A DNA stretch of 64,000 bases from Fusobacterium ulcerans ATCC 49185 (GTDB taxonomy: Bacteria; Fusobacteriota; Fusobacteriia; Fusobacteriales; Fusobacteriaceae). Of this stretch, positions 1-64,000 are shown piece by piece. A program made the translations under genes and the position numbers. The notes below the pieces were generated by a model that was given only the letters and a program-made list of their open reading frames with translations, had not been told where the DNA came from and did no database searches. Every line of letters starts with the position of its first letter. The stretch's first letter is position 1. Location: NCBI RefSeq assembly GCF_900683735.1, contig NZ_LR215979.1:1922001-1986000 (forward strand), read 5' to 3'.

Positions 1-3000
1 GCGCTTAAGTAGTCATTATCTTTAATCTGTACTTCAAGTCCGCCATTGCTTCCTGCGCTTTCTGTAAAACCATCTACTTTTCCATACTCTAAATCTAAAT
101 CTGCATATATATCCAATTCCCTTGATAAATCTGTATAGATAACTTTTGTTATTCTGTTATCAAGTGCTACAGAGTAAGTATTGTACTCTCCCTTATTCTC
201 AAATGTTTCATGAAGATTAAGCTTTCTCTCAGCTATATGTCTGTTGTATCCTAGTTCTATTCTTGATAACCATGATACTTTATGTTCTTCACTTAGATTT
301 TTAACTCTATGTACTCCTGCTCTCAATGAATATACATCCTCTTTTGAATCATTTTCAAATTCAAATCTCGATCCTGTAAATCCTAGTGTATATCCATATT
401 TGCTTCCATACTCTGTTCCTTCTTTTTCTTTCATGTAAAGAAGACCCATTATCTTGTAATCATAATCTTCTATTCCTAAAGTTGGATCTTTATAATCTCC
501 ATCAGTATAGATTACACTATACTTACTGCTGTCTTTAGTTAGATTGTATGATGATTCAAGCTCATAGAAAGAGTTATCAAATGCTCTGTTGATATCCTGC
601 ATTCTTCCTTGAATAGTTGAATAGATGTCTCCTCTTGTTTCTGCAAGTTTTCTAGATGTTTCTCCTTCAAATTGATCTGCAGAAAGCCCTTCCAAGTATG
701 CATTCAATCCTTTTAATATCTCTGCATCTTTTCCTATTCCTCCACTGTTAGCAAGAATATTATCAAGTCCTTTATCCAATGCATCAAACTGTGTTCCTAT
801 TGTCAAATCTGCATATGGTCTTTTTGCAATAGTAAGATCTCCATCTCCTGTCACTTTTGCAATAAATAGAGGTGATGTTATAGGAGTAAACTTTGTTTCA
901 TCCAATGCTCCTGCTACTGCATTTACAAAATTCTGTATTACATATGTGATTCCATTTCCTGTTAGTGCAAAGTTTGGAAGAATATTTACTTCTCCACTTA
1001 TGTTTCCTGCATTGAATACTGGCATTCCTGTTGTTACATCTACATATGCTCCATTTACTACCAGATTTCCTACTGTTGAAATTGTTCCACCTTTTCCTAT
1101 GTAATTACCATTAATATGTATATCTCCATTTGAGTCAATTTTTATACTTCCTACTTCTGCACTTCCTACACCTGTAGTTTCAACTTTTGTCCCTGAATAT
1201 CCAGGTATAACTACAATATTTCCTGTATTTTCAAGAATTCCTTGACCTTCTATTCCTACTCCATTTTTTACCTCTATATATCCATTATTTTGGAATTTTG
1301 CATTTATTCCTACTACCATTCCTGCACCTTTATCTACCTTAATAACTCCATTATTAATTATTTCTGCAGTGTTATATGCTGCCATTCCTACTGTTATTGC
1401 TCCATAATCACTATCTACATTTCCTAAATTGATAGTCCCTGCATTGACAGCTACAGCTCCATTTTGTACTAGGATTCCTACTCCACCTTTATCAACATTG
1501 ATAGTTGCTCCTGATGCATTTGTAATATGTGTTCCTTCTCCACTTCCATAAATACCTACTGAAAAATCCTCTTTTACATTTATAGTTCCAGTATTATTTA
1601 CTGTAGTTCCATTTGTTACATATATACCTACTGAGTTTAGATGTTTTTCTTTATTATTAGGCTCTCCATTTATATTTGTTTTCCCTACAGTTATTGTTCC
1701 ACTATTATTTACTGTATTTGTTCCACTAGAATAGATTCCTACTGCTGCCATTCCTAATGTCATATTTGCTTTATTGTTAATTGTTGCTGACTGTGATGCT
1801 TTCTGTCCTGCATTTTGCTTCACAAAGATTCCATATCCGCTGACTCCTACATTGAAAGTGGTATTCATTGTTGTTTCTATAATTCCTCCTCCATTCAATT
1901 TGTAGATTCCAACTGAACCTTTATCATCTTTTCCATTTCCCTTATCAGCAATAATTATATCTCCATTCTGTGTTACATTACCATTTCCTTCACTTACAAT
2001 ACCTATACTTGTATTTGTGCCAACTGCTATATCTCCTGTTACTGATGTATTCATTCCTTTAGCATATACTCCTATAGAATTGTTATCTCCAATTGTTATT
2101 CCAGTAGTACTTACACTTAATTCCTTAGTTCCTTCACCATAGAATCCTAAAGCTGAATTTCCTACTTGAAGACTTCCTCCAGTATAGTTTATGTTTCCAT
2201 TTTGCATACCAGTAGCATATAGCCCTATTCCATTATTTCCAACAAGAACATTTCCAGTTCCGTTATAGCTTCCACCATTCAGTACCACTCCCACAGACAT
2301 ATCTTCTGTAGCAGTAAGACTTGAATTCTGTACAGTTATTGAAGTTATGCTTAAATTGCTTCCTGTTCCCAATACTCCAATATTTTCTTTTCCTCCTACA
2401 GTTATAGCTCCTAATGCAGTAGTAGAATCTGAAGTTAAGATTCCTACTTTATTCTGTCCTCCTGTAACTGATATTGCCCCATTGACTGTATTTGTTCCAC
2501 CCTTAATAGCAGCCTTAATTGAATAGTCAGCATCTGTTATTGTTGGAAGATTTATAGTTCCTAAAGTATTTAAATAATATCCTCCAATAGAATAATTATC
2601 TTTATCACCAGTATGAAGGGTTATTGTTCCTGATGGTGTTCCTAAAGATGTTCCTTCAATTACATATCCAACACCTTTTGTAACATTTAAAGTTCCAACA
2701 TCAATATTTCCTTGACCCTTCAGATACATTCCTATACCATTGTCAGTTACATTTATAATTGATGTATTAGTAATATCTCCAACCTCGTTATACATACCTA
2801 CTGCATCTTTTCCACTTACATTTATTTCCCCATTATTCTCTACAATAGCATAATTTCCTACAGCAGTATTTTCATCTTTTGTTGCTGCTAGTCCAAAACC
2901 ACCAGTCTGTACATTTATAACTCCTGATACATCATTTTTTACGCTATATCCACTTCCACCACTGTACTCTCCAAGTAACCCTGCTGATCCATTTCCTACT

Positions 3001-6000
3001 GTAATAGTTCCTGAATTAGAAAGACTTCCATCCTTTGTTGCTGCTAGTGTTCCTGCTCCACTTCCTATAACTATATTAGCTCCAAGATTTACTGTACCTC
3101 CATCATTATATGAAAGTATTCCGCCATTTCCATTAAAGTTTACTGTTAGATTTCCTGTTGTTCCTAAATTAGCAATAGTACCTGTTCCAGCATATACTCC
3201 TATTCCATTTCCTGTTATATTAATAGTTCCAGCATTAGCATTAAGTGTAGTTCCTAGATCTTTTAAATAGATTCCTACTGCTCCATTTTTTACATTTGTT
3301 GTTGATGAATACTCTATTCTATTTCCATCTTCTGTATATATACCAACTGCTCCTGATGCAGAAGCATTTATTGTAGAATTTCCTACCGTATGATTTGATG
3401 ATGATCCACCAAGGTATAATCCTATAGCTGATCCAGTAGCTATATTTGTAACTTCACCAGCTGTTATTACTGCTCCATTTACACTAGCTGTATCATCTGC
3501 AAGATAAACTGCAACAGTATCTTTTGAATTTCCAGCATTTATAGTTCCAGATACTACTGTTCCACTCTCAGCATATATTCCAGTTCCCCCTGTTCCATTA
3601 ATAGTAACTGGGAAGTCTATTTTTGCACCGCTTTTTCCATATACTCCTACTGAACCAGCAGCAAGAGCTATAGTTCCTGCATTTGTTATTTTTCCTGCTC
3701 CTGTTCCTTCAAGAATGATACCTGTACCACTTCCAGTTATACTTATTGTTCCACCAGCACCATTAAATCCTGCACTTGTTCCTTTTACAAATACTCCAGT
3801 TCCTGATGTTACATTTATATTTCCTGCATTTATTCCTATACTAGTTCCATCTTCTCCTACATACATTCCAAGATTAGCACCTGCTGTTATTGTGCCACCA
3901 GTTGTATTTTCTATTGTTGCTGTTTTTCCTGCAACAGCTTTAGCTATCATTCCTACAACTGATTTACTTGATGCGCTTGCTGCCCCATTCATTGTAATAG
4001 TTCCTGAGTTGATTCCTTTACCTTCTTCTACATAGATTCCTATACTGTCATTATCATTCATTGTGATAATTCCTGTTGAAGTCAGTTGAGAACCTCCTCC
4101 TATATATGAAGCTATACTGTCACTCTGCCCAGCTGTTGATGTAATGTCAGAATTATTTACTAAAGTTATTCCATCTGCTGCATATATTCCTACACCATTT
4201 TTTCCTGTAAGTTCAATCTCAGATCTATTTGTTACAGGTCCTGATGCAGTTCCTTTACTATAATACACTCCTATATTATTACCAGTTGAAGAATTATTTA
4301 CAGTTATTTTTCCTCCAGTTGCATATGCACCATCTGTAAGGTACATTCCTGTTCCTTTGTTAGTTGTACTGACAGTTCCTATATTTAGAGTAAGTTCTGT
4401 ATCTATATTTACAGCTCCTCCACTTCCATATACTCCTATTGCTCCTGATGTTGTATTTCCTGTCGCTGTAACAGTTCCTTTTATTTTTGATTCTCCATCT
4501 ATGAATACTCCTGTAGTTTTATCTCCAGTCGCTGTTACTTTTACATCTAAACTATTATTTCCTTTAGAATAAATTCCTATTGCTCCATTTTCAACCTTAA
4601 GTTCTCCTGTTCCTTTAACTGTACTTCCTGTTCCAGCATTTTCTAGATATATTCCTACTGTTTTATTTCCAAGTGTTGTTGGAGTTCCCATTCCATTTAC
4701 TGTTACTGTTTTACCATCAGTAATTTCTACAGCAGAATCTTTTCCATATACATAGATATTTTTATTTTCATTATTATTTGCAAAAGTCAAATTATCTTTG
4801 AAGTTTACTTTTGCACCTTCTGCATAGACTCCTATACTTGATTTCCCATCAAATACTATATTATTGTTAGTATCAAGTTCAGCTGTTGCTCCAGATTTAA
4901 CATAGATTCCTGTAGCTCCATCTACTTTTAGCTTAATTGTTCCTTTATTTATTGCTTTACCATTAGCTCCATCTGCATACATTCCTATTTGAGAAGAATT
5001 CCCAACATTAATTATTCCATTACCTGTTTCATTGGCGATGGTTGTATCTTTTCCATACATCCCTATTGCTTTTTCATTTGCTTCAAGTTCAATTGTTCCC
5101 TGATTTGTTCCTATTCTGCTTATTACTGGCCCAGCTCCTGTCTTTGCAACAAAAATACCTATTCCTTCTGTTCCAACTGTTAAAGATCCAGAAGAAGTGA
5201 CATTCATATCTTGTACATATATAGCTGTTCCTTTTACAAAATTTGAGGCATTTATATCTAAGTCTATATCTTGGCTGTCACTTCCAGTTGATGAACCTTT
5301 ATAGAAAATACCTGTTTTTCCATTAATATCCACTGTATTTTCTTTGCTTTCTAAAGTAACAGTAGTAGCTTCAAGAGTTGATGTTCCATCAAGCATTACT
5401 CCTATTCCATCTGAACCAAGTTTTAATGTTCCAAGTTTTGTAACATTACTTCCTTCTGTTGCATAGATAGCTACTCCGCCACTTCCTACTGTTATATTTC
5501 CTTTATTTGCAATTGTAGCTTTCTTTCCATAGATTCCTATAGCTGCAGTAAAATTATCTGAATCTCCTACTGTTATTGTTCCTAAAGTATCATTAGTTAC
5601 TACATTATCTGCAGCTGCTCTGCCAGTGTTGTTATTGTTAGCATAGATTCCTATTGTTCCTATTCCATCAAGAGCAATATTACCTGTATTTGTAATAGTT
5701 ACTTTCCCTTGTTCAGCAAAAATGCCTCCAGTTCCAAATTCATTTGTTAGTATATTTCCTTCATCATCTTCTCTATATGCCATTCCCAAAATACCTATGG
5801 ATTGATTTCCTTTTACTTCTATATTTCCAGCATTATCAACTTTACTTCCATTTACGGCATATACTCCCACTGCTTTGTCATTAACTGTATTCGCCCCTTT
5901 TTCAACTTCCACTCCAGCACCTGCTGTAATATCTATTTTACCAAAGTTCATGTAAAGACCAATAGCTCCTACACCTGTATCTGTTCTATCTGCTATTACT

Positions 6001-9000
6001 TTAGACCCTGCTGCAAGATTTATCTGAGCATCTGTTGCACTTGCTGCTGATTTACTTGAATTCATTTCAAGCCCAACTACCTGTCCTTTAAAATTTGCTT
6101 CTGCATCAGAGCTATTAATTTCTGATTTTACTTCTATATTAGCTAAAACATTTAGATTAAGTCTTTGACCTAAAAATCTTCTATAGTAAAAGAACCCTGT
6201 TGAAGTTGTATCAGTATCTGATTTATTCATATGAGCATTAATGTTTAAAGTTCCTCCATCTACAGCTGCTATTTTATATTTATCAAATACTTGATTTCCA
6301 TCTGTTCCAGCAACTATATTTACTCCACCTAATTTAGCTTCTATATCTGTTTTAAGTGTTCCTATATTTAAAGCTCCTATATTTTTAAGATTAACTCCTA
6401 CTGCATCATTAGACATTACTACAATCTTAGCTCCAGTCAAAGTTATTGGATTAGGAGAAGAATCGTTATTTAAATCTAATTCAAGAGCTGTGGCTTTTCC
6501 TCTCAGAATTATTTCTCCATCTGTTAAATTAACAGTTCCTACCCCATCAGAGTAGACTGCATATCCATTTCCTTCATAATCTACAATTCCATTTGTTATA
6601 TCTACATTAGAATTACTTCCAATAGATGCAATTCCAACAGACCCATCTTTTACTTTTACATATGTGTTTTTAGTATTTATTTTTCCACCATTGTTAGCAA
6701 ATAATCCTACTCCTTTAACTAAACCTGATACAGTAGTTCCTTCAACATAAATATTTACTGGTGCTGTTGGTTCAATTATTCCACCACCAAATCCAGTCTC
6801 TGAATGATCTAGTGAACTTCTATTAGCTGTTATTTCTCCATTATCAGTTGAATATATTGCAATACTATCCCCTGACAAATTCAAACTTAATTTATCTTCT
6901 GCTATATTTATTGCTGTTCCACTGTCTTTAGCATATAGGGCAACACTATCCTCAATTTTCTTAGTATTATCTCCAGCTGTCGCATTACCATTTATAGTTA
7001 TTTTTTTCCCATTTTGTGCAATTGCTATCTGGTTGTTTTTTCCATTTTCTATTAAAATATCTCCTTCAAACTTTACATCTCCCCCTTGAGCAATTATTCC
7101 AATATTTCCTTCTCCACCAGATATTTTTATACTACTGTTTTCTGCTGGAACTCCATATGGTTTTAAAATTTCAATTGTTCCGTTATTTGCAAATATTCCT
7201 ATTCCCCCATATGAATACTCTCCTATTTCTATTTGGGCTGCTGTTTTTGTTGTACTTAAATTGTCCATCAGTATTCCAATAGCTTGCTCTACTAAATTAG
7301 GATCATTTTCTCTGTCTACAAAAATATTATTTACAGAATTCCCTTTTGCTATAGTTTGTTTTTTCTTTCCAATACTGAACTTCACTATATTTTTTTCATT
7401 TGTTATATTGGTATTTTGTGCAACTAAACCAATACTTTTATCTCCTAATAATTCGATTGGTTTTTTTATATATGCTGCATGTCCATTTTTAAACTGCTTA
7501 TTATCTGACATATATAAAGCAATTGCCTCTGCTCCTCTTATTTCAGCAGTTCCTTCATTTACAAATGCAGCTTCATTAGCATCTAAATTACTATAAACCC
7601 ATTGCATTAATGAAGCTCCTACTCCATCTACATATATCTTTCCAGTTGGGCCATTTGAATAAATATATGCTTTGGATTGTTGTGTATCTGGAGAATGCAT
7701 ATATACAGCTGATTTATCTCCATTAACTATAATTGTTCCTTCATTATCTAAATAATTTGTTCTAAGTCCGCCATCTGTATGTGATGTTGTAAAAAAATAC
7801 GCCGAATTTGTTCCATTTATTTCTACTTTACCTTTATTAACAAATAAAAGCTCCGTATTATCCTCGCCTTTAATTCCAGTATATGTCTGATACTCTCTCA
7901 ATCTATCACGTGTTGCTGAAGTTATTAGCCCTTCTGCAACTCTATCATCTAAATTACCATTTACTATTCCCTCAGTTTCAAGATCAATAAGTTTAGCATT
8001 ATTTGAATTAAAAGTTATTTTTACATTTTCTCCATAATATGAATATGGTACATTTAATAAAGTATGAAAAAAATCTTCATTTACAGTATATGTTCCATCT
8101 GTTGGTTTACTACCTTGAGGAGATGTTCCAGAAAATGCTTCTGCATCATAACCTGTTACTCCTACACTATAATTTCCTGAATTTCCATTTATAATATATT
8201 CTCCAGATTTTAAACTTATTTGAGATATTACTCCATCATTTCCATCCCACCAGAAGTATTGTACACTCGGATTTGCTCCACTTCCAGCTATTGATGGAGT
8301 TGAAATATTTATTGGAACTATTACTTGTATTGAAGGAGCTTTTGGAGGATTTATCATAGTTGGCTCATATCCTCCAGGTGCTGTAGGGGCACTTACTGTT
8401 ATATTTTTTTCTGCTGGTGTTGTTGGTGTTGTTACTGTTGGTGCTGTTACATTTATTGAGGCAACTGCTCCAGGTGTAGTCACATTAATTGTTGGTGTTA
8501 TAATTGAAGGAGGAGCTGTAGGTGAGTTTGGACTACTAGGTGTTATATTTGGTACTCCTGTAATTTGTGGTATTCCTATTGAAACATTAATTACTTTATT
8601 TATTTCAGGAAGTACTGGCACTACTGGTTTGATATTTGCTCCTACTTCTATTGTTTCTCTAAATACCTCAGTATCTACAGCCACTCCATTTCCTGCTATC
8701 AATTTATCTTTTCCTATGTTTCCTGTAGATTTTAATATACTTCTTCCACTTCTTGTTTCATAATGCTTGTTTATTGCATCTATTGTTTCTGAAAACTCTT
8801 TATCTGTTACATCTTTCATTTTTCCACTATCTAAATGCTGATAGCTGAAAAAAACTTGTGTACTGTTGAATAAAGGCTTAGAGTAAAAATCTCCCTTTCT
8901 TACAAGTTCCACAAAGTTTGAGTTGTATTCTTTTATTAATCTCTCATTTTCTACTATTTTTCTTTTTATTTCTTCCCGCTCTGTTTGTATTCTGCTTAAA

Positions 9001-9155
9001 AGATCTCCCTTACTTTCCTGTATCTCCTCTGCTGTTATTTCTGCTCCTAATGATATTCCTCCTATTATCATGAAAGATATTAAGAGTGCAAGAGAATAAC
9101 TCACTTTTCTTTTTAGAAATCTTTTTAGAGATTTTTCAATATCGCCTTTTCTCAT
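1..9155 (-). CDS. Giant autotransporter adhesin (type Va), C-terminus beyond window
   Basis: This is an open frame of about 3,051 codons running off the left edge. I translated about 550 codons at the N-terminus and about 300 at the C-terminal end and spot-checked frames between. The ATG at 9155 follows GGGGGA at good spacing. The first ~40 residues are a basic, extended signal region of the kind seen in Fusobacterium autotransporters. A Pro/Thr-rich segment follows (about 8,290-8,640). The long passenger is built of short degenerate repeats reading roughly VGIYA, each with Gly/Asn/Thr-rich turns, as expected of a beta-helix. From about 690 down to 1 the translation switches to alternating beta strands typical of an autotransporter barrel, after a helical linker near 560-690. 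Likely role: surface adhesin exported by its own barrel. The gene follows a small coiled-coil gene by 13 bp. It resembles RadD/Fap2-class proteins in architecture only; orthology is not claimed. Confidence 0.93.
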   Translation of the reverse strand, partial: MRKGDIEKSLKRFLKRKVSYSLALLISFMIIGGISLGAEITAEEIQESKGDLLSRIQTEREEIKRKIVENERLIKEYNSNFVELVRKGDFYSKPLFNSTQVFFSYQHLDSGKMKDVTDKEFSETIDAINKHYETRSGRSILKSTGNIGKDKLIAGNGVAVDTEVFRETIEVGANIKPVVPVLPEINKVINVSIGIPQITGVPNITPSSPNSPTAPPSIITPTINVTTPGAVASINVTAPTVTTPTTPAEKNITVSAPTAPGGYEPTMINPPKAPSIQVIVPINISTPSIAGSGANPSVQYFWWDGNDGVISQISLKSGEYIINGNSGNYSVGVTGYDAEAFSGTSPQGSKPTDGTYTVNEDFFHTLLNVPYSYYGENVKITFNSNNAKLIDLETEGIVNGNLDDRVAEGLITSATRDRLREYQTYTGIKGEDNTELLFVNKGKVEINGTNSAYFFTTSHTDGGLRTNYLDNEGTIIVNGDKSAVYMHSPDTQQSKAYIYSNGPTGKIYVDGVGASLMQWVYSNLDANEAAFVNEGTAEIRGAEAIALYMSDNKQFKNGHAAYIKKPIELLGDKSIGLVAQNTNITNEKNIVKFSIGKKKQTIAKGNSVNNIFVDRENDPNLVEQAIGILMDNLSTTKTAAQIEIGEYSYGGIGIFANNGTIEILKPYGVPAENSSIKISGGEGNIGIIAQGGDVKFEGDILIENGKNNQIAIAQNGKKITINGNATAGDNTKKIEDSVALYAKDSGTAINIAEDKLSLNLSGDSIAIYSTDNGEITANRSSLDHSETGFGGGIIEPTAPVNIYVEGTTVSGLVKGVGLFANNGGKINTKNTYVKVKDGSVGIASIGSNSNVDITNGIVDYEGNGYAVYSDGVGTVNLTDGEIILRGKATALELDLNNDSSPNPITLTGAKIVVMSNDAVGVNLKNIGALNIGTLKTDIEAKLGGVNIVAGTDGNQVFDKYKIAAVDGGTLNINAHMNKSDTDTTSTGFFYYRRFLGQRLNLNVLANIEVKSEINSSDAEANFKGQVVGLEMNSSKSAASATDAQINLAAGSKVIADRTDTGVGAIGLYMNFGKIDITAGAGVEVEKGANTVNDKAVGVYAVNGSKVDNAGNIEVKGNQSIGILGMAYREDDEGNILTNEFGTGGIFAEQGKVTITNTGNIALDGIGTIGIYANNNNTGRAAADNVVTNDTLGTITVGDSDNFTAAIGIYGKKATIANKGNITVGSGGVAIYATEGSNVTKLGTLKLGSDGIGVMLDGTSTLEATTVTLESKENTVDINGKTGIFYKGSSTGSDSQDIDLDINASNFVKGTAIYVQDMNVTSSGSLTVGTEGIGIFVAKTGAGPVISRIGTNQGTIELEANEKAIGMYGKDTTIANETGNGIINVGNSSQIGMYADGANGKAINKGTIKLKVDGATGIYVKSGATAELDTNNNIVFDGKSSIGVYAEGAKVNFKDNLTFANNNENKNIYVYGKDSAVEITDGKTVTVNGMGTPTTLGNKTVGIYLENAGTGSTVKGTGELKVENGAIGIYSKGNNSLDVKVTATGDKTTGVFIDGESKIKGTVTATGNTTSGAIGVYGSGGAVNIDTELTLNIGTVSTTNKGTGMYLTDGAYATGGKITVNNSSTGNNIGVYYSKGTASGPVTNRSEIELTGKNGVGIYAADGITLVNNSDITSTAGQSDSIASYIGGGSQLTSTGIITMNDNDSIGIYVEEGKGINSGTITMNGAASASSKSVVGMIAKAVAGKTATIENTTGGTITAGANLGMYVGEDGTSIGINAGNINVTSGTGVFVKGTSAGFNGAGGTISITGSGTGIILEGTGAGKITNAGTIALAAGSVGVYGKSGAKIDFPVTINGTGGTGIYAESGTVVSGTINAGNSKDTVAVYLADDTASVNGAVITAGEVTNIATGSAIGLYLGGSSSNHTVGNSTINASASGAVGIYTEDGNRIEYSSTTNVKNGAVGIYLKDLGTTLNANAGTINITGNGIGVYAGTGTIANLGTTGNLTVNFNGNGGILSYNDGGTVNLGANIVIGSGAGTLAATKDGSLSNSGTITVGNGSAGLLGEYSGGSGYSVKNDVSGVINVQTGGFGLAATKDENTAVGNYAIVENNGEINVSGKDAVGMYNEVGDITNTSIINVTDNGIGMYLKGQGNIDVGTLNVTKGVGYVIEGTSLGTPSGTITLHTGDKDNYSIGGYYLNTLGTINLPTITDADYSIKAAIKGGTNTVNGAISVTGGQNKVGILTSDSTTALGAITVGGKENIGVLGTGSNLSITSITVQNSSLTATEDMSVGVVLNGGSYNGTGNVLVGNNGIGLYATGMQNGNINYTGGSLQVGNSALGFYGEGTKELSVSTTGITIGDNNSIGVYAKGMNTSVTGDIAVGTNTSIGIVSEGNGNVTQNGDIIIADKGNGKDDKGSVGIYKLNGGGIIETTMNTTFNVGVSGYGIFVKQNAGQKASQSATINNKANMTLGMAAVGIYSSGTNTVNNSGTITVGKTNINGEPNNKEKHLNSVGIYVTNGTTVNNTGTINVKEDFSVGIYGSGEGTHITNASGATINVDKGGVGILVQNGAVAVNAGTINLGNVDSDYGAITVGMAAYNTAEIINNGVIKVDKGAGMVVGINAKFQNNGYIEVKNGVGIEGQGILENTGNIVVIPGYSGTKVETTGVGSAEVGSIKIDSNGDIHINGNYIGKGGTISTVGNLVVNGAYVDVTTGMPVFNAGNISGEVNILPNFALTGNGITYVIQNFVNAVAGALDETKFTPITSPLFIAKVTGDGDLTIAKRPYADLTIGTQFDALDKGLDNILANSGGIGKDAEILKGLNAYLEGLSADQFEGETSRKLAETRGDIYSTIQGRMQDINRAFDNSFYELESSYNLTKDSSKYSVIYTDGDYKDPTLGIEDYDYKIMGLLYMKEKEGTEYGSKYGYTLGFTGSRFEFENDSKEDVYSLRAGVHRVKNLSEEHKVSWLSRIELGYNRHIAERKLNLHETFENKGEYNTYSVALDNRITKVIYTDLSRELDIYADLDLEYGKVDGFTESAGSNGGLEVQIKDNDYLS

Positions 9156-9168
9156 ATATCTTTCCCCC

Positions 9169-9750
9169 TTAGTTTCCTATTCTTATTTTTTGTTCCATCT
9201 TATCTAGTCTGCTCAAGTATTCATTAAGCTTCTCATTTTCATGTAATAGAAGTTCAATCTCGCTGTTATTAGAATCAAATTCATCATATACTTCATCATA
9301 TTTCTGACTTAAGAATACTCTTTTTTCATTTGGATTTATTCCTATTGCCTCTTCTAATTTCATGATTTCTTCTTCCTCTTCCCTTAAGAATGTCATTCTG
9401 TCTTTTCCTATTTTTAGTGCTTCTTTTGCTGCTGCCATTCTTGCTTCAGGTGTATTCTCACTTCTAAATACTTTTTCCTCAAGTGATTCATTCTGATTTC
9501 TTCTTATATCTTCAATTATTTTCTTCCCTTTTCTCTCTTCTTCCTTTGCAGCAGCAATTCTTGCTTTCTCAGCTTCTTCCTCTGCCTTCTTTGCATCTTC
9601 AATAGCTTTCTGTTTTGCCCTTTCCTCTGCCTTTATCTCTCTTCTTATCTCTTCCAAAACTTTCATTCCTTCTTTTTCACTTATTTCTTGCGCATGAAGA
9701 CTTGTTCCTAATATAGACAAAAGAAAAATGCCTGCAATTATTTTTTTCAT
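9169..9750 (-). CDS. Secreted coiled-coil protein upstream of autotransporter
   Basis: A 193-residue protein with a Sec signal peptide (MKKIIAGIFLLSILGTSLHA, cleavage after HAQ or nearby) and a strongly charged helical body rich in Glu, Lys, Arg and Ala. Residues about 25-85 are EEAEKAR-like and almost certainly form a coiled coil. A second helical block spans 105-190. GGGAGG precedes the ATG. It sits 13 bp upstream of the autotransporter gene, so the two are probably cotranscribed. I do not recognise a named family. A periplasmic or surface partner of the autotransporter is a guess from position. Confidence 0.85.
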   Translation of the reverse strand: MKKIIAGIFLLSILGTSLHAQEISEKEGMKVLEEIRREIKAEERAKQKAIEDAKKAEEEAEKARIAAAKEEERKGKKIIEDIRRNQNESLEEKVFRSENTPEARMAAAKEALKIGKDRMTFLREEEEEIMKLEEAIGINPNEKRVFLSQKYDEVYDEFDSNNSEIELLLHENEKLNEYLSRLDKMEQKIRIGN

Positions 9751-9807
9751 AAATCCTCCCTCTGTTTCTTTATTATTGATTAGTTTTTTATAAAGCTTTT
9801 ATAAAAA

Positions 9808-9843
9808 ATAAAGGCATTGTGAAATAAGAGCACAATACCTTTT
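9808..9843 (-). terminator. Terminator inside the adhesin gene cluster
   Basis: Arms AAAGGcATTGTG (9810-9821) and CACAATaCCTTT (9831-9842) pair with one mismatch. Read leftward they are followed by a T-rich run. The hairpin follows the second FadA-like gene and precedes the 193-residue protein gene. It should partly or fully separate the small-protein genes from the autotransporter. Confidence 0.6.
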
Positions 9844-9856
9844 CAATACTTAATGT

Positions 9857-10243
9857 TTATCTTAAACTTTTTAATTGGTTAAATTCGAATACTTTTCTCT
9901 CTTCTATTTTTACCTGTTTATCTATATCGCTTACAAATACTTGGTATTGCTTTAATATTTTTTTTACTTCTTCATTGTAAATACTTTTTCCTTCCATATT
10001 CATAAGCATTTGAGTTCTTTCATTACTCTTCCCTTTTAATGTCGTTAATAAATTCAAATTCTCCTGTGCTGTTTTTGCTATCATTTCTTCCTGCTTGAAT
10101 CTCTCATTTTCCTTCTGCTCCAGCATCTTCAGTTCTGCCTCAAGTTGTGAGAATTTACTGTCTAATGTCATATCTGCTGCTGCTAGATTTGCTGATATTA
10201 ATATTGCGCCTAATCCCAATAATATACTTTTTTTAATTTGCAT
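9857..10243 (-). CDS. FadA-family adhesin paralogue
   Basis: A 128-residue protein with a signal peptide (about 1-22, ending LAAA) and an all-helical mature part of about 105 residues. FadA is a small secreted fusobacterial adhesin that forms antiparallel helical hairpins and filaments. The mature start (KFSQLEAELKMLEQKENERF) aligns with the FadA N-terminal helix, and the C-terminus ends in an F-x-Q-L-K-S-L motif like FadA's ending. It is more divergent than its upstream neighbour and lacks FadA's central FYK-Q-Y-x-x-LASKY block. It lies 31 bp downstream of the closer FadA homologue. The family call is from recalled FadA sequence, not a search. Confidence 0.75.
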   Translation of the reverse strand: MQIKKSILLGLGAILISANLAAADMTLDSKFSQLEAELKMLEQKENERFKQEEMIAKTAQENLNLLTTLKGKSNERTQMLMNMEGKSIYNEEVKKILKQYQVFVSDIDKQVKIEERKVFEFNQLKSLR

Positions 10244-10274
10244 AATTCTTTCTCCTTTGATTTAAAATATTTTT

Positions 10275-10667
10275 TTATTTACTTTTATTTGTTTTTAATG
10301 CTTCTAATTGTCTAAATCTATTAATTATATTTTCCTGCTCTTTCATTTGCGCTTCTAAATCTTTTAAAGCTGCTTGATATTTTGATGCAAGCTCTCCATA
10401 TTGCTCTTTATAGAATTTCACATCTTTCATTTGATTTAATTTTGCTACTTTTTCTGATAATTGATTGTATATTTCTCTTTGTTTAGCCAAAGTTGATTGT
10501 GCTGCTTCTGCTATCTTTTTCTCTGTATTAAATTTTTCCTGCTCTTTTTGTATCAATAGATTGTATTCCTGTTCCAAACCTTTGAAACGCGCTTCAAGAT
10601 TATCCACTTCTGCTCCCATCATTGATGCTGATAATACAATTGTTCCTAGTACTAATAGTTTTTTCAT
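10275..10667 (-). CDS. fadA: FadA-family adhesin
   Basis: I chose the ATG at 10667, seven bases after GGAGG, over the upstream ATG at 10679. The protein is 130 residues. Its signal peptide (MKKLLVLGTIVLSASMMGA) is followed by a helical hairpin. The segment IYNQLSEKV...FYKEQYGELASKYQ matches F. nucleatum FadA (VYNELSQRA...FYKSQYQDLASKYE), and the end QLEALKTNK matches FadA's KIQALRAGN. FadA binds host cadherins in F. nucleatum and polymerises at the surface. Whether this copy does so is inference. Position in an operon with lipoproteins and an autotransporter supports a surface role. Confidence 0.9.
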   Translation of the reverse strand: MKKLLVLGTIVLSASMMGAEVDNLEARFKGLEQEYNLLIQKEQEKFNTEKKIAEAAQSTLAKQREIYNQLSEKVAKLNQMKDVKFYKEQYGELASKYQAALKDLEAQMKEQENIINRFRQLEALKTNKSK

Positions 10668-10682
10668 AAATCCCTCCAAAGT

Positions 10683-11177
10683 TTATTTTTTATTAAGTTC
10701 TTCTAGTAAATTTAATTTCTCTATTATTTCTTTTCTTCTCTCTTCCCCTATATTCTTATTTCCAAGTTCTTTATTCATTTTATTCAACTCTTCAAACAGT
10801 TCTTCTTTTGTCATTTTTTTAAGTCTTGCTTCCTCTTTCAGCTTCGCTTCTTCTCTCAATCTTTTTTCTTCTTTTATTCTTTCTTGTTCCCTTAATTTCT
10901 CCTGCTCTTTTAGCTTCTCTTGTGCTCTTATTTTTTCTTGTTCCTTTAACTTTTCTTCTTCCCTTGCTCTTTCTTGAGCTTTTAGTCTTTCCTGCTCTTT
11001 TATTTTTTCTTGTTCTCTTAACTTCTCTTGTTCTTTTAATTTATTCTTTTCCATTGCCAGGTTTAGTAATCTCTGCCTATTTTGATCCATATTTTCTGCA
11101 CTTGGTCTGCTGTTTTGATTTGAACATCCTATCAATATTAAAGAAAGTAATAAAGAAGCTAACACTGCTTTTTTCAT
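10683..11177 (-). CDS. Lipoprotein with hexapeptide single-helix repeat
   Basis: The start at 11177 has GGAGG eight bases upstream. A lipoprotein signal (ASLLLSLILIGC, lipobox Cys18) is followed by about 27 linker residues. Then come about twelve tandem six-residue units of the type K-L-K/R-E-Q-E (residues 46-121), giving a continuous E/K/R-rich helix. A C-terminal helical segment (about 122-164) follows. Such E-R/K periodicity is known to make stable single alpha-helices that act as rigid spacers. It probably stands off the outer membrane or spans the periplasm. No named family recognised. It starts 18 bp after the upstream lipoprotein gene. Confidence 0.85.
   Translation of the reverse strand: MKKAVLASLLLSLILIGCSNQNSRPSAENMDQNRQRLLNLAMEKNKLKEQEKLREQEKIKEQERLKAQERAREEEKLKEQEKIRAQEKLKEQEKLREQERIKEEKRLREEAKLKEEARLKKMTKEELFEELNKMNKELGNKNIGEERRKEIIEKLNLLEELNKK
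10815..11042 (-). repeat. Degenerate 18-bp tandem repeat in lipoprotein gene
   Basis: About twelve 18-bp units encode the six-residue K-L-K-E-Q-E repeat. The units differ at third positions and by conservative changes (K/R, L/I, Q/E/A). All are multiples of three, so gain or loss of units would keep the frame and change helix length. Confidence 0.8.
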
Positions 11178-11195
11178 AGACATTTCCTCCATTTG

Positions 11196-11816
11196 CTAAT
11201 TACTTTTATTTTCTTCTTCTACTTTTTCACTTTTTATTTTTTCTTCTTTTACTTCTTCTTTCATTATTTTTTCATCTTTTGCTTTTTCATCTTTTTTTAC
11301 TTCTTCTTTATTTACTTTTTCATCTTTTATGATTCCTTCTGCTTTTAAAATATCATTGAGTTTATATTTTTCAATCACAGAATTATAGTAATCTACTTGA
11401 GCTTTTGTAAATTTTTCATTTGCTAAATTCTGATACAAAAGTGGAAGTGTCTCTTCTAATGTCTTGCTGTTATATCTTTCTTTATTTTTCTCATAATAAT
11501 CTTGTACTTCTTTATCTGTTACAGCAGTTTTTGATTTCAGTTCTCTCTCTACAAAGTAATTAACCTTTAGATTTTCCTGAGCCTTTTTTATACTCTCTAT
11601 CTCTTCTGGTGTATATTGCGCATTATCAGCTTCTATCACTAATGCTTTATACACTAGTATTTTCGCTATTTCATCTTTATCCAGTTGTTTTTCTTTATCT
11701 GTTAAAGTTATTTTTTCTTCTTTTTTCACTGAAGTATCCTTAGTTGAATCACATCCCACCATTATTACTCCAAGTATAAAAACACAAATAATTCTCTTAA
11801 ATATTTTCATTGACAT
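11196..11816 (-). CDS. Lipoprotein with SurA/PpiC N-terminal-like helical domain
   Basis: A 206-residue lipoprotein with signal FILGVIMVGC (lipobox Cys22). The body KILVYKALVIEADNAQYT ... VTDKEVQDYYEKNKERY resembles the N-terminal chaperone domain of SurA/PrsA-type folding factors, where T-x-x-E-V-x-x-Y-Y is recurrent. No parvulin catalytic domain follows. The C-terminus (about 160-206) is a low-complexity Lys/Glu tail. Role as a periplasmic chaperone for the adhesins encoded downstream is an inference from resemblance and position. It lies 3 bp from the next gene's ORF. Confidence 0.75.
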   Translation of the reverse strand: MSMKIFKRIICVFILGVIMVGCDSTKDTSVKKEEKITLTDKEKQLDKDEIAKILVYKALVIEADNAQYTPEEIESIKKAQENLKVNYFVERELKSKTAVTDKEVQDYYEKNKERYNSKTLEETLPLLYQNLANEKFTKAQVDYYNSVIEKYKLNDILKAEGIIKDEKVNKEEVKKDEKAKDEKIMKEEVKEEKIKSEKVEEENKSN

Positions 11817-11847
11817 TTTCTATTTTTTCTCCTTTTATGTGTACTTA

Positions 11848-12057
11848 TTAATCTATCTTTCCTCTTATTTCATTCATTAGTTGTTCATTTTTTTCTTGAT
11901 ATGTCATAGTTTTTGCCTCTTTCTCTTTAGATGTTTCCATATAGGCTTTTCTTCTCTGCTCTAGTATATATCTGGGATCATCTTTATTTATATTTTGACT
12001 TGAGCAACTTACAAAAAAAATACAGCATGGTATAACTGACAAAATAAATTTCTTCAT
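11848..12057 (-). CDS. Small lipoprotein
   Basis: A 69-residue protein with a lipoprotein signal (MKKFILSVIPCCIFFVSC, probable lipidated Cys18 followed by SSQN) and a short charged helical mature part. AAAGGAG precedes the ATG. It lies 23 bp after the HU-like pair and 31 bp before the next lipoprotein. No family recognised. It is one of several small lipoproteins in the adhesin operon. Confidence 0.75.
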   Translation of the reverse strand: MKKFILSVIPCCIFFVSCSSQNINKDDPRYILEQRRKAYMETSKEKEAKTMTYQEKNEQLMNEIRGKID

Positions 12058-12080
12058 ATTTCTTTCTCCTTTAATTAAAA

Positions 12081-12380
12081 TTATTTAGACATTTCATTTA
12101 TTTTCTTTATTATATTTTTAGCTATAACAAATTTTACTGTTTTAGGTGGAGTTATTGTCATTCTTTCTCTAGTTGATGGATTACTTATGACCCTCTCCTT
12201 TTTTTGTAATATTTTAAATTTTCCCTTTTTTTGTAATTTTACTTCTCCATCTTTTAATAAACCAACTTTTAAAGTTTCAAAAAAAACTTCTAAATCCATT
12301 CTAGCTTCTTTTAAATTTTTTATTTCTCCATTATGAGAAGTTTTTTTTCTATATTCATTAATAAAACTTTTTTTATTCAT
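12081..12380 (-). CDS. HU/IHF-family DNA-binding protein, divergent (second copy)
   Basis: 99 residues, the usual HU length. The helical start (MNKKSFINEYRKKT) is the HU dimerisation region. The strand segment KLQKKGKFKILQKKER is the F-K-x-x-G-K/F-F block. RVISNPSTRERMTITPPKTVKFVIAKNI carries the DNA-bending arm with its conserved N-P and ending in the usual K-F-x-x-x. Its ATG overlaps the stop of the upstream HU-like gene (TAATG), so translation is coupled. Both HU copies are strongly divergent from housekeeping HU and from each other, which suggests a specialised heterodimer. Confidence 0.85.
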   Translation of the reverse strand: MNKKSFINEYRKKTSHNGEIKNLKEARMDLEVFFETLKVGLLKDGEVKLQKKGKFKILQKKERVISNPSTRERMTITPPKTVKFVIAKNIIKKINEMSK

Positions 12381-12712
12381 TAGCTTTCACATTCCTTTTC
12401 ATTAAGCAGTTTTTTTAAATTATCCCCAGCAGCAAATTTTATTATTTTTTTTGGAGGTATCATTTTCTTTTCAAGCATATAACTACTTTCCCCTTTCTTT
12501 TTAAATGGAAGAACAACTCTCCTTGGGTTAGTTTCTCTTAATTCAAACTTTCCAATTCCCTTAAAAATTACTTTTTTCTCTTTTAAAAGCGATTCTATAA
12601 GGGTTTCCCATATAGAATCTATTTTCTGTTTTGCTACTTTTGCTGATGCTATTTTTTCACCTTTTTCTCTATATAAATCTACATAGAGTCTTAAAAAATC
12701 TTTCTCCCTCAT
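12380..12712 (-). CDS. HU/IHF-family DNA-binding protein, divergent (first copy)
   Basis: 110 residues. GAGGGGG sits just upstream of the ATG. The core VIFKGIGKFELRETNPRRV matches the HU G-x-G-x-F-x-x-x-x-x-x-x-R block, and IPPKKIIKFAAGDNLKKLL matches the HU C-terminal P-x-K-x-x-x-F-x-x-G-x-x-L signature. It is the first gene of the leftward adhesin cluster, directly downstream of the candidate invertible promoter segment. HU and IHF are accessory factors for site-specific inversion in other bacteria (Hin, fim). A role in the neighbouring inversion or in regulating the operon is a hypothesis. Confidence 0.85.
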   Translation of the reverse strand: MREKDFLRLYVDLYREKGEKIASAKVAKQKIDSIWETLIESLLKEKKVIFKGIGKFELRETNPRRVVLPFKKKGESSYMLEKKMIPPKKIIKFAAGDNLKKLLNEKECES

Positions 12713-12757
12713 CTTTCCCCCTCTCTATTATTTTCTCTATTCCACGTTTTTTAAAGT

Positions 12758-12783
12758 GTTCTCGTTTATGTATAAATGCGAAC
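12758..12783 (+). repeat. Left inverted repeat of the candidate inverton
   Basis: 26 bp with ends GTTC and GAAC and centre TTTATGTATAAA. Flanking bases extend the self-palindrome (AGTGTTC at 12755, GAACACT at 12780). It lies 45 bp upstream of the HU-like start codon. Confidence 0.85.
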
Positions 12784-12875
12784 ACTTGCAAAAATATTTT
12801 TGTAATTTTATATTAAAAGAACGTTTATTTTGAAGAACTTTACTTTATACCAGTTGTTTTTTTTCAAAAAAAATC

Positions 12876-12904
12876 TTGACATTATTCATTAAGAAAGATA
12901 TTAT
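12876..12904 (+). promoter_or_regulatory. Sigma-70 promoter inside the inverted-repeat segment
   Basis: TTGACA (12876-12881), 17-bp spacer, TATTAT (12899-12904), reading rightward. No gene lies downstream in this direction before a terminator. Three ATTAAGAA motifs (12887, 12910, 12938) overlap or follow it and could be regulator sites. Confidence 0.65.
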
Positions 12905-12988
12905 ATACTCATTAAGAATATACATTTTTTTATTAGGAATTAAGAATGTTATAGTTAATTTTGTATGCTTGAAATTTTTCTTAAAAAG

Positions 12989-13014
12989 GTTCGCATTTAT
13001 ACATAAAGAAGAAC
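12989..13014 (-). repeat. Right inverted repeat of the candidate inverton
   Basis: 26 bp with ends GTTC and GAAC and centre TTTATACATAAA. Its sequence equals the reverse complement of the left copy except at two adjacent positions. Confidence 0.85.
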
Positions 13015-13089
13015 TATAAGAAAATCCCTCTTTATTTTTGTCATTCTTTATTTTATTTACTGAGTAAAATTTTTTGTAATATAAAAAAA

Positions 13090-13115
13090 TACAGAGATTT
13101 TACTCTCTGCATTTT
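13090..13115. terminator. Bidirectional terminator
   Basis: The hairpin CAGAGA...TCTCTG has T-rich runs on both sides. It ends leftward transcription of the phage-like genes and rightward transcription from the inverton promoter. Confidence 0.65.
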
Positions 13116-13125
13116 ATTTTTTCTT

Positions 13126-13419
13126 TCAGCTTCTATTCTGTTTTATCAACTGTTCCTCTATCCTTGTCATTCTCTCTTCTATCCTGTTTATTCCATCTGC
13201 AAGGGTTTTTATATTCTCCTTTCTGAATTTCTCAGCAAAGATTCTTTCTTTCTCGCAGTCTGTTTTATCCACTTTCTTTTCAAAGAGTGAAAGGATATAT
13301 TTGTGATAGGCCAGAAGAAATGTTATGATGGTTGTTACTATCTTGAAATATATTTCTCCATTCTCATTCACTTTTCTCCCCTTCCAGTTTTCCAAATACA
13401 GCTTCGTATATCTTGCCAT
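13126..13419 (-). CDS. Small phage holin-like membrane protein
   Basis: 97 residues with one hydrophobic segment (about 24-46, IYFKIVTTIITFLLAYHKYI). A C-terminal coiled coil (about 75-97, GINRIEERMTRIEEQLIKQ) is typical of phage XhlA/holin-like or tail-associated small proteins. Its start lies inside the end of the small upstream frame. It is the last gene of the leftward phage-like cassette and is followed by a bidirectional terminator. Function is not certain. Confidence 0.65.
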   Translation of the reverse strand: MARYTKLYLENWKGRKVNENGEIYFKIVTTIITFLLAYHKYILSLFEKKVDKTDCEKERIFAEKFRKENIKTLADGINRIEERMTRIEEQLIKQNRS

Positions 13420-13543
13420 CTACCTTGCTTTCAGTTCTTTCCACAAGTTCTCCTATAGCAGTTATCAAGATATTTTCCACTGTTTTAGTCCCTAGCCATT
13501 TGTAGATAAAGTATTTTAAGAATTTAAGTACTAGTGTTTTTAT
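13364..13543 (-). CDS. Small ORF with strong SD but no standard start codon
   Basis: GGAGG is followed seven bases later by an in-frame ATA at 13543, then about 58 sense codons to TGA. The product would be amphipathic and basic (about KTLVLKFLKYFIYKWLGTKT...). The nearest standard start is GTG at 13480, with no good SD. It overlaps the start of the 97-residue gene in another frame. It is either translated from ATA, translated from the GTG, or a remnant. Confidence 0.35.
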   Translation of the reverse strand: MKTLVLKFLKYFIYKWLGTKTVENILITAIGELVERTESKVDGKIYEAVFGKLEGEKSE

Positions 13544-13576
13544 ACTTGCTCCTCCTTTCCTGATTCCTAGCTTCTA

Positions 13577-13894
13577 CTATGCTTCTGGTGTATTATTTTT
13601 TACATAAAAGCTGTATGCTGCAAGTAAACTTCTGTACTTGTCTATTGTTCCCAGTGAAGTGTTGTAAGACTTAATTTCTTTCTCTGCGCTTTCCTGCCAG
13701 TCACTGTATGATTCATATGCTGAATTTTCTGGGAATGCTGTTCCCGCCTCCACTAATTCTCCTATATGCTCCAAAGTTGCTGTGATGTCATCTATATTTT
13801 TCAATATAGCCTTTTCTCTCTTAATTGCATTTTCCACCTTTACAATTTCCTTTTGTACCACTGTTAAAATTACTTGATTTTCTTCTGATGCCAT
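13577..13894 (-). CDS. Hypothetical helical protein of the phage-like cassette
   Basis: I chose the start at 13894 (MASEEN) because GGAGG precedes it. An in-frame ATG at 13954 lacks an SD. The 105-residue product is mainly helical, with a central acidic stretch and no membrane segment or signal. I do not recognise the family. It sits between the excisionase-like HTH gene and the small membrane-protein genes, and is probably a phage or element accessory protein. Confidence 0.6.
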   Translation of the reverse strand: MASEENQVILTVVQKEIVKVENAIKREKAILKNIDDITATLEHIGELVEAGTAFPENSAYESYSDWQESAEKEIKSYNTSLGTIDKYRSLLAAYSFYVKNNTPEA

Positions 13895-13975
13895 TTTGTT
13901 ACCTCCTATGTTTTTGTTGTTTCCATAGGTATATGATACTCTGGATGACAGCAATTAAACAGTGACGAATTGTTA

Positions 13976-13992
13976 CAATTTGTTACAAATTG
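13976..13992. promoter_or_regulatory. Possible operator palindrome
   Basis: CAATTTgttacAAATTG lies in the 112-bp gap between the helical-protein gene and the HTH gene. Two TTGTTACAA-like halves occur next to each other. It may be bound by the adjacent HTH protein; this is inferred from position only. Confidence 0.3.
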
Positions 13993-14006
13993 TGAAGCTC
14001 TCAAAA

Positions 14007-14246
14007 TTATTCCATCAAAAAAATCAAGCTCCTTGTATAAATTAAAATTTTATTTCCAATTCTTCTATTGAGAACTTCTCCCCCTTCCACTTTGTCATAA
14101 ATAGTATTTTTATGTCTTTTAAAATACTTGGCTACTTCCTCTATTGTTGCCCATTCTCCAAGTTGCTCCACCATTTTCTCTACCAGCAGTTTATCAAAAT
14201 TTGAAAGACTTCCTAATTTTTGACACATATAATCTTCTCTAGTCAT
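14007..14246 (-). CDS. Excisionase/MerR-type small HTH DNA-binding protein
   Basis: 79 residues. The segment WATIEEVAKYFKRHKNTIYD is a classic helix-turn-helix of the excisionase type, followed by a short wing (GNKILIYTRS). AAAGGAG lies upstream. It is part of the leftward element cassette. It may regulate the cassette or act as a recombination directionality factor, but no integrase is present in the window. Confidence 0.75.
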   Translation of the reverse strand: MTREDYMCQKLGSLSNFDKLLVEKMVEQLGEWATIEEVAKYFKRHKNTIYDKVEGGEVLNRRIGNKILIYTRSLIFLME

Positions 14247-14307
14247 TTTGCACTTCTCCTTTTAGGTTTATATCCCTTTGTTTTTCTTTTGTATACTCTC
14301 TTCCCAT
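14239..14307 (-). CDS. Possible 22-codon ORF between DnaC-like and HTH genes
   Basis: An ATG at 14307 follows AGAGG, and 22 codons run to TAG, overlapping the start of the HTH gene by 8 bases. The product would be very hydrophilic. It could couple translation of the HTH gene. Weakly supported because of its length. Confidence 0.25.
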   Translation of the reverse strand: MGREYTKEKQRDINLKGEVQND

Positions 14308-14324
14308 TTTTCCTCTTGAATTTT

Positions 14325-15131
14325 TTAAGATATAAATTCTGCAAATCTCTTCTGGGTCATTCCCCTTCTGCTCTTCCCTGTTACTTCTACTGGAAAACAC
14401 ATATCTATTATTCTGTCTCTTATCCTGTTCTGCCCTTGTGTAGAGAATTTCTCACTTAACTCGCATTTTCCCTCATCTGCACTGAAATTCAAATTTGTTG
14501 AAATTATAAGGGGCTTCTCGCTTCTATATCTCCCATCAATGAGATTGTATATCTTTTCAGCCCTCCATCCTGTCTGATTTCTATCTAGTCCTTTTTCACT
14601 GCCGAAATCATCAATAATCATCAAGTCGCATTTTTCTGTCTGCTCCAGAACTACTTTCTCAGCTTCTCCCCACTCCATAGTCAGTTTGTTAAAATACAGT
14701 CCTAGATTAATTACCAATACAGTCTTCCCTCTTTCCATGAGATAATTAGCTATACAGGCACTTGCAAATGTCTTTCCTGTTCCTACTCCTCCATACAGGA
14801 GCATTCCCTCTCTTTTGTCCTTGCTAATAAAGCTCTCTGCATATCTTTTTGACAGCTGCATATAATCATTTTTCATATCAGCGCTTTCAAATCTGCTTCT
14901 TGTGAATTTTTCATCCGTCACAGAAATATCCTTACACTTTTTCATCTTGTTTTTCATACATTCCTGCATCCTCTTCCTTTCCAATTCCTCCAGTTCCTTT
15001 GTTTTATTTTCTTCCAGACAATTACAGGCTGGTATATATTCCAGATTCTTTTTAAAAATCTCTGGAAGGGAATCCATATACTTATATGGATTTTTCATAT
15101 ACTCTTTCCCGCAAAATTGACATTTTATCAT
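14325..15131 (-). CDS. DnaC-like helicase loader (AAA+ ATPase)
   Basis: I prefer the ATG at 15131, eight bases after GGAGG and one base after the upstream stop, over the ATG at 15155. The N-terminus has a C-x2-C...C-x-C zinc-finger-like pattern (CQFCGKEY ... PACNC). The ATPase core has Walker A GGVGTGKT, Walker B LMIIDDFG, sensor IISTN and the C-terminal QNRIRDRI arginine-finger region of DnaC/DnaI/IstB proteins. It should load the replicative helicase at an origin opened by the preceding initiator. The pairing with the upstream HTH gene is typical of phage and plasmid replication modules. Confidence 0.85.
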   Translation of the reverse strand: MIKCQFCGKEYMKNPYKYMDSLPEIFKKNLEYIPACNCLEENKTKELEELERKRMQECMKNKMKKCKDISVTDEKFTRSRFESADMKNDYMQLSKRYAESFISKDKREGMLLYGGVGTGKTFASACIANYLMERGKTVLVINLGLYFNKLTMEWGEAEKVVLEQTEKCDLMIIDDFGSEKGLDRNQTGWRAEKIYNLIDGRYRSEKPLIISTNLNFSADEGKCELSEKFSTQGQNRIRDRIIDMCFPVEVTGKSRRGMTQKRFAEFIS

Positions 15132-15132
15132 C

Positions 15133-16002
15133 TTATTTTCCTCCATTTGCTCCATTGAGCAAGTCTTTTATAAAGTCCCCTGTAGTATTCTCATATGCTG
15201 GTCTTTCAAACTCTTTCTTGTTCTCATAGGTATTCTTTGTTCTATTTGCTTTATCTTTAAAATTTCCATTGAGGGCTTTTTTAAGATTTTCAATTTTAAA
15301 TATTGCATTTATACTCATATTGTTTTTTACAAATTCAGATTGAGCCATCAATGTCAGTGCTTCATACAGCTTTGCAATTCCCAACTCCCTATATGCTTTT
15401 AAGATAATATAGTTCTCTGGAGGATATTTAAAATCTGGCAGTCCTAAATCTCTGTATTTTTTTAATATCTGCTGTATTTCTACAGGTATATCTTTCATTT
15501 TTTCTTTTTTAACTTCTGTTTCTTCTGCAATTATTTCATTTTGATTCTCTGTGTATATTATATTATTTATCTTTATGTTATTATTTATATTGTTATTATT
15601 AGTGTCCTTTTGACCGTATCTGGCAGTTTCCATATCGGTTGTCGCCATACATGGTAAAACCATATACGGCAAAATATTTATAGTATATAGATTTTGTGCA
15701 AACTTCCCTTTTTCTTTATGCTGTATTACAGTTATATACCCATTGTCTTTCAATTCTTTAATATATTTTACTAATGTTCCTTTATTTATTCCTAGATCTG
15801 CAGATATCAATTTTTGTGATGGAAAGGCGCTATGTCCTTTTCCTGTATAACTGCATATATAAGCATAAATAGCTTTAGATATAACATTTAAACTTCTGTC
15901 TTTCATTATCTTTTTTGCTATAAATCCATACCCCTCCTTATATACTCCCTTCACTTTAATTGCATTTGTTGTTGTTTCATTTTTTTCTGTTGATAAAATC
16001 AT
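15133..16002 (-). CDS. Phage/plasmid replication initiator, winged HTH
   Basis: 289 residues. Residues about 30-100 form a winged helix (SKAIYAYICSYTG ... AFPSQKLISADLGINKGTLV) as in phage replication O-like and DnaD-associated proteins. A low-complexity Asn/Ile linker (about 130-155) is followed by a helical C-terminal domain (about 170-250). GGAGTGG precedes the ATG. It is immediately upstream of the DnaC-like gene, which is the usual initiator-loader pair. No integrase, capsid or terminase gene accompanies it, so this looks like a remnant or a minimal element. Confidence 0.75.
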   Translation of the reverse strand: MILSTEKNETTTNAIKVKGVYKEGYGFIAKKIMKDRSLNVISKAIYAYICSYTGKGHSAFPSQKLISADLGINKGTLVKYIKELKDNGYITVIQHKEKGKFAQNLYTINILPYMVLPCMATTDMETARYGQKDTNNNNINNNIKINNIIYTENQNEIIAEETEVKKEKMKDIPVEIQQILKKYRDLGLPDFKYPPENYIILKAYRELGIAKLYEALTLMAQSEFVKNNMSINAIFKIENLKKALNGNFKDKANRTKNTYENKKEFERPAYENTTGDFIKDLLNGANGGK

Positions 16003-16191
16003 TTTCCACTCCTATAATTTTTTAATAATAATATAATTATATTTTTTAGTTATTAATACTCTTTATAAACTAATTTTAAATATTATTATTAATTTTTTTT
16101 ATGTAAAGATATATTATCACACTATTCTATAATTTTATATAGATATAATTAAAAAAGTGAAATATTAATAAAATAAAATAGTAAACAAAAA

Positions 16192-16213
16192 ACATCAGAA
16201 TTTCTTCTGATGT
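16192..16213. terminator. Bidirectional terminator
   Basis: Perfect 9-bp arms ACATCAGAA and TTCTGATGT separated by four bases. T-rich tracts follow in both directions. Confidence 0.75.
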
Positions 16214-16743
16214 TTCTTTTAATCGGTTCTTTCTTAATAATAAATTACCATAATTATGTTCTATTTTTTTTAAAATTTTTTAATATTTTTATTTCGATTA
16301 ATCTTTATCTTCAAATAACTATTTTTTCTTTCAATTCTCATTTTTTAGCGGATCTATATTTTTATTTAATGTCTGACTATAATCTCATATTTTTCTAAAA
16401 TTTTGATAAATTTTTCCCTATTTCCTTTAAGTGAAAAATATTTTTTTGACTTTTTATTTTTAAGTAAGTCACAACCAACAAATAATATACCTATTTTTTT
16501 CCTAAAAAATTATAACAAATTTTCTTTAATTTTTAACTTTGTTAATTTAATTATACCATTTTATAAAATTATTTTTAATATTTCTAAAATTATTTATCAA
16601 TAAATTTCCTTACCCAATTAAAAATTTCTATCTATAATTATTTTAGCTATATTTTTTATTTATAAAAAGTATATTTTAATGTATTTTTCATTTTTTTACT
16701 GTATACTATTAAAAAATGTATTGATACTGGAAAGGAGAAAATT
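16214..16743. other. AT-rich gap with a possible gene remnant
   Basis: No convincing gene. On the minus strand, 16366-16494 encodes 42 sense codons with plausible protein composition (about MGILFVGCDLLKNKK... if started at ATA 16494, after AGGA) and ends in TAA. It has no standard start and is probably a decayed gene served by the terminator at 16192. A TATACT -10 (16702-16707) lies before the two-component operon, with only a weak -35. Confidence 0.4.
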
Positions 16744-17427
16744 ATGAGAGCTCTAGTTGTTGAAGATGAAAAATATATGAATCGTATTATCAGTAAAAAA
16801 CTTAAAGTTGAAGGTTATAGTGTAGATTCATGTTATGATGGAGAAGAAGCACTGAATTATATAAAATCAACTTCATATGATATTATTATTATGGATATTA
16901 TGATGCCTCAGAAAAATGGATATGAGGTACTCAAAGAAATTCGTTATGAAGGAAATTCTGTTCCTGTTCTATTTCTTACAGCTAAAGATGCTCTAGAAGA
17001 CAGAGTAAAAGGATTGGATCTTGGTGCTGATGATTATCTTGTAAAGCCTTTTCATTTTGAAGAACTTATGGCACGGATTAGAGTAATGATTCGAAGAAGT
17101 CATGGCAAAGTCAGCAATCAACTGCAGATTGCTGATTTAATTCTTGATGTTAATGCACATACAGTTAAACGAAATAATAATTTTATCGAATTGTCAGCAA
17201 AAGAATTTGCTATTTTAGAATACATGATGCAAAATTCTGGAATTGTTCTGTCTCGAGAAAAACTAGAAACCCATATATGGAACTATGACTATCAAGGAGC
17301 TTCTAATATGATTGATGTTTATATTCGTTATCTCAGAATTAAAATTGATAAAGATTATGAAAATAAATTAATCCATACAGTAAGAGGAGTAGGATATATG
17401 ATTAAAGACAAGGAGAAAAATCTATGA
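16744..17427 (+). CDS. OmpR-family response regulator
   Basis: 227 residues. The receiver domain (1-120) has acidic pocket E7/D8, phospho-acceptor D51 (IIIMDIMMP), T79 and K101. A winged-helix OmpR/PhoB DNA-binding domain (about 130-222) carries the IELSAKEFAILEYM and HTVRGVGYM signatures. AAAGGAG precedes the ATG. Its stop overlaps the start of the cognate kinase by four bases. The downstream PepSY gene has its own -10 and is a likely target. Signal unknown. Confidence 0.95.
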   Translation: MRALVVEDEKYMNRIISKKLKVEGYSVDSCYDGEEALNYIKSTSYDIIIMDIMMPQKNGYEVLKEIRYEGNSVPVLFLTAKDALEDRVKGLDLGADDYLVKPFHFEELMARIRVMIRRSHGKVSNQLQIADLILDVNAHTVKRNNNFIELSAKEFAILEYMMQNSGIVLSREKLETHIWNYDYQGASNMIDVYIRYLRIKIDKDYENKLIHTVRGVGYMIKDKEKNL

Positions 17428-18767
17428 AATTTCTGACTATTCGTGCCAAAATTACTTTATGGTATACCTTATTTATGATAGGACTTGTAACAGCTATACT
17501 TGGAATAATAGTTGAATTTACTGATATGTCTATTCTTAATAATCAAAAACATGAGCTTGTAAAAGTAGTTGAAGATGCTGCTGAAGATATTGAAGAAGGT
17601 GATGATTTTGACTTTTATGATGATGGAGTTTATCTTTTAAAATATAATATCCAATTGGAATATATTGAAGGAAGCATCCCAGATAAATTTCCTATTTCTT
17701 TTCCATTGGAATCAGGACGTGTCCAATCAATGAAAAAAGATGGAGAAATATTTTATATATATGATAAAAAAATTAAAGATGAATATGATAATATTTTCTG
17801 GATAAGAGGTGTTGTTCCCAATATCCAAATAATGCAGCTTAGTAAAATCATTATTGGAGCAGCTTTTGTTTTACTCCCTGTATTAGTAATTTTATCAAGT
17901 CTTATAGGATATTTTATTACTAAAAAAGCTTTCCTCCCAGTAAAAAAAATTCAAGAAACTGCTCAGAAAATAAGTGAGGGCAACAAACTTTATTTGAGAA
18001 TAGGTTTGCCTGATGGAAGAGATGAAATATCAATGCTGGGAAAGACTGTAGATAATATGCTTGAAAAACTAGAAAAAAGTTTTGAAAAAGAAAAACAATT
18101 TACATCAGATGTTTCTCATGAATTAAGAACTCCTGTTGCTGTTATTATGGCTGAAAGCGAATATGTTCTCCAGCATGGAACTTCATTTGAAGAAGTAATA
18201 GAATCTATAGAAAGTATAAATTATCAAGTAAATAAAATGTCTGCTCTCATTAATCAGCTTCTATTTTTCTCAAGAGCAGAACAAGGAAAAATCCAATTAA
18301 ATTATGAAAAAACAAATATTCCACAATTGATGGAAGATATTATAAAAGATATTCAATTTACTGCAGAATCAAAAAAAATTGCTGTAAATATGATAAATAA
18401 ACTAACTGTACATGAGTATTATGTAGATAAAATGCTTTTCAGCCGTGCCGTTCAAAATGTCATACAAAATGCCATTATTTATGGAAAAGAAAATGGTTAT
18501 GTTTCTATAGAAATTTATGAAAAAAACAGTTATATTGCCATAAAAATAAAAGATAATGGAATTGGAATAAGTAAAGAAAATTTAAATAAAATATGGGATA
18601 GATTCTATCAGGTAGATCAATCAAGAACAAATCAGGAAAATGGAAGTATGGGATTGGGATTATCAATGGTTATGTGGATTATTGAAAAGCATAAAGGCTA
18701 TACAGAAGTTGAAAGTACTCTTGGCACTGGAAGTATATTCACTTTATTTTTTCCAATAAAAATATAA
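17424..18767 (+). CDS. Sensor histidine kinase
   Basis: 447 residues. One membrane segment lies near 10-32, followed by an acidic extracytoplasmic loop (about 33-150, with EDAAEDIEEGDDFDFYDDG) and a second membrane segment near 148-178. A HAMP-like linker precedes the HisKA domain with phospho-acceptor H232 (DVSHELRTP). The HATPase domain has N (VIQNAIIYG), G1 (DNGIGIS) and G2 (GLGLSM) boxes. The very acidic sensor loop suggests a cation or cationic-peptide ligand, an inference only. It is translationally coupled to the response regulator by ATGA overlap. Confidence 0.95.
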   Translation: MKFLTIRAKITLWYTLFMIGLVTAILGIIVEFTDMSILNNQKHELVKVVEDAAEDIEEGDDFDFYDDGVYLLKYNIQLEYIEGSIPDKFPISFPLESGRVQSMKKDGEIFYIYDKKIKDEYDNIFWIRGVVPNIQIMQLSKIIIGAAFVLLPVLVILSSLIGYFITKKAFLPVKKIQETAQKISEGNKLYLRIGLPDGRDEISMLGKTVDNMLEKLEKSFEKEKQFTSDVSHELRTPVAVIMAESEYVLQHGTSFEEVIESIESINYQVNKMSALINQLLFFSRAEQGKIQLNYEKTNIPQLMEDIIKDIQFTAESKKIAVNMINKLTVHEYYVDKMLFSRAVQNVIQNAIIYGKENGYVSIEIYEKNSYIAIKIKDNGIGISKENLNKIWDRFYQVDQSRTNQENGSMGLGLSMVMWIIEKHKGYTEVESTLGTGSIFTLFFPIKI

Positions 18768-18808
18768 AAAAAAATTAAAATTTTAATGTTCCTTTCATAA
18801 TTGAGCTA

Positions 18809-18814
18809 TATAAT
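18809..18814 (+). promoter_or_regulatory. -10 element of the PepSY gene
   Basis: TATAAT at 18809-18814, 36 bases before the start codon. No good -35 is present 17 bp upstream. This fits activation by a regulator such as the adjacent response regulator. Confidence 0.45.
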
Positions 18815-18849
18815 CAAAGTATAAATCAAATAGGTAAAAGGAGAAAAAT

Positions 18850-19275
18850 ATGAAAAAACTAAATGTGAATATTTTAAAAGAAAATTTAAACCAAGGAAAA
18901 AAGGGAATTAAAACTCTATTATTATCTACAGCTGTACTTATGATGTTAGTTGGAACAGGGGCTTTTGCAAGTGATTCATTACATAAAAAAAGAGCTAGAG
19001 AAGTTGAAATGAACCTTATCCAAAATCAAGCTATTAATAATGGAATAAAATTAATAAGTCCAGAAGAAGCAAAACAGACAGCACTTTCAGCAGTTGGGAT
19101 CAAAGAAAGTGAGGTAAAATATTTTAAAATTAAATTAGATCAGGAAGATGATTATAGACCTGCTTTATATGTTTATGAGGTAGAATTTGTACATGATGGA
19201 TTAGAATATGAATTTGATATTGATGCAGCAAATAAAAAAATTCTTAAATCTGATGTAGATTCATGGTTTGATTAA
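18850..19275 (+). CDS. Secreted PepSY-domain protein
   Basis: 141 residues. The N-terminus has a long, basic lead followed by a hydrophobic core (about 20-40, LLLSTAVLMMLVGTGAFAS) consistent with a signal peptide. The C-terminal PepSY domain (about 66-141) starts ISPEEAKQTALSAVG and continues with YVYEVEFVHDGLEYEFDIDA. PepSY domains are periplasmic or cell-surface modules often encoded beside two-component systems, and some inhibit proteases. It is probably regulated by, or feeds back on, the kinase upstream. Confidence 0.88.
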   Translation: MKKLNVNILKENLNQGKKGIKTLLLSTAVLMMLVGTGAFASDSLHKKRAREVEMNLIQNQAINNGIKLISPEEAKQTALSAVGIKESEVKYFKIKLDQEDDYRPALYVYEVEFVHDGLEYEFDIDAANKKILKSDVDSWFD

Positions 19276-19318
19276 AATCAATCTGCAGTTATAAAAATAA
19301 TATAAGTTTTAATAAAAA

Positions 19319-19370
19319 AGTTGTCTATCTCTAGCGAACTTGAGTTCTCTGCAGTTGGCAGCTTTTTTCT
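19319..19370 (+). terminator. Terminator after the PepSY gene
   Basis: AAGTTGTC and GGCAGCTT pair with two G-U wobbles and are followed by a T run. An inner hairpin GAACT-AGTTC lies near 19337. The same AAGTTGTCTAT...CAGCTTTTTT style recurs at the TPP riboswitch terminator (20894). Confidence 0.6.
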
Positions 19371-19494
19371 TTAACTTTTTCTTTTTTAATTCAAATTGAT
19401 GCATTAATCATAATTGCTAAATAATTTCAAAACTTCTTAATTATTTTTATCAATATTTATTTTATATTTTTAAATCTATATTTTCTTAATAAAA

Positions 19495-19540
19495 GAGTTC
19501 ATGAATTTAGAATCTTTCTTTCTAGATATTTCATGAACTC
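19495..19540. terminator. Terminator of the DUF2284 gene
   Basis: Perfect 11-bp arms GAGTTCATGAA and TTCATGAACTC around a 24-base loop. It lies 23 bp past the stop codon, with a T-rich tract on the leftward transcript. Confidence 0.65.
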
Positions 19541-19562
19541 AAAATCTTTTAATATTTTTCAA

Positions 19563-20150
19563 TTATATATTAAATTCCTTTTCAAATCCCTCAATTTCAC
19601 TTTTAGTCATAAGTCCTGTCACCAAAGAAAAATATTCAGGCAGACGAGTTTCTGTTGCCCATCTCAATTCATAATCCAATAGTTCACTTGAAATTCCTCC
19701 TACATCAAATCCCATTGATTCAAGAGAATATCTCATCATATCAGGGTGCTGGCATTGAATATTATTTTTTCTAGAACAGTCATCACAGATTTTACACCCT
19801 CCAGCTGAAAGACTTTTACTTCCTCCATACCTTTTCTCCACTCTCAAAAGCTCTGTCATTATTTTATTTTTCATATATTTAAGAGTTTCTGTAGTATAGT
19901 CATTTATTTTTTCTTTTGTATTTATTTCTTCTAAAGTCTTTTCATCAAAAATAATTTTAACACCTACAAGGTATATATACTTGTAACCTTTCAGATAATC
20001 TTCTACCTCAAAGTTATAAGGAGGACATGACCATGTGCTTCCATAATTTCTGCATTCTCTACAAAATTTTTCAAATTTCTCTCTGTCACAGAAATCTTTT
20101 TTCAATTCATCCATAGGCACTCTTTTCAGCTTTATTTCTGTTCTATACAT
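19563..20150 (-). CDS. DUF2284 putative metal-binding protein
   Basis: I chose the ATG at 20150, with GGAGG just upstream; the longer frame begins inside the preceding gene. The 195-residue protein has the DUF2284 pattern: FCRECRNYGSTWSCPPYNF near the N-terminus and a Cys cluster GGCKICDDCSRKN...CQHPDMMRYSLESMG. The family is described as predicted metal-binding, and the clustered cysteines could hold an Fe-S cluster. Cytoplasmic, no signal. It is cotranscribed with the upstream outer-membrane protein gene, 13 bp apart. Confidence 0.85.
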   Translation of the reverse strand: MYRTEIKLKRVPMDELKKDFCDREKFEKFCRECRNYGSTWSCPPYNFEVEDYLKGYKYIYLVGVKIIFDEKTLEEINTKEKINDYTTETLKYMKNKIMTELLRVEKRYGGSKSLSAGGCKICDDCSRKNNIQCQHPDMMRYSLESMGFDVGGISSELLDYELRWATETRLPEYFSLVTGLMTKSEIEGFEKEFNI

Positions 20151-20163
20151 TTTTTCCTCCAGA

Positions 20164-20667
20164 TTAGAATATTCTATATCCAAAAACTAAAGATAATTGT
20201 TTCAATCTATCTGATCCTCTTCTATCTCCATCTATTTTTGTTTCAGAATAAAGAAGCTCTGCTTGGAATGGCATAAAATCTACTCCAAATCCTCCAGCTA
20301 TATAACCTTTTCCATCAGGGCTTGAATTTCTTACACTTTCATTTGTCATAAGCACTCTTCCTGCTTTTAAAACAATATATGGTTCAAAAAATACTGGAAG
20401 AAGATTCCATCTTGCTACAAGATATACTGGAACTGTTCCTATATCAGTACCTCCAGTTTTTCCATTATATGCTATCCCTGCTCCTAAATCTGCAAGAAGA
20501 AAATCTTGAGTTGCTTCAAAACCAAAAGTTGGTGCATAATTTTCAAAAGATCCACTTTCATGATTATAAGAATTAGTTTCAGTTATTGCTCCCACTCTTA
20601 AGTATCCATCTACAGCAAAAGCTGACATTGAAACAGCAAAAAATATCATTAGTAGTATTTTTTTCAT
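20164..20667 (-). CDS. Small outer-membrane beta-barrel-like protein
   Basis: 167 residues with a signal peptide (MKKILLMIFFAVSMSAFA). The rest is alternating amphipathic strands (DGYLRVGAI, VPVYLVARWNL, FFEPYIVLKAG) ending LSLVFGYRIF, with a C-terminal aromatic residue as required for outer-membrane insertion. Eight or so strands are plausible. The substrate is unknown. It is divergent from the TPP-riboswitch gene across a 292-bp gap. Confidence 0.75.
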   Translation of the reverse strand: MKKILLMIFFAVSMSAFAVDGYLRVGAITETNSYNHESGSFENYAPTFGFEATQDFLLADLGAGIAYNGKTGGTDIGTVPVYLVARWNLLPVFFEPYIVLKAGRVLMTNESVRNSSPDGKGYIAGGFGVDFMPFQAELLYSETKIDGDRRGSDRLKQLSLVFGYRIF

Positions 20668-20754
20668 AAAATCCTCCTTAAATTCTTTTACTTTTTATTT
20701 TTTATATGATATATTAGATTATACATCAAAGGTTAAAAAATATAAAGTAGTTAT

Positions 20755-20783
20755 TTGACAAACTTTATATTCAAATGTATCTT
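20755..20783 (+). promoter_or_regulatory. Promoter of the TPP-riboswitch transcript
   Basis: TTGACA (20755-20760), 17-bp spacer, TATCTT (20778-20783). Transcription would begin about 20 bases before the aptamer. Confidence 0.65.
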
Positions 20784-20811
20784 TAGTTTATATATATTAA
20801 GAAAATATTAT

Positions 20812-20890
20812 CATACGGGAGCTGAAAAGCTGAGAGGAAATTTTATTTCGACCGTTAAACCTGATTTGGATAATGCCAACGTAGGAAATG
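20812..20890 (+). ncRNA. TPP riboswitch (THI element)
   Basis: The conserved core is present in order: ACGGGAGC, GCTGAGAGGAAA, GACCGTTAAACCTGAT and TGGATAATGCCAACGTAGGAA. These match the thiamine-pyrophosphate aptamer, in which the CTGAGA and the ACCTGAT/GATAATGCCA segments contact the ligand. A terminator hairpin follows within 4 bases, so TPP binding should stop transcription. Confidence 0.95.
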
Positions 20891-20893
20891 TTT

Positions 20894-20930
20894 TAAGTTG
20901 TCTATTTATCTATTTCAGACAGCTTTTTTT
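20894..20930 (+). terminator. Riboswitch-controlled terminator
   Basis: AAGTTGTCT (20895-20903) pairs with AGACAGCTT (20917-20925) and is followed by seven Ts. It is positioned as the expression platform of the TPP riboswitch. Confidence 0.8.
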
Positions 20931-20959
20931 ATTGCTCTCAAAATTTTTAGGAGGATGTT

Positions 20960-21934
20960 ATGAAAAAATTTATTTTATCTTTATTTTTACTACTATCTAT
21001 TTCTTCTTTTTCAGAAGAAATAGTAATTTATGGTCCTAGTTCTACAAAGTGGATAGGAAAAACTTTTGCCCCAATATTTAAAGAAAAAACTGGAGTAGAT
21101 ATTAAATTCATATCTATTGATGGACTTGTATCAAGACTTAAGCTTGAAGAAAAAAATCCTAAAGCTGATGTAGTTATTGGGCTGACTTCTTTGAGTACTG
21201 AAATAGCAAAAAAAGAAAATCTTATTATTTCTTATATTCCTAAAAATATTTCTAACATAAAAAGCAATAATTTTATAATGGACAAAGAGGGATATGTAAC
21301 TCCTTTTGACTATGGACTTCTTGCTATAAATTATGACACAAAGAAAATTCCTGTTCCTCCAAAAAATCTTACAGAACTTGGAAAATTAGAGAAACAGCTC
21401 TTAGTTGAAAATCCTGCTACTTCATCTACAGGAGAAGAAGCTCTTCTGTGGAGTATAGCTCTATATGGAGAAAACTGGAAAAATTTCTGGACTGCTCTAA
21501 AACCTGCCATCTATACTGCTGAACCTGGTTGGAGTGAAGCATTTGCTAAATTTACAGCTGGAGAAGCTCCTATGATGGTTGGATATGCTACAAGTAATCT
21601 TTTCTTTTCACAAGATGAAGAACAAAGCAGATTCAGCAGTTTTCTTTTAGAAGATGGAACTTTTATGTATTTAGAGGGGGCATCTCTGGTAAATAAAAAA
21701 GAAACAAAAGAGGGAGCTAAAAAATTTATGGAATATATTCTCAGTAAAGAGTTTCAAAGTCTGGTTCCTAAAAAGAACTATATGTTCCCAGTTACTGAAA
21801 CTGCTCTTACTGAAGAGTTTAAATTTGTTCCCACTACAGAAAATACTGTAAAGCTCAGCAATGAACAAATAAAAGACCTTGTTAATAACCTTGCTAAGTA
21901 TAAAGCTGAATTAATAGAAATTTTAAAAAAATAA
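20960..21934 (+). CDS. Thiamine-type ABC transporter substrate-binding protein
   Basis: 324 residues with a signal peptide (MKKFILSLFLLLSISSFS). The periplasmic binding-protein fold has ThiB/TbpA-like features: EIVIYGPSS at the start, VVIGLTSLS, VTPFDYGLLAINYD, NPATSSTGEEALLWSIALYGE and GWSEAFAKFTAGEAPMMVGY. The TPP riboswitch immediately upstream supports thiamine, a thiamine precursor or a phosphate ester as ligand. GGAGG precedes the ATG. No permease or ATPase gene follows; the next unit is the pyrimidine operon. It must therefore work with a transporter encoded elsewhere. Confidence 0.85.
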   Translation: MKKFILSLFLLLSISSFSEEIVIYGPSSTKWIGKTFAPIFKEKTGVDIKFISIDGLVSRLKLEEKNPKADVVIGLTSLSTEIAKKENLIISYIPKNISNIKSNNFIMDKEGYVTPFDYGLLAINYDTKKIPVPPKNLTELGKLEKQLLVENPATSSTGEEALLWSIALYGENWKNFWTALKPAIYTAEPGWSEAFAKFTAGEAPMMVGYATSNLFFSQDEEQSRFSSFLLEDGTFMYLEGASLVNKKETKEGAKKFMEYILSKEFQSLVPKKNYMFPVTETALTEEFKFVPTTENTVKLSNEQIKDLVNNLAKYKAELIEILKK

Positions 21935-21947
21935 CATAAATTTCCTC

Positions 21948-21976
21948 TTGAATTTTTCTAAAAAGTGTGATATCAT
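21948..21976 (+). promoter_or_regulatory. Promoter of the pyrimidine operon
   Basis: TTGAAT (21948-21953), 17-bp spacer, TATCAT (21971-21976). It lies just upstream of the leader-peptide SD. Confidence 0.6.
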
Positions 21977-22014
21977 AATCAAGATATAGAAAAATATAAG
22001 GAGGACATAGATAT

Positions 22015-22143
22015 ATGAAGATATTTGATGATAAATTGAATATATCAATTTTTATCTTAGGTTTCTTTTATTTTATTTTTCTATTTTTAAATATTTTAAA
22101 AAACATTTTTATTATAGGGAATGGAACTCACATCATTTTGTGA
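22015..22143 (+). CDS. Pyrimidine operon leader peptide (42 codons)
   Basis: An ATG at 22015 follows AAGGAGG at ideal spacing. The reading frame is Phe/Ile/Leu-rich because its RNA is a long U-rich tract (about 22047-22112). The TGA stop (22141-22143) falls in the loop of the terminator hairpin, two bases before its 3' arm. This is the logic of E. coli pyrBI: at low UTP, RNA polymerase pauses in the U tract, the translating ribosome catches up and prevents the hairpin. No PyrR-binding motif was seen. The peptide itself probably has no function. Confidence 0.7.
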   Translation: MKIFDDKLNISIFILGFFYFIFLFLNILKNIFIIGNGTHIIL

Positions 22144-22160
22144 TTTTCGTTCCCTTTTTT
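22117..22160 (+). terminator. Attenuator of the pyrimidine operon
   Basis: GGGAATGGA (22117-22125) pairs with TTCGTTCCC (22146-22154) with two wobble pairs, then six Ts. An inner stem TCACA-TGTGA adds stability. The 5' arm is inside the leader ORF. Confidence 0.8.
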
Positions 22161-22192
22161 ATGTTATTTATATTCATGGGAGGGTAGGTAAT

Positions 22193-23257
22193 ATGAAAGA
22201 TTTTATCTCAATAAAAGATTTGACAAAAGAGGAAGTTTTAGAAGTTCTAGATTTAGCTCTTGAATTATCTGAAAAACCAGAACCTAATTTAATAGATGGA
22301 AAAATAGTAGGAAGTCTTTTCTTTGAACCATCTACTAGAACAAGATTATCTTTTACATCTGCTGCATATAGAATTGGTGGAAAGGTTCTAGGTTTTGACT
22401 CTCCAGATGCTACTTCTGTAAAAAAAGGAGAATCTCTGAGAGATACAGTAAAAATGGTAGAAGCATATTCTGATATTATTGTTATGAGACATAACATAGA
22501 AGGTGGTCCTAAGTTTGCTTCTGAAGTTTCTAAAAATCCTGTAATTAATGCTGGTGATGGTTCTAATGAACACCCAAGCCAGACACTCTTAGATCTTTTT
22601 ACAATAAAAAAAGAATTAGGGAAAATAGAAGGTGTAAAAATAGCTTTTGTTGGAGATCTTAAATATGGAAGAACAGTCCATTCACTTACTAAAGCTTTAG
22701 AAATGTTTGATGCCGAATTTTATTTTGTAGCTCCAGATTCTATCCAGATACCTGAATATATCACAAAAGAACTTGATGAAAAAGGAATGAAGTATCATAT
22801 CTACTCTGAATACGAGCCTATTCTTTCTGAAATAGATGTTCTGTATATGACAAGAATACAAAAAGAAAGATTTGAAGATATTGAAGAATTTAATAAAGTC
22901 AGTGGAGTATATAAAATATCTAAGGAAACAATACTTGGAAAATGTCAGGATCATATGATAGTTATGCATCCTTTACCTAGAGTTGATGAGATAAGTGTGA
23001 ACTTAGATGATACAAAACATGCTCTTTACTTTAAACAGGCTGCTAATGGAGTACCAGTAAGAGAAGCTATGTATGCTCTTGCACTGGGAGCAAAGAAATC
23101 CACTGCTACTGTTAAAGAAGAAAAAAATGTAGTATCAAATGATAAAGTTGTATGTTCTAATCATAAATGTGTGACTCATTTTGAAGAAACACCTAATAAA
23201 GTAATAGTAAAGGATTATGGGAAATTCTGCTACTATTGTGGTAAGGAAATAAAATAA
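22193..23257 (+). CDS. pyrB: Aspartate carbamoyltransferase with fused PyrI-type zinc domain
   Basis: Start at 22193 after GGGAGGG; an in-frame ATG at 22121 lies inside the attenuator and is rejected. 354 residues, about 45 more than ordinary PyrB. The catalytic part carries carbamoyl-phosphate motif FFEPSTRTRLSF, the mobile K loop (TSVKKGESLRDT), GDGSNEHPSQTLLD and HPLPRVDEI. After about residue 305, a short linker leads to C321-x4-C326 and C346-x2-C349 in a setting (CSNHKCVTH ... FCYYCGKEI) like the zinc domain of the regulatory subunit PyrI. The nucleotide-binding N-terminal domain of PyrI is absent. First enzyme-coding gene of the UMP operon. Confidence 0.95.
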   Translation: MKDFISIKDLTKEEVLEVLDLALELSEKPEPNLIDGKIVGSLFFEPSTRTRLSFTSAAYRIGGKVLGFDSPDATSVKKGESLRDTVKMVEAYSDIIVMRHNIEGGPKFASEVSKNPVINAGDGSNEHPSQTLLDLFTIKKELGKIEGVKIAFVGDLKYGRTVHSLTKALEMFDAEFYFVAPDSIQIPEYITKELDEKGMKYHIYSEYEPILSEIDVLYMTRIQKERFEDIEEFNKVSGVYKISKETILGKCQDHMIVMHPLPRVDEISVNLDDTKHALYFKQAANGVPVREAMYALALGAKKSTATVKEEKNVVSNDKVVCSNHKCVTHFEETPNKVIVKDYGKFCYYCGKEIK

Positions 23258-23284
23258 TTTAATATATAGTTTGTAGGAGGAAAA

Positions 23285-24088
23285 ATGTTTTTAGAAGATT
23301 GTCTGATTTTAGAAAATAAGAATATTGCAGGACAAAATTATCTTATGAGATTAAAAGCTGAAAAAAGCATTCCAGCATCAAAAGCTGGACAGTTCTTTAT
23401 GATTCAATGTAAAAATAAACTTCATATACTAAGAAGACCAATAAGTCTGCATTATGTAGATAAAAATAAAATGGAACTTGAATTTTACTATGAAGTAAAA
23501 GGTGGGGGAACAAAAGAATTTGCTGAAATGAAAGCTGGAGAAACTATAAATATTCAAGGTCCTCTTGGTCATGGATTTTCTACTGATATGATAGATAAAA
23601 AACTTCTGGTAGTAGGTGGTGGAATGGGAATGGCTCCTATGAAGCTTCTTGTAGAAATGTTAAAGAAAAATAATGAAGTAACTTTAATAGCAGGAGGAAG
23701 AAATGCTGATGCTGTTGAAATTCTCTCTAATTTCAACTTTGATAACACAGACCTTCATGTAACTACTGATGATGGTTCAGCTGGTACTAAGGGAACTGTT
23801 ATAGTTAAAATGGAAGAACTTATGAACAGCAAAAAATTCGATATGGTTTTCACTTGTGGTCCTCATAAAATGATGGAAGCAGTGGCAAAAACTTCATCAA
23901 AATATAATACAGAATGTGAAATATCTTTAGAAGAAAGAATGGCTTGTGGAGTAAAAGCTTGTGTAGGATGTTCTATCAAAACTAAAGAAGGAATGAAAAA
24001 AGTATGTCATGATGGCCCTGTTTTCAAATCTGAAACTATTGTAGATCTTGAACCTGCTGAAAGAACAGAAACTTGTTGTGGTAATTAA
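23285..24088 (+). CDS. pyrK: Dihydroorotate dehydrogenase electron-transfer subunit
   Basis: 267 residues. FAD-binding domain with RRPISLH and GGGTKEF, NAD-binding region with LLVVGGGMGMAPMKLL, and a C-terminal [2Fe-2S] site (ERMACGVKACVGCSIKT...CHDGPVF). PyrK passes electrons from PyrD to NAD+ in type 1B dihydroorotate dehydrogenase. GTAGGAGG lies upstream and pyrD follows 21 bp downstream. A longer than usual Cys-containing tail (TETCCGN) is present. Confidence 0.96.
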   Translation: MFLEDCLILENKNIAGQNYLMRLKAEKSIPASKAGQFFMIQCKNKLHILRRPISLHYVDKNKMELEFYYEVKGGGTKEFAEMKAGETINIQGPLGHGFSTDMIDKKLLVVGGGMGMAPMKLLVEMLKKNNEVTLIAGGRNADAVEILSNFNFDNTDLHVTTDDGSAGTKGTVIVKMEELMNSKKFDMVFTCGPHKMMEAVAKTSSKYNTECEISLEERMACGVKACVGCSIKTKEGMKKVCHDGPVFKSETIVDLEPAERTETCCGN

Positions 24089-24109
24089 TATTTAATCTGG
24101 AGGAAAAAA

Positions 24110-25027
24110 ATGAATAGACTGGAAACTAAATTCTTAGGTGTCGATTTTAAGAATCCTATTGTCACATCATCTGGATGTTTTGGATTCGGACTTGAATATA
24201 TAGATTATTTTGATCCAAATGTGCTTGGTGGAATAGTTGTAAAAGGGCTTACTATGGAGCCTAGAGATGGTAATTATGGGACAAGAATAGCAGAGACTCC
24301 TGGTGGTATGCTCAATTGTGTTGGACTTGAAAACCCTGGGATTGATTATTTTGAAACTCATATCTTAAAGGATATGAAAGAAGCTGGCATCACTACTAAT
24401 ATAATAGCAAATATCAATGGAAAAACTGTTGAGGAATATATAGAAATAGCTAAAAGAGTAGAAAAAATAAAAGAAGTGGATATAATAGAACTGAATATAT
24501 CTTGTCCAAATGTAAAAGATGGGGGAATGGCTTTTGGAGCTAATCCAGAAGTTGCAGGAAGAGTTACAAGAGAAGTAAGAAAAGTAACTACTAAACCTCT
24601 TGTAGTAAAATTATCTCCTAATGTTACTGATATTGCATATATAGCTAAAGTTGTAGAAGAAAATGGAGCAGATGCTGTATCTCTTATCAATACTCTTTTA
24701 GGAATGGCTATTGATTTGAAAACTAAAAAACCTTTGCTGGGAAATACTTTTGGTGGATTTTCAGGACCTGCAGTTAAGCCTGTAGCTTTAAGAATGGTAT
24801 ATCAAGTATATAAAGCTGTAAATATTCCAATAGTTGGTATGGGGGGAATTTCTAGTACAGAGGATGCTCTTGAATTCATAATGGCTGGAGCTTCTATGGT
24901 ATCACTTGGAACTGGTATATTCTTTAATCCTGTTCTTCCTGTAGAAGTAGCTGAAGGATTACAAAAATATTGTGAAGAAAATAATATTGAAAATATAAAT
25001 GAATTAGTTGGTATAGCACACAGATAA
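24110..25027 (+). CDS. pyrD: Dihydroorotate dehydrogenase, class 1B catalytic subunit
   Basis: 305 residues, the usual length. FMN-binding TIM barrel with NPIVTSSGCFGFG, LNISCPNV containing the class 1B catalytic Cys, KLSPNVTDI, INTLLGMAIDL, GGFSGPAVKPVALR and IVGMGGISS. It oxidises dihydroorotate to orotate, passing electrons to PyrK. CTGGAGG precedes the ATG. Central gene of the pyr operon. Confidence 0.97.
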   Translation: MNRLETKFLGVDFKNPIVTSSGCFGFGLEYIDYFDPNVLGGIVVKGLTMEPRDGNYGTRIAETPGGMLNCVGLENPGIDYFETHILKDMKEAGITTNIIANINGKTVEEYIEIAKRVEKIKEVDIIELNISCPNVKDGGMAFGANPEVAGRVTREVRKVTTKPLVVKLSPNVTDIAYIAKVVEENGADAVSLINTLLGMAIDLKTKKPLLGNTFGGFSGPAVKPVALRMVYQVYKAVNIPIVGMGGISSTEDALEFIMAGASMVSLGTGIFFNPVLPVEVAEGLQKYCEENNIENINELVGIAHR

Positions 25028-25053
25028 TAAAAACAAAAACTCTGGAGGGAAAA

Positions 25054-25779
25054 ATGAACGCAAAAGATAGAATGATAATAGCACTTGACTTTCCTACTAT
25101 GGAAGCTGCTAAAAATTTAGTTGAAAAAATTGGTGATGGAGCTACTTTCTATAAAGTAGGTCTTGAACTTTTCTTAAACTCAAAAGGTGAAATGATAGAT
25201 TATCTTGCTTCTAAAGGTAAAAAAATATTTCTTGATCTTAAATTCCATGATATTCCAAATACAACAGCAATGGCTTCAGTTTTTGCTGCTAAACAAAATG
25301 TATTTATGTTTAATGTACATGCAAGTGGTGGAAAAAAAATGATGTCAAAAGTTGTTGAAGAAGTAAAATCTGTAAATCCTGATAATATAGTTATTGGAGT
25401 TACTGTTCTTACAAGTCTTTCTGCTGAAGATGTAGAAGAAACTTTTCACTCTAAATTATCTCTAGCAGAATTAGCATTAAATTGGGCTAAATTAGGAAAA
25501 ACTGCTGGACTTGATGGAGTAGTATGCTCTCCTTGGGAAGCTAAACTTATAAAAGAAGCTTGTGGAAATGATTTTAAAACTGTATGTCCAGGTGTTAGAC
25601 CTAGATGGTCAGCAACAAATGATCAGGAAAGAATTATGACTCCAAAAGATGCAATAGTAAATGGATGTGACTTCTTAGTTATTGGAAGACCTATAACTAA
25701 AAATGAAGACCCAGCAAATGCTGCTAAATTAGTAGCTGCTGAAATTGAAGAGGGAATGAAAGAGGCTGGACTATGTTAG
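25054..25779 (+). CDS. pyrF: Orotidine 5'-phosphate decarboxylase
   Basis: 241 residues. Class 1 OMP decarboxylase motifs: IIALDFPTMEAA at the N-terminus, the catalytic DLKFHDIPNT block with Lys and Asp residues, FNVHASGG, VCPGVRP and LVIGRPITK. It makes UMP from OMP. CTGGAGG precedes the ATG. Its end overlaps the start of pyrC by seven bases. Confidence 0.97.
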   Translation: MNAKDRMIIALDFPTMEAAKNLVEKIGDGATFYKVGLELFLNSKGEMIDYLASKGKKIFLDLKFHDIPNTTAMASVFAAKQNVFMFNVHASGGKKMMSKVVEEVKSVNPDNIVIGVTVLTSLSAEDVEETFHSKLSLAELALNWAKLGKTAGLDGVVCSPWEAKLIKEACGNDFKTVCPGVRPRWSATNDQERIMTPKDAIVNGCDFLVIGRPITKNEDPANAAKLVAAEIEEGMKEAGLC

Positions 25780-26990
25780 TCAAAAACTGCAAAATCATTG
25801 ATAAAGATGGAAAAGATATCATCACTGATATATTGATTGAAAATGGAGTTATCACTAAAATAGAAAAGAATATCTCTGCTCCTGCTGAAGAAATAATAGA
25901 TGCAGAAGAGAAATATGTCCTTCCTGGTATAGTAGATGTTCACACTCACATGAGAGATCCTGGTCTTACTCAAAAAGAAGATTTTACTACTGGAAGTATG
26001 GCCTGTGCCAGAGGGGGAGTAACCACATTTGTAGACATGCCTAATACTATTCCAGTAACTGTTACAAAAGAGGCTCTTGCTGATAAAAAAGCCCTTATGA
26101 AAGGAAGAGCATATGTTGATTATGGATTCCATTTTGGAGGAAGTAAAAAAGATAACAGCAGTGAAATTAAAGATATAATAAATGAAACAGCATCTACTAA
26201 AATATTTCTTAATATGTCTACTGGGGATATGCTTATAGATGATGAAAAAACGGTTGAAAATATATTCAGAGAATCAAAAATAATATCTGTACATGCAGAA
26301 GAGGAAATGGTAGCAAAGGCTATTGAATTTTGTGAGAAGTATGACAAAGAACTTTATCTTTGCCACTTATCTAAAGCAAGTGAAGTAGAACTTTTAAAAG
26401 CTGCTAAAGCAAGAGGAGCAAAGGTATTTGGTGAAGTTACTCCTCATCATCTTTTCCTGAATACAGATGATGTAAATAAAACAGAAAGAAGCCAGCTTCT
26501 TCTTAGAATGAAGCCTGAACTGAAAGAAAAATCTGATAATGATGCTCTTTGGGCTGCACTTGCTGATGGTACTCTTGATACTATTGGTACAGATCATGCT
26601 CCGCATCTTATTGAAGAAAAACTTGCAAAACTTACTTTTGGAGTTCCAAGTGTAGAAAATTCTCTTGAAATAATGCTCAATGGAGTAAAAGATAGAAAGA
26701 TAACTTTAAAAAGACTTATAGAAGTAATGTGCAGTAAACCTGCTGATATCTTTAAAATAAAAAATAAAGGTAAAATAGCTATTGGTTATGATGGAGATCT
26801 TGTAATTATAGATATAACTGATAATTCTCCTGTAAGGAATGATAAAGTAATAACAAAAGCAGGATGGACTCCTTATGAAAATCGTAATAAAGGTGGAAAA
26901 GTTTTAACAACTATATTAAGAGGTCAAATAGTTTATTCAAATGGTAAATTTAATGGATTATATGGGAGGGAAGTAAAATATTATGAGTAG
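25773..26990 (+). CDS. pyrC: Dihydroorotase
   Basis: 405 residues, type I dihydroorotase length. Zinc-binding VDVHTHMRDPG, the FVDMPNT block, later zinc histidines (SVHAEE, YLCHLSKASE) and GTDHAPH with the catalytic Asp. It converts carbamoyl-aspartate to dihydroorotate. Start overlaps pyrF and the stop overlaps pyrE by eight bases, so translation is coupled through pyrF-C-E. Confidence 0.97.
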   Translation: MLVKNCKIIDKDGKDIITDILIENGVITKIEKNISAPAEEIIDAEEKYVLPGIVDVHTHMRDPGLTQKEDFTTGSMACARGGVTTFVDMPNTIPVTVTKEALADKKALMKGRAYVDYGFHFGGSKKDNSSEIKDIINETASTKIFLNMSTGDMLIDDEKTVENIFRESKIISVHAEEEMVAKAIEFCEKYDKELYLCHLSKASEVELLKAAKARGAKVFGEVTPHHLFLNTDDVNKTERSQLLLRMKPELKEKSDNDALWAALADGTLDTIGTDHAPHLIEEKLAKLTFGVPSVENSLEIMLNGVKDRKITLKRLIEVMCSKPADIFKIKNKGKIAIGYDGDLVIIDITDNSPVRNDKVITKAGWTPYENRNKGGKVLTTILRGQIVYSNGKFNGLYGREVKYYE

Positions 26991-27606
26991 AGCAAAAGAA
27001 GTAGCTAAATCATTATTACAAACAGGAGCAGTAAAGTTAAATGTAAAAGAACCATTTACATTTGTATCTGGTATCAAAAGTCCTATATACTGTGATAACA
27101 GAAAAATAATAGGATATTCTACAGAAAGAAAAGTTGTTGTTAAGGAATTTGTAAAAAAATTATCTGAAAAAGATTTCGATGTAGTAGCTGGTACTGCTAC
27201 TGCTGGTATTCCTTGGGCTGCATTTATAGCTTGGGAAATGAATAAACCTATGAGTTATATCAGAGGAGAAAAGAAAGCACATGGTGCTGGAAGACAAATT
27301 GAAGGTGCTGACTTTGTTGGTAAAAAAGTAATAGTTATTGAAGATCTTATTTCTACAGGAGGAAGTTCTATCAAAGCTGTGGAAGCTGCAAGAAATGAAG
27401 GTGCTGCTTCTGTTGAAGTTGTTGCTATATTCTCTTATGAATTTGACAAAGCATTTAAAAACTTTGCTGATAATAATATTCCATGGGAATCATTATCAAA
27501 CTTCTCTGCTCTTCTTGAATTAGCTAGAGAAGAAAAATATCTTACTGAAGAAGAAGCAGAAATAGCTTCATCATGGAATAAAAATACTGATACTTGGGGA
27601 AGATAA
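26983..27606 (+). CDS. pyrE: Orotate phosphoribosyltransferase
   Basis: 207 residues. PRPP-binding motif VIVIEDLISTGGSS, orotate-binding VAGTATAGIPWA and SYIRGEKKAHG. It joins orotate to PRPP to give OMP. GGGAGGG lies inside the pyrC end. Last gene of the operon; carAB is not in the window. Confidence 0.97.
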   Translation: MSRAKEVAKSLLQTGAVKLNVKEPFTFVSGIKSPIYCDNRKIIGYSTERKVVVKEFVKKLSEKDFDVVAGTATAGIPWAAFIAWEMNKPMSYIRGEKKAHGAGRQIEGADFVGKKVIVIEDLISTGGSSIKAVEAARNEGAASVEVVAIFSYEFDKAFKNFADNNIPWESLSNFSALLELAREEKYLTEEEAEIASSWNKNTDTWGR

Positions 27607-27625
27607 ATTATTATTTCTTTCTCTA

Positions 27626-27654
27626 TTGACAAAAGTATTTTTTTAGTATATGAT
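27626..27654 (+). promoter_or_regulatory. Promoter of the manganese riboswitch transcript
   Basis: TTGACA (27626-27631), 17-bp spacer, TATGAT (27649-27654). Strong consensus; it lies just past pyrE. Confidence 0.75.
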
Positions 27655-27659
27655 CTGTA

Positions 27660-27770
27660 TATAAGTATTAAAAGGGAGTAGTTGAAAATTATAGTATCAA
27701 CATCACGAAGTCTATAAGACTATCTGGTACTATATACCTATCTTAAAGGTAACAAGACTTTTAATACAGA
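27660..27770 (+). ncRNA. yybP-ykoY manganese riboswitch
   Basis: P1 forms from GTATTAAAAG (27665-27674) and CTTTTAATAC (27758-27767). Next to P1 are the diagnostic GGGAGTAG, then ATCAACATCACGAAG in the first arm and GGTAACAAGACTT on the returning strand. The family binds Mn2+ and precedes manganese exporters including P-type ATPases. The 3' strand of P1 also forms part of the following terminator, so ligand-bound aptamer and terminator exclude each other. Mn2+ should turn the gene on. Confidence 0.88.
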
Positions 27771-27812
27771 GATTATTGATTATCAATTCTCTGTATTGGA
27801 AGTCTTTTTTTT
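27754..27812 (+). terminator. Expression-platform terminator of the Mn riboswitch
   Basis: AAGACTT (27754-27760) plus AATACAGAGA pair with TCTCTGTATT and AAGTCTT (27800-27806), then a T run. The 5' arm overlaps the aptamer's P1. Confidence 0.85.
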
Positions 27813-27875
27813 ATGTAAAAGCAGGAATTGATAATAATTTAAGGAATATTAATATATAGTCTTATGGAGGGTGTC

Positions 27876-30470
27876 ATGAAAAATTATTTTTCAAAATCGA
27901 AAGATGAAATCTTAAAAGAGTTCAATTCAAATGAAAAGGGACTCACAACTGGTCAGGTAGAAACTTCTATCGAAAAATATGGGTATAATCAGCTTAATGA
28001 AGAAAAGAAACTAAGTACTTTTACTGTATTTATTTCTCAGTTCAAAGATTTTTTAGTTATCATTCTTATTATAGCTTCTATTATTTCTCTTATTTCAGGT
28101 AATGAAGAAAGTACTATTGTTATTTTAGTTGTTATCATTATTAATGCTATACTTGGAACTGTACAGCATCTGAAAGCTGAGGAGTCTATCAGTAGTCTAA
28201 AAAGTCTTTCAGCTCCTAAATCAAAAGTTTTAAGAGATGGGGAAAAGGTAGAAATATTATCTAAATATCTTGTTCCTGGAGATATTGTCTTCATTGAAGC
28301 AGGGGACTTAGTTCCAGCAGATGGAAGAATTATTGAAAGCTTCTCCCTTCTGGTAAATGAAAGCTCTCTTACTGGAGAATCTGAAAGTGTAGAAAAAACA
28401 AGTGATATAATGGCTGATGGAGAACTTGCTCTTGGAGATCAAAAAAATATGGTCTTTTCTGGAAGTCTGGTAAGTTATGGAAGAGGTATTGTCATAGTTA
28501 CCTCTACAGGAATGAAAACTGAACTTGGAAAAATTGCTTCTCTTCTAGAGGCTACAAAAGAAAAATCTACACCACTTCAAGTATCTCTTGATAATTTTGG
28601 TAAAAAACTTTCAATAGGAATAATCATTCTTTGTATAATTGTATTTGCAATAAATGTATTTCATGGAGTAAAAATGCTTGATTCTCTGATGTTTGCTGTG
28701 GCTCTTGCTGTAGCTGCTATACCAGAAGCTCTAAGTTCTATTGTTACTATAGTTCTGGCTCTTGGTACACAAAAACTTTCTAAAGAGAATGCTATTATAA
28801 AAAATCTAAAATCTGTTGAGTCCCTTGGTTGTGTTTCTGTAATATGTTCTGATAAAACTGGAACTCTTACACAAAACAAAATGACTGTAAAACAGGTATA
28901 TATAAATAACAAAGTCTACAATGAAAAAGGAATGAATATACAAGATACTGGAGAATCTCTTATACTGAAGGAAAGTATCCTATGTAATGATGCTACAAGT
29001 GAAATAGGAGATCCTACAGAAATTGCTCTGATAAATCTTTCTGAAATAAATTATAATATGAACAGTAAAGAATTAAAAGAAAAATATCCTCGTATTTCAG
29101 AAATCCCATTTGATTCAGACAGAAAACTTATGAGTACAGTTCATGAAATTGATAATGAGATATTAATGCTTACTAAAGGGGCTTTAGACTCAATTCTTCC
29201 TAAAACTACTCATATTCTTGTTCATAATGAAGTGAGAGAAATTACTAAATCTGATATTGAAAATATAGAAAATATCAACACTATGTTTGCTGAAACTGGT
29301 TTGAGAGTATTGACTTTTGCTTATAAAGTATTGGATAAGAAAAGAGAAATCACTAGAGAAGATGAAGATAAATTTATATTCATTGGACTTGTTGGAATGA
29401 TTGATCCTCCTAGAGAAGAATCTAAGGCAGCTGTTGAAAAATGTATTATGGCTGGAATAAAACCTGTAATGATAACAGGAGATCATAAAATTACTGCTAC
29501 AACTATTGCTAAAGAAATAGGAATTTATCAGGATGGAGATAATGTACTTGAAGGTATTGAAGTTGAAAAAATGAGTGAAGAGGAACTTATCAATAAAGTT
29601 GCTTCTACTTCTGTCTATGCAAGAGTTTCTCCAGAACATAAAATAAGAATAGTAACAGCATGGCAGACATTAGGTAAAATATGTGCTATGACTGGAGATG
29701 GAGTGAATGATGCTCCTGCATTAAAAAGAGCTGATATAGGTATTGCTATGGGTATCACAGGAACTGAAGTTTCAAAAGATGCAGCTTCAATGATTCTTAC
29801 TGATGATAACTTCTCTACAATAGTAAAAGCTGTAACTACTGGTAGAAACATTTATTCTAATATTAAAAATTCAATAAGATTCCTTCTGTCAGGTAATACT
29901 GCTGGTATTCTAGCTGTATTGTATTCATCTCTTGCAGGTCTTCCTGTAATTTTTGCTCCAGTACATCTATTGTTTATCAACCTTCTTACTGATAGCTTGC
30001 CAGCTATTGCTATTGGAATGGAACCTTCTCATGGAGATGTTCTTACAGAAAAACCTCGTGATCCAAAGGAACCTATTCTTACAAAAGAACTTGCTGGAAA
30101 AATACTTATTGAAGGATTATTAATTGCTATATTTGTAATGCTGGCTTTCTATATGGGATATCAAGGTGGAAATACTCTGAAAGGAAGTACAATGGCTTTT
30201 AGTGTTCTATGTTTAGCTAGATTATTCCATGGATTTAACTGTAGAGGAGGAAGCTCTATAATCGGATTAGGATTATTTTCTAATATGTTTTCTATAGCAG
30301 CTTTTGTTATCGGGTTTATACTATTGAATGGAATTCTTATTTTCCCAGTTTTCCACTCAATATTCCAAGTAGCACCTTTAGATATTAATGATTTATTATA
30401 CATATATGGATTAGCATTCATTCCAACTTTAATTATTCAAATATCTAAATTTATTAAATATAAAAAATAA
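27876..30470 (+). CDS. Cation-exporting P-type ATPase (PMCA/YoaB-like), likely Mn2+
   Basis: The start at 27876 follows GGAGGG at four bases; an earlier ATG at 27864 lacks an SD. 864 residues. N-terminal cation-ATPase domain, TM pairs near 55-95, actuator loop NESSLTGESE, TM4 with VAAIPEALSSIV, phosphorylation site D326 in SDKTGTLTQNKM, nucleotide-binding domain with KGALDSILP, hinge TGDGVNDAPALKRADIG, and TM5-10. Such proteins are often labelled Ca2+ pumps. The manganese riboswitch upstream and the YoaB precedent point to Mn2+ efflux, with Ca2+ as the alternative. Confidence 0.9.
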   Translation: MKNYFSKSKDEILKEFNSNEKGLTTGQVETSIEKYGYNQLNEEKKLSTFTVFISQFKDFLVIILIIASIISLISGNEESTIVILVVIIINAILGTVQHLKAEESISSLKSLSAPKSKVLRDGEKVEILSKYLVPGDIVFIEAGDLVPADGRIIESFSLLVNESSLTGESESVEKTSDIMADGELALGDQKNMVFSGSLVSYGRGIVIVTSTGMKTELGKIASLLEATKEKSTPLQVSLDNFGKKLSIGIIILCIIVFAINVFHGVKMLDSLMFAVALAVAAIPEALSSIVTIVLALGTQKLSKENAIIKNLKSVESLGCVSVICSDKTGTLTQNKMTVKQVYINNKVYNEKGMNIQDTGESLILKESILCNDATSEIGDPTEIALINLSEINYNMNSKELKEKYPRISEIPFDSDRKLMSTVHEIDNEILMLTKGALDSILPKTTHILVHNEVREITKSDIENIENINTMFAETGLRVLTFAYKVLDKKREITREDEDKFIFIGLVGMIDPPREESKAAVEKCIMAGIKPVMITGDHKITATTIAKEIGIYQDGDNVLEGIEVEKMSEEELINKVASTSVYARVSPEHKIRIVTAWQTLGKICAMTGDGVNDAPALKRADIGIAMGITGTEVSKDAASMILTDDNFSTIVKAVTTGRNIYSNIKNSIRFLLSGNTAGILAVLYSSLAGLPVIFAPVHLLFINLLTDSLPAIAIGMEPSHGDVLTEKPRDPKEPILTKELAGKILIEGLLIAIFVMLAFYMGYQGGNTLKGSTMAFSVLCLARLFHGFNCRGGSSIIGLGLFSNMFSIAAFVIGFILLNGILIFPVFHSIFQVAPLDINDLLYIYGLAFIPTLIIQISKFIKYKK

Positions 30471-30490
30471 TCATAATTATAACTTTTTTC

Positions 30491-30527
30491 AAAAGAGAGA
30501 TCTGAGATTTTTCAGACTCTCTTTTTT
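30491..30527 (+). terminator. Terminator of the P-type ATPase gene
   Basis: AAAGAGAG(A)TCTGA pairs with TCAGACTCTCTTT with one bulge, followed by a T run. Confidence 0.75.
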
Positions 30528-30664
30528 TATTTAAAGGTATATACAGCATATATTAATTTTCTCCTACCTCTAATTAAAAATATCATTTAATAATAACTTT
30601 TATAAATATAACACACATTTTTTATAAATACTTTCATTTAAAGTATATTTTAAATAAATTTTAT

Positions 30665-30693
30665 TTGATTTTTACTATAAAATATGATATCTT
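30665..30693 (+). promoter_or_regulatory. Promoter of the DAACS symporter gene
   Basis: TTGATT (30665-30670), 17-bp spacer, TATCTT (30688-30693). Confidence 0.5.
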
Positions 30694-30775
30694 AATTATG
30701 ACAAACAAAAACAATACAACATATTCTTTTTATTGGCGTTTTTGTTATAAAATAATATTTATAAAGGAGAATATC

Positions 30776-31945
30776 ATGGGAAAAATCAAAGATAGTCTGA
30801 TTTTAAAATTGATCCTTGGAGTAGGGATTGGATTAGTAGTTGGATTATACTGTAATGAAACTGTCATTGGTGTGATTCAATCTATTAAATTTATTCTTGG
30901 GCAGCTAATATCATTTACTGTTCCACTAATTATTTTAGGATTTATAGCTCCAGCTATAACTAAAATGAAATCTAATGCCAGCAAAATGCTTGGACTTATG
31001 CTTATGCTTGCATACTTTTCATCTGTAGGAGCTGCATTATTTTCAATGGTAGCAGGATTTATCCTTATACCTAAAATGCATATAGTTCCAAATGTAGAGG
31101 GATTAAAACATCTTCCTGAACTTATTTTCAAAGTGGAAATTCCACCTCCATTCACAGTTATGACTGCTTTAGTTCTAGCTCTTTTCTTAGGTCTTGCTGT
31201 TGTTTGGACACAATCTGAAAACTTTGAAAGACTTTTAGACGAGTTTAATAATATTATGCTTAAAATAGTTTATATGATTATTATACCCATACTTCCATTC
31301 TTTATTGCTTCTACTTTTGCTACACTTGCATATGAAGGTGGAATTACTAAACAACTTCCAGTTTTCTTAAAAGTAGTTATAATAGTTCTTATTGGACATT
31401 TTATCTGGCTTACAGTTCTTTACTCTATTGGAGGAGCTGTTTCTGGAAAAAATCCATTCAGTCTTTTGAAATTCTATGGACCAGCTTATTTAACAGCTGT
31501 AGGAACTATGTCTTCTGCTGCCACACTTCCAGTAGCATTGAGCTGTGCTAAAAAATCTGGTGCTTTAGATGAAGATATAGCAGACTTTGCTATCCCATTG
31601 GGAGCTACTGTACATTTATGTGGTTCTGTTCTTACAGAGGTATTCTTTGTAATGACAGTTTCTCAAGTATTATATGGACATCTTCCCGCATTTGGAACAA
31701 TGGTTCTGTTCATAATTCTTTTAGGAATTTTTGCTGTAGGAGCACCTGGAGTTCCTGGTGGAACTGTTATGGCTTCTCTTGGTATCATCATCTCTGTACT
31801 GGGGTTTGATGAAAATGGAGTTGCTTTAATGCTTACTATATTTGCTCTTCAAGATAGTTTTGGTACTGCTTGTAATGTTGTTGGAGATGGAGCTCTTGCT
31901 CTCATCTTAAATGGTATATTTAAAAAAGATAAGCAAAAGGCTTAG
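30776..31945 (+). CDS. Dicarboxylate/amino acid:cation symporter (DAACS)
   Basis: The ATG at 30776 follows AAAGGAG; the longer frame from 30665 would put the promoter inside the gene. 389 residues with about eight hydrophobic segments and two re-entrant loops. SSAATLPVAL is the HP1 serine-rich loop, FAIPLGATVHLCGS lies in TM7, and GVPGGTVMAS with a following DSFGTACNVVGDG gives the HP2/TM8 region. The family imports glutamate, aspartate, serine/threonine or C4-dicarboxylates with Na+ or H+. Substrate not determined. Fusobacteria ferment amino acids, so glutamate or serine uptake is plausible. Confidence 0.9.
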   Translation: MGKIKDSLILKLILGVGIGLVVGLYCNETVIGVIQSIKFILGQLISFTVPLIILGFIAPAITKMKSNASKMLGLMLMLAYFSSVGAALFSMVAGFILIPKMHIVPNVEGLKHLPELIFKVEIPPPFTVMTALVLALFLGLAVVWTQSENFERLLDEFNNIMLKIVYMIIIPILPFFIASTFATLAYEGGITKQLPVFLKVVIIVLIGHFIWLTVLYSIGGAVSGKNPFSLLKFYGPAYLTAVGTMSSAATLPVALSCAKKSGALDEDIADFAIPLGATVHLCGSVLTEVFFVMTVSQVLYGHLPAFGTMVLFIILLGIFAVGAPGVPGGTVMASLGIIISVLGFDENGVALMLTIFALQDSFGTACNVVGDGALALILNGIFKKDKQKA

Positions 31946-31968
31946 TTAAATATATATGATATATGCCT

Positions 31969-32001
31969 ATTGACCAGAGAATTTTCTGGTCAATTTTTTT
32001 T
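31969..32001 (+). terminator. Terminator of the symporter gene
   Basis: ATTGACCAGA and TCTGGTCAAT pair perfectly around a short loop, followed by eight Ts. Confidence 0.85.
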
Positions 32002-32135
32002 ATTTAGTTGAGATTATTCCAAGGATTTTGAAAAAATTTTCTTCCATTTATTAATTTTAATAGTATTTTTTTCATAAATATGATAAAATGAAAAAGTTAA
32101 CTAAAATAAAAAATATATATGATGGAGGGGATAAT

Positions 32136-33329
32136 ATGAATATATCAACAAGAGCTTTAGACATGAATTTTTCACCAATAAGAAAGTTGATTCCCCTTGC
32201 GGATGAAGCATCTAAAAAAGGAATTAAAGTATATAAGCTTAACATTGGGCAGCCTAATATAGTTACTCCTGATTCTTTCTTTGAAGGGCTTCATAGCTAC
32301 AAGGAAAAAATCGTTACTTATTCTGATTCCAGGGGAATCCCTCAGCTTATCGAAAGTTTTGTAAAGAGCTACAAAGCTAGTGGTATAAATCTTGAAAAAG
32401 AAGATATTCTTATCACTCAAGGTGGAAGTGAAGCTATCCTTTTTACACTTATGTCAATTTGTAATGAAGGAGATGAAATTTTAGTTCCAGAGCCTTTTTA
32501 TTCAAATTACTCAAGTTTTTCTATTTTTTCAGGAGCAAATGTAAAACCTATTCCTACTACAATAGAAAATAACTTTCATTTACCTTCAAGAGAGGAAATA
32601 GAAGCATTGATTACTCCTACTACTAGAGCTATAATGTTTTCTAATCCTGTAAATCCTACTGGAACTATATACACAGAAGAAGAAATAAAAATGATTGGAG
32701 AAATAGCTAAGAAATATGATTTATATATCATAGCTGATGAAGTTTACAGACAATTTGTATATGATGATACTCCATATACATCTGTTATGCAGTTTGAAGA
32801 TCTTAAGGACAGAGTGGTATTAGTAGATAGTATCTCAAAACACTATAGTGCTTGTGGAGCTAGAATAGGACTTATTGCAAGTAAAAATCATGATCTTATG
32901 AATTATATCTTGAAATTCTGTCAGGCTAGACTTTGTGTATCTACTATAGAACAGCATGCAGCTGCTAACTTGATAAATACTATGGATAACTATTTAGAAG
33001 ATGTTAAATTAAAATATAAGAGCAGAAGAGATCTTATTTATGGTTATCTTTCTAAAATACCTGGTGTTGTCTGTTCTAAACCTGAAGGAGCTTTCTATAT
33101 CTTTGCAAAACTTCCAGTAGATAATGCTGAAAAATTTGCTAAATGGCTTCTTACAGATTATTCTTATGAAAACAAGACTCTTCTTATAGCTCCGGGACCT
33201 GGATTCTATAAGACAGAAGGTAAAGGAGAGCAAGAAGTAAGACTATCCTTTTGTACTAATGTAGATGATATTGAAAATGCTATGATAGTTTTAAAAAGAG
33301 CTCTTGAAGAATATAATAGAGATAAATAA
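32136..33329 (+). CDS. Class I/II PLP-dependent aminotransferase
   Basis: The start at 32136 has GGAGGGG upstream; a longer frame from 32088 lacks one. 397 residues. Fold-type I aminotransferase with NIGQPNIVTP, TQGGSEAILF (PLP phosphate site), FSNPVNPTGT, IADEVYRQFVYD and PLP Schiff-base lysine K235 in DSISKHYSACGARIG. C-terminal substrate Arg in EVRLSFC. Aspartate or aromatic amino-acid transamination is likely. Its own terminator follows at 33336. Confidence 0.92.
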   Translation: MNISTRALDMNFSPIRKLIPLADEASKKGIKVYKLNIGQPNIVTPDSFFEGLHSYKEKIVTYSDSRGIPQLIESFVKSYKASGINLEKEDILITQGGSEAILFTLMSICNEGDEILVPEPFYSNYSSFSIFSGANVKPIPTTIENNFHLPSREEIEALITPTTRAIMFSNPVNPTGTIYTEEEIKMIGEIAKKYDLYIIADEVYRQFVYDDTPYTSVMQFEDLKDRVVLVDSISKHYSACGARIGLIASKNHDLMNYILKFCQARLCVSTIEQHAAANLINTMDNYLEDVKLKYKSRRDLIYGYLSKIPGVVCSKPEGAFYIFAKLPVDNAEKFAKWLLTDYSYENKTLLIAPGPGFYKTEGKGEQEVRLSFCTNVDDIENAMIVLKRALEEYNRDK

Positions 33330-33335
33330 TATATT

Positions 33336-33382
33336 AAAGGTGACAAAAAGTCAAAATTATATTTTGCTTGTCACCTTTTTTA
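33336..33382 (+). terminator. Terminator of the aminotransferase gene
   Basis: AAAGGTGACAA and TTGTCACCTTT pair, with a nested CAAAAT-ATTTTG stem, then Ts. Confidence 0.85.
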
Positions 33383-33454
33383 TTATTGAAAGATTTAAAG
33401 TCAGTCAAATATTTCACTTCTATTTTTAATTAAAAGTTTATTCTTTATCTCTAC

Positions 33455-34864
33455 TTATTTTACTAGGGGAATTAAATACCCATATCCTTCTGCCTCCATG
33501 TCTGATAAAGGTATAAATTTTATAGATGCACTATTTATACAAAATCTTAATCCCCCTTTATCTTTAGGTCCATCATTGAAAACATGTCCTAAATGAGCTT
33601 CCCCTGACCTGCTTTTTACTTCTGTTCTAACCATATTAAAACTTTTATCTTCATGATATGTTACAACATCTGGAATTATTGGTTTAGTAAAACTTGGCCA
33701 GCCACACATTGAATTATATTTATCCTTTGAAGAAAATAGAGGCTCTCCTGTTGTAACATCAATATATATTCCATCTTCAAAAAAATTCCAGTATTCATTT
33801 GAAAATGACATTTCTGTGTTTGCATTTTGAGTAATATTATATTGTTGTGCTGTTAATTTTTCTCTTAATTCTTGTTCATCTAATTTAGGATATCTATTTT
33901 TATCAATTATAATTTCACTGGCTTTCGAAAGATCAATATGACAATAACCATTTGGATTTTTCTTTAAGTAATCTTGATGATAATCTTCTGCTGCAAAAAA
34001 GTTTTTTAAACTTTCAGATTCCACTACAATTTTATTTGTGTATACTTTTTGTAATTCTTTTAATTCCTGATCTATTATTTTTTTATCATCTTCATTTAAA
34101 AAATATATTCCTGTTCTATATTGACTTCCTCTGTCATTTCCTTGCTGATTTAAAGTAGTTGGATCAATAATCTTAAAGTAATACTTTAACAAAGTTGAAA
34201 GATTTATTTTATCTGCATCATAAGTTACTTGGACTGTTTCTGCATGTCCTGTATTTCTATATACTACATCTTCATATTTTGGATTTTCCATTTTTCCATT
34301 AGCATATCCAGGTACAGCATTTACTACACCATATATTCTTTTCATATAGGCTTCTACACCCCAGAAACATCCTCCTGCCAAATATATTTCTTTGATGTTT
34401 TCTGAATCTTTTATCATTTTCTTATTTACTTCTATTGTATTTTCTATAGTTATTTTATTTTTAATATTTAAAGCTTTTTCTATATCTACTTTTGAAAGCT
34501 GTCCAGGATAATATTTTTCTATTTCCCCTTTTTCATTTATAAATATTGATGTAGGATAAGCTTTTATATCTACTATTTTTAATAACTGACCTTGCTCATC
34601 AATAAGTACTTTAATATTTTTATATTCTAAAGAATTATACCATTCTTTAAACTCTTTTGTTTCCTTTTCTCCATTCTTTCCTGGAAAAACTATAGTTGCT
34701 ATCTCAAATTCTGTTGTATTTTTACTCATTTCATTTAATTCTTCTAAACCTGATAAACAAATTGGACACCAAGAAGCCCATGCTTTTAAATAAGTTTTTT
34801 TACCACTTTGAGTAAATGAATATTCTTTGCCATTTATATCTTTAATATCTACTAGATCTTTCAT
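33455..34864 (-). CDS. msrAB: Thioredoxin-like/MsrA/MsrB three-domain methionine sulfoxide reductase
   Basis: 469 residues with three domains in order. An N-terminal TlpA/thioredoxin-like domain (1-140) carries the redox pair C33-P-I-C36 (WASWCPIC). MsrA (about 155-315) has catalytic C166 in GGCFWG. MsrB (about 328-465) has catalytic C442 in [10 protein letters not shown] and zinc/structural motifs CGWPSF. The order matches Neisseria PilB, in which the first domain recycles the other two. It repairs both S- and R-methionine sulfoxide. Unlike PilB it shows no signal peptide at the chosen start, so a cytoplasmic location is implied. GGAGG precedes the ATG. Confidence 0.95.
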
Positions 34865-34889
34865 ATTATTTTCCTCCTTTATTAAGTTT

Positions 34890-34918
34890 ATATAACATTA
34901 CTTATTTGTAAGATACAA
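34890..34918 (-). promoter_or_regulatory. Promoter of msrAB
   Basis: On the minus strand, TTGTAT (34918-34913), 17-bp spacer, TTATAT (34895-34890). The remaining gap to 35178 is AT-rich and holds only the asr terminator. Confidence 0.5.
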
Positions 34919-35124
34919 TTTTTCTAATATGAATATTTTTTACAATTACATATGTTATTAAGTGTATAATCTTATTTTATGTGAATGATAAAAATAATCT
35001 ATTCTCAACCTATACTTTTAAAACAAATTTTAGATTATTTTTATATCCAATATTATTCTATTACTATTAACCTCTTCTAATTCCTTTAAACACTTTATTA
35101 AATTTTTATATTTTATCTCTAAAA

Positions 35125-35165
35125 ATAAAAAAAGTTTTAAAACTTTTAATACAGTTCTAAAACTT
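35125..35165 (-). terminator. Terminator of the asr operon
   Basis: AAGTTTTAAAAC (35132-35143) and GTTCTAAAACTT (35154-35165) pair with one wobble; a T run follows on the leftward transcript. Confidence 0.7.
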
Positions 35166-35178
35166 TTTCATTTTTTAT

Positions 35179-36219
35179 TTATTTAGTATAATCCTCTCCA
35201 GGACTTGGAATATCTTTAACAGCTCTTAGATTTATATTAGCTCTATACTCTGTTTCAGCCCATAAAACTCTTTGTGCTACTAATGCTTCTGGATTTAATT
35301 CTACATCTTTTAGTATTAAATCTTTAAATTTTGCATATCCTGCTCTGTCAATAAGATGTCCACCATGGAGATATACTGGTTTATGATGAAGAACATTAGC
35401 TGAGAAGTTTTGCCAGTTTTGGATTACTTTTATTACTACATCTTCTGTAACCCAGTTTAAAAACATTTTTCCCATTCTTGGATATTGTTTTCCTGTCCTT
35501 CCTCCAATTAGTACTCTATACAATTTTTTAGTAGGTCTTACCCATGCTGAAGCTGGACATGCTTCTACACATTCTCCACACCCTACACAGCAGCAGCTGT
35601 CTTTTTCTATCTTATTATTTACTAATTTAAGTACTCTTGTAGCTGCATGTTCACATACTTTTACACATCTTCCACACCCAATACATCTATCTTTCAGATA
35701 GATTGGTTTTGTAACTCCAAGTATACCAAAGTCATTGAAATGTCCTTTAGCACAATCATTAGGACATCCTGCTATCGCTATTTTTATATGATAATGACTT
35801 GGAAATATCTCTTTTTCTATTTTCTTAGCTAACTCAAAAGTATTTATATTTGCTTTTATACAATGAGAATTACCTATACAAGCCATTATATTTCTTGCTC
35901 CTATTGTTGGATACCCAGCTTCATTGACATCCATATCAACATTACACATTTCTACTTCAATATCTTTGATGTACTCTTCCAGATATTTATTTACTTCAGG
36001 AATACTTTCATATTTTATTCCAGGAGCATTTAATGTCTGTCTCATTCCTAAGTGGAAAGTCCCATTTCCCCAAGTTTCTGCAATATATTGAATTGTACTC
36101 AAATATTTTGCCTTAACAAGCCCTCCAGGTACACGCATTTGAAGCATAAATTCTCCAGGTACTTTAGATTGGCGGAAACAGTTTAACTTCAATTTATTTA
36201 TATTCATATCATGTTTCAT
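35179..36219 (-). CDS. asrC: Anaerobic sulfite reductase subunit C
   Basis: 346 residues; GGAGG precedes the ATG. It is the catalytic siroheme subunit: C-x5-C (ACIGNSHCI) and C-x3-C (GCPNDCAKG) ligate the coupled 4Fe-4S cluster and siroheme. Two ferredoxin-type clusters follow (CIGCGRCVKVCEHAA and CVGCGECVEACPASA). It reduces sulfite to sulfide with electrons from AsrA/B. Last gene of asrABC. Confidence 0.96.
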   Translation of the reverse strand: MKHDMNINKLKLNCFRQSKVPGEFMLQMRVPGGLVKAKYLSTIQYIAETWGNGTFHLGMRQTLNAPGIKYESIPEVNKYLEEYIKDIEVEMCNVDMDVNEAGYPTIGARNIMACIGNSHCIKANINTFELAKKIEKEIFPSHYHIKIAIAGCPNDCAKGHFNDFGILGVTKPIYLKDRCIGCGRCVKVCEHAATRVLKLVNNKIEKDSCCCVGCGECVEACPASAWVRPTKKLYRVLIGGRTGKQYPRMGKMFLNWVTEDVVIKVIQNWQNFSANVLHHKPVYLHGGHLIDRAGYAKFKDLILKDVELNPEALVAQRVLWAETEYRANINLRAVKDIPSPGEDYTK

Positions 36220-36237
36220 GATTATTCCTCCTCAAAA

Positions 36238-37047
36238 TTAATCAACTAAATTTTTAGCTTTTGAATAATTAAATACAGGTCCTTCCAGACACACATAAGT
36301 TTCATCTATTCTGCAGTGACCACATTTCCCAACTGCACAAGACATTTTTCTTTCAAACGAAAGCCAAATATTTTCATCAGGAATTCCTATTTTTTTAAAT
36401 TCAAGAGCTGTATATTTCATCATTACAGGAGGACCAACAATTATTATTTCTAAATCATTAAAATCTTTACATAAAAGCTGTAATTGTGGAACATATTCAG
36501 TTACTAATCCAACACATTCTCCATCTATACCACACCCTTTATCAACAGTTAAAGTTAGTTGAAACTTCTCTCTCCAATTTAAAAGATCTTCTTTAAACAA
36601 CACAGATTCCATATCTTTAAATCCGAATAGAAGCTCTAAAGATTTTACTGTTTCAGAATTTTTATATATATAGTTTATAAAACTTCTAATAGGGGCAAGA
36701 CCAGAACCTCCAGTTACAACAATTACATTTTTTCCTTTATAGTTTTCCAAATTAAATCCTTTTCCATAAGGACCTCTCATAGGCATAATAGATCCAGGTT
36801 TTAATTTAAAAAGTTCATCTGTTACAATTCCTACTTTTCTTATAAGAAATTCTAACCAGTTTTCTTCAATAGAAAAATTTGTTATAGAAATTGGACATTC
36901 TCCTACTTTAGGAAGAGAAATCTGCATAAATTGCCCAAATTGAACTTTAGATACATCTTTATATTCTACACGAAACAACCATTCTAAATCAGTCATTTTT
37001 GTTATATTTAAAATTTTATGTGGTTCAGGCAATAAAATATTTTCCAT
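36238..37047 (-). CDS. asrB: Anaerobic sulfite reductase subunit B
   Basis: 269 residues. Ferredoxin-NADP reductase-like FAD/NAD domains (MRGPYGKGFN; VIVVTGGSGLAPIRSF; FGFKDMES). A C-terminal [2Fe-2S] site with CAVGKCGHCRI...CLEGPVF follows. GGAGG lies upstream. It transfers electrons from NADH to AsrC. Neighbours asrA (1 bp) and asrC (18 bp) confirm the operon. Confidence 0.96.
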   Translation of the reverse strand: MENILLPEPHKILNITKMTDLEWLFRVEYKDVSKVQFGQFMQISLPKVGECPISITNFSIEENWLEFLIRKVGIVTDELFKLKPGSIMPMRGPYGKGFNLENYKGKNVIVVTGGSGLAPIRSFINYIYKNSETVKSLELLFGFKDMESVLFKEDLLNWREKFQLTLTVDKGCGIDGECVGLVTEYVPQLQLLCKDFNDLEIIIVGPPVMMKYTALEFKKIGIPDENIWLSFERKMSCAVGKCGHCRIDETYVCLEGPVFNYSKAKNLVD

Positions 37048-37048
37048 T

Positions 37049-38086
37049 TTATTTTACCTCCTTATTAAGTTTGTCAACCTCTTGAGCTAATCTATTAACA
37101 GCATGAATAAAAGAGATACCTACTGGACATCTTTCATCGCATCTACCACATCCTACACACATCTGATACTCTTTAAAGAGAGCTTTGTGATCATGTATTT
37201 TATGTAAAACTTTAAATCTCATTTTATCCCCTGGAGTATTTCTAAAGGAATGTCCCCCAGCTATAGATGTAAATCCATCTATATGACATGAGGCATGCAT
37301 TCTCCTTCTTTCTCCTGCATCTGTATCTGAAGAATAATTTATATCATATGTTGTGAAACATGTACAAGTTGAACAAGCTACTGTACAGCTTCCACATTCC
37401 AAACATCTTTTATCATACTCTTTCCACATATCTAAAGTTTTTATCTTATTTTCTATTTCTTTGGAATTAATCTCTGGAATTCTTACCTCTCTTTGATTTT
37501 GAGATACTGGAGTCACAGCAAAATCATTTTTTTCATTTTCACTAAAATATTCATTAAATTCATTCTCTTTATTTTCCAGCATTATTCCTTCTTCTAGGAA
37601 TTTTACTCCAAATACATATTCTTCTGCTTTATTAGTTTCCATAGAAACACAGAAACATGTATCCCATCCATTAGCTGGGCATTCCATAAGAATGAATTTT
37701 GTTTTTTCTCTTATTCTCTTATAATAAGGATCTTCGTAGTTACCATTTTTTAAATAGATATCATCAAATCTTTTTATTGCATTAATGTCACAAGCTCTTG
37801 CAAATATAAGGATATCTCTTTCATCTTTCAATTGACTTTCTGTATATTTTCCCTCAATAAAATACATAATAGTCTGATTAAGAGGCATAAAAACTTCCTT
37901 GGCTGCATAAGTTGACTTAACATCATAAATAATTTCTTTAACTGAGTTTATTTCATCATATCTTATTACATCAGTATCAGAATATCTTCCTTGACCTTCA
38001 AATCTTTTTGGAGCATATATTCTATACTCCTCTCTCATCTTATTGATAATCTGGTCAAATTTTTCATTAGATATAAAATAGCCCAT
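37049..38086 (-). CDS. asrA: Anaerobic sulfite reductase subunit A
   Basis: 345 residues. Iron-sulfur subunit with two clusters: CLECGSCTVACSTCTCF (about 225-245) and CVGCGRCDERCPVGI (about 311-326). The N-terminal region ends in FILMECPANGWDTCFC, as in the family. First gene of the operon. A repeated TTGTTTAA motif lies upstream at 38270. Confidence 0.95.
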   Translation of the reverse strand: MGYFISNEKFDQIINKMREEYRIYAPKRFEGQGRYSDTDVIRYDEINSVKEIIYDVKSTYAAKEVFMPLNQTIMYFIEGKYTESQLKDERDILIFARACDINAIKRFDDIYLKNGNYEDPYYKRIREKTKFILMECPANGWDTCFCVSMETNKAEEYVFGVKFLEEGIMLENKENEFNEYFSENEKNDFAVTPVSQNQREVRIPEINSKEIENKIKTLDMWKEYDKRCLECGSCTVACSTCTCFTTYDINYSSDTDAGERRRMHASCHIDGFTSIAGGHSFRNTPGDKMRFKVLHKIHDHKALFKEYQMCVGCGRCDERCPVGISFIHAVNRLAQEVDKLNKEVK

Positions 38087-38262
38087 TTCTCCACTTCCTT
38101 TTTTAAAAATAATTTAATTTCTACAATAGTTACATTCTTATCTAATTTATAACATATAATCAATTTTTTATCAAATTCGCTATTTTTTACAATTATATTC
38201 TTTATTTCTAATTTTAAACGTTTTTTATGCAACTATAATACTTTGTTATATATCTATAAAAA

Positions 38263-38292
38263 AAACAAATTGTTTAAATATAGTTTGTTTAA
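38263..38292. promoter_or_regulatory. Repeated/palindromic motif upstream of asrA
   Basis: TTGTTTAA occurs twice, at 38270 and 38285 (15-bp spacing). The region is also an inverted repeat, AAACAAA...TTTGTTT (38263-38290). It could be a regulator site for asr or the adjacent genes. It does not fit FNR or Rex consensus well. Confidence 0.4.
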
Positions 38293-38318
38293 CTTGAATT
38301 TATTATCCAAAAAATAAA

Positions 38319-38356
38319 AAAAGGTAATTTCTATATCTCTATAGAAGTTACCTTTT
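38319..38356. terminator. Bidirectional terminator after the cyclophilin gene
   Basis: AAAGGTAATTTCTATA pairs with TATAGAAGTTACCTTT (one wobble), with T runs on both strands. Confidence 0.8.
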
Positions 38357-38372
38357 AATTCAATATTAACTA

Positions 38373-39191
38373 TTAGAATTCTGTTGATTCTTCATCAGAA
38401 GAAACCACACCTTTTATTTTTTTCTCAGTAGCTCTTATTAATCTTGGTATAAAATATTCTTTATCTTCTCCTGCATCATCATTTTTTCTAGTATATATAT
38501 TTTCTAATTCTTCTCTATACTCAGCAACTTTTCCCCCATAAGTTGAAATATCTTTTACAGGATATTGTTTTAAGTTTGGATATTCTTTATCTAATATTGC
38601 ATTCCATTCATCAACTTGATCTTTATGTAATGAAAGGATAAGATCAACATCTCCACTGAATTTTATCTCTTTAATAACATCTCCAACTTCAAGTTTTCTT
38701 ATTTTTTCAAAATCAGAATCACTTATGTATTCACCAAATATAGTATGTTTTCCATTTAACCATTCAGCAGGATATAAAGTCATGAAATATTGTGATCCAC
38801 CTGTATTAGGTCCTGCATTAGCCATAGCAAGCATACCTTGTTGAAAGAAATCTAGCCAGTTAACTATTTCATCAGGAATAAAATACCCTGGTCCACCAGT
38901 TCCAGTTTCAGTAGGATCTCCACCTTGAACAACAAAGTTCTCTACAGCACGATGTATTTTAGTATTATCATAATAACCTCTTTTAGCCAGATTAATAAAG
39001 TTAGCAACAGTAATAGGTGCTGCTTCTGGATAAAGATAAAAATTTATTTCCCCTTGTGTTGTTACAAACGTAGCTCTTACATCATTGTATCTTGCAACTT
39101 CCTGACTATTAATCATTTTTTTCAAACTTGAACAAGAAACTGCACTCACAAAAATTAGTCCCATTAATAAAAATTTAAATATATTTTTCAT
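38373..39191 (-). CDS. Cyclophilin-type peptidyl-prolyl isomerase, lipoprotein
   Basis: 272 residues. Lipoprotein signal MGLIFVSAVSC (Cys20) points to a periplasmic membrane anchor. The cyclophilin domain (about 38-185) has TTQGEINFYLYPEAAPITVANFINLA split by normal spacing, FVVQGGDPT, MANAGPNTGGSQYFMT and LNGKHTIFGE. A C-terminal helical extension of about 80 residues is unusual for the family and could bind clients. GGAGG precedes the ATG. Confidence 0.92.
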   Translation of the reverse strand: MKNIFKFLLMGLIFVSAVSCSSLKKMINSQEVARYNDVRATFVTTQGEINFYLYPEAAPITVANFINLAKRGYYDNTKIHRAVENFVVQGGDPTETGTGGPGYFIPDEIVNWLDFFQQGMLAMANAGPNTGGSQYFMTLYPAEWLNGKHTIFGEYISDSDFEKIRKLEVGDVIKEIKFSGDVDLILSLHKDQVDEWNAILDKEYPNLKQYPVKDISTYGGKVAEYREELENIYTRKNDDAGEDKEYFIPRLIRATEKKIKGVVSSDEESTEF

Positions 39192-39288
39192 ATCAGTCTA
39201 TAATCCTCCTGTAATTTGAATGTAATTACTATTCTCTATATTCTCTGTTATAATTATACTATACTTTCATATGTTATTACAAGTCTAA

Positions 39289-40062
39289 TTATTTAACAAA
39301 ATATTTTTGTAAACTTTTTGTAGACAAAGTTAATATTATTGATATTCCTATTAATAATACAGAAAGTGCGTTTATAACTGGTGAAACTCCCAATCTAATC
39401 ATAGAATATATTCTTAATGGGAGGGTAGAAGATCCTGGCCCTGCCACAAAAAAAGTAGTTACAAAATCATCAAAAGACAGAGTAACAGATATTAAAAATC
39501 CAGATACTATTCCTGGAAGAATAGCTGGTATTATTACTTTTCTCAAAGTTTGAAGCTCTGTAGCTCCAAGATCATAAGCTGCTTCAACTATTGAATAGTC
39601 AAACTCTTCTAATCTTGATAAAATAATAAAAAGCACAAAAGGTATATTGAAAGTTGTATGTGCTATAAATATAGTTGTTAAACCAAGTTCAAATTTTATT
39701 GTAGCAAATAAAATCAAAAGTGACACTCCAAGTATTATCTCAGGTATCACCAATGGAATATAAGTTAAAAGCTGCAATGCTTTCTTGCCTTTAAAGTCAT
39801 ACCATTGAAGTCCAATAGCTCCCAGTGTTCCTATCACTGTAGAAATTATCCCTGACAATACAGCTATAAATACACTGTATCTAAATGCTTTCCAAATGTT
39901 ATCTGAATACATAAAAAGCTCTTCATACCATTTTAAAGAAAATCCCTTCCAAACCATAGATTTTCCTTCATTGAAAGAGTAAACAATCAATATAAGCAAT
40001 GGAAGATAGAAAAACAGCATTGAAAGTAAAAAGAAAAATAATGAAGTTCTTCTCTTATTCAT
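39289..40062 (-). CDS. potC: Spermidine/putrescine ABC transporter permease
   Basis: Start at 40062, within the end of potB, after GGAG; the longer frame begins at 40083. 257 residues with six membrane segments and the permease EAA loop (EAAYDLGATELQTLRKVIIP). FDDFVTTFFVAGPG is characteristic of PotC. The operon ends here; no PotD gene follows. Confidence 0.92.
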   Translation of the reverse strand: MNKRRTSLFFFLLSMLFFYLPLLILIVYSFNEGKSMVWKGFSLKWYEELFMYSDNIWKAFRYSVFIAVLSGIISTVIGTLGAIGLQWYDFKGKKALQLLTYIPLVIPEIILGVSLLILFATIKFELGLTTIFIAHTTFNIPFVLFIILSRLEEFDYSIVEAAYDLGATELQTLRKVIIPAILPGIVSGFLISVTLSFDDFVTTFFVAGPGSSTLPLRIYSMIRLGVSPVINALSVLLIGISIILTLSTKSLQKYFVK

Positions 40063-40915
40063 TTTCACCAACTCCTTCATCAAGTCTCATCTTTCTATTG
40101 CTTAATTTCATAAAAATAAGTATTGCAATAGATGTTACCAGTATCAAAGCACCTGATATAGTTGATGCTAAAGGCCAGTTTCTAGTAACTGTTAAGTGCT
40201 GTGCTATTATATTTCCCAACATAGTAGCCTGTGTTCCTCCAACTAATTTTGGAACAGCATAAGAACCCAATGTAGGAATAAATGTAAATAGAACTGCTGT
40301 TATTATTCCTGGTTTTATATTAGGCATAAATATTTTGAAAAATGCCTGTCCATTTGTAGCTCCTAAATCTCTTGCAGCTTCCATTAAAGAAAAATCAAAT
40401 TTTTCTATTACTGCATAAAGAGGAAGTATAGCAAAAGGCAGACTTGTATATACTGATATTACTATTACAGCTCCTGTATTGTAAAGAAACTGCAATGGCT
40501 CATTTATTATTCCCAGTTTCATAAGAATAGAATTAAGGAATCCATTATTCCCAAGAAGTGCTATCCATGCATATATTCTTATTAGAAAATTTGTCCAAAA
40601 TGGTACAATTACTAGAAACAGAAGCTCTTTTTTATACTTAGATCTAGCTATGTAGTAAGATGTAGGTATAGACAAAAGAACCGTAAACATAGTTACCATT
40701 ACAGATATATATATAGTTTTTAGAAGTATAGTCAGAAATACTCTGTCTGTAAAGATATAAAAACTAGCAGTAGATAATTCTAACTCTACTCCTCCATAAG
40801 TTCCTTTTTTCAAAAAAGCATATGCCAGTACAATAACCATTGGTATCATAAAGAAAATTATGAGCCATATAGTTATTGGCAGAGTATACAAAGTTCCTAG
40901 TTTATTTTTCTTCAC
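40055..40915 (-). CDS. potB: Spermidine/putrescine ABC transporter permease
   Basis: 286 residues starting at GTG (40915), after AGGTGA, overlapping potA by 14 bases. Six membrane segments and EAA loop EAARDLGATNGQAFFKIFMP. The segment SYAVPKLVGG is typical of PotB. Forms the channel with PotC. Confidence 0.92.
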   Translation of the reverse strand: MKKNKLGTLYTLPITIWLIIFFMIPMVIVLAYAFLKKGTYGGVELELSTASFYIFTDRVFLTILLKTIYISVMVTMFTVLLSIPTSYYIARSKYKKELLFLVIVPFWTNFLIRIYAWIALLGNNGFLNSILMKLGIINEPLQFLYNTGAVIVISVYTSLPFAILPLYAVIEKFDFSLMEAARDLGATNGQAFFKIFMPNIKPGIITAVLFTFIPTLGSYAVPKLVGGTQATMLGNIIAQHLTVTRNWPLASTISGALILVTSIAILIFMKLSNRKMRLDEGVGENE

Positions 40916-42035
40916 CAGCTCTCACCTCTACTAAAAATCCATCATCTGCATCCCAAGATATGTAAGCATCTTCATCCCACCAAATAGCTCCTTCATCATT
41001 ATCATCAAAATATACAGCATGCTGTTTAAAAACTTTAAATGGATTTTTTTTATCATTATTCAGCCACACAAAGTATTTACTTTGAAATCCAGAATAGATA
41101 ACTTCATCTACATATACTTTCAATATATTATAATTTTCGTGTAATTTTTTAGGCATAGTTTTAGATAATTTTATCTTTTCAGGTCTTATCGATACTTGTA
41201 CATAATCTCCTACTTTTGCTGGCTTATCCATTTCAAAAATAAGCTCTCCTAAATCATCATTTACAAGAGTTGCATATGTTTCATCTTGTATAGATTTTAT
41301 TTTTCCATCAAAGAAATTATTTTCTCCTATGAAATCTGCTACAAAAGAATCTGCAGGAGCTTCATATACTTCTGCTGGTGTTCCTACTTGCAGAACCTTT
41401 CCTTCATTCATTACAGCAATTCTGTCAGAGATGGAAAGTGCCTCCTGCTGGTCATGTGTAATAAAAATAAATGTTATTCCTACTTCATCATGAATAGTAT
41501 CCAATTCTATCAAAAGATTTTGTCTTAGTTTAGCATCAAGAGCGGATAATGGTTCATCCAAAAGAAGTACTCCTGGTTTATTTATCAAAGCTCTAGCAAT
41601 AGAAACTCTCTGTTGCTGTCCTCCAGATAATTGATTTGGTTTTTTATATATATGTTCACTCAGCCCCACCATTTTAATAAATTTCTTTACTTCTTCATCA
41701 ATAGTTGCTTCATCCAATTTTTTTATTCTTAGAGGAAATGCTACATTTTCATATACACTTAAATGCGGAAATAAAGCATATTTCTGAAATATGGTATTTA
41801 CATTTCTTTTATTAGGAGGAAGTGATATTATATCTTCATCTCCCAGATAAATAGCTCCACTGTCAGGTTCTATGAATCCAGCAATCATTCTTAAAAGTGT
41901 AGTTTTTCCACATCCTGAAGGTCCCAAAATAGAGAAAAATTCTCCATCTTCTATATTTAAATTGATGTTCTTTAATACTTGAACTCCATCATAGCTCTTA
42001 TTGATATTTTCAATTTTAATATCTTTTTTTCCCAA
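40902..42035 (-). CDS. potA: Spermidine/putrescine ABC transporter ATPase
   Basis: 377 residues. Walker A GPSGCGKTT, Q-loop FQKYALFPH, signature LSGGQQQRVSIARAL, Walker B LLLDEPLSALD and switch His ITHDQQEAL. A C-terminal TOBE-type domain (about 270-377) ends in a Trp/Asp-rich stretch. Powers PotBC. The substrate call rests on PotA/B/C resemblance. Confidence 0.93.
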   Translation of the reverse strand: MGKKDIKIENINKSYDGVQVLKNINLNIEDGEFFSILGPSGCGKTTLLRMIAGFIEPDSGAIYLGDEDIISLPPNKRNVNTIFQKYALFPHLSVYENVAFPLRIKKLDEATIDEEVKKFIKMVGLSEHIYKKPNQLSGGQQQRVSIARALINKPGVLLLDEPLSALDAKLRQNLLIELDTIHDEVGITFIFITHDQQEALSISDRIAVMNEGKVLQVGTPAEVYEAPADSFVADFIGENNFFDGKIKSIQDETYATLVNDDLGELIFEMDKPAKVGDYVQVSIRPEKIKLSKTMPKKLHENYNILKVYVDEVIYSGFQSKYFVWLNNDKKNPFKVFKQHAVYFDDNDEGAIWWDEDAYISWDADDGFLVEVRAGEEK

Positions 42036-42348
42036 TCTTTTTTTACCTCCACTTTTGATCTATTTTCTGTTTTAATTAATATTTTTTATAATATTTTCAA
42101 TACCTCTCCTTAAATATTATGTTAATTAAAAATCACATCCTTAATTATACCATAGTTGAGAATATTTTAAAATATTTTATCTAGAATTTCCAAAACTTTT
42201 TCGAAAAAACTGCTAAAATTAAAAATAAATAAGAGTATAATTGAAGAATCTTAGAAAATATGTTATGATATCCTTGAAATTTTTTTTACATGATTTTTAC
42301 ATTAGACTTATGTTAAATAAAAAATTTAAATAATTCAGGAGGAAATTA
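42036..42348. other. Divergent intergenic region, potA / Na-Pi transporter
   Basis: No gene seen. Rightward promoter TTTACA (42285-42290), 17-bp spacer, TTATGT (42308-42313) serves the transporter. The potA promoter is not obvious in the AT-rich left half. Confidence 0.5.
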
Positions 42349-43980
42349 ATGTATTTAGACGTCTTTTTTAAGGTGGTAGGAGGACTGGGCCTTTTCCTTT
42401 ATGGTATGGAAAATATGTCTTCTGGAATGCAGAAAATAGCTGGAGAAAAATTGAAAAAAACTCTGGCAGCTCTTACTACTAACAGAATAATGGCTATCAT
42501 TATGGGGATATTTGTAACAGGAATGGCACAATCTTCATCAGTAAGCACTGTTATGACAATAGGTTTTATAAACGCTTCCCTTCTTACTCTTCAGCAAGGA
42601 CTTGGAGTTATTCTTGGAGCCAATGTTGGAACTACTATTACTGGTTGGCTGTTAGCCCTTAACATTGGTAAATATGGACTGCCAATAGTTGGATTTGCTG
42701 CCATCACATTTATGTTTCTAAAAGGTGAAAAAAGCAGAACAAGAGCTCTTACAATAATGGGATTTGGATTTATCTTTTTAGGACTTGAATTAATGAGCAC
42801 AGGATTAAGTCCGCTGAGAACACTTCCTGAATTTATAGAATTATTTCACTCATTCAAAGCACATACATTCTTAGGAGTTATAAAAGTGGCACTTGTTGGT
42901 GCTCTTCTTACTGGTGTTGTCCAATCTTCAGCTGCTACTCTGGGAATTACTATAACTTTGGCTGTACAAGGACTTATTGATTACCCTACTGCTGTAGCAC
43001 TTGTACTTGGAGAAAATGTTGGTACTACTGTTACTGCATTATTTGCTTCTATTGGAGCAAACTCTAATGCTAAAAGAGCTGCTTATGCTCATACTCTTAT
43101 TAATATAGTTGGAGTTATTTGGGCAACAATTTTATTCAAACCATATTTAAAATTATTAGAAAATTTTTCCGATCCTGCTGTAAATATGTCTACTGCAATA
43201 GCTACTGCACATACAATTTTCAATATAGTCAATGTCATTTTATTTATTCCATTTATTGGATATCTTGCTAAGTTCCTATGTAAAATTGTTAAGGATGATG
43301 ATAATGGTATTGTAAAAGTAACTCGTTTAAGTTCTCTGATGGTAACTCTTCCTAGTGTTATTATTAGTCAAACTAAAACTGAAGTATTGGCTATGGCTTC
43401 TAATATTAAAGAAGTTTTCTTTAAACTGGAAGAACTTTATTATGATGATTCCAAACTAGAAACATATTGTGAAGAAATAAATGAAATTGAATATAAACTT
43501 GACCTCTATGAAAAAGAAGTATCAGATGCAAATTTCTCTATTCTTAATAAAGGATTACAAGCATCTTATGTAGAGCAAACAAGGGGAAATCTTATCACAT
43601 GTGATGAGTATGAAACCATCAGTGATTACCTTGCCAGAGTATCTAATGGTTTAAAAAGATTAAAAACTGATGATATTCAGCTTACCAGCATAAAAAAAGA
43701 AACTCTTCAAAAACTCAATAGTATGGTTTTCGATTTCTTTGATGATATAAACAAAGCTTATGATACAAATAACAAAGAATTATTTATTGTTTCTATTAAA
43801 AAATATACTGCTATAAAAAATCTTTATAAAGAAGCAAGAAATGAGCATTTTGCCAATGAAGCCACAAATAATGATATAATGCCTTCTAAATTAAGTACTG
43901 GATATATGGATATTTTAAACTACTATAGAAGAGCAACAGATCATATTTACAATATAATAGAACACTTTGCTAAAATTTAA
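42349..43980 (+). CDS. Na/Pi cotransporter family protein with PhoU-like tail
   Basis: 543 residues. Two inverted NaPi-II repeats: GLFLYGMENMSSGMQ...QSSSVSTVMTIG and GALLTGVVQSSAATLGI, each with the QSS motif that forms the transport site. GANVGTT and GENVGTT are also paired. Residues about 330-543 are helical and PhoU-like. Likely sodium-coupled phosphate transport at the inner membrane. AGGAGG precedes the ATG. Confidence 0.92.
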   Translation: MYLDVFFKVVGGLGLFLYGMENMSSGMQKIAGEKLKKTLAALTTNRIMAIIMGIFVTGMAQSSSVSTVMTIGFINASLLTLQQGLGVILGANVGTTITGWLLALNIGKYGLPIVGFAAITFMFLKGEKSRTRALTIMGFGFIFLGLELMSTGLSPLRTLPEFIELFHSFKAHTFLGVIKVALVGALLTGVVQSSAATLGITITLAVQGLIDYPTAVALVLGENVGTTVTALFASIGANSNAKRAAYAHTLINIVGVIWATILFKPYLKLLENFSDPAVNMSTAIATAHTIFNIVNVILFIPFIGYLAKFLCKIVKDDDNGIVKVTRLSSLMVTLPSVIISQTKTEVLAMASNIKEVFFKLEELYYDDSKLETYCEEINEIEYKLDLYEKEVSDANFSILNKGLQASYVEQTRGNLITCDEYETISDYLARVSNGLKRLKTDDIQLTSIKKETLQKLNSMVFDFFDDINKAYDTNNKELFIVSIKKYTAIKNLYKEARNEHFANEATNNDIMPSKLSTGYMDILNYYRRATDHIYNIIEHFAKI

Positions 43981-43988
43981 TTTCAATC

Positions 43989-44023
43989 GTTAACAGCTGC
44001 CATCAAAAAGCAGCTGTTTTTTT
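43989..44023 (+). terminator. Terminator of the Na/Pi gene
   Basis: AACAGCTGC and GCAGCTGTT pair perfectly, then seven Ts. Confidence 0.88.
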
Positions 44024-44063
44024 ATTTGCAACTTAAATTTGACAAAATATAAAGTGAAATCGG

Positions 44064-44092
44064 TTGAATGCAACTATTAAATATAGTAGAAT
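44064..44092 (+). promoter_or_regulatory. Promoter of the TPR gene
   Basis: TTGAAT (44064-44069), 17-bp spacer, TAGAAT (44087-44092). Confidence 0.45.
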
Positions 44093-44129
44093 ATGATTAT
44101 TATAAAGCATATCTAAATAGGAGGAGCTT

Positions 44130-44756
44130 ATGAAAAGTATATTGTCACAAGAAACAATAAATATTTTAGAGCAAATGGACTATCTTGAAGATATTTTAAA
44201 AACTGTATATTCTGGAATAGACAAAGGACTTTATACAGAGGAAGAAATGAAAAATGATCTTGAAGCGGTTTTATGGCTTTCTTATGCCTATATTAATTAT
44301 GATACTTATCCTGCATATTTAAAAGCTGAAAGATTATTGAAAAGAGTTGAGCAGCAGGGAGAAAAAAAGGGAGTTTGGTGCTACCGTTATGCTTCATCTC
44401 TTCTCTTTTTAAAAAAATATGATCTAGCACTGAAATACTGCAAACAAGCTGTTGAAAATGATCCTGAATATCCTTGGGGATGGCTGCTTTTAGCAAAAAT
44501 GTATTATAAATTTAATGAAAAAGAAAAGGCTTTTGAAGCTATAGAAGCTGGATTAAAACTTGTTCCAGATGACTATGAATTTACTACTTTAAAAAAAGAA
44601 ATAGAAGCTGGAGAAAGTTTTGCAAAAATAATAAATCACTATATTGATGAAGAGTATGACAAATCTCGTGAAGATGAAGATAGACTGGAAAGACTAGAAA
44701 AAGAAATTGCTGAATACAGAAAAAGATATGAAGGAAAACCAAAACAAAAATGTTAG
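44130..44756 (+). CDS. Tetratricopeptide-repeat protein
   Basis: 208 residues, no signal peptide. Helical repeats of TPR type span about 45-155 (YASSLLFLKKYDLALKYCKQ ending AVENDPEYPWGW; LAKMYYKFNEKEKAFEAIEA). A charged C-terminal coiled coil (about 178-205) follows. It is probably a cytoplasmic protein-protein scaffold. Monocistronic: its own promoter and a terminator-like hairpin right after the stop. Function unknown. Confidence 0.85.
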   Translation: MKSILSQETINILEQMDYLEDILKTVYSGIDKGLYTEEEMKNDLEAVLWLSYAYINYDTYPAYLKAERLLKRVEQQGEKKGVWCYRYASSLLFLKKYDLALKYCKQAVENDPEYPWGWLLLAKMYYKFNEKEKAFEAIEAGLKLVPDDYEFTTLKKEIEAGESFAKIINHYIDEEYDKSREDEDRLERLEKEIAEYRKRYEGKPKQKC

Positions 44757-44761
44757 TTTAC

Positions 44762-44781
44762 AAAAAAAGCCCATGTGGGCT
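44762..44781 (-). terminator. Leftward terminator beyond the TPR gene
   Basis: AGCCCA-TGGGCT hairpin followed by seven Ts only on the minus strand. It implies a leftward transcript coming from the 44958-45260 region. Confidence 0.55.
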
Positions 44782-44957
44782 AAAATAGGCAGTCATCTAA
44801 AATATTAATTCAGATGATAGATTTTTAAAAGAACTACTGGGGGTAGAACTTTTAATTATTTTAACAAAAAACACAATAAAAGTCAATTAGAATCTTAAAA
44901 TGTATATTTTATTCGTTTTAAAGAAAAAAATAAAATTACACCTACAAAAAATTAATT

Positions 44958-45161
44958 TTAGATAAAAAGAGCTAAACTTGTATTGTCTAAAAATTTTTCA
45001 TAAATTATCATATAAAATAATTTATAAATTTTATCATCACTATATATAATTATATTTCCAAAAATCTCATTATCAGGTATATTTTGAGGATTTAAAATAG
45101 TAAAAAAAAGCTCATTTACAGTTATATAATATTCATTAGAATCATTTTTAATAACCATCAA
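44958..45161 (-). CDS. Possible small protein, start unclear
   Basis: About 66 residues with balanced composition (VIKNDSNEYYITVNELFFTI...). The frame stays open upstream to about 45255 with equally protein-like sequence, but has no ATG/GTG/TTG there; TTG 45161 and ATG 45158 are the first standard starts. Upstream is AAGGGATGG with an in-frame ATA. The rest of the 44757-45462 gap is AT-rich with nothing else supported. Confidence 0.35.
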   Translation of the reverse strand: MMVIKNDSNEYYITVNELFFTILNPQNIPDNEIFGNIIIYSDDKIYKLFYMIIYEKFLDNTSLALFI

Positions 45162-45401
45162 ACCAAGTTTTGGTTTGCCATAGCAAAGATATAATATTGA
45201 TCCATTTTTAGGCGTTACTCTGCTAAAGAATATATTCTTTATCTCACATCACCATCCCTTCTAATTTGAATTAAAGTTCAAAAATGATAACTATATCCTA
45301 TATACAAATTATAACATTTTTAAAAGAAAAAATCAAATTTTAAGATGATAATGATATATCAAATTTTGTATCAAAGTTTATTATAATGGATATTATGAAA
45401 T

Positions 45402-45447
45402 AAAAAAAGCTGTTATAAATTAGTAGTTACTGATCTATGACAGCTTT
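45402..45447 (-). terminator. Terminator of the CoA-disulfide reductase-like gene
   Basis: AAAGCTGT (45406-45413) and ACAGCTTT (45440-45447) pair; T run on the leftward transcript. Confidence 0.65.
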
Positions 45448-45462
45448 GTCTTTTATATATAC

Positions 45463-46806
45463 TTATTTAGCTAGATTTCCAGCAACATTTAAAGGATCCC
45501 AAGTAAGTGAAAATGGTGGAGCATAGCATAAATCTAAGTAAGCAAGTTCTTCTGTTGTCATTCCTTTATCTATTGCTGCTGCTAGCACATCTACTCTTAA
45601 AACAGCTCCTTTTTTTCCAATAAGCTGCCCTCCTAAGATTTTTTTAGTATCTGCATCATATATAAGTTTTACAAAAATATCTTCCTGTCCTGGATAATAA
45701 GAAGTTTGATTTTTATCATGTACAAATACAGATTTATAATTTATTCCCATTTTTTCAGCTTCATCTGATGATATACCAGTTCTTCCAGCTTCTAAGTCTA
45801 ATACTTTTATTGCAGCTGAACCTAATGTTCCTTCAAACTCTTTATCTTTTCCAGCAAGATTTTCTCCCACTACTCTTCCTATTTTATTTGAAGTAGTAGC
45901 TAATGGAATATATACATTTTCTTTCTTTATCTTGTGATAAACTGTTGCACAATCTCCTGCAGCATAAATACCTTTTATACTGCTTCTTCCTCTGCCATCT
46001 ATAATTATAGCTCCATTTTTTAAAGTTTCAATTCCTGTTCCCTCTAAAAATTTTGTATTAGGTCTTACTCCTGTTGCTAAAATAACTATATCAGCAGGAT
46101 AAGAACCTTTATTAGTTTTTACTCCAGAAATTTTTCCATCTTTTCCTTCAAATTCAGAAACAGCTTCATCTAAATTTAAAATTACATCTTTATGTCCTCT
46201 TAATTCAGCTTCCATTATATCAGTTATTTCCTTATCAAAACTACCTGGTATAACTCTGTCTCCCAATTGAATTATTCTTACTTCTTTTTTTAAATTAACA
46301 GCTGCTTCTGCTGCCTCTAACCCTATATAACCCGCTCCTATTATCACTACTTTTTTATTTTCTTCTTTCATCATTGCTTTTTTTAGAATTATCCCATCAC
46401 TAAATTCTTTTAATGTAAATACATTTTCCAGCTCTATATTTTTTATTGGTGGTTTTACTGCAGAAGCTCCAGTAGTAATTATCAATTCATCATATTTATC
46501 ATTGAATATTTCTCCAGTTGCCTTATTTTTTACTGACACCTCTTTTTTCTCACTATCTACTCCAATAACCTCATGTCCCATTTTAACTATTATTCCCTCT
46601 TTTTGAAATTGTTCTAAAGGTTTAGCAATCATTCTTTGAGAATCATCATAAAAATTTCCTACATAATATGGAAGTCCACAGCTTCCCCAAGAAATTATAT
46701 CTGTCATTTCATATACTGTTATTTCAAGGTCTTTTTTCTCTCTTTTGGCTTTTGAAGCAGCACTCATTCCAGCAGCTACTCCTCCTACTATTATTATTTT
46801 TTTCAT
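45463..46806 (-). CDS. CoA-disulfide reductase / NAD(P)H oxidase-like flavoprotein
   Basis: The start at 46806 is preferred, since it begins with the FAD motif (MKKIIIVGGVAAGMSAA). 447 residues. Redox-active C43 in SWGSCGLPYYVG is the single-Cys signature of CoA-disulfide reductases. NAD-binding VVIIGAGYIGLEAAEAA and FAD motif IYAAGDCATVYHK follow. C-terminal dimerisation domain (about 325-447) has LDLCYAPPFSLTWDPLN. It keeps CoA reduced or removes oxygen or peroxide in an anaerobe. No rhodanese domain. Confidence 0.9.
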   Translation of the reverse strand: MKKIIIVGGVAAGMSAASKAKREKKDLEITVYEMTDIISWGSCGLPYYVGNFYDDSQRMIAKPLEQFQKEGIIVKMGHEVIGVDSEKKEVSVKNKATGEIFNDKYDELIITTGASAVKPPIKNIELENVFTLKEFSDGIILKKAMMKEENKKVVIIGAGYIGLEAAEAAVNLKKEVRIIQLGDRVIPGSFDKEITDIMEAELRGHKDVILNLDEAVSEFEGKDGKISGVKTNKGSYPADIVILATGVRPNTKFLEGTGIETLKNGAIIIDGRGRSSIKGIYAAGDCATVYHKIKKENVYIPLATTSNKIGRVVGENLAGKDKEFEGTLGSAAIKVLDLEAGRTGISSDEAEKMGINYKSVFVHDKNQTSYYPGQEDIFVKLIYDADTKKILGGQLIGKKGAVLRVDVLAAAIDKGMTTEELAYLDLCYAPPFSLTWDPLNVAGNLAK

Positions 46807-46934
46807 AATACATCCCCTCACTTAATGTATGTTTTCTTTTATTATTCAATCTGAAACAACCTTTTCCTTTTCTTTATTATAATTTCCATTTTCTTTTTTA
46901 TAATGATATAATATTAAAAATAATTCAATTACTC

Positions 46935-48107
46935 ATGGAGATGATTATCATAGATAAAAAAGTTTATTATTTTGACAATTCTGCGACTTCTTTCCCTAAA
47001 CCTGAATCTGTTTATAAAAGTTTTGAAAAAGCTATCAGATTTTATGGTGCTAATCCTGGAAGAGGAGGTCATAGAATGGCCGTTGAAGCTTCTAAAGCCA
47101 TCTATGAAACAAGAGAAAAAATAGCTGCCCTTTTTAATATTAAAAATCCACTTCAGATAGCTTTTACTTATAATTCAACATATGCTTTAAATTTTGCAGT
47201 AAAGGGCATTATTCCAAAAAATTCTCACATAATTACTACTTCTCTTGAACATAATTCTGTTTTAAGACCAGTTTTTTATGAAAAAGATGAAAACAATGCT
47301 CGTATATCTATTATTTCTCCTTCTGAAGACGGAAATATTCATTCTGAAAATGTTATAAATGCTATGACTTCTGAAACAAAGGCAGTTATTCTTACTCATA
47401 TGTCTAATGTCACTGGTGCTATAATTGACTTGCTTCCAATCACTGCCGAGGCAAGAAAAAGAAATATTTTAACAATAGTTGATGTTTCACAAAGTGCTGG
47501 TTTTTTAGATATAGATGTAGAAAAATTAAAAATAGATGTACTTTGTTTTACTGGTCATAAATCTTTATTTGGAATACAGGGAACTGGAGGAATATATATC
47601 AGAGATGAAATTAAAATTTCTCCAATAATTGAAGGAGGTACTGGCAGTTTCTCGAAAATGAAAAGACAGCCTCTTTCTATGCCAGAAGTTCTTGAAGCTG
47701 GGACTCTCAACACTCCTGGTATAGTGAGTCTTGCAGCAGGAATAGATTTCCTTAATTCTGTTGGTTTAGAAAATATAAGAAAGCATGAAAATAATCTTAC
47801 TAAAAAATTTATAGAAGGTTTAAAAGATATGGAAGAAATAATAATTTATGGTCCAGAAAAAAGAGGCCCAGTAGTTACAATCAATATAAAAGGTGTAGAT
47901 TCTGGAGATCTTGCTGCCTATCTTGATGAAGAATATGGCATACTTACCAGAGCAGGTATTCACTGTGCTCCTTTGGCTCATGAGTCTATGCACTCTGGAG
48001 AAAATGGAGGAGTTAGATTTTCTTTTGGGTACTTTAATACAGAAGAAGATATCACTTATGCTATTAATACTCTTAAAAATATAGTTTCAGATTTTAAAAA
48101 TATTTAG
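46935..48107 (+). CDS. Cysteine desulfurase-like class V aminotransferase
   Basis: 390 residues. VYYFDNSATSFPKPESV, the PLP region (TSLEHNSVLRP, VDVSQSAG), Schiff-base lysine K209 in FTGHKSLFG and catalytic C344 in RAGIHCAPLAHE define the Csd/SufS-like group. It releases sulfur from cysteine or selenocysteine; the exact acceptor is unknown, as no suf/isc or nif genes are adjacent. Start is uncertain: the ATG at 46935 has no SD, and GGAG sits where it would serve an in-frame ATA at 46950, which matches the usual N-terminus of homologues. Confidence 0.9.
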   Translation: MEMIIIDKKVYYFDNSATSFPKPESVYKSFEKAIRFYGANPGRGGHRMAVEASKAIYETREKIAALFNIKNPLQIAFTYNSTYALNFAVKGIIPKNSHIITTSLEHNSVLRPVFYEKDENNARISIISPSEDGNIHSENVINAMTSETKAVILTHMSNVTGAIIDLLPITAEARKRNILTIVDVSQSAGFLDIDVEKLKIDVLCFTGHKSLFGIQGTGGIYIRDEIKISPIIEGGTGSFSKMKRQPLSMPEVLEAGTLNTPGIVSLAAGIDFLNSVGLENIRKHENNLTKKFIEGLKDMEEIIIYGPEKRGPVVTINIKGVDSGDLAAYLDEEYGILTRAGIHCAPLAHESMHSGENGGVRFSFGYFNTEEDITYAINTLKNIVSDFKNI

Positions 48108-48123
48108 TTTTTTAAAAAAAGTG

Positions 48124-48152
48124 TTGCACAAAAAGAAAATATATGGTATTAT
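48124..48152 (+). promoter_or_regulatory. Promoter of tRNA unit 1
   Basis: TTGCAC (48124-48129), 17-bp spacer, TATTAT (48147-48152), followed by AATTCTTGTGTCAAGC as in unit 2. Confidence 0.6.
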
Positions 48153-48166
48153 AATTCTTGTGTCAA

Positions 48167-48243
48167 GCAGGAATGATTTAGATGAAAATTGTCATTCTTT
48201 CAATCTAAATATAGTAAGTTTGATCTTTCCTTCCAGCTTTTGA
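48167..48243 (+). pseudogene. Decayed tRNA-Gly
   Basis: Aligns along its length with the intact tRNA-Gly at 48532. GCAGGAAT matches GCGGGAAT, and TCATTCTTTCAATCTAAAT matches TCAGCCTTCCAAGCTGAAT. AAGTTTGATCTTTCC matches GAGTTCGACCCTCGT. Most differences are C-to-T or G-to-A. The anticodon stem, T stem and acceptor no longer pair and the CCA end is lost. It occupies the Gly position of a duplicated Gly-Ala-Met unit with the same promoter context. Confidence 0.75.
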
Positions 48244-48249
48244 ACATTT

Positions 48250-48325
48250 GGGGATATAGCTCAGTTGGGAGAGCGACGCACTTGCACTGCGTAGGTCAGC
48301 GGTTCGATCCCGCTTATCTCCACCA
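48250..48325 (+). tRNA. tRNA-Ala (TGC)
   Basis: 76 nt. Acceptor GGGGATA/TATCTCC, D-stem GCTC/GAGC, anticodon stem ACGCA/TGCGT with loop CTTGCAC (anticodon TGC), T-stem AGCGG/CCGCT and encoded CCA. Identical to the copy at 48615. Confidence 0.97.
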
Positions 48326-48326
48326 A

Positions 48327-48404
48327 TGCCTAGATAGCTCAGTTGGCTAGAGCATACGGTTCATACCCGTACGGTCGATGGTTCGAATCCATTTCTAGGC
48401 ACCA
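48327..48404 (+). tRNA. tRNA-Met (CAT), elongator type
   Basis: 78 nt. Acceptor TGCCTAG/CTAGGCA fully paired (initiator tRNA would have a mismatched first pair). Anticodon stem TACGG/CCGTA, loop TTCATAC (anticodon CAT), encoded CCA. Identical to the copy at 48691. Ile-CAT is less likely from the GGTTCATACCC context. Confidence 0.93.
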
Positions 48405-48413
48405 TTTGTATTC

Positions 48414-48444
48414 AACACTTCTTATTTTAAGAAGTGTTTTTTTT
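48414..48444 (+). terminator. Terminator of tRNA unit 1
   Basis: AACACTTCTT (48414-48423) and AAGAAGTGTT (48429-48438) pair, then Ts. Homologous to the unit 2 terminator. Confidence 0.85.
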
Positions 48445-48488
48445 ATTTTTTATACTTAAATTTGAGCTAAAAAATATCAAAAAAATTA

Positions 48489-48517
48489 TTGACAGAAAAT
48501 ATCTTTTATGATATCAT
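48489..48517 (+). promoter_or_regulatory. Promoter of tRNA unit 2
   Basis: TTGACA (48489-48494), 17-bp spacer, TATCAT (48512-48517), then the same AATTCTTGTGTCAAGC as in unit 1. Confidence 0.7.
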
Positions 48518-48531
48518 AATTCTTGTGTCAA

Positions 48532-48607
<76 letters not shown>

Positions 48608-48614
48608 AAATACT

Positions 48615-48690
48615 GGGGATATAGCTCAGTTGGGAGAGCGACGCACTTGCACTGCGTAGGTCAGCGGTTCGATCCCGCTTATCTCCACCA
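48615..48690 (+). tRNA. tRNA-Ala (TGC), second copy
   Basis: 76 nt, identical to 48250-48325; anticodon TGC in loop CTTGCAC; encoded CCA. Confidence 0.97.
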
Positions 48691-48768
48691 TGCCTAGATA
48701 GCTCAGTTGGCTAGAGCATACGGTTCATACCCGTACGGTCGATGGTTCGAATCCATTTCTAGGCACCA
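48691..48768 (+). tRNA. tRNA-Met (CAT), second copy
   Basis: 78 nt, identical to 48327-48404, directly abutting tRNA-Ala. Anticodon CAT; elongator features. Confidence 0.93.
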
Positions 48769-48777
48769 CTTGTATTT

Positions 48778-48812
48778 AACGCTTCTTAAAATTTAAGAAG
48801 CGTTTTTTTTAT
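48778..48812 (+). terminator. Terminator of tRNA unit 2
   Basis: AACGCTTCTTA (48778-48788) and TAAGAAGCGTT (48794-48804) pair, then eight Ts. Confidence 0.88.
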
Positions 48813-48884
48813 TTTACTTGCCTGACTTATAATTTTAAAATATAATAGAATCATGAATAAACATTATAAGAGGTGGTGAAAATA

Positions 48885-48953
48885 ATGAAAACAGAAAGAA
48901 GAAATATTGTTTTACTCTATGCAGAATCAGTGCTTCCAATGGTATTTGCATAG
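48885..48953 (+). CDS. Possible 22-residue peptide within a hairpin
   Basis: ATG after AGAGGTGG, reading MKTERRNIVLLYAESVLPMV and two more residues to TAG. The stop lies in the 3' arm of a 14-bp stem (48910-48960). It may be a leader peptide for the HTH gene at 49021 or a small peptide gene. Confidence 0.35.
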   Translation: MKTERRNIVLLYAESVLPMVFA

Positions 48954-48960
48954 AGTAAAA
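48910..48960. repeat. Perfect 14-bp inverted repeat
   Basis: TTTTACTCTATGCA (48910-48923) and TGCATAGAGTAAAA (48947-48960) enclose 23 bases. No T run follows, so it is not a plain terminator. Confidence 0.8.
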
Positions 48961-49020
48961 TTTACTGGATATACTGGTTCTGTAACTTAGAATTAAAAAA
49001 AACTAAGGAGTGAAACCAGA

Positions 49021-49284
49021 ATGAAATATATAAATGCAGATATAATATTACCAAATCATTTAATAGAAGAACTTCAAAAATATACTCAAGGAAATTACAT
49101 ATATATCCCTGTAAAAAAAGAAAAACATAAAAAATGGGGAGAAGTATCTGGTTATAAAAAAGAAATAGAAGAAAGAAATAAAAAGATAACTGAAGAATAT
49201 CATAGTGGAATATCCACTTCAATTCTTGCTGAAAAATACTATCTTTCTATTTCTGCTATAAGAAAAATAATTTATAAGAAATAA
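49021..49284 (+). CDS. CD3324-family small HTH protein
   Basis: 87 residues. MKYINADIILPNHLIEELQK begins as in the CD3324 family (named from C. difficile); YTQGNYIYIPVK and KKWGEVSG follow. A C-terminal helix-turn-helix (ISTSILAEKYYLSISAIRKI) is typical of resolvase-like DNA-binding segments. AAGGAGTG precedes the ATG, inside a short hairpin loop. Probably a small transcription regulator of unknown target. Confidence 0.82.
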   Translation: MKYINADIILPNHLIEELQKYTQGNYIYIPVKKEKHKKWGEVSGYKKEIEERNKKITEEYHSGISTSILAEKYYLSISAIRKIIYKK

Positions 49285-49326
49285 GTATTCACAAAAATAT
49301 TTATAATATAATTATAGGTGGTTAAG

Positions 49327-49677
49327 ATGAAGTATGATAAAGATTTTTGGAATGCTCTTGATTCTTTAGTTTCTAATTCAACAATAATAATTGACAGACC
49401 CAAAGGTAGCATTCATCCCAAATATGCAGATTTTACTTATAAAATAGATTATGGTTATTTATCTGATACCACTTCTTTAGACAATGAAGGAATTGATATA
49501 TGGAGAGGAACTGATCCAGCTCAAAAAATAAACGGAATAATATGCACTATTGATTTAAAGAAAAAAGATTCAGAAATTAAAATCTTAATTGGATGTACAG
49601 ATGCAGAGATTCAAACTGTCTATGAAGCTCATAATAACACTGAATTTATGAAAGGATTTTTAATAATCAGAACATAA
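49327..49677 (+). CDS. Small inorganic-pyrophosphatase-like protein
   Basis: The ATG at 49327 follows AGGTGG; a GTG at 49318 is upstream. 116 residues. IIIDRPKGSIHPKYADFTY and IDYGYLSDT resemble the small proteins annotated as inorganic pyrophosphatase in Firmicutes. The classic D-x-x-x-x-D-x-x-D active site of soluble pyrophosphatase is not present in full. Catalytic activity is uncertain. Not clearly linked to its neighbours. Confidence 0.7.
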   Translation: MKYDKDFWNALDSLVSNSTIIIDRPKGSIHPKYADFTYKIDYGYLSDTTSLDNEGIDIWRGTDPAQKINGIICTIDLKKKDSEIKILIGCTDAEIQTVYEAHNNTEFMKGFLIIRT

Positions 49678-49822
49678 ATTTATAATAAAATATATCTAAG
49701 TATTTTCCAATACTTAATAACCAAGTCTTAGTTTCTTTATACTTTATATTACAGAACCATTTATAACATTGTTTTTCCTTTTTTTATTTGTTATTCTTTA
49801 AGAAAAAACAGGAGGATTTCAA

Positions 49823-51130
49823 ATGAAAATAGGATATGGAGAAAGGGATATTACTCCTGAATGCCCTATAACAATGATAGGTTTTTACAGAGCAGATAAT
49901 TTATCTAAAGGAATTCTAGACAAACTCTATACTCAATGTGCATTATTTAGTTATGATAATGAATATTCATGTGTCATCACTATAGACAGTATTGGATTTA
50001 CTATTGAGGATTCTAATTATCTTCGAGATATTGTAGGAAAATTTCTAAAAATTACAAGAGACAAAATAATGATATGCTTTTCACATACTCACTCAGCTCC
50101 AAATAATGGGATAGAACGCTCTTATTTTGATTTTATCTGCTGCAAAACTCTTGAAGCTGTAAATGAAGCAACTGCTGATATGAATGTTGTAAAAGCAATC
50201 TGGGGAAGTTTTGAAACAAATATAGGAGAGAACAGAAGAGGAGAAAAAAATATTTTAGATAAAAGAGCTGGAATATTAAAAATAAGTGATTCCAAGAGTG
50301 GAGATACAAAACTTATTCTTTTAAGAGTTACAGCCCATGCAAATATTTTAAGCAGTGATAATTACTTTATTTCTGCTGACTATTTTGGAGCTGCAAGAAA
50401 ATTTTTAAAAGAAAAATATAATTGTAATATTATGATAACTCAGGGAGCTTCTGGAAATGTTAGACCTCTATATAGACAAAAAAACAGTGATTTTCTTGAA
50501 ATTTATTCATATGAGGCATCTTTAGTACAATCAAATAAAAATATTCCTCCTTTCGAAGCAATAGAAATGATAAATAAAACTGTCTATGAATTATATAATG
50601 GTATTGATAAAATTATCCACTCCATTGTTCCAGAAGAAATATATAGAATAAAGATGTTTTCTAAAATAAAAAGATTCTATTCTGATGTTCCTTCTCTTGA
50701 AAAAGCTAATAAAATTCTTATAGAAGCAAAAGAAGAAGCTGGAATAGATGGAAGCAGCTGGTTGGAAGAAGTTAAAAAACTGAATAACAGCAAAATTACT
50801 GAGCAATATACAGACATTGAAATACAATACTTTATCTTAAATAATGGCTGTTTTTGTGGTATACCAGAGGAAATAATGTGTGAAACAGCTTTAGAAACTG
50901 TAAAAAAACTAAAAAATAATCATATATATCTTGGTGGATATACCAATGGCTGCAATGGTTACTTTCCCACTTATGAAGAATTTCTCAAAGGAGGATATGA
51001 AGTAGTATGGTCATACCTTATTTACTATATCTATCATGGAAGAGTTTCTTCACTTAGAAAAGAAAGTGCTGACATCTTAGTTGATACAATTGTTTCTCAA
51101 TTCAAAAATTTACATAAATCTAAAAATTAA
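49823..51130 (+). CDS. Neutral/alkaline ceramidase-like protein
   Basis: 435 residues; AGGAGG precedes the ATG. N-terminal GYGERDITPE, zinc-ligand motif SHTHSAPN, later conserved segments ISADYFGAARKFLK, ITQGASGNVRP and YTNGCNGYFPT match the neutral ceramidase superfamily, which hydrolyses the N-acyl bond of ceramide. No signal peptide, and shorter than secreted ceramidases (about 650 residues, with a C-terminal Ig-like domain), so it may act on another amide substrate in the cytoplasm. It is 29 bp from a GNAT acetyltransferase gene, likely cotranscribed. Confidence 0.82.
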   Translation: MKIGYGERDITPECPITMIGFYRADNLSKGILDKLYTQCALFSYDNEYSCVITIDSIGFTIEDSNYLRDIVGKFLKITRDKIMICFSHTHSAPNNGIERSYFDFICCKTLEAVNEATADMNVVKAIWGSFETNIGENRRGEKNILDKRAGILKISDSKSGDTKLILLRVTAHANILSSDNYFISADYFGAARKFLKEKYNCNIMITQGASGNVRPLYRQKNSDFLEIYSYEASLVQSNKNIPPFEAIEMINKTVYELYNGIDKIIHSIVPEEIYRIKMFSKIKRFYSDVPSLEKANKILIEAKEEAGIDGSSWLEEVKKLNNSKITEQYTDIEIQYFILNNGCFCGIPEEIMCETALETVKKLKNNHIYLGGYTNGCNGYFPTYEEFLKGGYEVVWSYLIYYIYHGRVSSLRKESADILVDTIVSQFKNLHKSKN

Positions 51131-51159
51131 ATATTTTTATTAAATGGAGGTAATCTTAA

Positions 51160-51708
51160 ATGGAAATTCGTTATGCAGTACCTAATGATTTAGATGGACT
51201 GTTGGATCTACTGAAAGCTTATCATATGAATTCAATCCCAGAAGAAGAAAAGAAAAATGGATTTGTAACTACTAACATTACTAAAGAACAATTACACAAT
51301 TTAATGGAAAATGAAAAAGGTATTACAGTAGCAGCAGATGATGATAAGATTGTGGGATTTGCCCTTGCAGGAAGCTGGAAATTCTGGCAGCCTTGGCCAT
51401 TGTTTACACATATGATTGAACATCTTGAGGAATTTAAGTTAAATGGAGAAACACTGACAGCCAAAAATTCTTATCAATATGGACCTGTCTGTATAGATAA
51501 AAGATATCGTGGTACAGGTATATTTGAAAAACTTTTTGCTCTTTCTCTTGAAAGTATGGCTAATCGTTTTCCTTATATGGTTACATTTATCAATCAGATC
51601 AATCCGCGTTCTTATGCTGCTCATACAAAGAAAGCTAAGATGACAGAGTCTGGTACTTTTGATTGGAACAATAATCACTATTGGCTTATGGCTATCCAAA
51701 CAAAATAA
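51160..51708 (+). CDS. GNAT-family N-acetyltransferase
   Basis: 182 residues. GNAT fold: MEIRYAVPNDLDGLLDLL at the start, TVAADDDKIVGFALAG in beta 4, and the acetyl-CoA loop CIDKRYRGTGIFEKLF. ATGGAGG lies upstream. Substrate unknown. It is the second gene after the ceramidase-like gene and ends at a strong bidirectional terminator. Confidence 0.87.
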   Translation: MEIRYAVPNDLDGLLDLLKAYHMNSIPEEEKKNGFVTTNITKEQLHNLMENEKGITVAADDDKIVGFALAGSWKFWQPWPLFTHMIEHLEEFKLNGETLTAKNSYQYGPVCIDKRYRGTGIFEKLFALSLESMANRFPYMVTFINQINPRSYAAHTKKAKMTESGTFDWNNNHYWLMAIQTK

Positions 51709-51725
51709 TTCTGATTTTAAATAAC

Positions 51726-51757
51726 AAATATGGGGAACTAATAAGTTCCCCATATTT
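51726..51757. terminator. Bidirectional terminator between converging genes
   Basis: AAATATGGGGAACT pairs with AGTTCCCCATATTT around a 4-base loop. It serves the acetyltransferase gene and ptsI. Confidence 0.9.
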
Positions 51758-51765
51758 TATATAAA

Positions 51766-53493
51766 TTATTTTAAGTTTTCTTTATTAAACTTTTTAATAA
51801 CTTCTAAAATCTCTTCAGATGTATTTAATGCCATAACTTCTTCTACAAGAGCTTCACATTTTTTCTTATCTAAAGACATTATATTTTTCTTAATTCTTGG
51901 TACAGATATAGCTGACATTGAGAATGAATCAAGTCCCATTCCGAATAAAAGGGCAGTTGCTTTTTCATCTCCAGCAAATTCTCCACACATAGAAATAGAT
52001 ATTCCAGCTTCATGAGCACCTTTTATTGAAAGTCTTATAGCTTCCAATACAGTTGGATTGTATGTATCATACAAGTGAGAAATATTTTCATTTCCTCTAT
52101 CTACTGCCAGTGTATATTGTGTTAAGTCATTAGTCCCTATTGAGAAGAAGTCTACCTCTTCAGCAAAGTTTCTAGCTCTGAAGGCAACAGCAGGAGTTTC
52201 CACCATTATTCCTAAAGCTATATTTTCATCAAACTTAGCTCCCTCAGCTATTAATTCAGCTTTACATTCTTCAAGGATAACTTTTGATCTTCTGATTTCT
52301 GTTATGTCCATTATCATAGGAAGCATGATTTTGATATGTCCAAAAGCTGATGCTCTTAATAATGCTCTGAATTGAGTTTTAAGAATTTCAGGTCTGTCCA
52401 GACATACTCTTATAGCTCTCCATCCTAAGAATGGATTTTCCTCTTTTGGAAGCTGCATATATGGAAGAGATTTATCTCCACCTATATCCATAGTTCTAAT
52501 TGTAACTGGTTTTCCTTCCATTTTTTCAGCAACAGCTTTATATGCTTCAAACTGCTCTTCTTCTGTTGGGAATCTGTCATTATTCATAAATAAGAACTCA
52601 GTTCTGTATAGTCCAATTCCTGTTCCACCATTTCTAAGTACTCCATCCACATCTTTAGGAGAACCTATATTAGCCCAAGCTCCAACTTTTATTCCATCTT
52701 TTGATATAGCTTCTTTATCTTTTAGCTGTTTTAAAAGTTCTTTTTCTTCAAAATATTCTGCTTTTTTAGCTTCATATTTTGCTATTTCTTCTGCTGAAGG
52801 ATCTAGTATAATATCTCCTTTTAATGCATCAACTATTACAGTTTCTCCACTTTTTACAACAGAACATATATTCCCAGTACCCACAACTGCTGGCAATTCC
52901 AATGATCTAGCCATGATAGATGAGTGAGCAGTTTTTCCACCAATTTCAGTGATAAATGCTACTACATTATTTAAATCTATTTGAGCAGTATCAGATGGAG
53001 TAAGATCTTTTGCTGCTACAACTGTATTAGGAGGAAGTGAACTTAAATCTAATATTTCCATTCCTGCTGTGTTGTAAAGCCATCTTTTTCCAATATCTCT
53101 AAGGTCTGCTGCTCTTTCTCTTAAATATTCATCTTCTAAGTTAGACAACATTTCACAATAATCATCTATCCCTCTTTGAAGTGCTGCTTCTGCATTTATC
53201 CCTTCATCTTCTATGATTTCAGTTACTTCATCAAAAAGATCTTCATCTTCCAGAAGTGTGATATGCCCATCAAATATTGCCGCTTTATCTTCTCCTAGTT
53301 TTTTTGCAGTTTTATCTCTTATTACTAATAATTGTTCTTTTGATTTTTCTCTTCCAGCTAACAGTTTTTCTTTTTCAGTTTCTGGATTAGAAGTTTTCCC
53401 TTCTTCAATAACAAGCTCTTTTTCCTGATATAAAAATATTTTTCCTATTGCAATACCAGGTGATGCATCAATACCCTTTATTTGTCTACTCAT
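51766..53493 (-). CDS. ptsI: PTS enzyme I (PEP-protein phosphotransferase)
   Basis: 575 residues, normal length. Phosphohistidine H190 in GGKTAHSSIMARS, PEP-binding TEFLFMNNDRFPTEEEQ, RTMDIGGDK, MVETPAV and the active-site Cys in SMCGEFAGD. It passes phosphate from PEP to HPr. The gene lies 86 bp downstream of ptsH, with a hairpin between them. Confidence 0.97.
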   Translation of the reverse strand: MSRQIKGIDASPGIAIGKIFLYQEKELVIEEGKTSNPETEKEKLLAGREKSKEQLLVIRDKTAKKLGEDKAAIFDGHITLLEDEDLFDEVTEIIEDEGINAEAALQRGIDDYCEMLSNLEDEYLRERAADLRDIGKRWLYNTAGMEILDLSSLPPNTVVAAKDLTPSDTAQIDLNNVVAFITEIGGKTAHSSIMARSLELPAVVGTGNICSVVKSGETVIVDALKGDIILDPSAEEIAKYEAKKAEYFEEKELLKQLKDKEAISKDGIKVGAWANIGSPKDVDGVLRNGGTGIGLYRTEFLFMNNDRFPTEEEQFEAYKAVAEKMEGKPVTIRTMDIGGDKSLPYMQLPKEENPFLGWRAIRVCLDRPEILKTQFRALLRASAFGHIKIMLPMIMDITEIRRSKVILEECKAELIAEGAKFDENIALGIMVETPAVAFRARNFAEEVDFFSIGTNDLTQYTLAVDRGNENISHLYDTYNPTVLEAIRLSIKGAHEAGISISMCGEFAGDEKATALLFGMGLDSFSMSAISVPRIKKNIMSLDKKKCEALVEEVMALNTSEEILEVIKKFNKENLK

Positions 53494-53539
53494 ACCATTT
53501 CCCTTTCTTCATTCATTTTATCAATAATTACAATTAGTC

Positions 53540-53572
53540 AAAAAAATAGAAGGCACTTATACAGTACCTTCC
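53540..53572 (-). terminator. Hairpin/attenuator between ptsH and ptsI
   Basis: GAAGGCACT (53549-53557) and AGTACCTTC (53563-53571) pair with one mismatch, followed by a T run on the leftward transcript. A partial terminator would give more HPr than enzyme I. Confidence 0.6.
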
Positions 53573-53579
53573 ACAAAAC

Positions 53580-53843
53580 CTAGTCTTTTAAATTTTCAAG
53601 AAGGTGAGCTAATTGTTCTACAGCTGTATCAGCGTCATCTCCTTCAGCATGTACAGTTATTTTAGTACCTTTTTTAACTCCTAATGAAAGTAATTTTAAC
53701 AATGAAGTTCCCTTAACTCTTTTTCCTGCTTCATTTTCTACTTCAATTTGAGAAGAAAATGTTTTAGCTAAACTTACAAATTCATTTCCTGGTCTAGTGT
53801 GTAGTCCAGTTTCATTTTTGATTTCAACAGTTTTACTTGCCAT
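53580..53843 (-). CDS. ptsH: PTS phosphocarrier protein HPr
   Basis: I chose ATG 53843 (MASKTVEIKN), after AGAGGGTGG. 87 residues. Phosphorylated H15 sits in TGLHTRPGNEFV. The regulatory serine region (VKGTSLLKLLSLGV) keeps a Ser at the HPr Ser-46 position (S47), so HPr kinase control is possible. Promoter at 53905. Confidence 0.96.
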   Translation of the reverse strand: MASKTVEIKNETGLHTRPGNEFVSLAKTFSSQIEVENEAGKRVKGTSLLKLLSLGVKKGTKITVHAEGDDADTAVEQLAHLLENLKD

Positions 53844-53904
53844 GTTTCTTTCCACCCTCTTATCTAAAAATTAATTGTATAAAAAATTTATTCTTATTAT
53901 CAAT

Positions 53905-53933
53905 AGACTACTTTATTTTACACTTTTTGTCAA
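53905..53933 (-). promoter_or_regulatory. Promoter of ptsHI
   Basis: On the minus strand TTGACA (53933-53928), 17-bp spacer, TAGTCT (53910-53905). Confidence 0.6.
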
Positions 53934-53982
53934 TATCTTTTATTTCTTAAAATTCCAAAAAAACGAAAATTTTCATATCTAA

Positions 53983-54011
53983 TTGACAATAAGGCAAGTA
54001 TGGTATAAGAT
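53983..54011 (+). promoter_or_regulatory. Promoter of the FMN-dependent dehydrogenase gene
   Basis: TTGACA (53983-53988), 17-bp spacer, TAAGAT (54006-54011). Confidence 0.55.
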
Positions 54012-54052
54012 AAAAGAGTAGTGGAAATTTAGAATTATAAGGGGGTTTTAGT

Positions 54053-55069
54053 GTGGATATTAAAACTGTTAAGGAAAATGCAAGGGAAAAAATGAAAGGT
54101 TTTTGTAATTTATGCAAAATTTGTGATGGTGTTTGGTGTTCCGGGAAAGTGCCAGGAATGGGTGGAACTGGAACAGGAGAATCTTTTAAAAACTCATATT
54201 TAAAATTGAAAAATATAAAAGTCGTAATGAGAACAATTCATGATGCAACTGACCCGATTTTAACTACTAATCTTTTGGGAAAAGAACTTTCATTTCCATG
54301 CCTTGGAGCTCCTATAACTGGAACTAAATTCAACATGGGAGGGGGAGTTACAGAAGAAGAATACTGTCTTGATGTAATAGGAGGAGCTATTGACGCTGGT
54401 ACTATTGGAATGATTGGAGATACAGGAGATGCTAGCTGCTATATTGCTGGATTAGAAGCTATAAAAGCCAATGGTGGTATGGGAGTTGCTGTTATCAAGC
54501 CTAGAAGCAATGAAGAAATAATTAAAAGAATAAGATTAGCTGAGGAAGCTGGAGCCATTGCTGTAGGTGTAGATGTTGATGGAGCTGGACTTATTACTAT
54601 GAAGCTTTTCGGGCAACCTGTAGGACCAAAATCTTTCGAAGAAATAAAAGAACTTGTTGCTTCAACTAAACTTCCATTTATGATAAAAGGTATACTTAGT
54701 GTAGATGAAGCTAAACTTTGTGTAGAAGCTGGAGTAGATACCATTGTTGTTTCTAACCATGGAGGAAGAGTACTTAATGAAACACTTGCCCCTTGTGATG
54801 TAATAGAAGATATAGTAAAAGCTGTTGGAGGTAAAATCAATGTACTTGTTGACGGTTCTGTAAGAGAAGGAGTAGATATCCTTAAATATATGGCTCTTGG
54901 AGCTAAGGGTGTGCTTATAGGAAGACCTCTTACTTGGGGATCTATTGGAGGAAGACAAGAAGGAGTAAAAACTATATTTGATACACTTAAAGGACAGCTT
55001 ATACAAGCTATGATTCTTACAGGAGTTAAAGATATAAATAAAATAGATAAAAAAATTATCAGCAAATAA
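54053..55069 (+). CDS. FMN-dependent alpha-hydroxy-acid dehydrogenase with N-terminal Cys cluster
   Basis: 338 residues starting at GTG, after AAGGGGG. FMN TIM barrel of the lactate oxidase/IPP isomerase group: CLGAPITGTKFNMGGG, PFMIKGILSVDEA, the active-site His in VSNHGGRVLN, NVLVDGSVREGVD and GAKGVLIGRPL. The N-terminus has C18-x2-C21-x2-C24-x4-C29 (FCNLCKICDGVWC), absent from aerobic oxidases and suited to an Fe-S cluster. In an anaerobe it is more likely a dehydrogenase, for example of lactate, than an oxidase. Substrate undetermined. Confidence 0.87.
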   Translation: MDIKTVKENAREKMKGFCNLCKICDGVWCSGKVPGMGGTGTGESFKNSYLKLKNIKVVMRTIHDATDPILTTNLLGKELSFPCLGAPITGTKFNMGGGVTEEEYCLDVIGGAIDAGTIGMIGDTGDASCYIAGLEAIKANGGMGVAVIKPRSNEEIIKRIRLAEEAGAIAVGVDVDGAGLITMKLFGQPVGPKSFEEIKELVASTKLPFMIKGILSVDEAKLCVEAGVDTIVVSNHGGRVLNETLAPCDVIEDIVKAVGGKINVLVDGSVREGVDILKYMALGAKGVLIGRPLTWGSIGGRQEGVKTIFDTLKGQLIQAMILTGVKDINKIDKKIISK

Positions 55070-55108
55070 TTTCTGCTTCATAAGAAAAGCTTATAAACAT
55101 ATATAAAA
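55050..55108 (+). repeat. 59-bp direct repeat, copy 1
   Basis: 53 of 59 bases match 56153-56211 without gaps. This copy includes the last six codons and the stop of the FMN dehydrogenase gene. Where copy 2 has the GNAT SD and ATG (AAGGAGAGCTTATG), this copy has AAGAAAAGCTTATA. Confidence 0.85.
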
Positions 55109-55219
55109 TACTATGAAAGCTGGAAAATATTTCTCAATATTATAAAGTCTAATATATTTGCATATTATTGTATGCTCTTGTTCCTGTTATTATAAAGAAA
55201 TGTTTTCAGTTAATTTACT

Positions 55220-55253
55220 CTAAGTAAGTCGCATGGGTGACTCTTACTTTCTT
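55220..55253 (+). terminator. Possible terminator hairpin
   Basis: AGTAAG-TC ... GAC-CTTACT arms around GCATGGG, with a one-base bulge, then TTCTTT. It would end the FMN dehydrogenase transcript. Confidence 0.4.
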
Positions 55254-55376
55254 TAAACTAGAATACAAAATATTTTAACCTATTGTGTTTTAATAAATTG
55301 GTTAAATTTACTTTTGTACTTTAATAAAAAATTGTCCAAATATTTTTTGGATCAATTTTTTGATATGGAGGCATTT

Positions 55377-56030
55377 ATGAAAATAGCTGTTATGGCAGGA
55401 ACGCCTATTGATACACAAATGGGAGTTATTTTATTAGAAAAAAGAGGATTTTCAGCAATTCCATGTCCAATTTCCAGAACATCAAAAGAACAGGATGCAA
55501 TACAATTTCTTTCTCAAAAGAAGTTATTTTCAATTGTTTTAAAAAAAATTGAAGAAGCTAAAAACAAAGGAGCTGCTGCCCTATTTATTTATTGTAATTC
55601 TCTAAGTTCAGCACTCAATATTCCTCTATTGAAAGAAAAAACAAAAATTCCTATTATTTCTCCTTTAGACAGTTATCAAAAAATTGGATTAAAACATTCT
55701 GATATTCTTTTATTAGCAGCTAATAGTATAGCAACTCAAAAAGTAGAAGCTGTTTTAAAAAGTGCAAATCCAGAAATATCAGTTCTTTCAATAGGATACT
55801 TAAATCTAGTTCATAATATCGAAAATTTACAAGATAAAGAACAAATTCTAAAAGAGAGTGCTTTACCTAAACTCTTTAACTTTTTTAACTCTTTACCTGA
55901 AAATAAAAATAGGATTGTTCTGCTCGCTTGTACACATTTTCCATATTTAAAAAAAGAAATGCAGGAACTAAGTAATTATCCTATTATTGATCCAGTAGAT
56001 ATTATGCTGTCTTATTTAGAAAATTTATAA
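55377..56030 (+). CDS. Aspartate/glutamate racemase-family protein
   Basis: The start at 55377 follows GGAGG; an upstream ATG at 55314 lacks an SD. 217 residues. The two cofactor-free racemase cysteines are visible in FIYCNSLSSAL and VLLACTHFPYL. It probably racemises aspartate, glutamate or a related acid, though sequence is distant from MurI. It lies between two copies of a 59-bp direct repeat, so it may have been inserted beside the acetyltransferase gene. Confidence 0.82.
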   Translation: MKIAVMAGTPIDTQMGVILLEKRGFSAIPCPISRTSKEQDAIQFLSQKKLFSIVLKKIEEAKNKGAAALFIYCNSLSSALNIPLLKEKTKIPIISPLDSYQKIGLKHSDILLLAANSIATQKVEAVLKSANPEISVLSIGYLNLVHNIENLQDKEQILKESALPKLFNFFNSLPENKNRIVLLACTHFPYLKKEMQELSNYPIIDPVDIMLSYLENL

Positions 56031-56152
56031 TGTTGGACTATTAATATAACTGTTGCTGGAATAGCAAAAGATTTAAAAATATTAATACTTATAAAATATA
56101 CTAAAATAAAATTAAGGACAATTTACATAAATTCTAATTTTTACTGATATAT

Positions 56153-56211
56153 AAAAAATTATCAACAAATAATTTCTGCTTCATAAGGAGAGCTTATGGA
56201 AATATATAAAA
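56153..56211 (+). repeat. 59-bp direct repeat, copy 2
   Basis: Partner of 55050-55108. It contains the SD and first codons of the downstream acetyltransferase gene. Confidence 0.85.
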
Positions 56212-56651
56212 GCACCATAAATGATAAAGAAAATTTTATCAATATGAGAGTTTCTTTATTTAAAGAACTTGGAGAAATAGATGAAAACAGTGAAATTGAT
56301 GAATTAGTAAAAGAAACTGGAACTTACTATACTACCCATATAGATAAAGATCTGTTCTGCTGGTTCGCCAAAATAAATGACAGAATAGTCGCTGTGGCTT
56401 CTATGTGTATCTTTTGCAGAATACCATATTTTCAAAATCCTGTTGGACTTGAAGGTTATATATTAAATGTATACACTCTTCCTGAATTTAGAAAAAAAGG
56501 TGCTGCTTCAAAACTTATAACTGAAATAATAGCCTTTTCAAAAAACTCAACTATAAAAAAGCTATGGCTAAACTCCAGTGAAGCTGGAAAAGAGATATAT
56601 AAATCTTTAGGCTTCAAGGAAAATGACAATGAAATGGAATTATTTCTTTAA
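56196..56651 (+). CDS. GNAT-family N-acetyltransferase
   Basis: 151 residues; AAGGAG precedes the ATG. GNAT features: MEIYKSTINDKENFINMR, beta 4 with DRIVAVASMCIF, acetyl-CoA loop TLPEFRKKGAASKLI and LWLNSSEAGKEIYKSLGF near the end. Substrate unknown. The sequence around its start is duplicated 1.1 kb upstream. Confidence 0.87.
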   Translation: MEIYKSTINDKENFINMRVSLFKELGEIDENSEIDELVKETGTYYTTHIDKDLFCWFAKINDRIVAVASMCIFCRIPYFQNPVGLEGYILNVYTLPEFRKKGAASKLITEIIAFSKNSTIKKLWLNSSEAGKEIYKSLGFKENDNEMELFL

Positions 56652-56668
56652 AATTAATTAATAAAAAA

Positions 56669-56712
56669 AGCTGAGTAACATTTAAAAAAATGTTTTACTC
56701 AGCTCTCTTTTT
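56669..56712 (+). terminator. Terminator after the acetyltransferase gene
   Basis: AGCTGAGTAACA pairs with TGTTTTACTCAGCT (two-base bulge), then a T-rich run. It may also mark the left side of the IS91-type element. Confidence 0.75.
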
Positions 56713-56755
56713 TGTATAATATAGTTACCACCCTAATTATACAAAGGAGACATAC

Positions 56756-57964
56756 ATGCAAATCAAACATATTATCTCTAAAATCAATATAACAAATCTT
56801 TTAGGTAAAATCAAGAAATATTTTAAAAATGAGCATTTTGAGGATGTTAAACAGACTATTCAAAAATTCTTAGCTTGTTCTATTGATAAATCTTTTCTCT
56901 CTCTTCAATGCCCTAATTGTCATGATGCGCATAAAATTAAAGTTACTTGTAAATCTAGATTTTGTCCTTCCTGCGGTAAACGTTATTCTGCTGTTTGAAC
57001 TGAAAAAACTTCCGCTTCTCTTATTGATGTTAAACATAGAAGTGTCCTTTTTACTATTCCTGAAGAACTTAGAATGTTTTTCTTCTATGATAGAGATCTT
57101 TTAACTAAGCTTGCTTATGCTGTTAATGATGTTTTTAAATATCAATTTCATAACATTAAAGCAAAAAATCAAAGAATTCATAAAATTTCAAAATATTCTT
57201 CTAAATACTTTACTAACTCAGATATCATTCATTATGGATTGATTACTGTTATTCACACCTTTGGACGCGATCTTAAATGGAACCCTCATATTCATGCTAT
57301 TGTTACTTTAGGTGGTTTCAATAAAAACTACCAATTTCTTGAAAAAAAATATTTTCATGTCAATTCCATTGCTGGACAATGGAAAAAAATGGTTATTGAT
57401 ATTGTTAAATCTGGAAATTATGACAAGCCTGAAATTAAAGCTAAAGCTTATGCTGCTGCTAACTACCTTTATCGCAAAAATACAAGATTCTTTTTCAATG
57501 TTGCAAAAAATGATTTAAATAATAATATTTATGCAATTAAATATATTGGCAGATATCTAGCAAGAGCTCCTATCGCAGAATATAAAATTATTGATTTTTA
57601 TGATAATAAGGTTACTTTCTATTATGAAAGTCTTGCTGATGATAAACAAAGAATTGAGCTTACTTTAGATGCAGAAACATTTCTTTCCAAATTAATTATT
57701 CACATTCCCCCTAAACATTTCAAAATGATTAGGCGCTTTGGAATCTATTCTAGAAATATTAAATCAGAACTTAAAAACATCATGAAATTCATGAGAAAAT
57801 ATGTCTCTAAATATTCCAATTTTACTTTTTATCAGCTTGAAATATGGAAAGCTTTTGGAGTAAATCCTTTTTATTGTTTTAAATGTAATACCAGAATGAA
57901 AGTTAAAAAAATATCATATTTTAATATACATACAGGCTCCATTTGCTGGAAAGAATATCGCTAA
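56756..57964 (+). pseudogene. IS91-family transposase interrupted by one TGA
   Basis: The frame is open for 402 codons except TGA at 56996-56998, codon 81. The N-terminal zinc-binding domain has CPNCHDAHK and CKSRFCPSCGKRY; the catalytic part has the HUH-type motif WNPHIHAIVTLGG and the tyrosine region IKYIGRYLARAPIAEY; a C-terminal zinc-like C-F-K-C follows. In relatives a Trp codon sits where TGA is (KRY-x-x-W-T-E-K), so TGG to TGA is the likely change. AAAGGAG precedes the ATG. The mutation must be recent because the rest is intact. Confidence 0.88.
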
Positions 57965-58104
57965 ATAGCTGATTAACAATCAGCTTTTTTGTGCTGTCAA
58001 TTTTAATCTTATTCAATTAATATATCTAATATGAATACAAAATAATTAACATTTTTTATTTTTTCAACAAATTTATCAAATTATAATTTCCTAAGAAATA
58101 AAAA

Positions 58105-58140
58105 ATAACGAAGCTTTCCTTTTGGGTTTGCTTCGCTTTT
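58105..58140 (-). terminator. Terminator of the glycolipid-modification operon
   Basis: CGAAGC (58109-58114) and GCTTCG (58130-58135) pair; T run on the leftward transcript. Confidence 0.7.
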
Positions 58141-58144
58141 TTAA

Positions 58145-59467
58145 TTAATTTTGTCCTATAGGATAATATTTAAAAATCTCTCTTACTTTTCTATCTTTTG
58201 TATAAACATTTCTCATATCAAAATAAAAGTTATCTTTCATTCTGTCCTTAATGTTGTCCATATTCATTCCTCTAAATTGATTCCATTCAGTCAGCAAAAC
58301 AATACCATCTACATCATTAGCTACTGAATATTCATCTGCACAGTATATTATATTTTTTTCTATATCTGCTAATCTCCATCTTGCTTCTTTTATTCCTTCT
58401 GGGCAGTAAGCATGTATTTTTGCTCCATTTTTTACAAGTCCTCTTATTATATCTATACTTGGAGCTTCTCTCATATCATCTGTATCAGGTTTAAAAGAAA
58501 GATCCAGTATTCCAATTATTTTCCCTTTTACTCCATTCATCTTACTGATTATTTTATCTACCATCTTTCTTTTTTGTTTTTCATTTGCTTCAATAGCAGC
58601 TTTTATCACAAACATCTCCTCTCCATATTTATTAGCTATATCCACAATAGCTTTTGTATCTTTTGGAAAACATGAACCTCCATATCCAGGTCCACAATGT
58701 AAAAATTTGGGTGATATTCTTCCATCCATTCCCATTGCCCTTGCTATTTCCTGTGAATTAGAACCTACTTTTTCAGATAAGAGAGCTATTTCATTAATAA
58801 ATGAAATCTTTACTGCAAGAAAAGCATTTGATGCATACTTTATCATCTCTGCTGTTTCTATGTTAGTAAATATAAAGGGAGTTTCGTTTATAAAGAGTAC
58901 ATCATATACTTTTTTCATTATCTCCTTTGCTTTTTCAGTTTCATAACCTATTACTATTCTGTCTGGTCTCAAGCAATCTCCAACTGCTTTCCCTTCTCTT
59001 AAAAATTCTGGATTAGAAACTATATCAAATTCTATATTTTCTCCTCTTTTATCTAGTTCCTTTTGAATATTATCTCTTACTTTTTTTCCAGTTCCTACAG
59101 GAACTGTTGATTTATCTACAATAACTTTATATTCGTCTATATATTTTCCAATATTGGCTGCTACATCCAGTACATAATGCAAGTCAGCTGAACCATCTAA
59201 AGCAGGAGGTGTTCCCACAGCTATAAATATGACTTCTGAATTTTTTACAGCATATTCCATATCTGTTGTAAATTCGATTCTTTTCCCTTTTATATTTTTC
59301 ATTAAAAGTTCTTGAAGTCCAGGTTCATATATGGGTACTTTTCCTTCTTTTAATGTTTCTATTTTATGTTCATCTATATCCATACATATTACTTTAGCTC
59401 CAAATTCTGCCATTATTACCCCTTGAACAAGTCCAACATATCCTGTCCCTATTACTGCAATATTCAT
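58145..59467 (-). CDS. ugd: UDP-glucose 6-dehydrogenase
   Basis: 440 residues. NAD motif MNIAVIGTGYVGLVQG, VIFIAVGTPP, DKSTVPVGTG, SNPEFLREGKAV and catalytic Cys in GPGYGGSCFPKDT. It oxidises UDP-glucose to UDP-glucuronate. Last gene of the operon, 18 bp after the epimerase gene. GAGAGGA precedes the ATG. Confidence 0.96.
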   Translation of the reverse strand: MNIAVIGTGYVGLVQGVIMAEFGAKVICMDIDEHKIETLKEGKVPIYEPGLQELLMKNIKGKRIEFTTDMEYAVKNSEVIFIAVGTPPALDGSADLHYVLDVAANIGKYIDEYKVIVDKSTVPVGTGKKVRDNIQKELDKRGENIEFDIVSNPEFLREGKAVGDCLRPDRIVIGYETEKAKEIMKKVYDVLFINETPFIFTNIETAEMIKYASNAFLAVKISFINEIALLSEKVGSNSQEIARAMGMDGRISPKFLHCGPGYGGSCFPKDTKAIVDIANKYGEEMFVIKAAIEANEKQKRKMVDKIISKMNGVKGKIIGILDLSFKPDTDDMREAPSIDIIRGLVKNGAKIHAYCPEGIKEARWRLADIEKNIIYCADEYSVANDVDGIVLLTEWNQFRGMNMDNIKDRMKDNFYFDMRNVYTKDRKVREIFKYYPIGQN

Positions 59468-59485
59468 AATCCTCTCCTCTGTTTT

Positions 59486-60523
59486 CTAATTATTTTCCTT
59501 AAACCATTTAACAAACTTTTTTATTCCCTCTTTAAACTCTGTTTCTGGATTGTATCCTATTAATTCTCTTGCTTTTTTAATATCTGCATAAGTCTTATCT
59601 ACATCTCCCATCTGCATAGGAAGTTTATTTATTTTTGCTTCTATTTTAAGTTCATTCTCTATTGTTTCTACCATTTCTTTTAAAGATACTGTATTAGATT
59701 CACCAAGATTCAATATTTCATAAACATTAGAATTACTCCTTAAATAATCAATAGATTTTTGTATTCCCTGTATAATATCTTTTATATATGTATAATCTCT
59801 AAATGTATTTCCATCTCCATAAAAAGGAATTTTTTCACCTTCAAGTATCATTTTTGTGAACTTATAAATTGCAAGATCTGGTCTTTGCCTTTCACCATAT
59901 ACAGTGAAAAACCTTAATTGAAACATATCTATGTTATATAATTTATGATATACATGCCCTATTACTTCACAGCTCTTCTTAGTTGCTGCATATGGAGAAA
60001 TAGCAAAATCTACAATGTCTGTTTCTTTAAAAGGAGCCTTTTTATTATTTCCATATACAGATGATGATGAAGCCTGTATGAATTTTTTTATTCCTAATTT
60101 TTTACATATTTCAAGAATATTCATAGTTCCCCTGACATTAACCTCTTCATATTCTAAAGGCTTTTCTAAAGAAGGTCTTACTCCTGCTAAACCTGCCAGA
60201 TTAATTACAAACTCAGGTTTTTCTTTTTTAAAAATTTCCTCTAAATTCTTTTTATCTCTTATATCAGAATAATAAAGTTTGTAGTCTTCACTTGAAGTGA
60301 TTTTTATAAGATATGCAATTTTCTCCTCTCTATTTTTTAATTTCAGTACAGAAGCTAGCTCTCCTCTTTTTTCTATAGACTCTAAGACATTTCTGCATTT
60401 TATATCCAAAGAATAATATTCATCAAAATTATCTATACCTATCACTTTGTGATTTTCTTTCAGCAATCTCTCTATTAAATGCGACCCTATGAATCCCACT
60501 GCTCCTGTTACTAATATTTTCAT
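59486..60523 (-). CDS. UDP-glucuronate 4-epimerase-like NAD-dependent epimerase
   Basis: 345 residues. Rossmann start MKILVTGAVGFIGSHLIERL (an Ala replaces the more usual Gly in GxAGFIG), IDNFDEYYSLDIK as in UDP-glucuronate epimerases, catalytic Ser-Tyr-Lys (ASSSSVYG; YAATKKSCE) and RFFTVYGERQRPDLAIY. It should convert UDP-GlcA, the product of the Ugd encoded next door, to UDP-GalA. TTGGAGG precedes the ATG, which lies 95 bases inside the end of the upstream gene. Confidence 0.88.
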   Translation of the reverse strand: MKILVTGAVGFIGSHLIERLLKENHKVIGIDNFDEYYSLDIKCRNVLESIEKRGELASVLKLKNREEKIAYLIKITSSEDYKLYYSDIRDKKNLEEIFKKEKPEFVINLAGLAGVRPSLEKPLEYEEVNVRGTMNILEICKKLGIKKFIQASSSSVYGNNKKAPFKETDIVDFAISPYAATKKSCEVIGHVYHKLYNIDMFQLRFFTVYGERQRPDLAIYKFTKMILEGEKIPFYGDGNTFRDYTYIKDIIQGIQKSIDYLRSNSNVYEILNLGESNTVSLKEMVETIENELKIEAKINKLPMQMGDVDKTYADIKKARELIGYNPETEFKEGIKKFVKWFKENN

Positions 60524-62111
60524 CTGTATCCTCCAATTTTTCTAAATAAAATAATTTTGTATTATCATTTTTCCCTCTAGTAAATATTTTTTCATCTACT
60601 ACAAAATAATCCTTAAATCTTTCTCTGTCCAATTCATGATTTTCCAAGAGAACAAACTCATCCTTTAATATTGTTTTATCATCAAGCTTATTTATGCTTT
60701 TTCCCATATTCCACACATCTTCTATTTCAAAATCTTCTGAATAGATATCCCATTCAATATGCATCTTCTTTGCCATTCTTATTTTAGGAATGTTTTTATC
60801 ACTTTTTTCTCTCAGTTCTCTTTCAATAAACCAGTTGGTACTGTTATTTGCTATAAGCATTAATATTCCACTTCCTAATATTATATTTTTTATTCTCATA
60901 TTCTTTTCTTTTCCAAGATACATCCAACAGTAAAATGGTATCAGCATTGCCAGCACAAGAAACACATATCCAAGTGAAATATTTTTTCTCAAATAACCAC
61001 CTATGAAAAGAAATATTGGAATTCCTAAGGATACTATCCATATAAAAACATTTTGAATATTAAAAAGTATTCTGTCAGATTTTCTTAGTTCATTCCATCC
61101 TTTTTGATAGTAGTAGCTGCATATAGAACCAATCATTAAACTTGAAGTTATATATATTGGTATTCCATATCTTTTTTTCTTCATTTTAACCAAAGATAAA
61201 AGTACCAATACCAGCAGATTCCACATAAATGCAAAATCAAAAAATTTTTTATCTTCTGTTCTTTCTCTGCTCCATTTTTTTATCATTCCAAATACTGAAA
61301 AAAATATCCATATTCCCATATATACAAAGTAATCTAAATAGAATAATATTCCTTGAGTATGCTTTGATGTCCATGTATCTTTTTCTTTTTCCATTACATT
61401 TAAAAATGTCCCTCTATAATTTAATAACATCAAAACTGGCCATATACCCGAAAGAACAAGTCCAGTTCCAAACACTATCAGAATTCCTTTCCAATTTTTC
61501 TTGTACTTTTCCATTCCATAAATATATCCATAGGCAATAAAAAATGGAAGAATTATTCCATAGAGAGCTACTGGTCCTTTACTCAATACAGAAGCTGCCA
61601 AAAATATACCACTTATAATAAAATCTACTGTCTTTTCCTTTTTCATTCCTGATACCAGAAAAACTACTGCTCCAAAAGCAAATACATAACTGTATATATC
61701 CCAGCTATTTTCATTTCCTGTCTTGATTATCATAAAAGTAGAAAGTGCAACAAAAGATGTTATAAAGCTGTAAAAACTTTTTTCAGTAAACAATTTTACG
61801 AGATAATAAATAAGAAAAATAAGTATTACAGAAATCACTGCTACTGGTATTCTAAGCAAATATTCATCAGTTGTATTGTGAAATATTTTCATCATTCCAG
61901 CTGTTATCCAAGTAGGAAGTGGAGGTTTTTCAAATCTTAAACTTCCATTTAATGTTGGTATCATCCAGTTGCCACTCTGTACCATTTCTCTGGCTGTTAT
62001 GAAATTTCTTGCCTCCATCAAATCTGCACTTTTTACCCATAAATTTGAAAAAAAAGACAAGATTGACAAGAAAAAAATAATCAATATATACTTTCTGTCT
62101 TCTTTTGACAT
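60429..62111 (-). CDS. ArnT-like lipid A glycosyltransferase (PMT family)
   Basis: 560 residues with about 12 membrane segments in the first 420 and a soluble C-terminal part. N-terminal periplasmic loop SADLMEARNFITAREMV has the catalytic acidic residues of GT83/PMT enzymes, then LNGSLRFEKPPLPTW as in ArnT (RFEKPPLPYW). It transfers a sugar from undecaprenyl phosphate to lipid A or another envelope lipid. The final 31 residues are read in another frame over the start of the epimerase gene. Confidence 0.87.
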   Translation of the reverse strand: MSKEDRKYILIIFFLSILSFFSNLWVKSADLMEARNFITAREMVQSGNWMIPTLNGSLRFEKPPLPTWITAGMMKIFHNTTDEYLLRIPVAVISVILIFLIYYLVKLFTEKSFYSFITSFVALSTFMIIKTGNENSWDIYSYVFAFGAVVFLVSGMKKEKTVDFIISGIFLAASVLSKGPVALYGIILPFFIAYGYIYGMEKYKKNWKGILIVFGTGLVLSGIWPVLMLLNYRGTFLNVMEKEKDTWTSKHTQGILFYLDYFVYMGIWIFFSVFGMIKKWSRERTEDKKFFDFAFMWNLLVLVLLSLVKMKKKRYGIPIYITSSLMIGSICSYYYQKGWNELRKSDRILFNIQNVFIWIVSLGIPIFLFIGGYLRKNISLGYVFLVLAMLIPFYCWMYLGKEKNMRIKNIILGSGILMLIANNSTNWFIERELREKSDKNIPKIRMAKKMHIEWDIYSEDFEIEDVWNMGKSINKLDDKTILKDEFVLLENHELDRERFKDYFVVDEKIFTRGKNDNTKLFYLEKLEDTDENISNRSSGIHRVAFNREIAERKSQSDRYR

Positions 62112-62115
62112 TTTA

Positions 62116-62388
62116 TTAACTCCCTTTTTTCTTTATTAAATATATGTTCCTTGAATAAATAAACAGATTAGGTGCCTGCCCAAGAATAAACACAGGATCT
62201 CTTCTGTATATTGCATAGATTAATAAAAGTGAACTTCCTCCCAAACTGAATATCCAGAAAGAAAATGGAATAACACTTTTCCCAGCTCTTTCACTAGCTA
62301 TCCACTGCACAATAAATCTCATTGAAAAAAATACCTGTCCTATCATTCCAATTATTATAAAGAAATCCCAATTTAAAAATCTGTTCAT
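62116..62388 (-). CDS. Small LAB_N-domain membrane protein
   Basis: The start at 62388 follows AAGGAG; a longer frame starts at 62412. 90 residues, three membrane segments. IIIGMIGQVFFSMRFIVQWIASE matches the N-terminal domain named after lipid A disaccharide synthases (LAB_N), ending with LGQAPNLFIYSRNIYLI. Small free-standing LAB_N proteins are often encoded beside ArnT/ArnC-like genes. They may be flippases or partners of the glycosyltransferase; exact role unknown. Confidence 0.85.
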   Translation of the reverse strand: MNRFLNWDFFIIIGMIGQVFFSMRFIVQWIASERAGKSVIPFSFWIFSLGGSSLLLIYAIYRRDPVFILGQAPNLFIYSRNIYLIKKKGS

Positions 62389-62389
62389 C

Positions 62390-63100
62390 TTATTCTCCTT
62401 TTTCAAATTCATATGAAAGTCTTCTTTTTTTCATCCATCTAACTGCAAAGGCATCTTTTAATCCTTTGAAAAGTCTATTGAAAACTCCATACTTTGATTG
62501 TCCATATTCTCTGTCATAGTGTCTTACTGGCACTTCTATCACTTTAAATCCATTAATTTTAGAAAGTGTAGGAAGAAATCTATGCATCCCCTCATATAGG
62601 TAAAAAGTTTCTACAACTTCTTTTTTAAATAATTTAAGAGGGCATCCAGTATCTTTTATATTATCCCCTGTTATGAGATTTCTCATTCCATTTCCAATAA
62701 GTGATGATATTTTTTTATTTATTCCATCTTCTCTTGTAGCTCTTCTTCCATTTACCATGTCATATTCATTGATATATGCAAGAAGTATATAGATATCTTC
62801 TGGATCAGTCTGAAGATCTGAATCCATAGTTACTACAAAATCTCCTGTACATACTTTAAATCCTGCTGCTAAGGCTGCTGTTTGTCCATTATTTTTTGTA
62901 AAATGATATACTTTCACATGTCCGTTTCTTTCTGCCTCCCTATCCAATAATTCTTTGCTCCCGTCTGTACTCCCATCATCTATTAATATAATTTCATAAG
63001 AATCAAATCTTTTCTTCAAAGCTATCTCTACCTTTTCTATAAATCTTTTTATATTTTCTTTCTCATTATATACAGGGGCAATAACTGAAATTCTTTCCAT
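62390..63100 (-). CDS. Family 2 glycosyltransferase (ArnC / DPM1-like)
   Basis: 236 residues, no membrane segments, unlike ArnC. ISVIAPVYNEKENIKRF, LIDDGSTDGS and catalytic VTMDSDLQTDP mark a GT-A family 2 enzyme of the polyprenyl-phosphate sugar synthase type. It should load a sugar, probably from the UDP-sugars made by the operon, on undecaprenyl phosphate. AAGGAGG precedes the ATG. First gene of the operon. Confidence 0.9.
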   Translation of the reverse strand: MERISVIAPVYNEKENIKRFIEKVEIALKKRFDSYEIILIDDGSTDGSKELLDREAERNGHVKVYHFTKNNGQTAALAAGFKVCTGDFVVTMDSDLQTDPEDIYILLAYINEYDMVNGRRATREDGINKKISSLIGNGMRNLITGDNIKDTGCPLKLFKKEVVETFYLYEGMHRFLPTLSKINGFKVIEVPVRHYDREYGQSKYGVFNRLFKGLKDAFAVRWMKKRRLSYEFEKGE

Positions 63101-63280
63101 TTTTTAATTCCTCCTTGTTTCTTTATTCATCTCAATAATAAAATTAAAAAGTAAAAATTTGGTTAAAATAAATAATTATTTTTTCAACAATTTTCAAATA
63201 CTTTTTTTTATATTTTTTTACTTAATCTTAACTTTTTAGTGATAGAATATATTTAATAATTTTAAATGAGGTGCATAACA
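63101..63280. promoter_or_regulatory. Divergent control region, glycolipid operon / two-component system
   Basis: An AT-rich region holding the promoters for both directions. Adjacent CTTAAT-CTTAAC repeats (63221-63232) lie before the response regulator and could be response-regulator half sites, by analogy with TTAA-type PmrA boxes, though spacing differs. No clear -35/-10 pair assigned. Confidence 0.4.
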
Positions 63281-63967
63281 TTGAAAAATATTTTAATAAT
63301 AGAAGATGAAAAGAAAATAAGAAGATATCTGCAATTAGAGCTGGAACATGAAAAATATTCAGTTGATACTGCTCAGGACGGAGAAGAGGGATTAGCAAAA
63401 TTTAAAAGCAATTTCTATGATCTTATTCTTCTTGATCTTATGATGCCAAAACTTTCTGGAGAAGAAGTTTGCAAGATAATAAGAAAAACTTCTGATATTC
63501 CAATTATAGTTCTTACTGCAAAAGATCAGATTCTTAACAAAGTAGAACTTTTAGATATGGGAGCTGATGATTATCTTACTAAACCTTTTGAAATTGAAGA
63601 GTTATTTGCAAGAATAAGGGTTGCTTTAAGAAATAAATCTAATTTTACTAACACAGATTACATATATTATGATATATTAAAATTAGATCTTAAAACTAAT
63701 GCTCTATACAAAAATGAAAAAGAAATTTCTCTCACTAAAACTGAGTATAATCTTTTTCATTATCTTTTATTAAATAAAGAATTAGTTGTATCACGTGAAA
63801 AAATACTTAATGAAGTGTGGGGATATGATTATATGGGTGAGGAAAAAATTGTAGATGTCTATATCAATGCCTTAAGAAAAAAAATTGATTATAATGAAAA
63901 TAAATTTATTCATACAGTAAGAGGTTTTGGATATGTATTAAAAAAAGAAAGTGATAAGAGAGGTTAG
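63281..63967 (+). CDS. OmpR-family response regulator
   Basis: I chose TTG at 63281, seven bases after AGGTG; the ATG at 63266 overlaps that SD. 228 residues. Receiver with E8/D9, phospho-acceptor D52 (LILLDLMMP), T79 and K101, then a winged-helix domain (EISLTKTEYNLFHYL; HTVRGFGYVL). It is divergent from the glycolipid-modification operon and likely controls it. A kinase gene starts three bases downstream of its stop. Confidence 0.94.
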   Translation: MKNILIIEDEKKIRRYLQLELEHEKYSVDTAQDGEEGLAKFKSNFYDLILLDLMMPKLSGEEVCKIIRKTSDIPIIVLTAKDQILNKVELLDMGADDYLTKPFEIEELFARIRVALRNKSNFTNTDYIYYDILKLDLKTNALYKNEKEISLTKTEYNLFHYLLLNKELVVSREKILNEVWGYDYMGEEKIVDVYINALRKKIDYNENKFIHTVRGFGYVLKKESDKRG

Positions 63968-63969
63968 AG

Positions 63970-64000
63970 ATGAAAAAATTATCAGATGAACTCCAAAAAA
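63970..64000 (+). CDS. Start of a probable sensor histidine kinase, cut by window edge
   Basis: ATG at 63970 after AGAGAGG, with ten codons (MKKLSDELQK) before the edge. Position directly after a response regulator suggests the cognate kinase; nothing in the visible codons proves it. Confidence 0.55.
   Translation, partial: MKKLSDELQK

What the first reader, a model, noticed from the sequence alone, without database searches (positions are those of the whole stretch)
12758..13014. Candidate invertible promoter controlling a FadA/lipoprotein/autotransporter locus
Two 26-bp sequences, inverted and identical at 24/26 positions, flank 205 bp immediately upstream of a ten-gene leftward adhesin cluster. 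Each copy is itself palindromic, with GTTC...GAAC ends. The geometry (26-bp repeats, about 0.2-kb interior, promoter inside) is that of invertons that phase-vary surface structures in gut bacteria. I know of no described inverton in front of a fadA-type operon. No recombinase is in the window, so it would act in trans.
Basis: partly seen in the sequence, partly recalled or inferred. Interest (0 to 1): 0.88.

Follow-up and report, generated by a model that had tools for sequence, protein, structure and literature searches.

The report
Genome-wide invertible promoters for adhesins
This gut Fusobacterium carries about 25 short DNA switches of one kind, each holding a promoter that can apparently be flipped toward or away from a surface-protein operon; the one in this window sits in front of a FadA adhesin operon and points away from it, which means OFF.

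Summary
The same 26-bp site forms about 25 inverted pairs, 141-231 bp apart, in this genome; I tabulated 89 pairs in four Fusobacterium species, one of them F. varium Fv113-g1. Ten other relatives have no such site. Most pairs lie just upstream of autotransporter genes or IHF/HU-like genes that head adhesin clusters, and most interiors hold a TTGACW-17-TATAAT promoter.

Three results separate recombination sites from paired operators. (1) The central 6 bp match, inverted, in 43 of 46 pairs chosen on arms alone (8.8 expected), while cores differ between loci. (2) Paralogous loci exist with both flanks aligned and the interior inverted (G003 2099442 vs 2279891: 87% identical inverted, 53% direct). 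(3) Promoters point away from the gene at 66 loci, toward it at 8. The window copy is OFF, with a terminator beyond it.

The 6-bp core suggests a tyrosine recombinase; the best candidate is a 198-aa FimB-sized enzyme at G000:992,076. Not shown: flipping of this copy, and the enzyme's activity. I found no report of such a network in Fusobacterium in open-access papers.

The parts
12758..12783 (+). left (gene-side) recombination site, 26 bp, GTTCTCGTTTATGTATAAATGCGAAC
12768..12773 (+). 6-bp core (ATGTAT) of the left site, inferred strand-exchange overlap
   Evidence: within-pair identity confined mainly to positions 11-16
12784..12988 (.). 205-bp interior, the segment predicted to invert
   Evidence: inverted interiors seen at paralogous loci
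12876..12904 (+). sigma-70-like promoter TTGACA-17-TATTAT, pointing away from the adhesin cluster (OFF)
   Evidence: 11 of 12 matches
12989..13014 (+). right (distal) recombination site, 26 bp, GTTCGCATTTATACATAAAGAAGAAC
12999..13004 (+). 6-bp core (ATACAT, inverse of ATGTAT) of the right site
13086..13115 (.). hairpin that scores as an intrinsic terminator on both strands; would end OFF-orientation transcripts and shield the cluster from upstream read-through
   Evidence: 2 found, 0.1 expected; folding z -5.1 and -6.0
12380..12712 (-). first gene of the cluster: IHF/HU-like DNA-binding protein, 110 aa
   Evidence: PF00216, E 1.5e-9
12081..12380 (-). second IHF/HU-like DNA-binding protein, 99 aa
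   Evidence: PF00216, E 6.2e-14; closest NCBIfam model IHF alpha, below cut-off
11196..11816 (-). lipoprotein-like protein, 206 aa (lipobox VMVGC)
   Evidence: sequence; no Pfam match
10683..11192 (-). lipoprotein-like protein, 169 aa (lipobox LILIGC)
   Evidence: sequence; no Pfam match
10275..10679 (-). FadA-family adhesin
   Evidence: PF09403, E 4.1e-26
9857..10243 (-). FadA-family adhesin
   Evidence: PF09403, E 1.9e-19
9169..9750 (-). secreted charged, probably coiled-coil protein, 193 aa
   Evidence: sequence; no significant Pfam family
3..9155 (-). autotransporter-type giant protein, at least 3051 aa, runs off the window
   Evidence: open frame; N-terminus like those of the other cluster autotransporters; barrel domain not tested

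Best explanation
The feature is a phase-variation switch. Two 26-bp sites in inverted orientation flank a segment that carries one strong promoter. A tyrosine site-specific recombinase supplied in trans exchanges strands within a 6-bp overlap at the centre of each site and so flips the segment. In the orientation seen here (OFF) the promoter fires to the right into a terminator. After flipping (ON) it faces the leftward operon of IHF/HU-like, lipoprotein, FadA and autotransporter genes, 156 bp upstream of the first start codon. The copy is one of about 25 switches of the same family in this genome, so one enzyme could diversify the cell surface combinatorially. The likeliest enzyme is the 198-aa FimB-sized recombinase at G000:C1:992,076-992,672. 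Shown by sequence: the sites, the shared cores, the promoter, both orientations among paralogs, and co-occurrence of the enzyme with the sites. Inferred: which enzyme acts, present-day flipping of this copy, and its effect on expression.
For: Sites and their excess over chance. Core identity within pairs: 43 of 46 distinct pairs chosen on arms alone, 8.8 expected, maximum 19 in 20,000 permutations; 50 of 51 with the earlier selection. Inverted interior between flank-matched loci: G003 2099442 vs 2279891, flanks 79% and 89%, interior 87% inverted (z 20.5) against 53% direct (z -0.2); same locus against G000 108402 (80%) and G001 1145044 (86%); G000 958543 against 1641174 and 1132430 (76%). Promoters toward the gene at 8 loci and away at 66; promoter direction agrees with the homology at 2099442/2279891. 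Terminator beyond the distal site. Target genes are autotransporters, FadA clusters and outer-membrane proteins. Recombinase with the complete catalytic residue set in all four genomes that have the sites.
Against: No read-level or strain-level evidence was available, so no population was seen with both orientations. This copy and its close paralogs with intact promoters are all OFF; the inverted relative L054 is a mosaic with a decayed promoter. OFF dominates strongly overall. Promoters are consensus matches, not mapped starts. The link between enzyme and sites rests on co-occurrence in four related species and could reflect shared descent; two paralogs exist in this genome.
Confidence: 0.9

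Rival explanations
1. The two palindromes are paired operators for a dimeric regulator (for example one of the IHF/HU-like proteins), which loops the DNA and represses the promoter; no inversion occurs.
For: Each site is a near-perfect dyad, and DNA-binding proteins are encoded next door.
Against: Operators need no shared core within a pair, yet the 6-bp cores agree pair by pair. Interiors are inverted between flank-matched paralogs. A promoter pointing away from the genes into a terminator makes little sense as a repressed promoter.
Confidence: 0.04
2. Inversion is real but is catalysed by a serine invertase of the Hin/Mpi type, with a 2-bp core.
For: A 26-bp dyad with a two-base centre (GT/AC) resembles hix-type sites (general knowledge), and the B. 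fragilis network is run by a serine enzyme.
Against: The genome has one PF00239 protein, a 468-aa large serine recombinase. Identity within pairs extends over six central bases, including off-centre variants such as GTATAT and ATATAA.
Confidence: 0.04
3. The family inverted in the past, but this copy is now locked OFF or flips too rarely to matter.
For: Close paralogs with intact promoters are OFF; OFF dominates overall, 66 to 8.
Against: Both sites, both cores and the promoter of this copy are intact. An assembly reports only the majority orientation.
Confidence: 0.15
4. A tyrosine recombinase other than the 198-aa group-A enzyme does the flipping, for example its 73% paralog at 1,678,061, the conserved 189-aa enzyme at 1,340,890, or an XerC/D-like protein.
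For: Eleven PF00589 matches exist in the genome, and related recombinases often share targets: four of five E. coli CFT073 enzymes invert ipuS (PMC6083910).
Against: The 73% paralog is absent from G001, which has 49 sites. Similar ~190-aa, ~305-aa, ~340-aa and ~264-aa proteins also occur in congeners without sites.
Confidence: 0.25

Closest known systems
ipuS-ipuR-upaE switch of uropathogenic E. coli, with fimS and hyxS (FimB, FimE, FimX, IpuA, IpuB tyrosine recombinases; PMC6083910)
   Same: Invertible promoter of 0.2-0.3 kb before an operon with an autotransporter, flipped by tyrosine recombinases; IHF assists fimS.
   Different: Repeats there are 7-16 bp and three switches are known in that strain; here 26-bp dyad sites at about 25 loci, and no E. 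coli-type gene neighbourhood.
RecV switches of Clostridioides difficile (PMC7446863)
   Same: One tyrosine recombinase acts in trans on several invertible sequences.
   Different: Seven or eight invertible sequences in all; targets are flagella, CwpV, CmrRST and others, not FadA or type V autotransporters.
Mpi invertible promoters of Bacteroides fragilis (Coyne 2003, cited in PMC11892184)
   Same: Many surface operons with similar invertible promoters under one trans-acting recombinase.
   Different: Mpi is a serine recombinase (own knowledge) and the targets are capsule operons; here a 6-bp core and no small serine invertase.
Phase variation suggested for Fusobacterium autotransporters (PMC6346709)
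   Same: Same genus and protein class.
   Different: That paper points to homopolymer tracts as a possible source and states that none had been demonstrated for F. nucleatum trimeric autotransporters; no DNA inversion is described.

Membership tests
Invertible promoter (inverton) | Inverted repeats flank a short segment | tested here: met
   24/26 identity, 205 bp between
Invertible promoter (inverton) | A promoter lies inside the segment | tested here: met
   TTGACA-17-TATTAT at 12876, by consensus only; not mapped
Invertible promoter (inverton) | The segment is found in both orientations relative to its flanks | tested here: met
   Met for the family (G003 2099442 vs 2279891). For the window's own subfamily only the mosaic L054 is inverted
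Invertible promoter (inverton) | Both orientations coexist in one population and change expression | not testable with these tools
   No reads or cultures at hand
Tyrosine-recombinase (FimB/RecV-type) inversion system | Shared overlap of 6-8 bp between paired sites | tested here: met
   Positions 11-16 identical within pairs
Tyrosine-recombinase (FimB/RecV-type) inversion system | A short tyrosine recombinase with intact catalytic residues in the genome | tested here: met
   198 aa, PF00589 E 3.9e-21, R, K, HxxR, H and Y all present
Tyrosine-recombinase (FimB/RecV-type) inversion system | The recombinase acts on these sites | not testable with these tools
   Only co-occurrence: present in the four genomes with sites
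Serine-invertase (Hin/Mpi) inversion system | Small serine invertase encoded in the genome | tested here: not met
   One PF00239 match, a 468-aa large serine recombinase
Serine-invertase (Hin/Mpi) inversion system | Identity between sites required only in a 2-bp core | tested here: not met
   Six central bases agree within pairs

The most novel reading that the evidence does not exclude
One trans-acting FimB-sized recombinase runs a genome-wide network of about 25 surface switches in gut fusobacteria. The locus-specific 6-bp cores act as addresses that limit recombination between loci, and the IHF/HU-like genes behind several switches feed back on inversion, so that flipping one switch changes the odds at others.
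Probability: 0.3. Interest if true: 0.87.

Novelty: new member of a known kind. Interest (0 to 1): 0.7.

Why it matters
FadA and autotransporters are the main adhesins studied in fusobacteria. If most of this repertoire in the F. varium group is phase-variable and mostly OFF in culture, laboratory cultures under-represent what is displayed in the gut, and differences in adhesion between strains may reflect switch state rather than gene content. It can be tested at once on existing reads, for example DRA005489 for F. varium Fv113-g1 (accession given in PMC5720691).

Tried and rejected
(1) Operator pair: rejected on core agreement and inverted interiors. (2) Serine invertase: rejected on the 6-bp core and the lack of a small serine invertase. 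(3) Half-site types in G002 (outer TTAT/TTTA, inner GCC/GCT) as proof of flipping: the inner type does not track promoter direction, so I did not use it. (4) Reading the published D-MEM induction of fadA/T5SS genes in Fv113-g1 as promoter flipping: by rough gene-number mapping the induced fadA genes fall near G002 1794741 and 3679459, where no site of this family is listed, so the idea is not supported. (6) viral contigs: no match. (7) Distal terminator as a general design: outward terminators at 9 of 71 adhesin/HU loci against 0.2 expected, so enriched but not universal. (8) Distant homologs of the recombinase (36-58% identical) in other genera: no matching sites in G011, G012, G033 and G063, and only chance-level matches in G015, G021, G027 and G032.

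Full report
What is there. The two 26-bp sequences are present as described: 12758-12783 and 12989-13014, 24 of 26 positions identical when one is inverted, 205 bp between them. No other pair of this quality and spacing exists in the window, and shuffled windows gave none. The interior carries TTGACA-17-TATTAT at 12876-12904 on the + strand. The cluster lies to the left on the - strand, so this promoter points away from it. On the right it meets a hairpin that scores as a terminator in both directions. If the segment is flipped on paper, the promoter lands 156 bp upstream of the first start codon and faces it.

The cluster. Reading left from the switch: two IHF/HU-like proteins (PF00216), two lipoprotein-like proteins, two FadA proteins (PF09403), a charged secreted protein, and an autotransporter-type protein of at least 3051 aa that runs off the window. 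I count eight genes of at least 80 aa rather than ten.

It belongs to a family. The site pattern occurs 52 times in this 3.84-Mb genome (reversed control 4), mostly in inverted pairs. Three congeners have 49, 48 and 31 sites. Of eleven other genomes searched, ten have none (six congeners and four of other genera in the family) and one congener, G005, has a single weak match. One of the three, G002, is F. varium Fv113-g1: its chromosome of 3,965,155 bp and its plasmid AP017969.1 agree with the published record (PMC5720691). In the four genomes I tabulated 89 pairs: 52 before autotransporter-type genes, 19 before IHF/HU-like genes, 5 before outer-membrane-barrel genes, 13 before others. Three of the autotransporter-type proteins were checked and all have the PF03797 barrel.

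Why these are recombination sites. If strands are exchanged, the overlap must be the same in both sites of a pair, whatever it is at other loci. Choosing pairs on their arms alone, the central six bases agree (inverted) in 43 of 46 distinct pairs; random pairing gives 8.8 and never more than 19 in 20,000 trials. Two of the three exceptions are wrong partners chosen by the script. Column by column, the large excess of identity within pairs lies in positions 11-16, with a smaller one at 20-22 on the inner side. A 6-8 bp overlap is what tyrosine recombinases use; serine invertases use 2 bp (general knowledge). Cores include ATGTAT, ATCTAT, ATATAA, GTATAT, GTGTAT, ATATAC, ATTTAA and, in G002, ATGGAT and AGGTAT. 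Some of the within-pair likeness could be inherited from the founding duplication of a locus, so this result alone would not settle the matter.

Why they invert. In G003, loci 2099442 and 2279891 are paralogs whose distal and gene-side flanks align (79% and 89%), yet the interior is 87% identical only when one copy is inverted (z 20.5; direct 53%, z -0.2). The same locus is inverted relative to its homologs in G000 (80%) and G001 (86%). In G000, 958543 is inverted relative to 1641174 and 1132430, with weaker flank similarity. This test does not depend on calling promoters. A TTGATT/TATATA promoter-like pair then points to the gene in 2099442 and away from it in 2279891, 44397, 108402 and 1145044. 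Over all loci with a scored promoter, 66 point away from the assigned gene and 8 toward it. The gene side was assigned mechanically, so single 'other' loci may be wrong. For this window's own subfamily, L041, L045 and G002's L164 are OFF. L054 is mainly inverted (77% against 67% direct) but is a mosaic with a decayed promoter.

The enzyme. Among the genome's PF00589 and PF00239 matches, a 198-aa tyrosine recombinase stands out. It has the complete catalytic set, lies beside an IHF/HU-like pair at 992,076, and has orthologs at 80-84% identity in each of the other three genomes with sites. The site-less congeners lack it, with only distant relatives (39-52%) in G005 and G011. G001 has one intact copy and at least 21 tabulated switches, which makes that copy the natural candidate there. 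A second paralog (73% identical) is absent from G001. The co-occurrence rests on four related species, so shared descent alone could explain it; the link remains an inference.

What is known. Promoter inversion by ~200-aa tyrosine recombinases before an autotransporter operon is known in E. coli (ipuS-upaE, PMC6083910). One trans-acting tyrosine recombinase serving several switches is known in C. difficile (RecV, PMC7446863), and genome-wide promoter inversion in B. fragilis (Mpi, cited in PMC11892184). For Fusobacterium I found only suggestions of autotransporter phase variation, in one paper linked to homopolymer tracts (PMC6346709). I found no mention of inversion in the F. varium genome paper or in ten searches of open-access papers. 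The 2019 inverton survey (PMC6543533) was not held, so it may list some of these.

Verdict. It is a new member of a known kind; its size, its targets and its locus-specific cores are what make it interesting. The missing step is direct evidence of both orientations in one population, and of the enzyme at work.

Noticed in passing
window 13126-16002: A DnaD-like plus DnaC/IstB-like gene pair with two small ORFs lies upstream of the switch, and the same module recurs upstream of adhesin clusters at L034, L039, L041, L045, L052 (partial) and L054. It looks like a phage- or plasmid-derived replication module carried along with the clusters.
   Followed up: partly
L054 4854-5099 (G000:3783353-3783598): The interior is a mosaic: its centre and ends are inverted relative to the window, but two inner segments of about 20 bp are in the window's orientation, and the promoter has decayed.
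   Followed up: partly
L116 8474-8650 (G001:1564473-1564649): The only pair whose cores disagree (ATACAT against ATCTAT); it neighbours similar switches and is predicted not to invert.
   Followed up: no
table: L037, L047 (2467943), L177 (3929355), L178, L129, L137: Most loci with the promoter toward the gene have ATATAA or GTATAA cores, while ATGTAT-core loci are nearly all OFF. Inversion bias may depend on the core or on a second enzyme.
   Followed up: no
L129 3400-3631 (G003:165899); L131, L142, L162: A few switches precede surface-polysaccharide-type genes rather than adhesins: a Wzz-like chain-length protein (L129) and membrane O-acyltransferase-like proteins (L131, L142, L162), judged by sequence only.
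   Followed up: no
L099 7673-10658; L106 9169-12171: Tandem fadA clusters next to the second recombinase paralog have no such switch; by rough mapping the G002 pair may be the constitutively expressed FV113-G1_14340/14350 of PMC5720691.
   Followed up: partly
L041, L045, L054 and window 1-16000: The whole window cluster (switch, IHF/HU-like, lipoprotein and fadA genes) exists in four near-copies in this genome, some with broken genes (for example fadA with stops near C1:2209834).
   Followed up: partly
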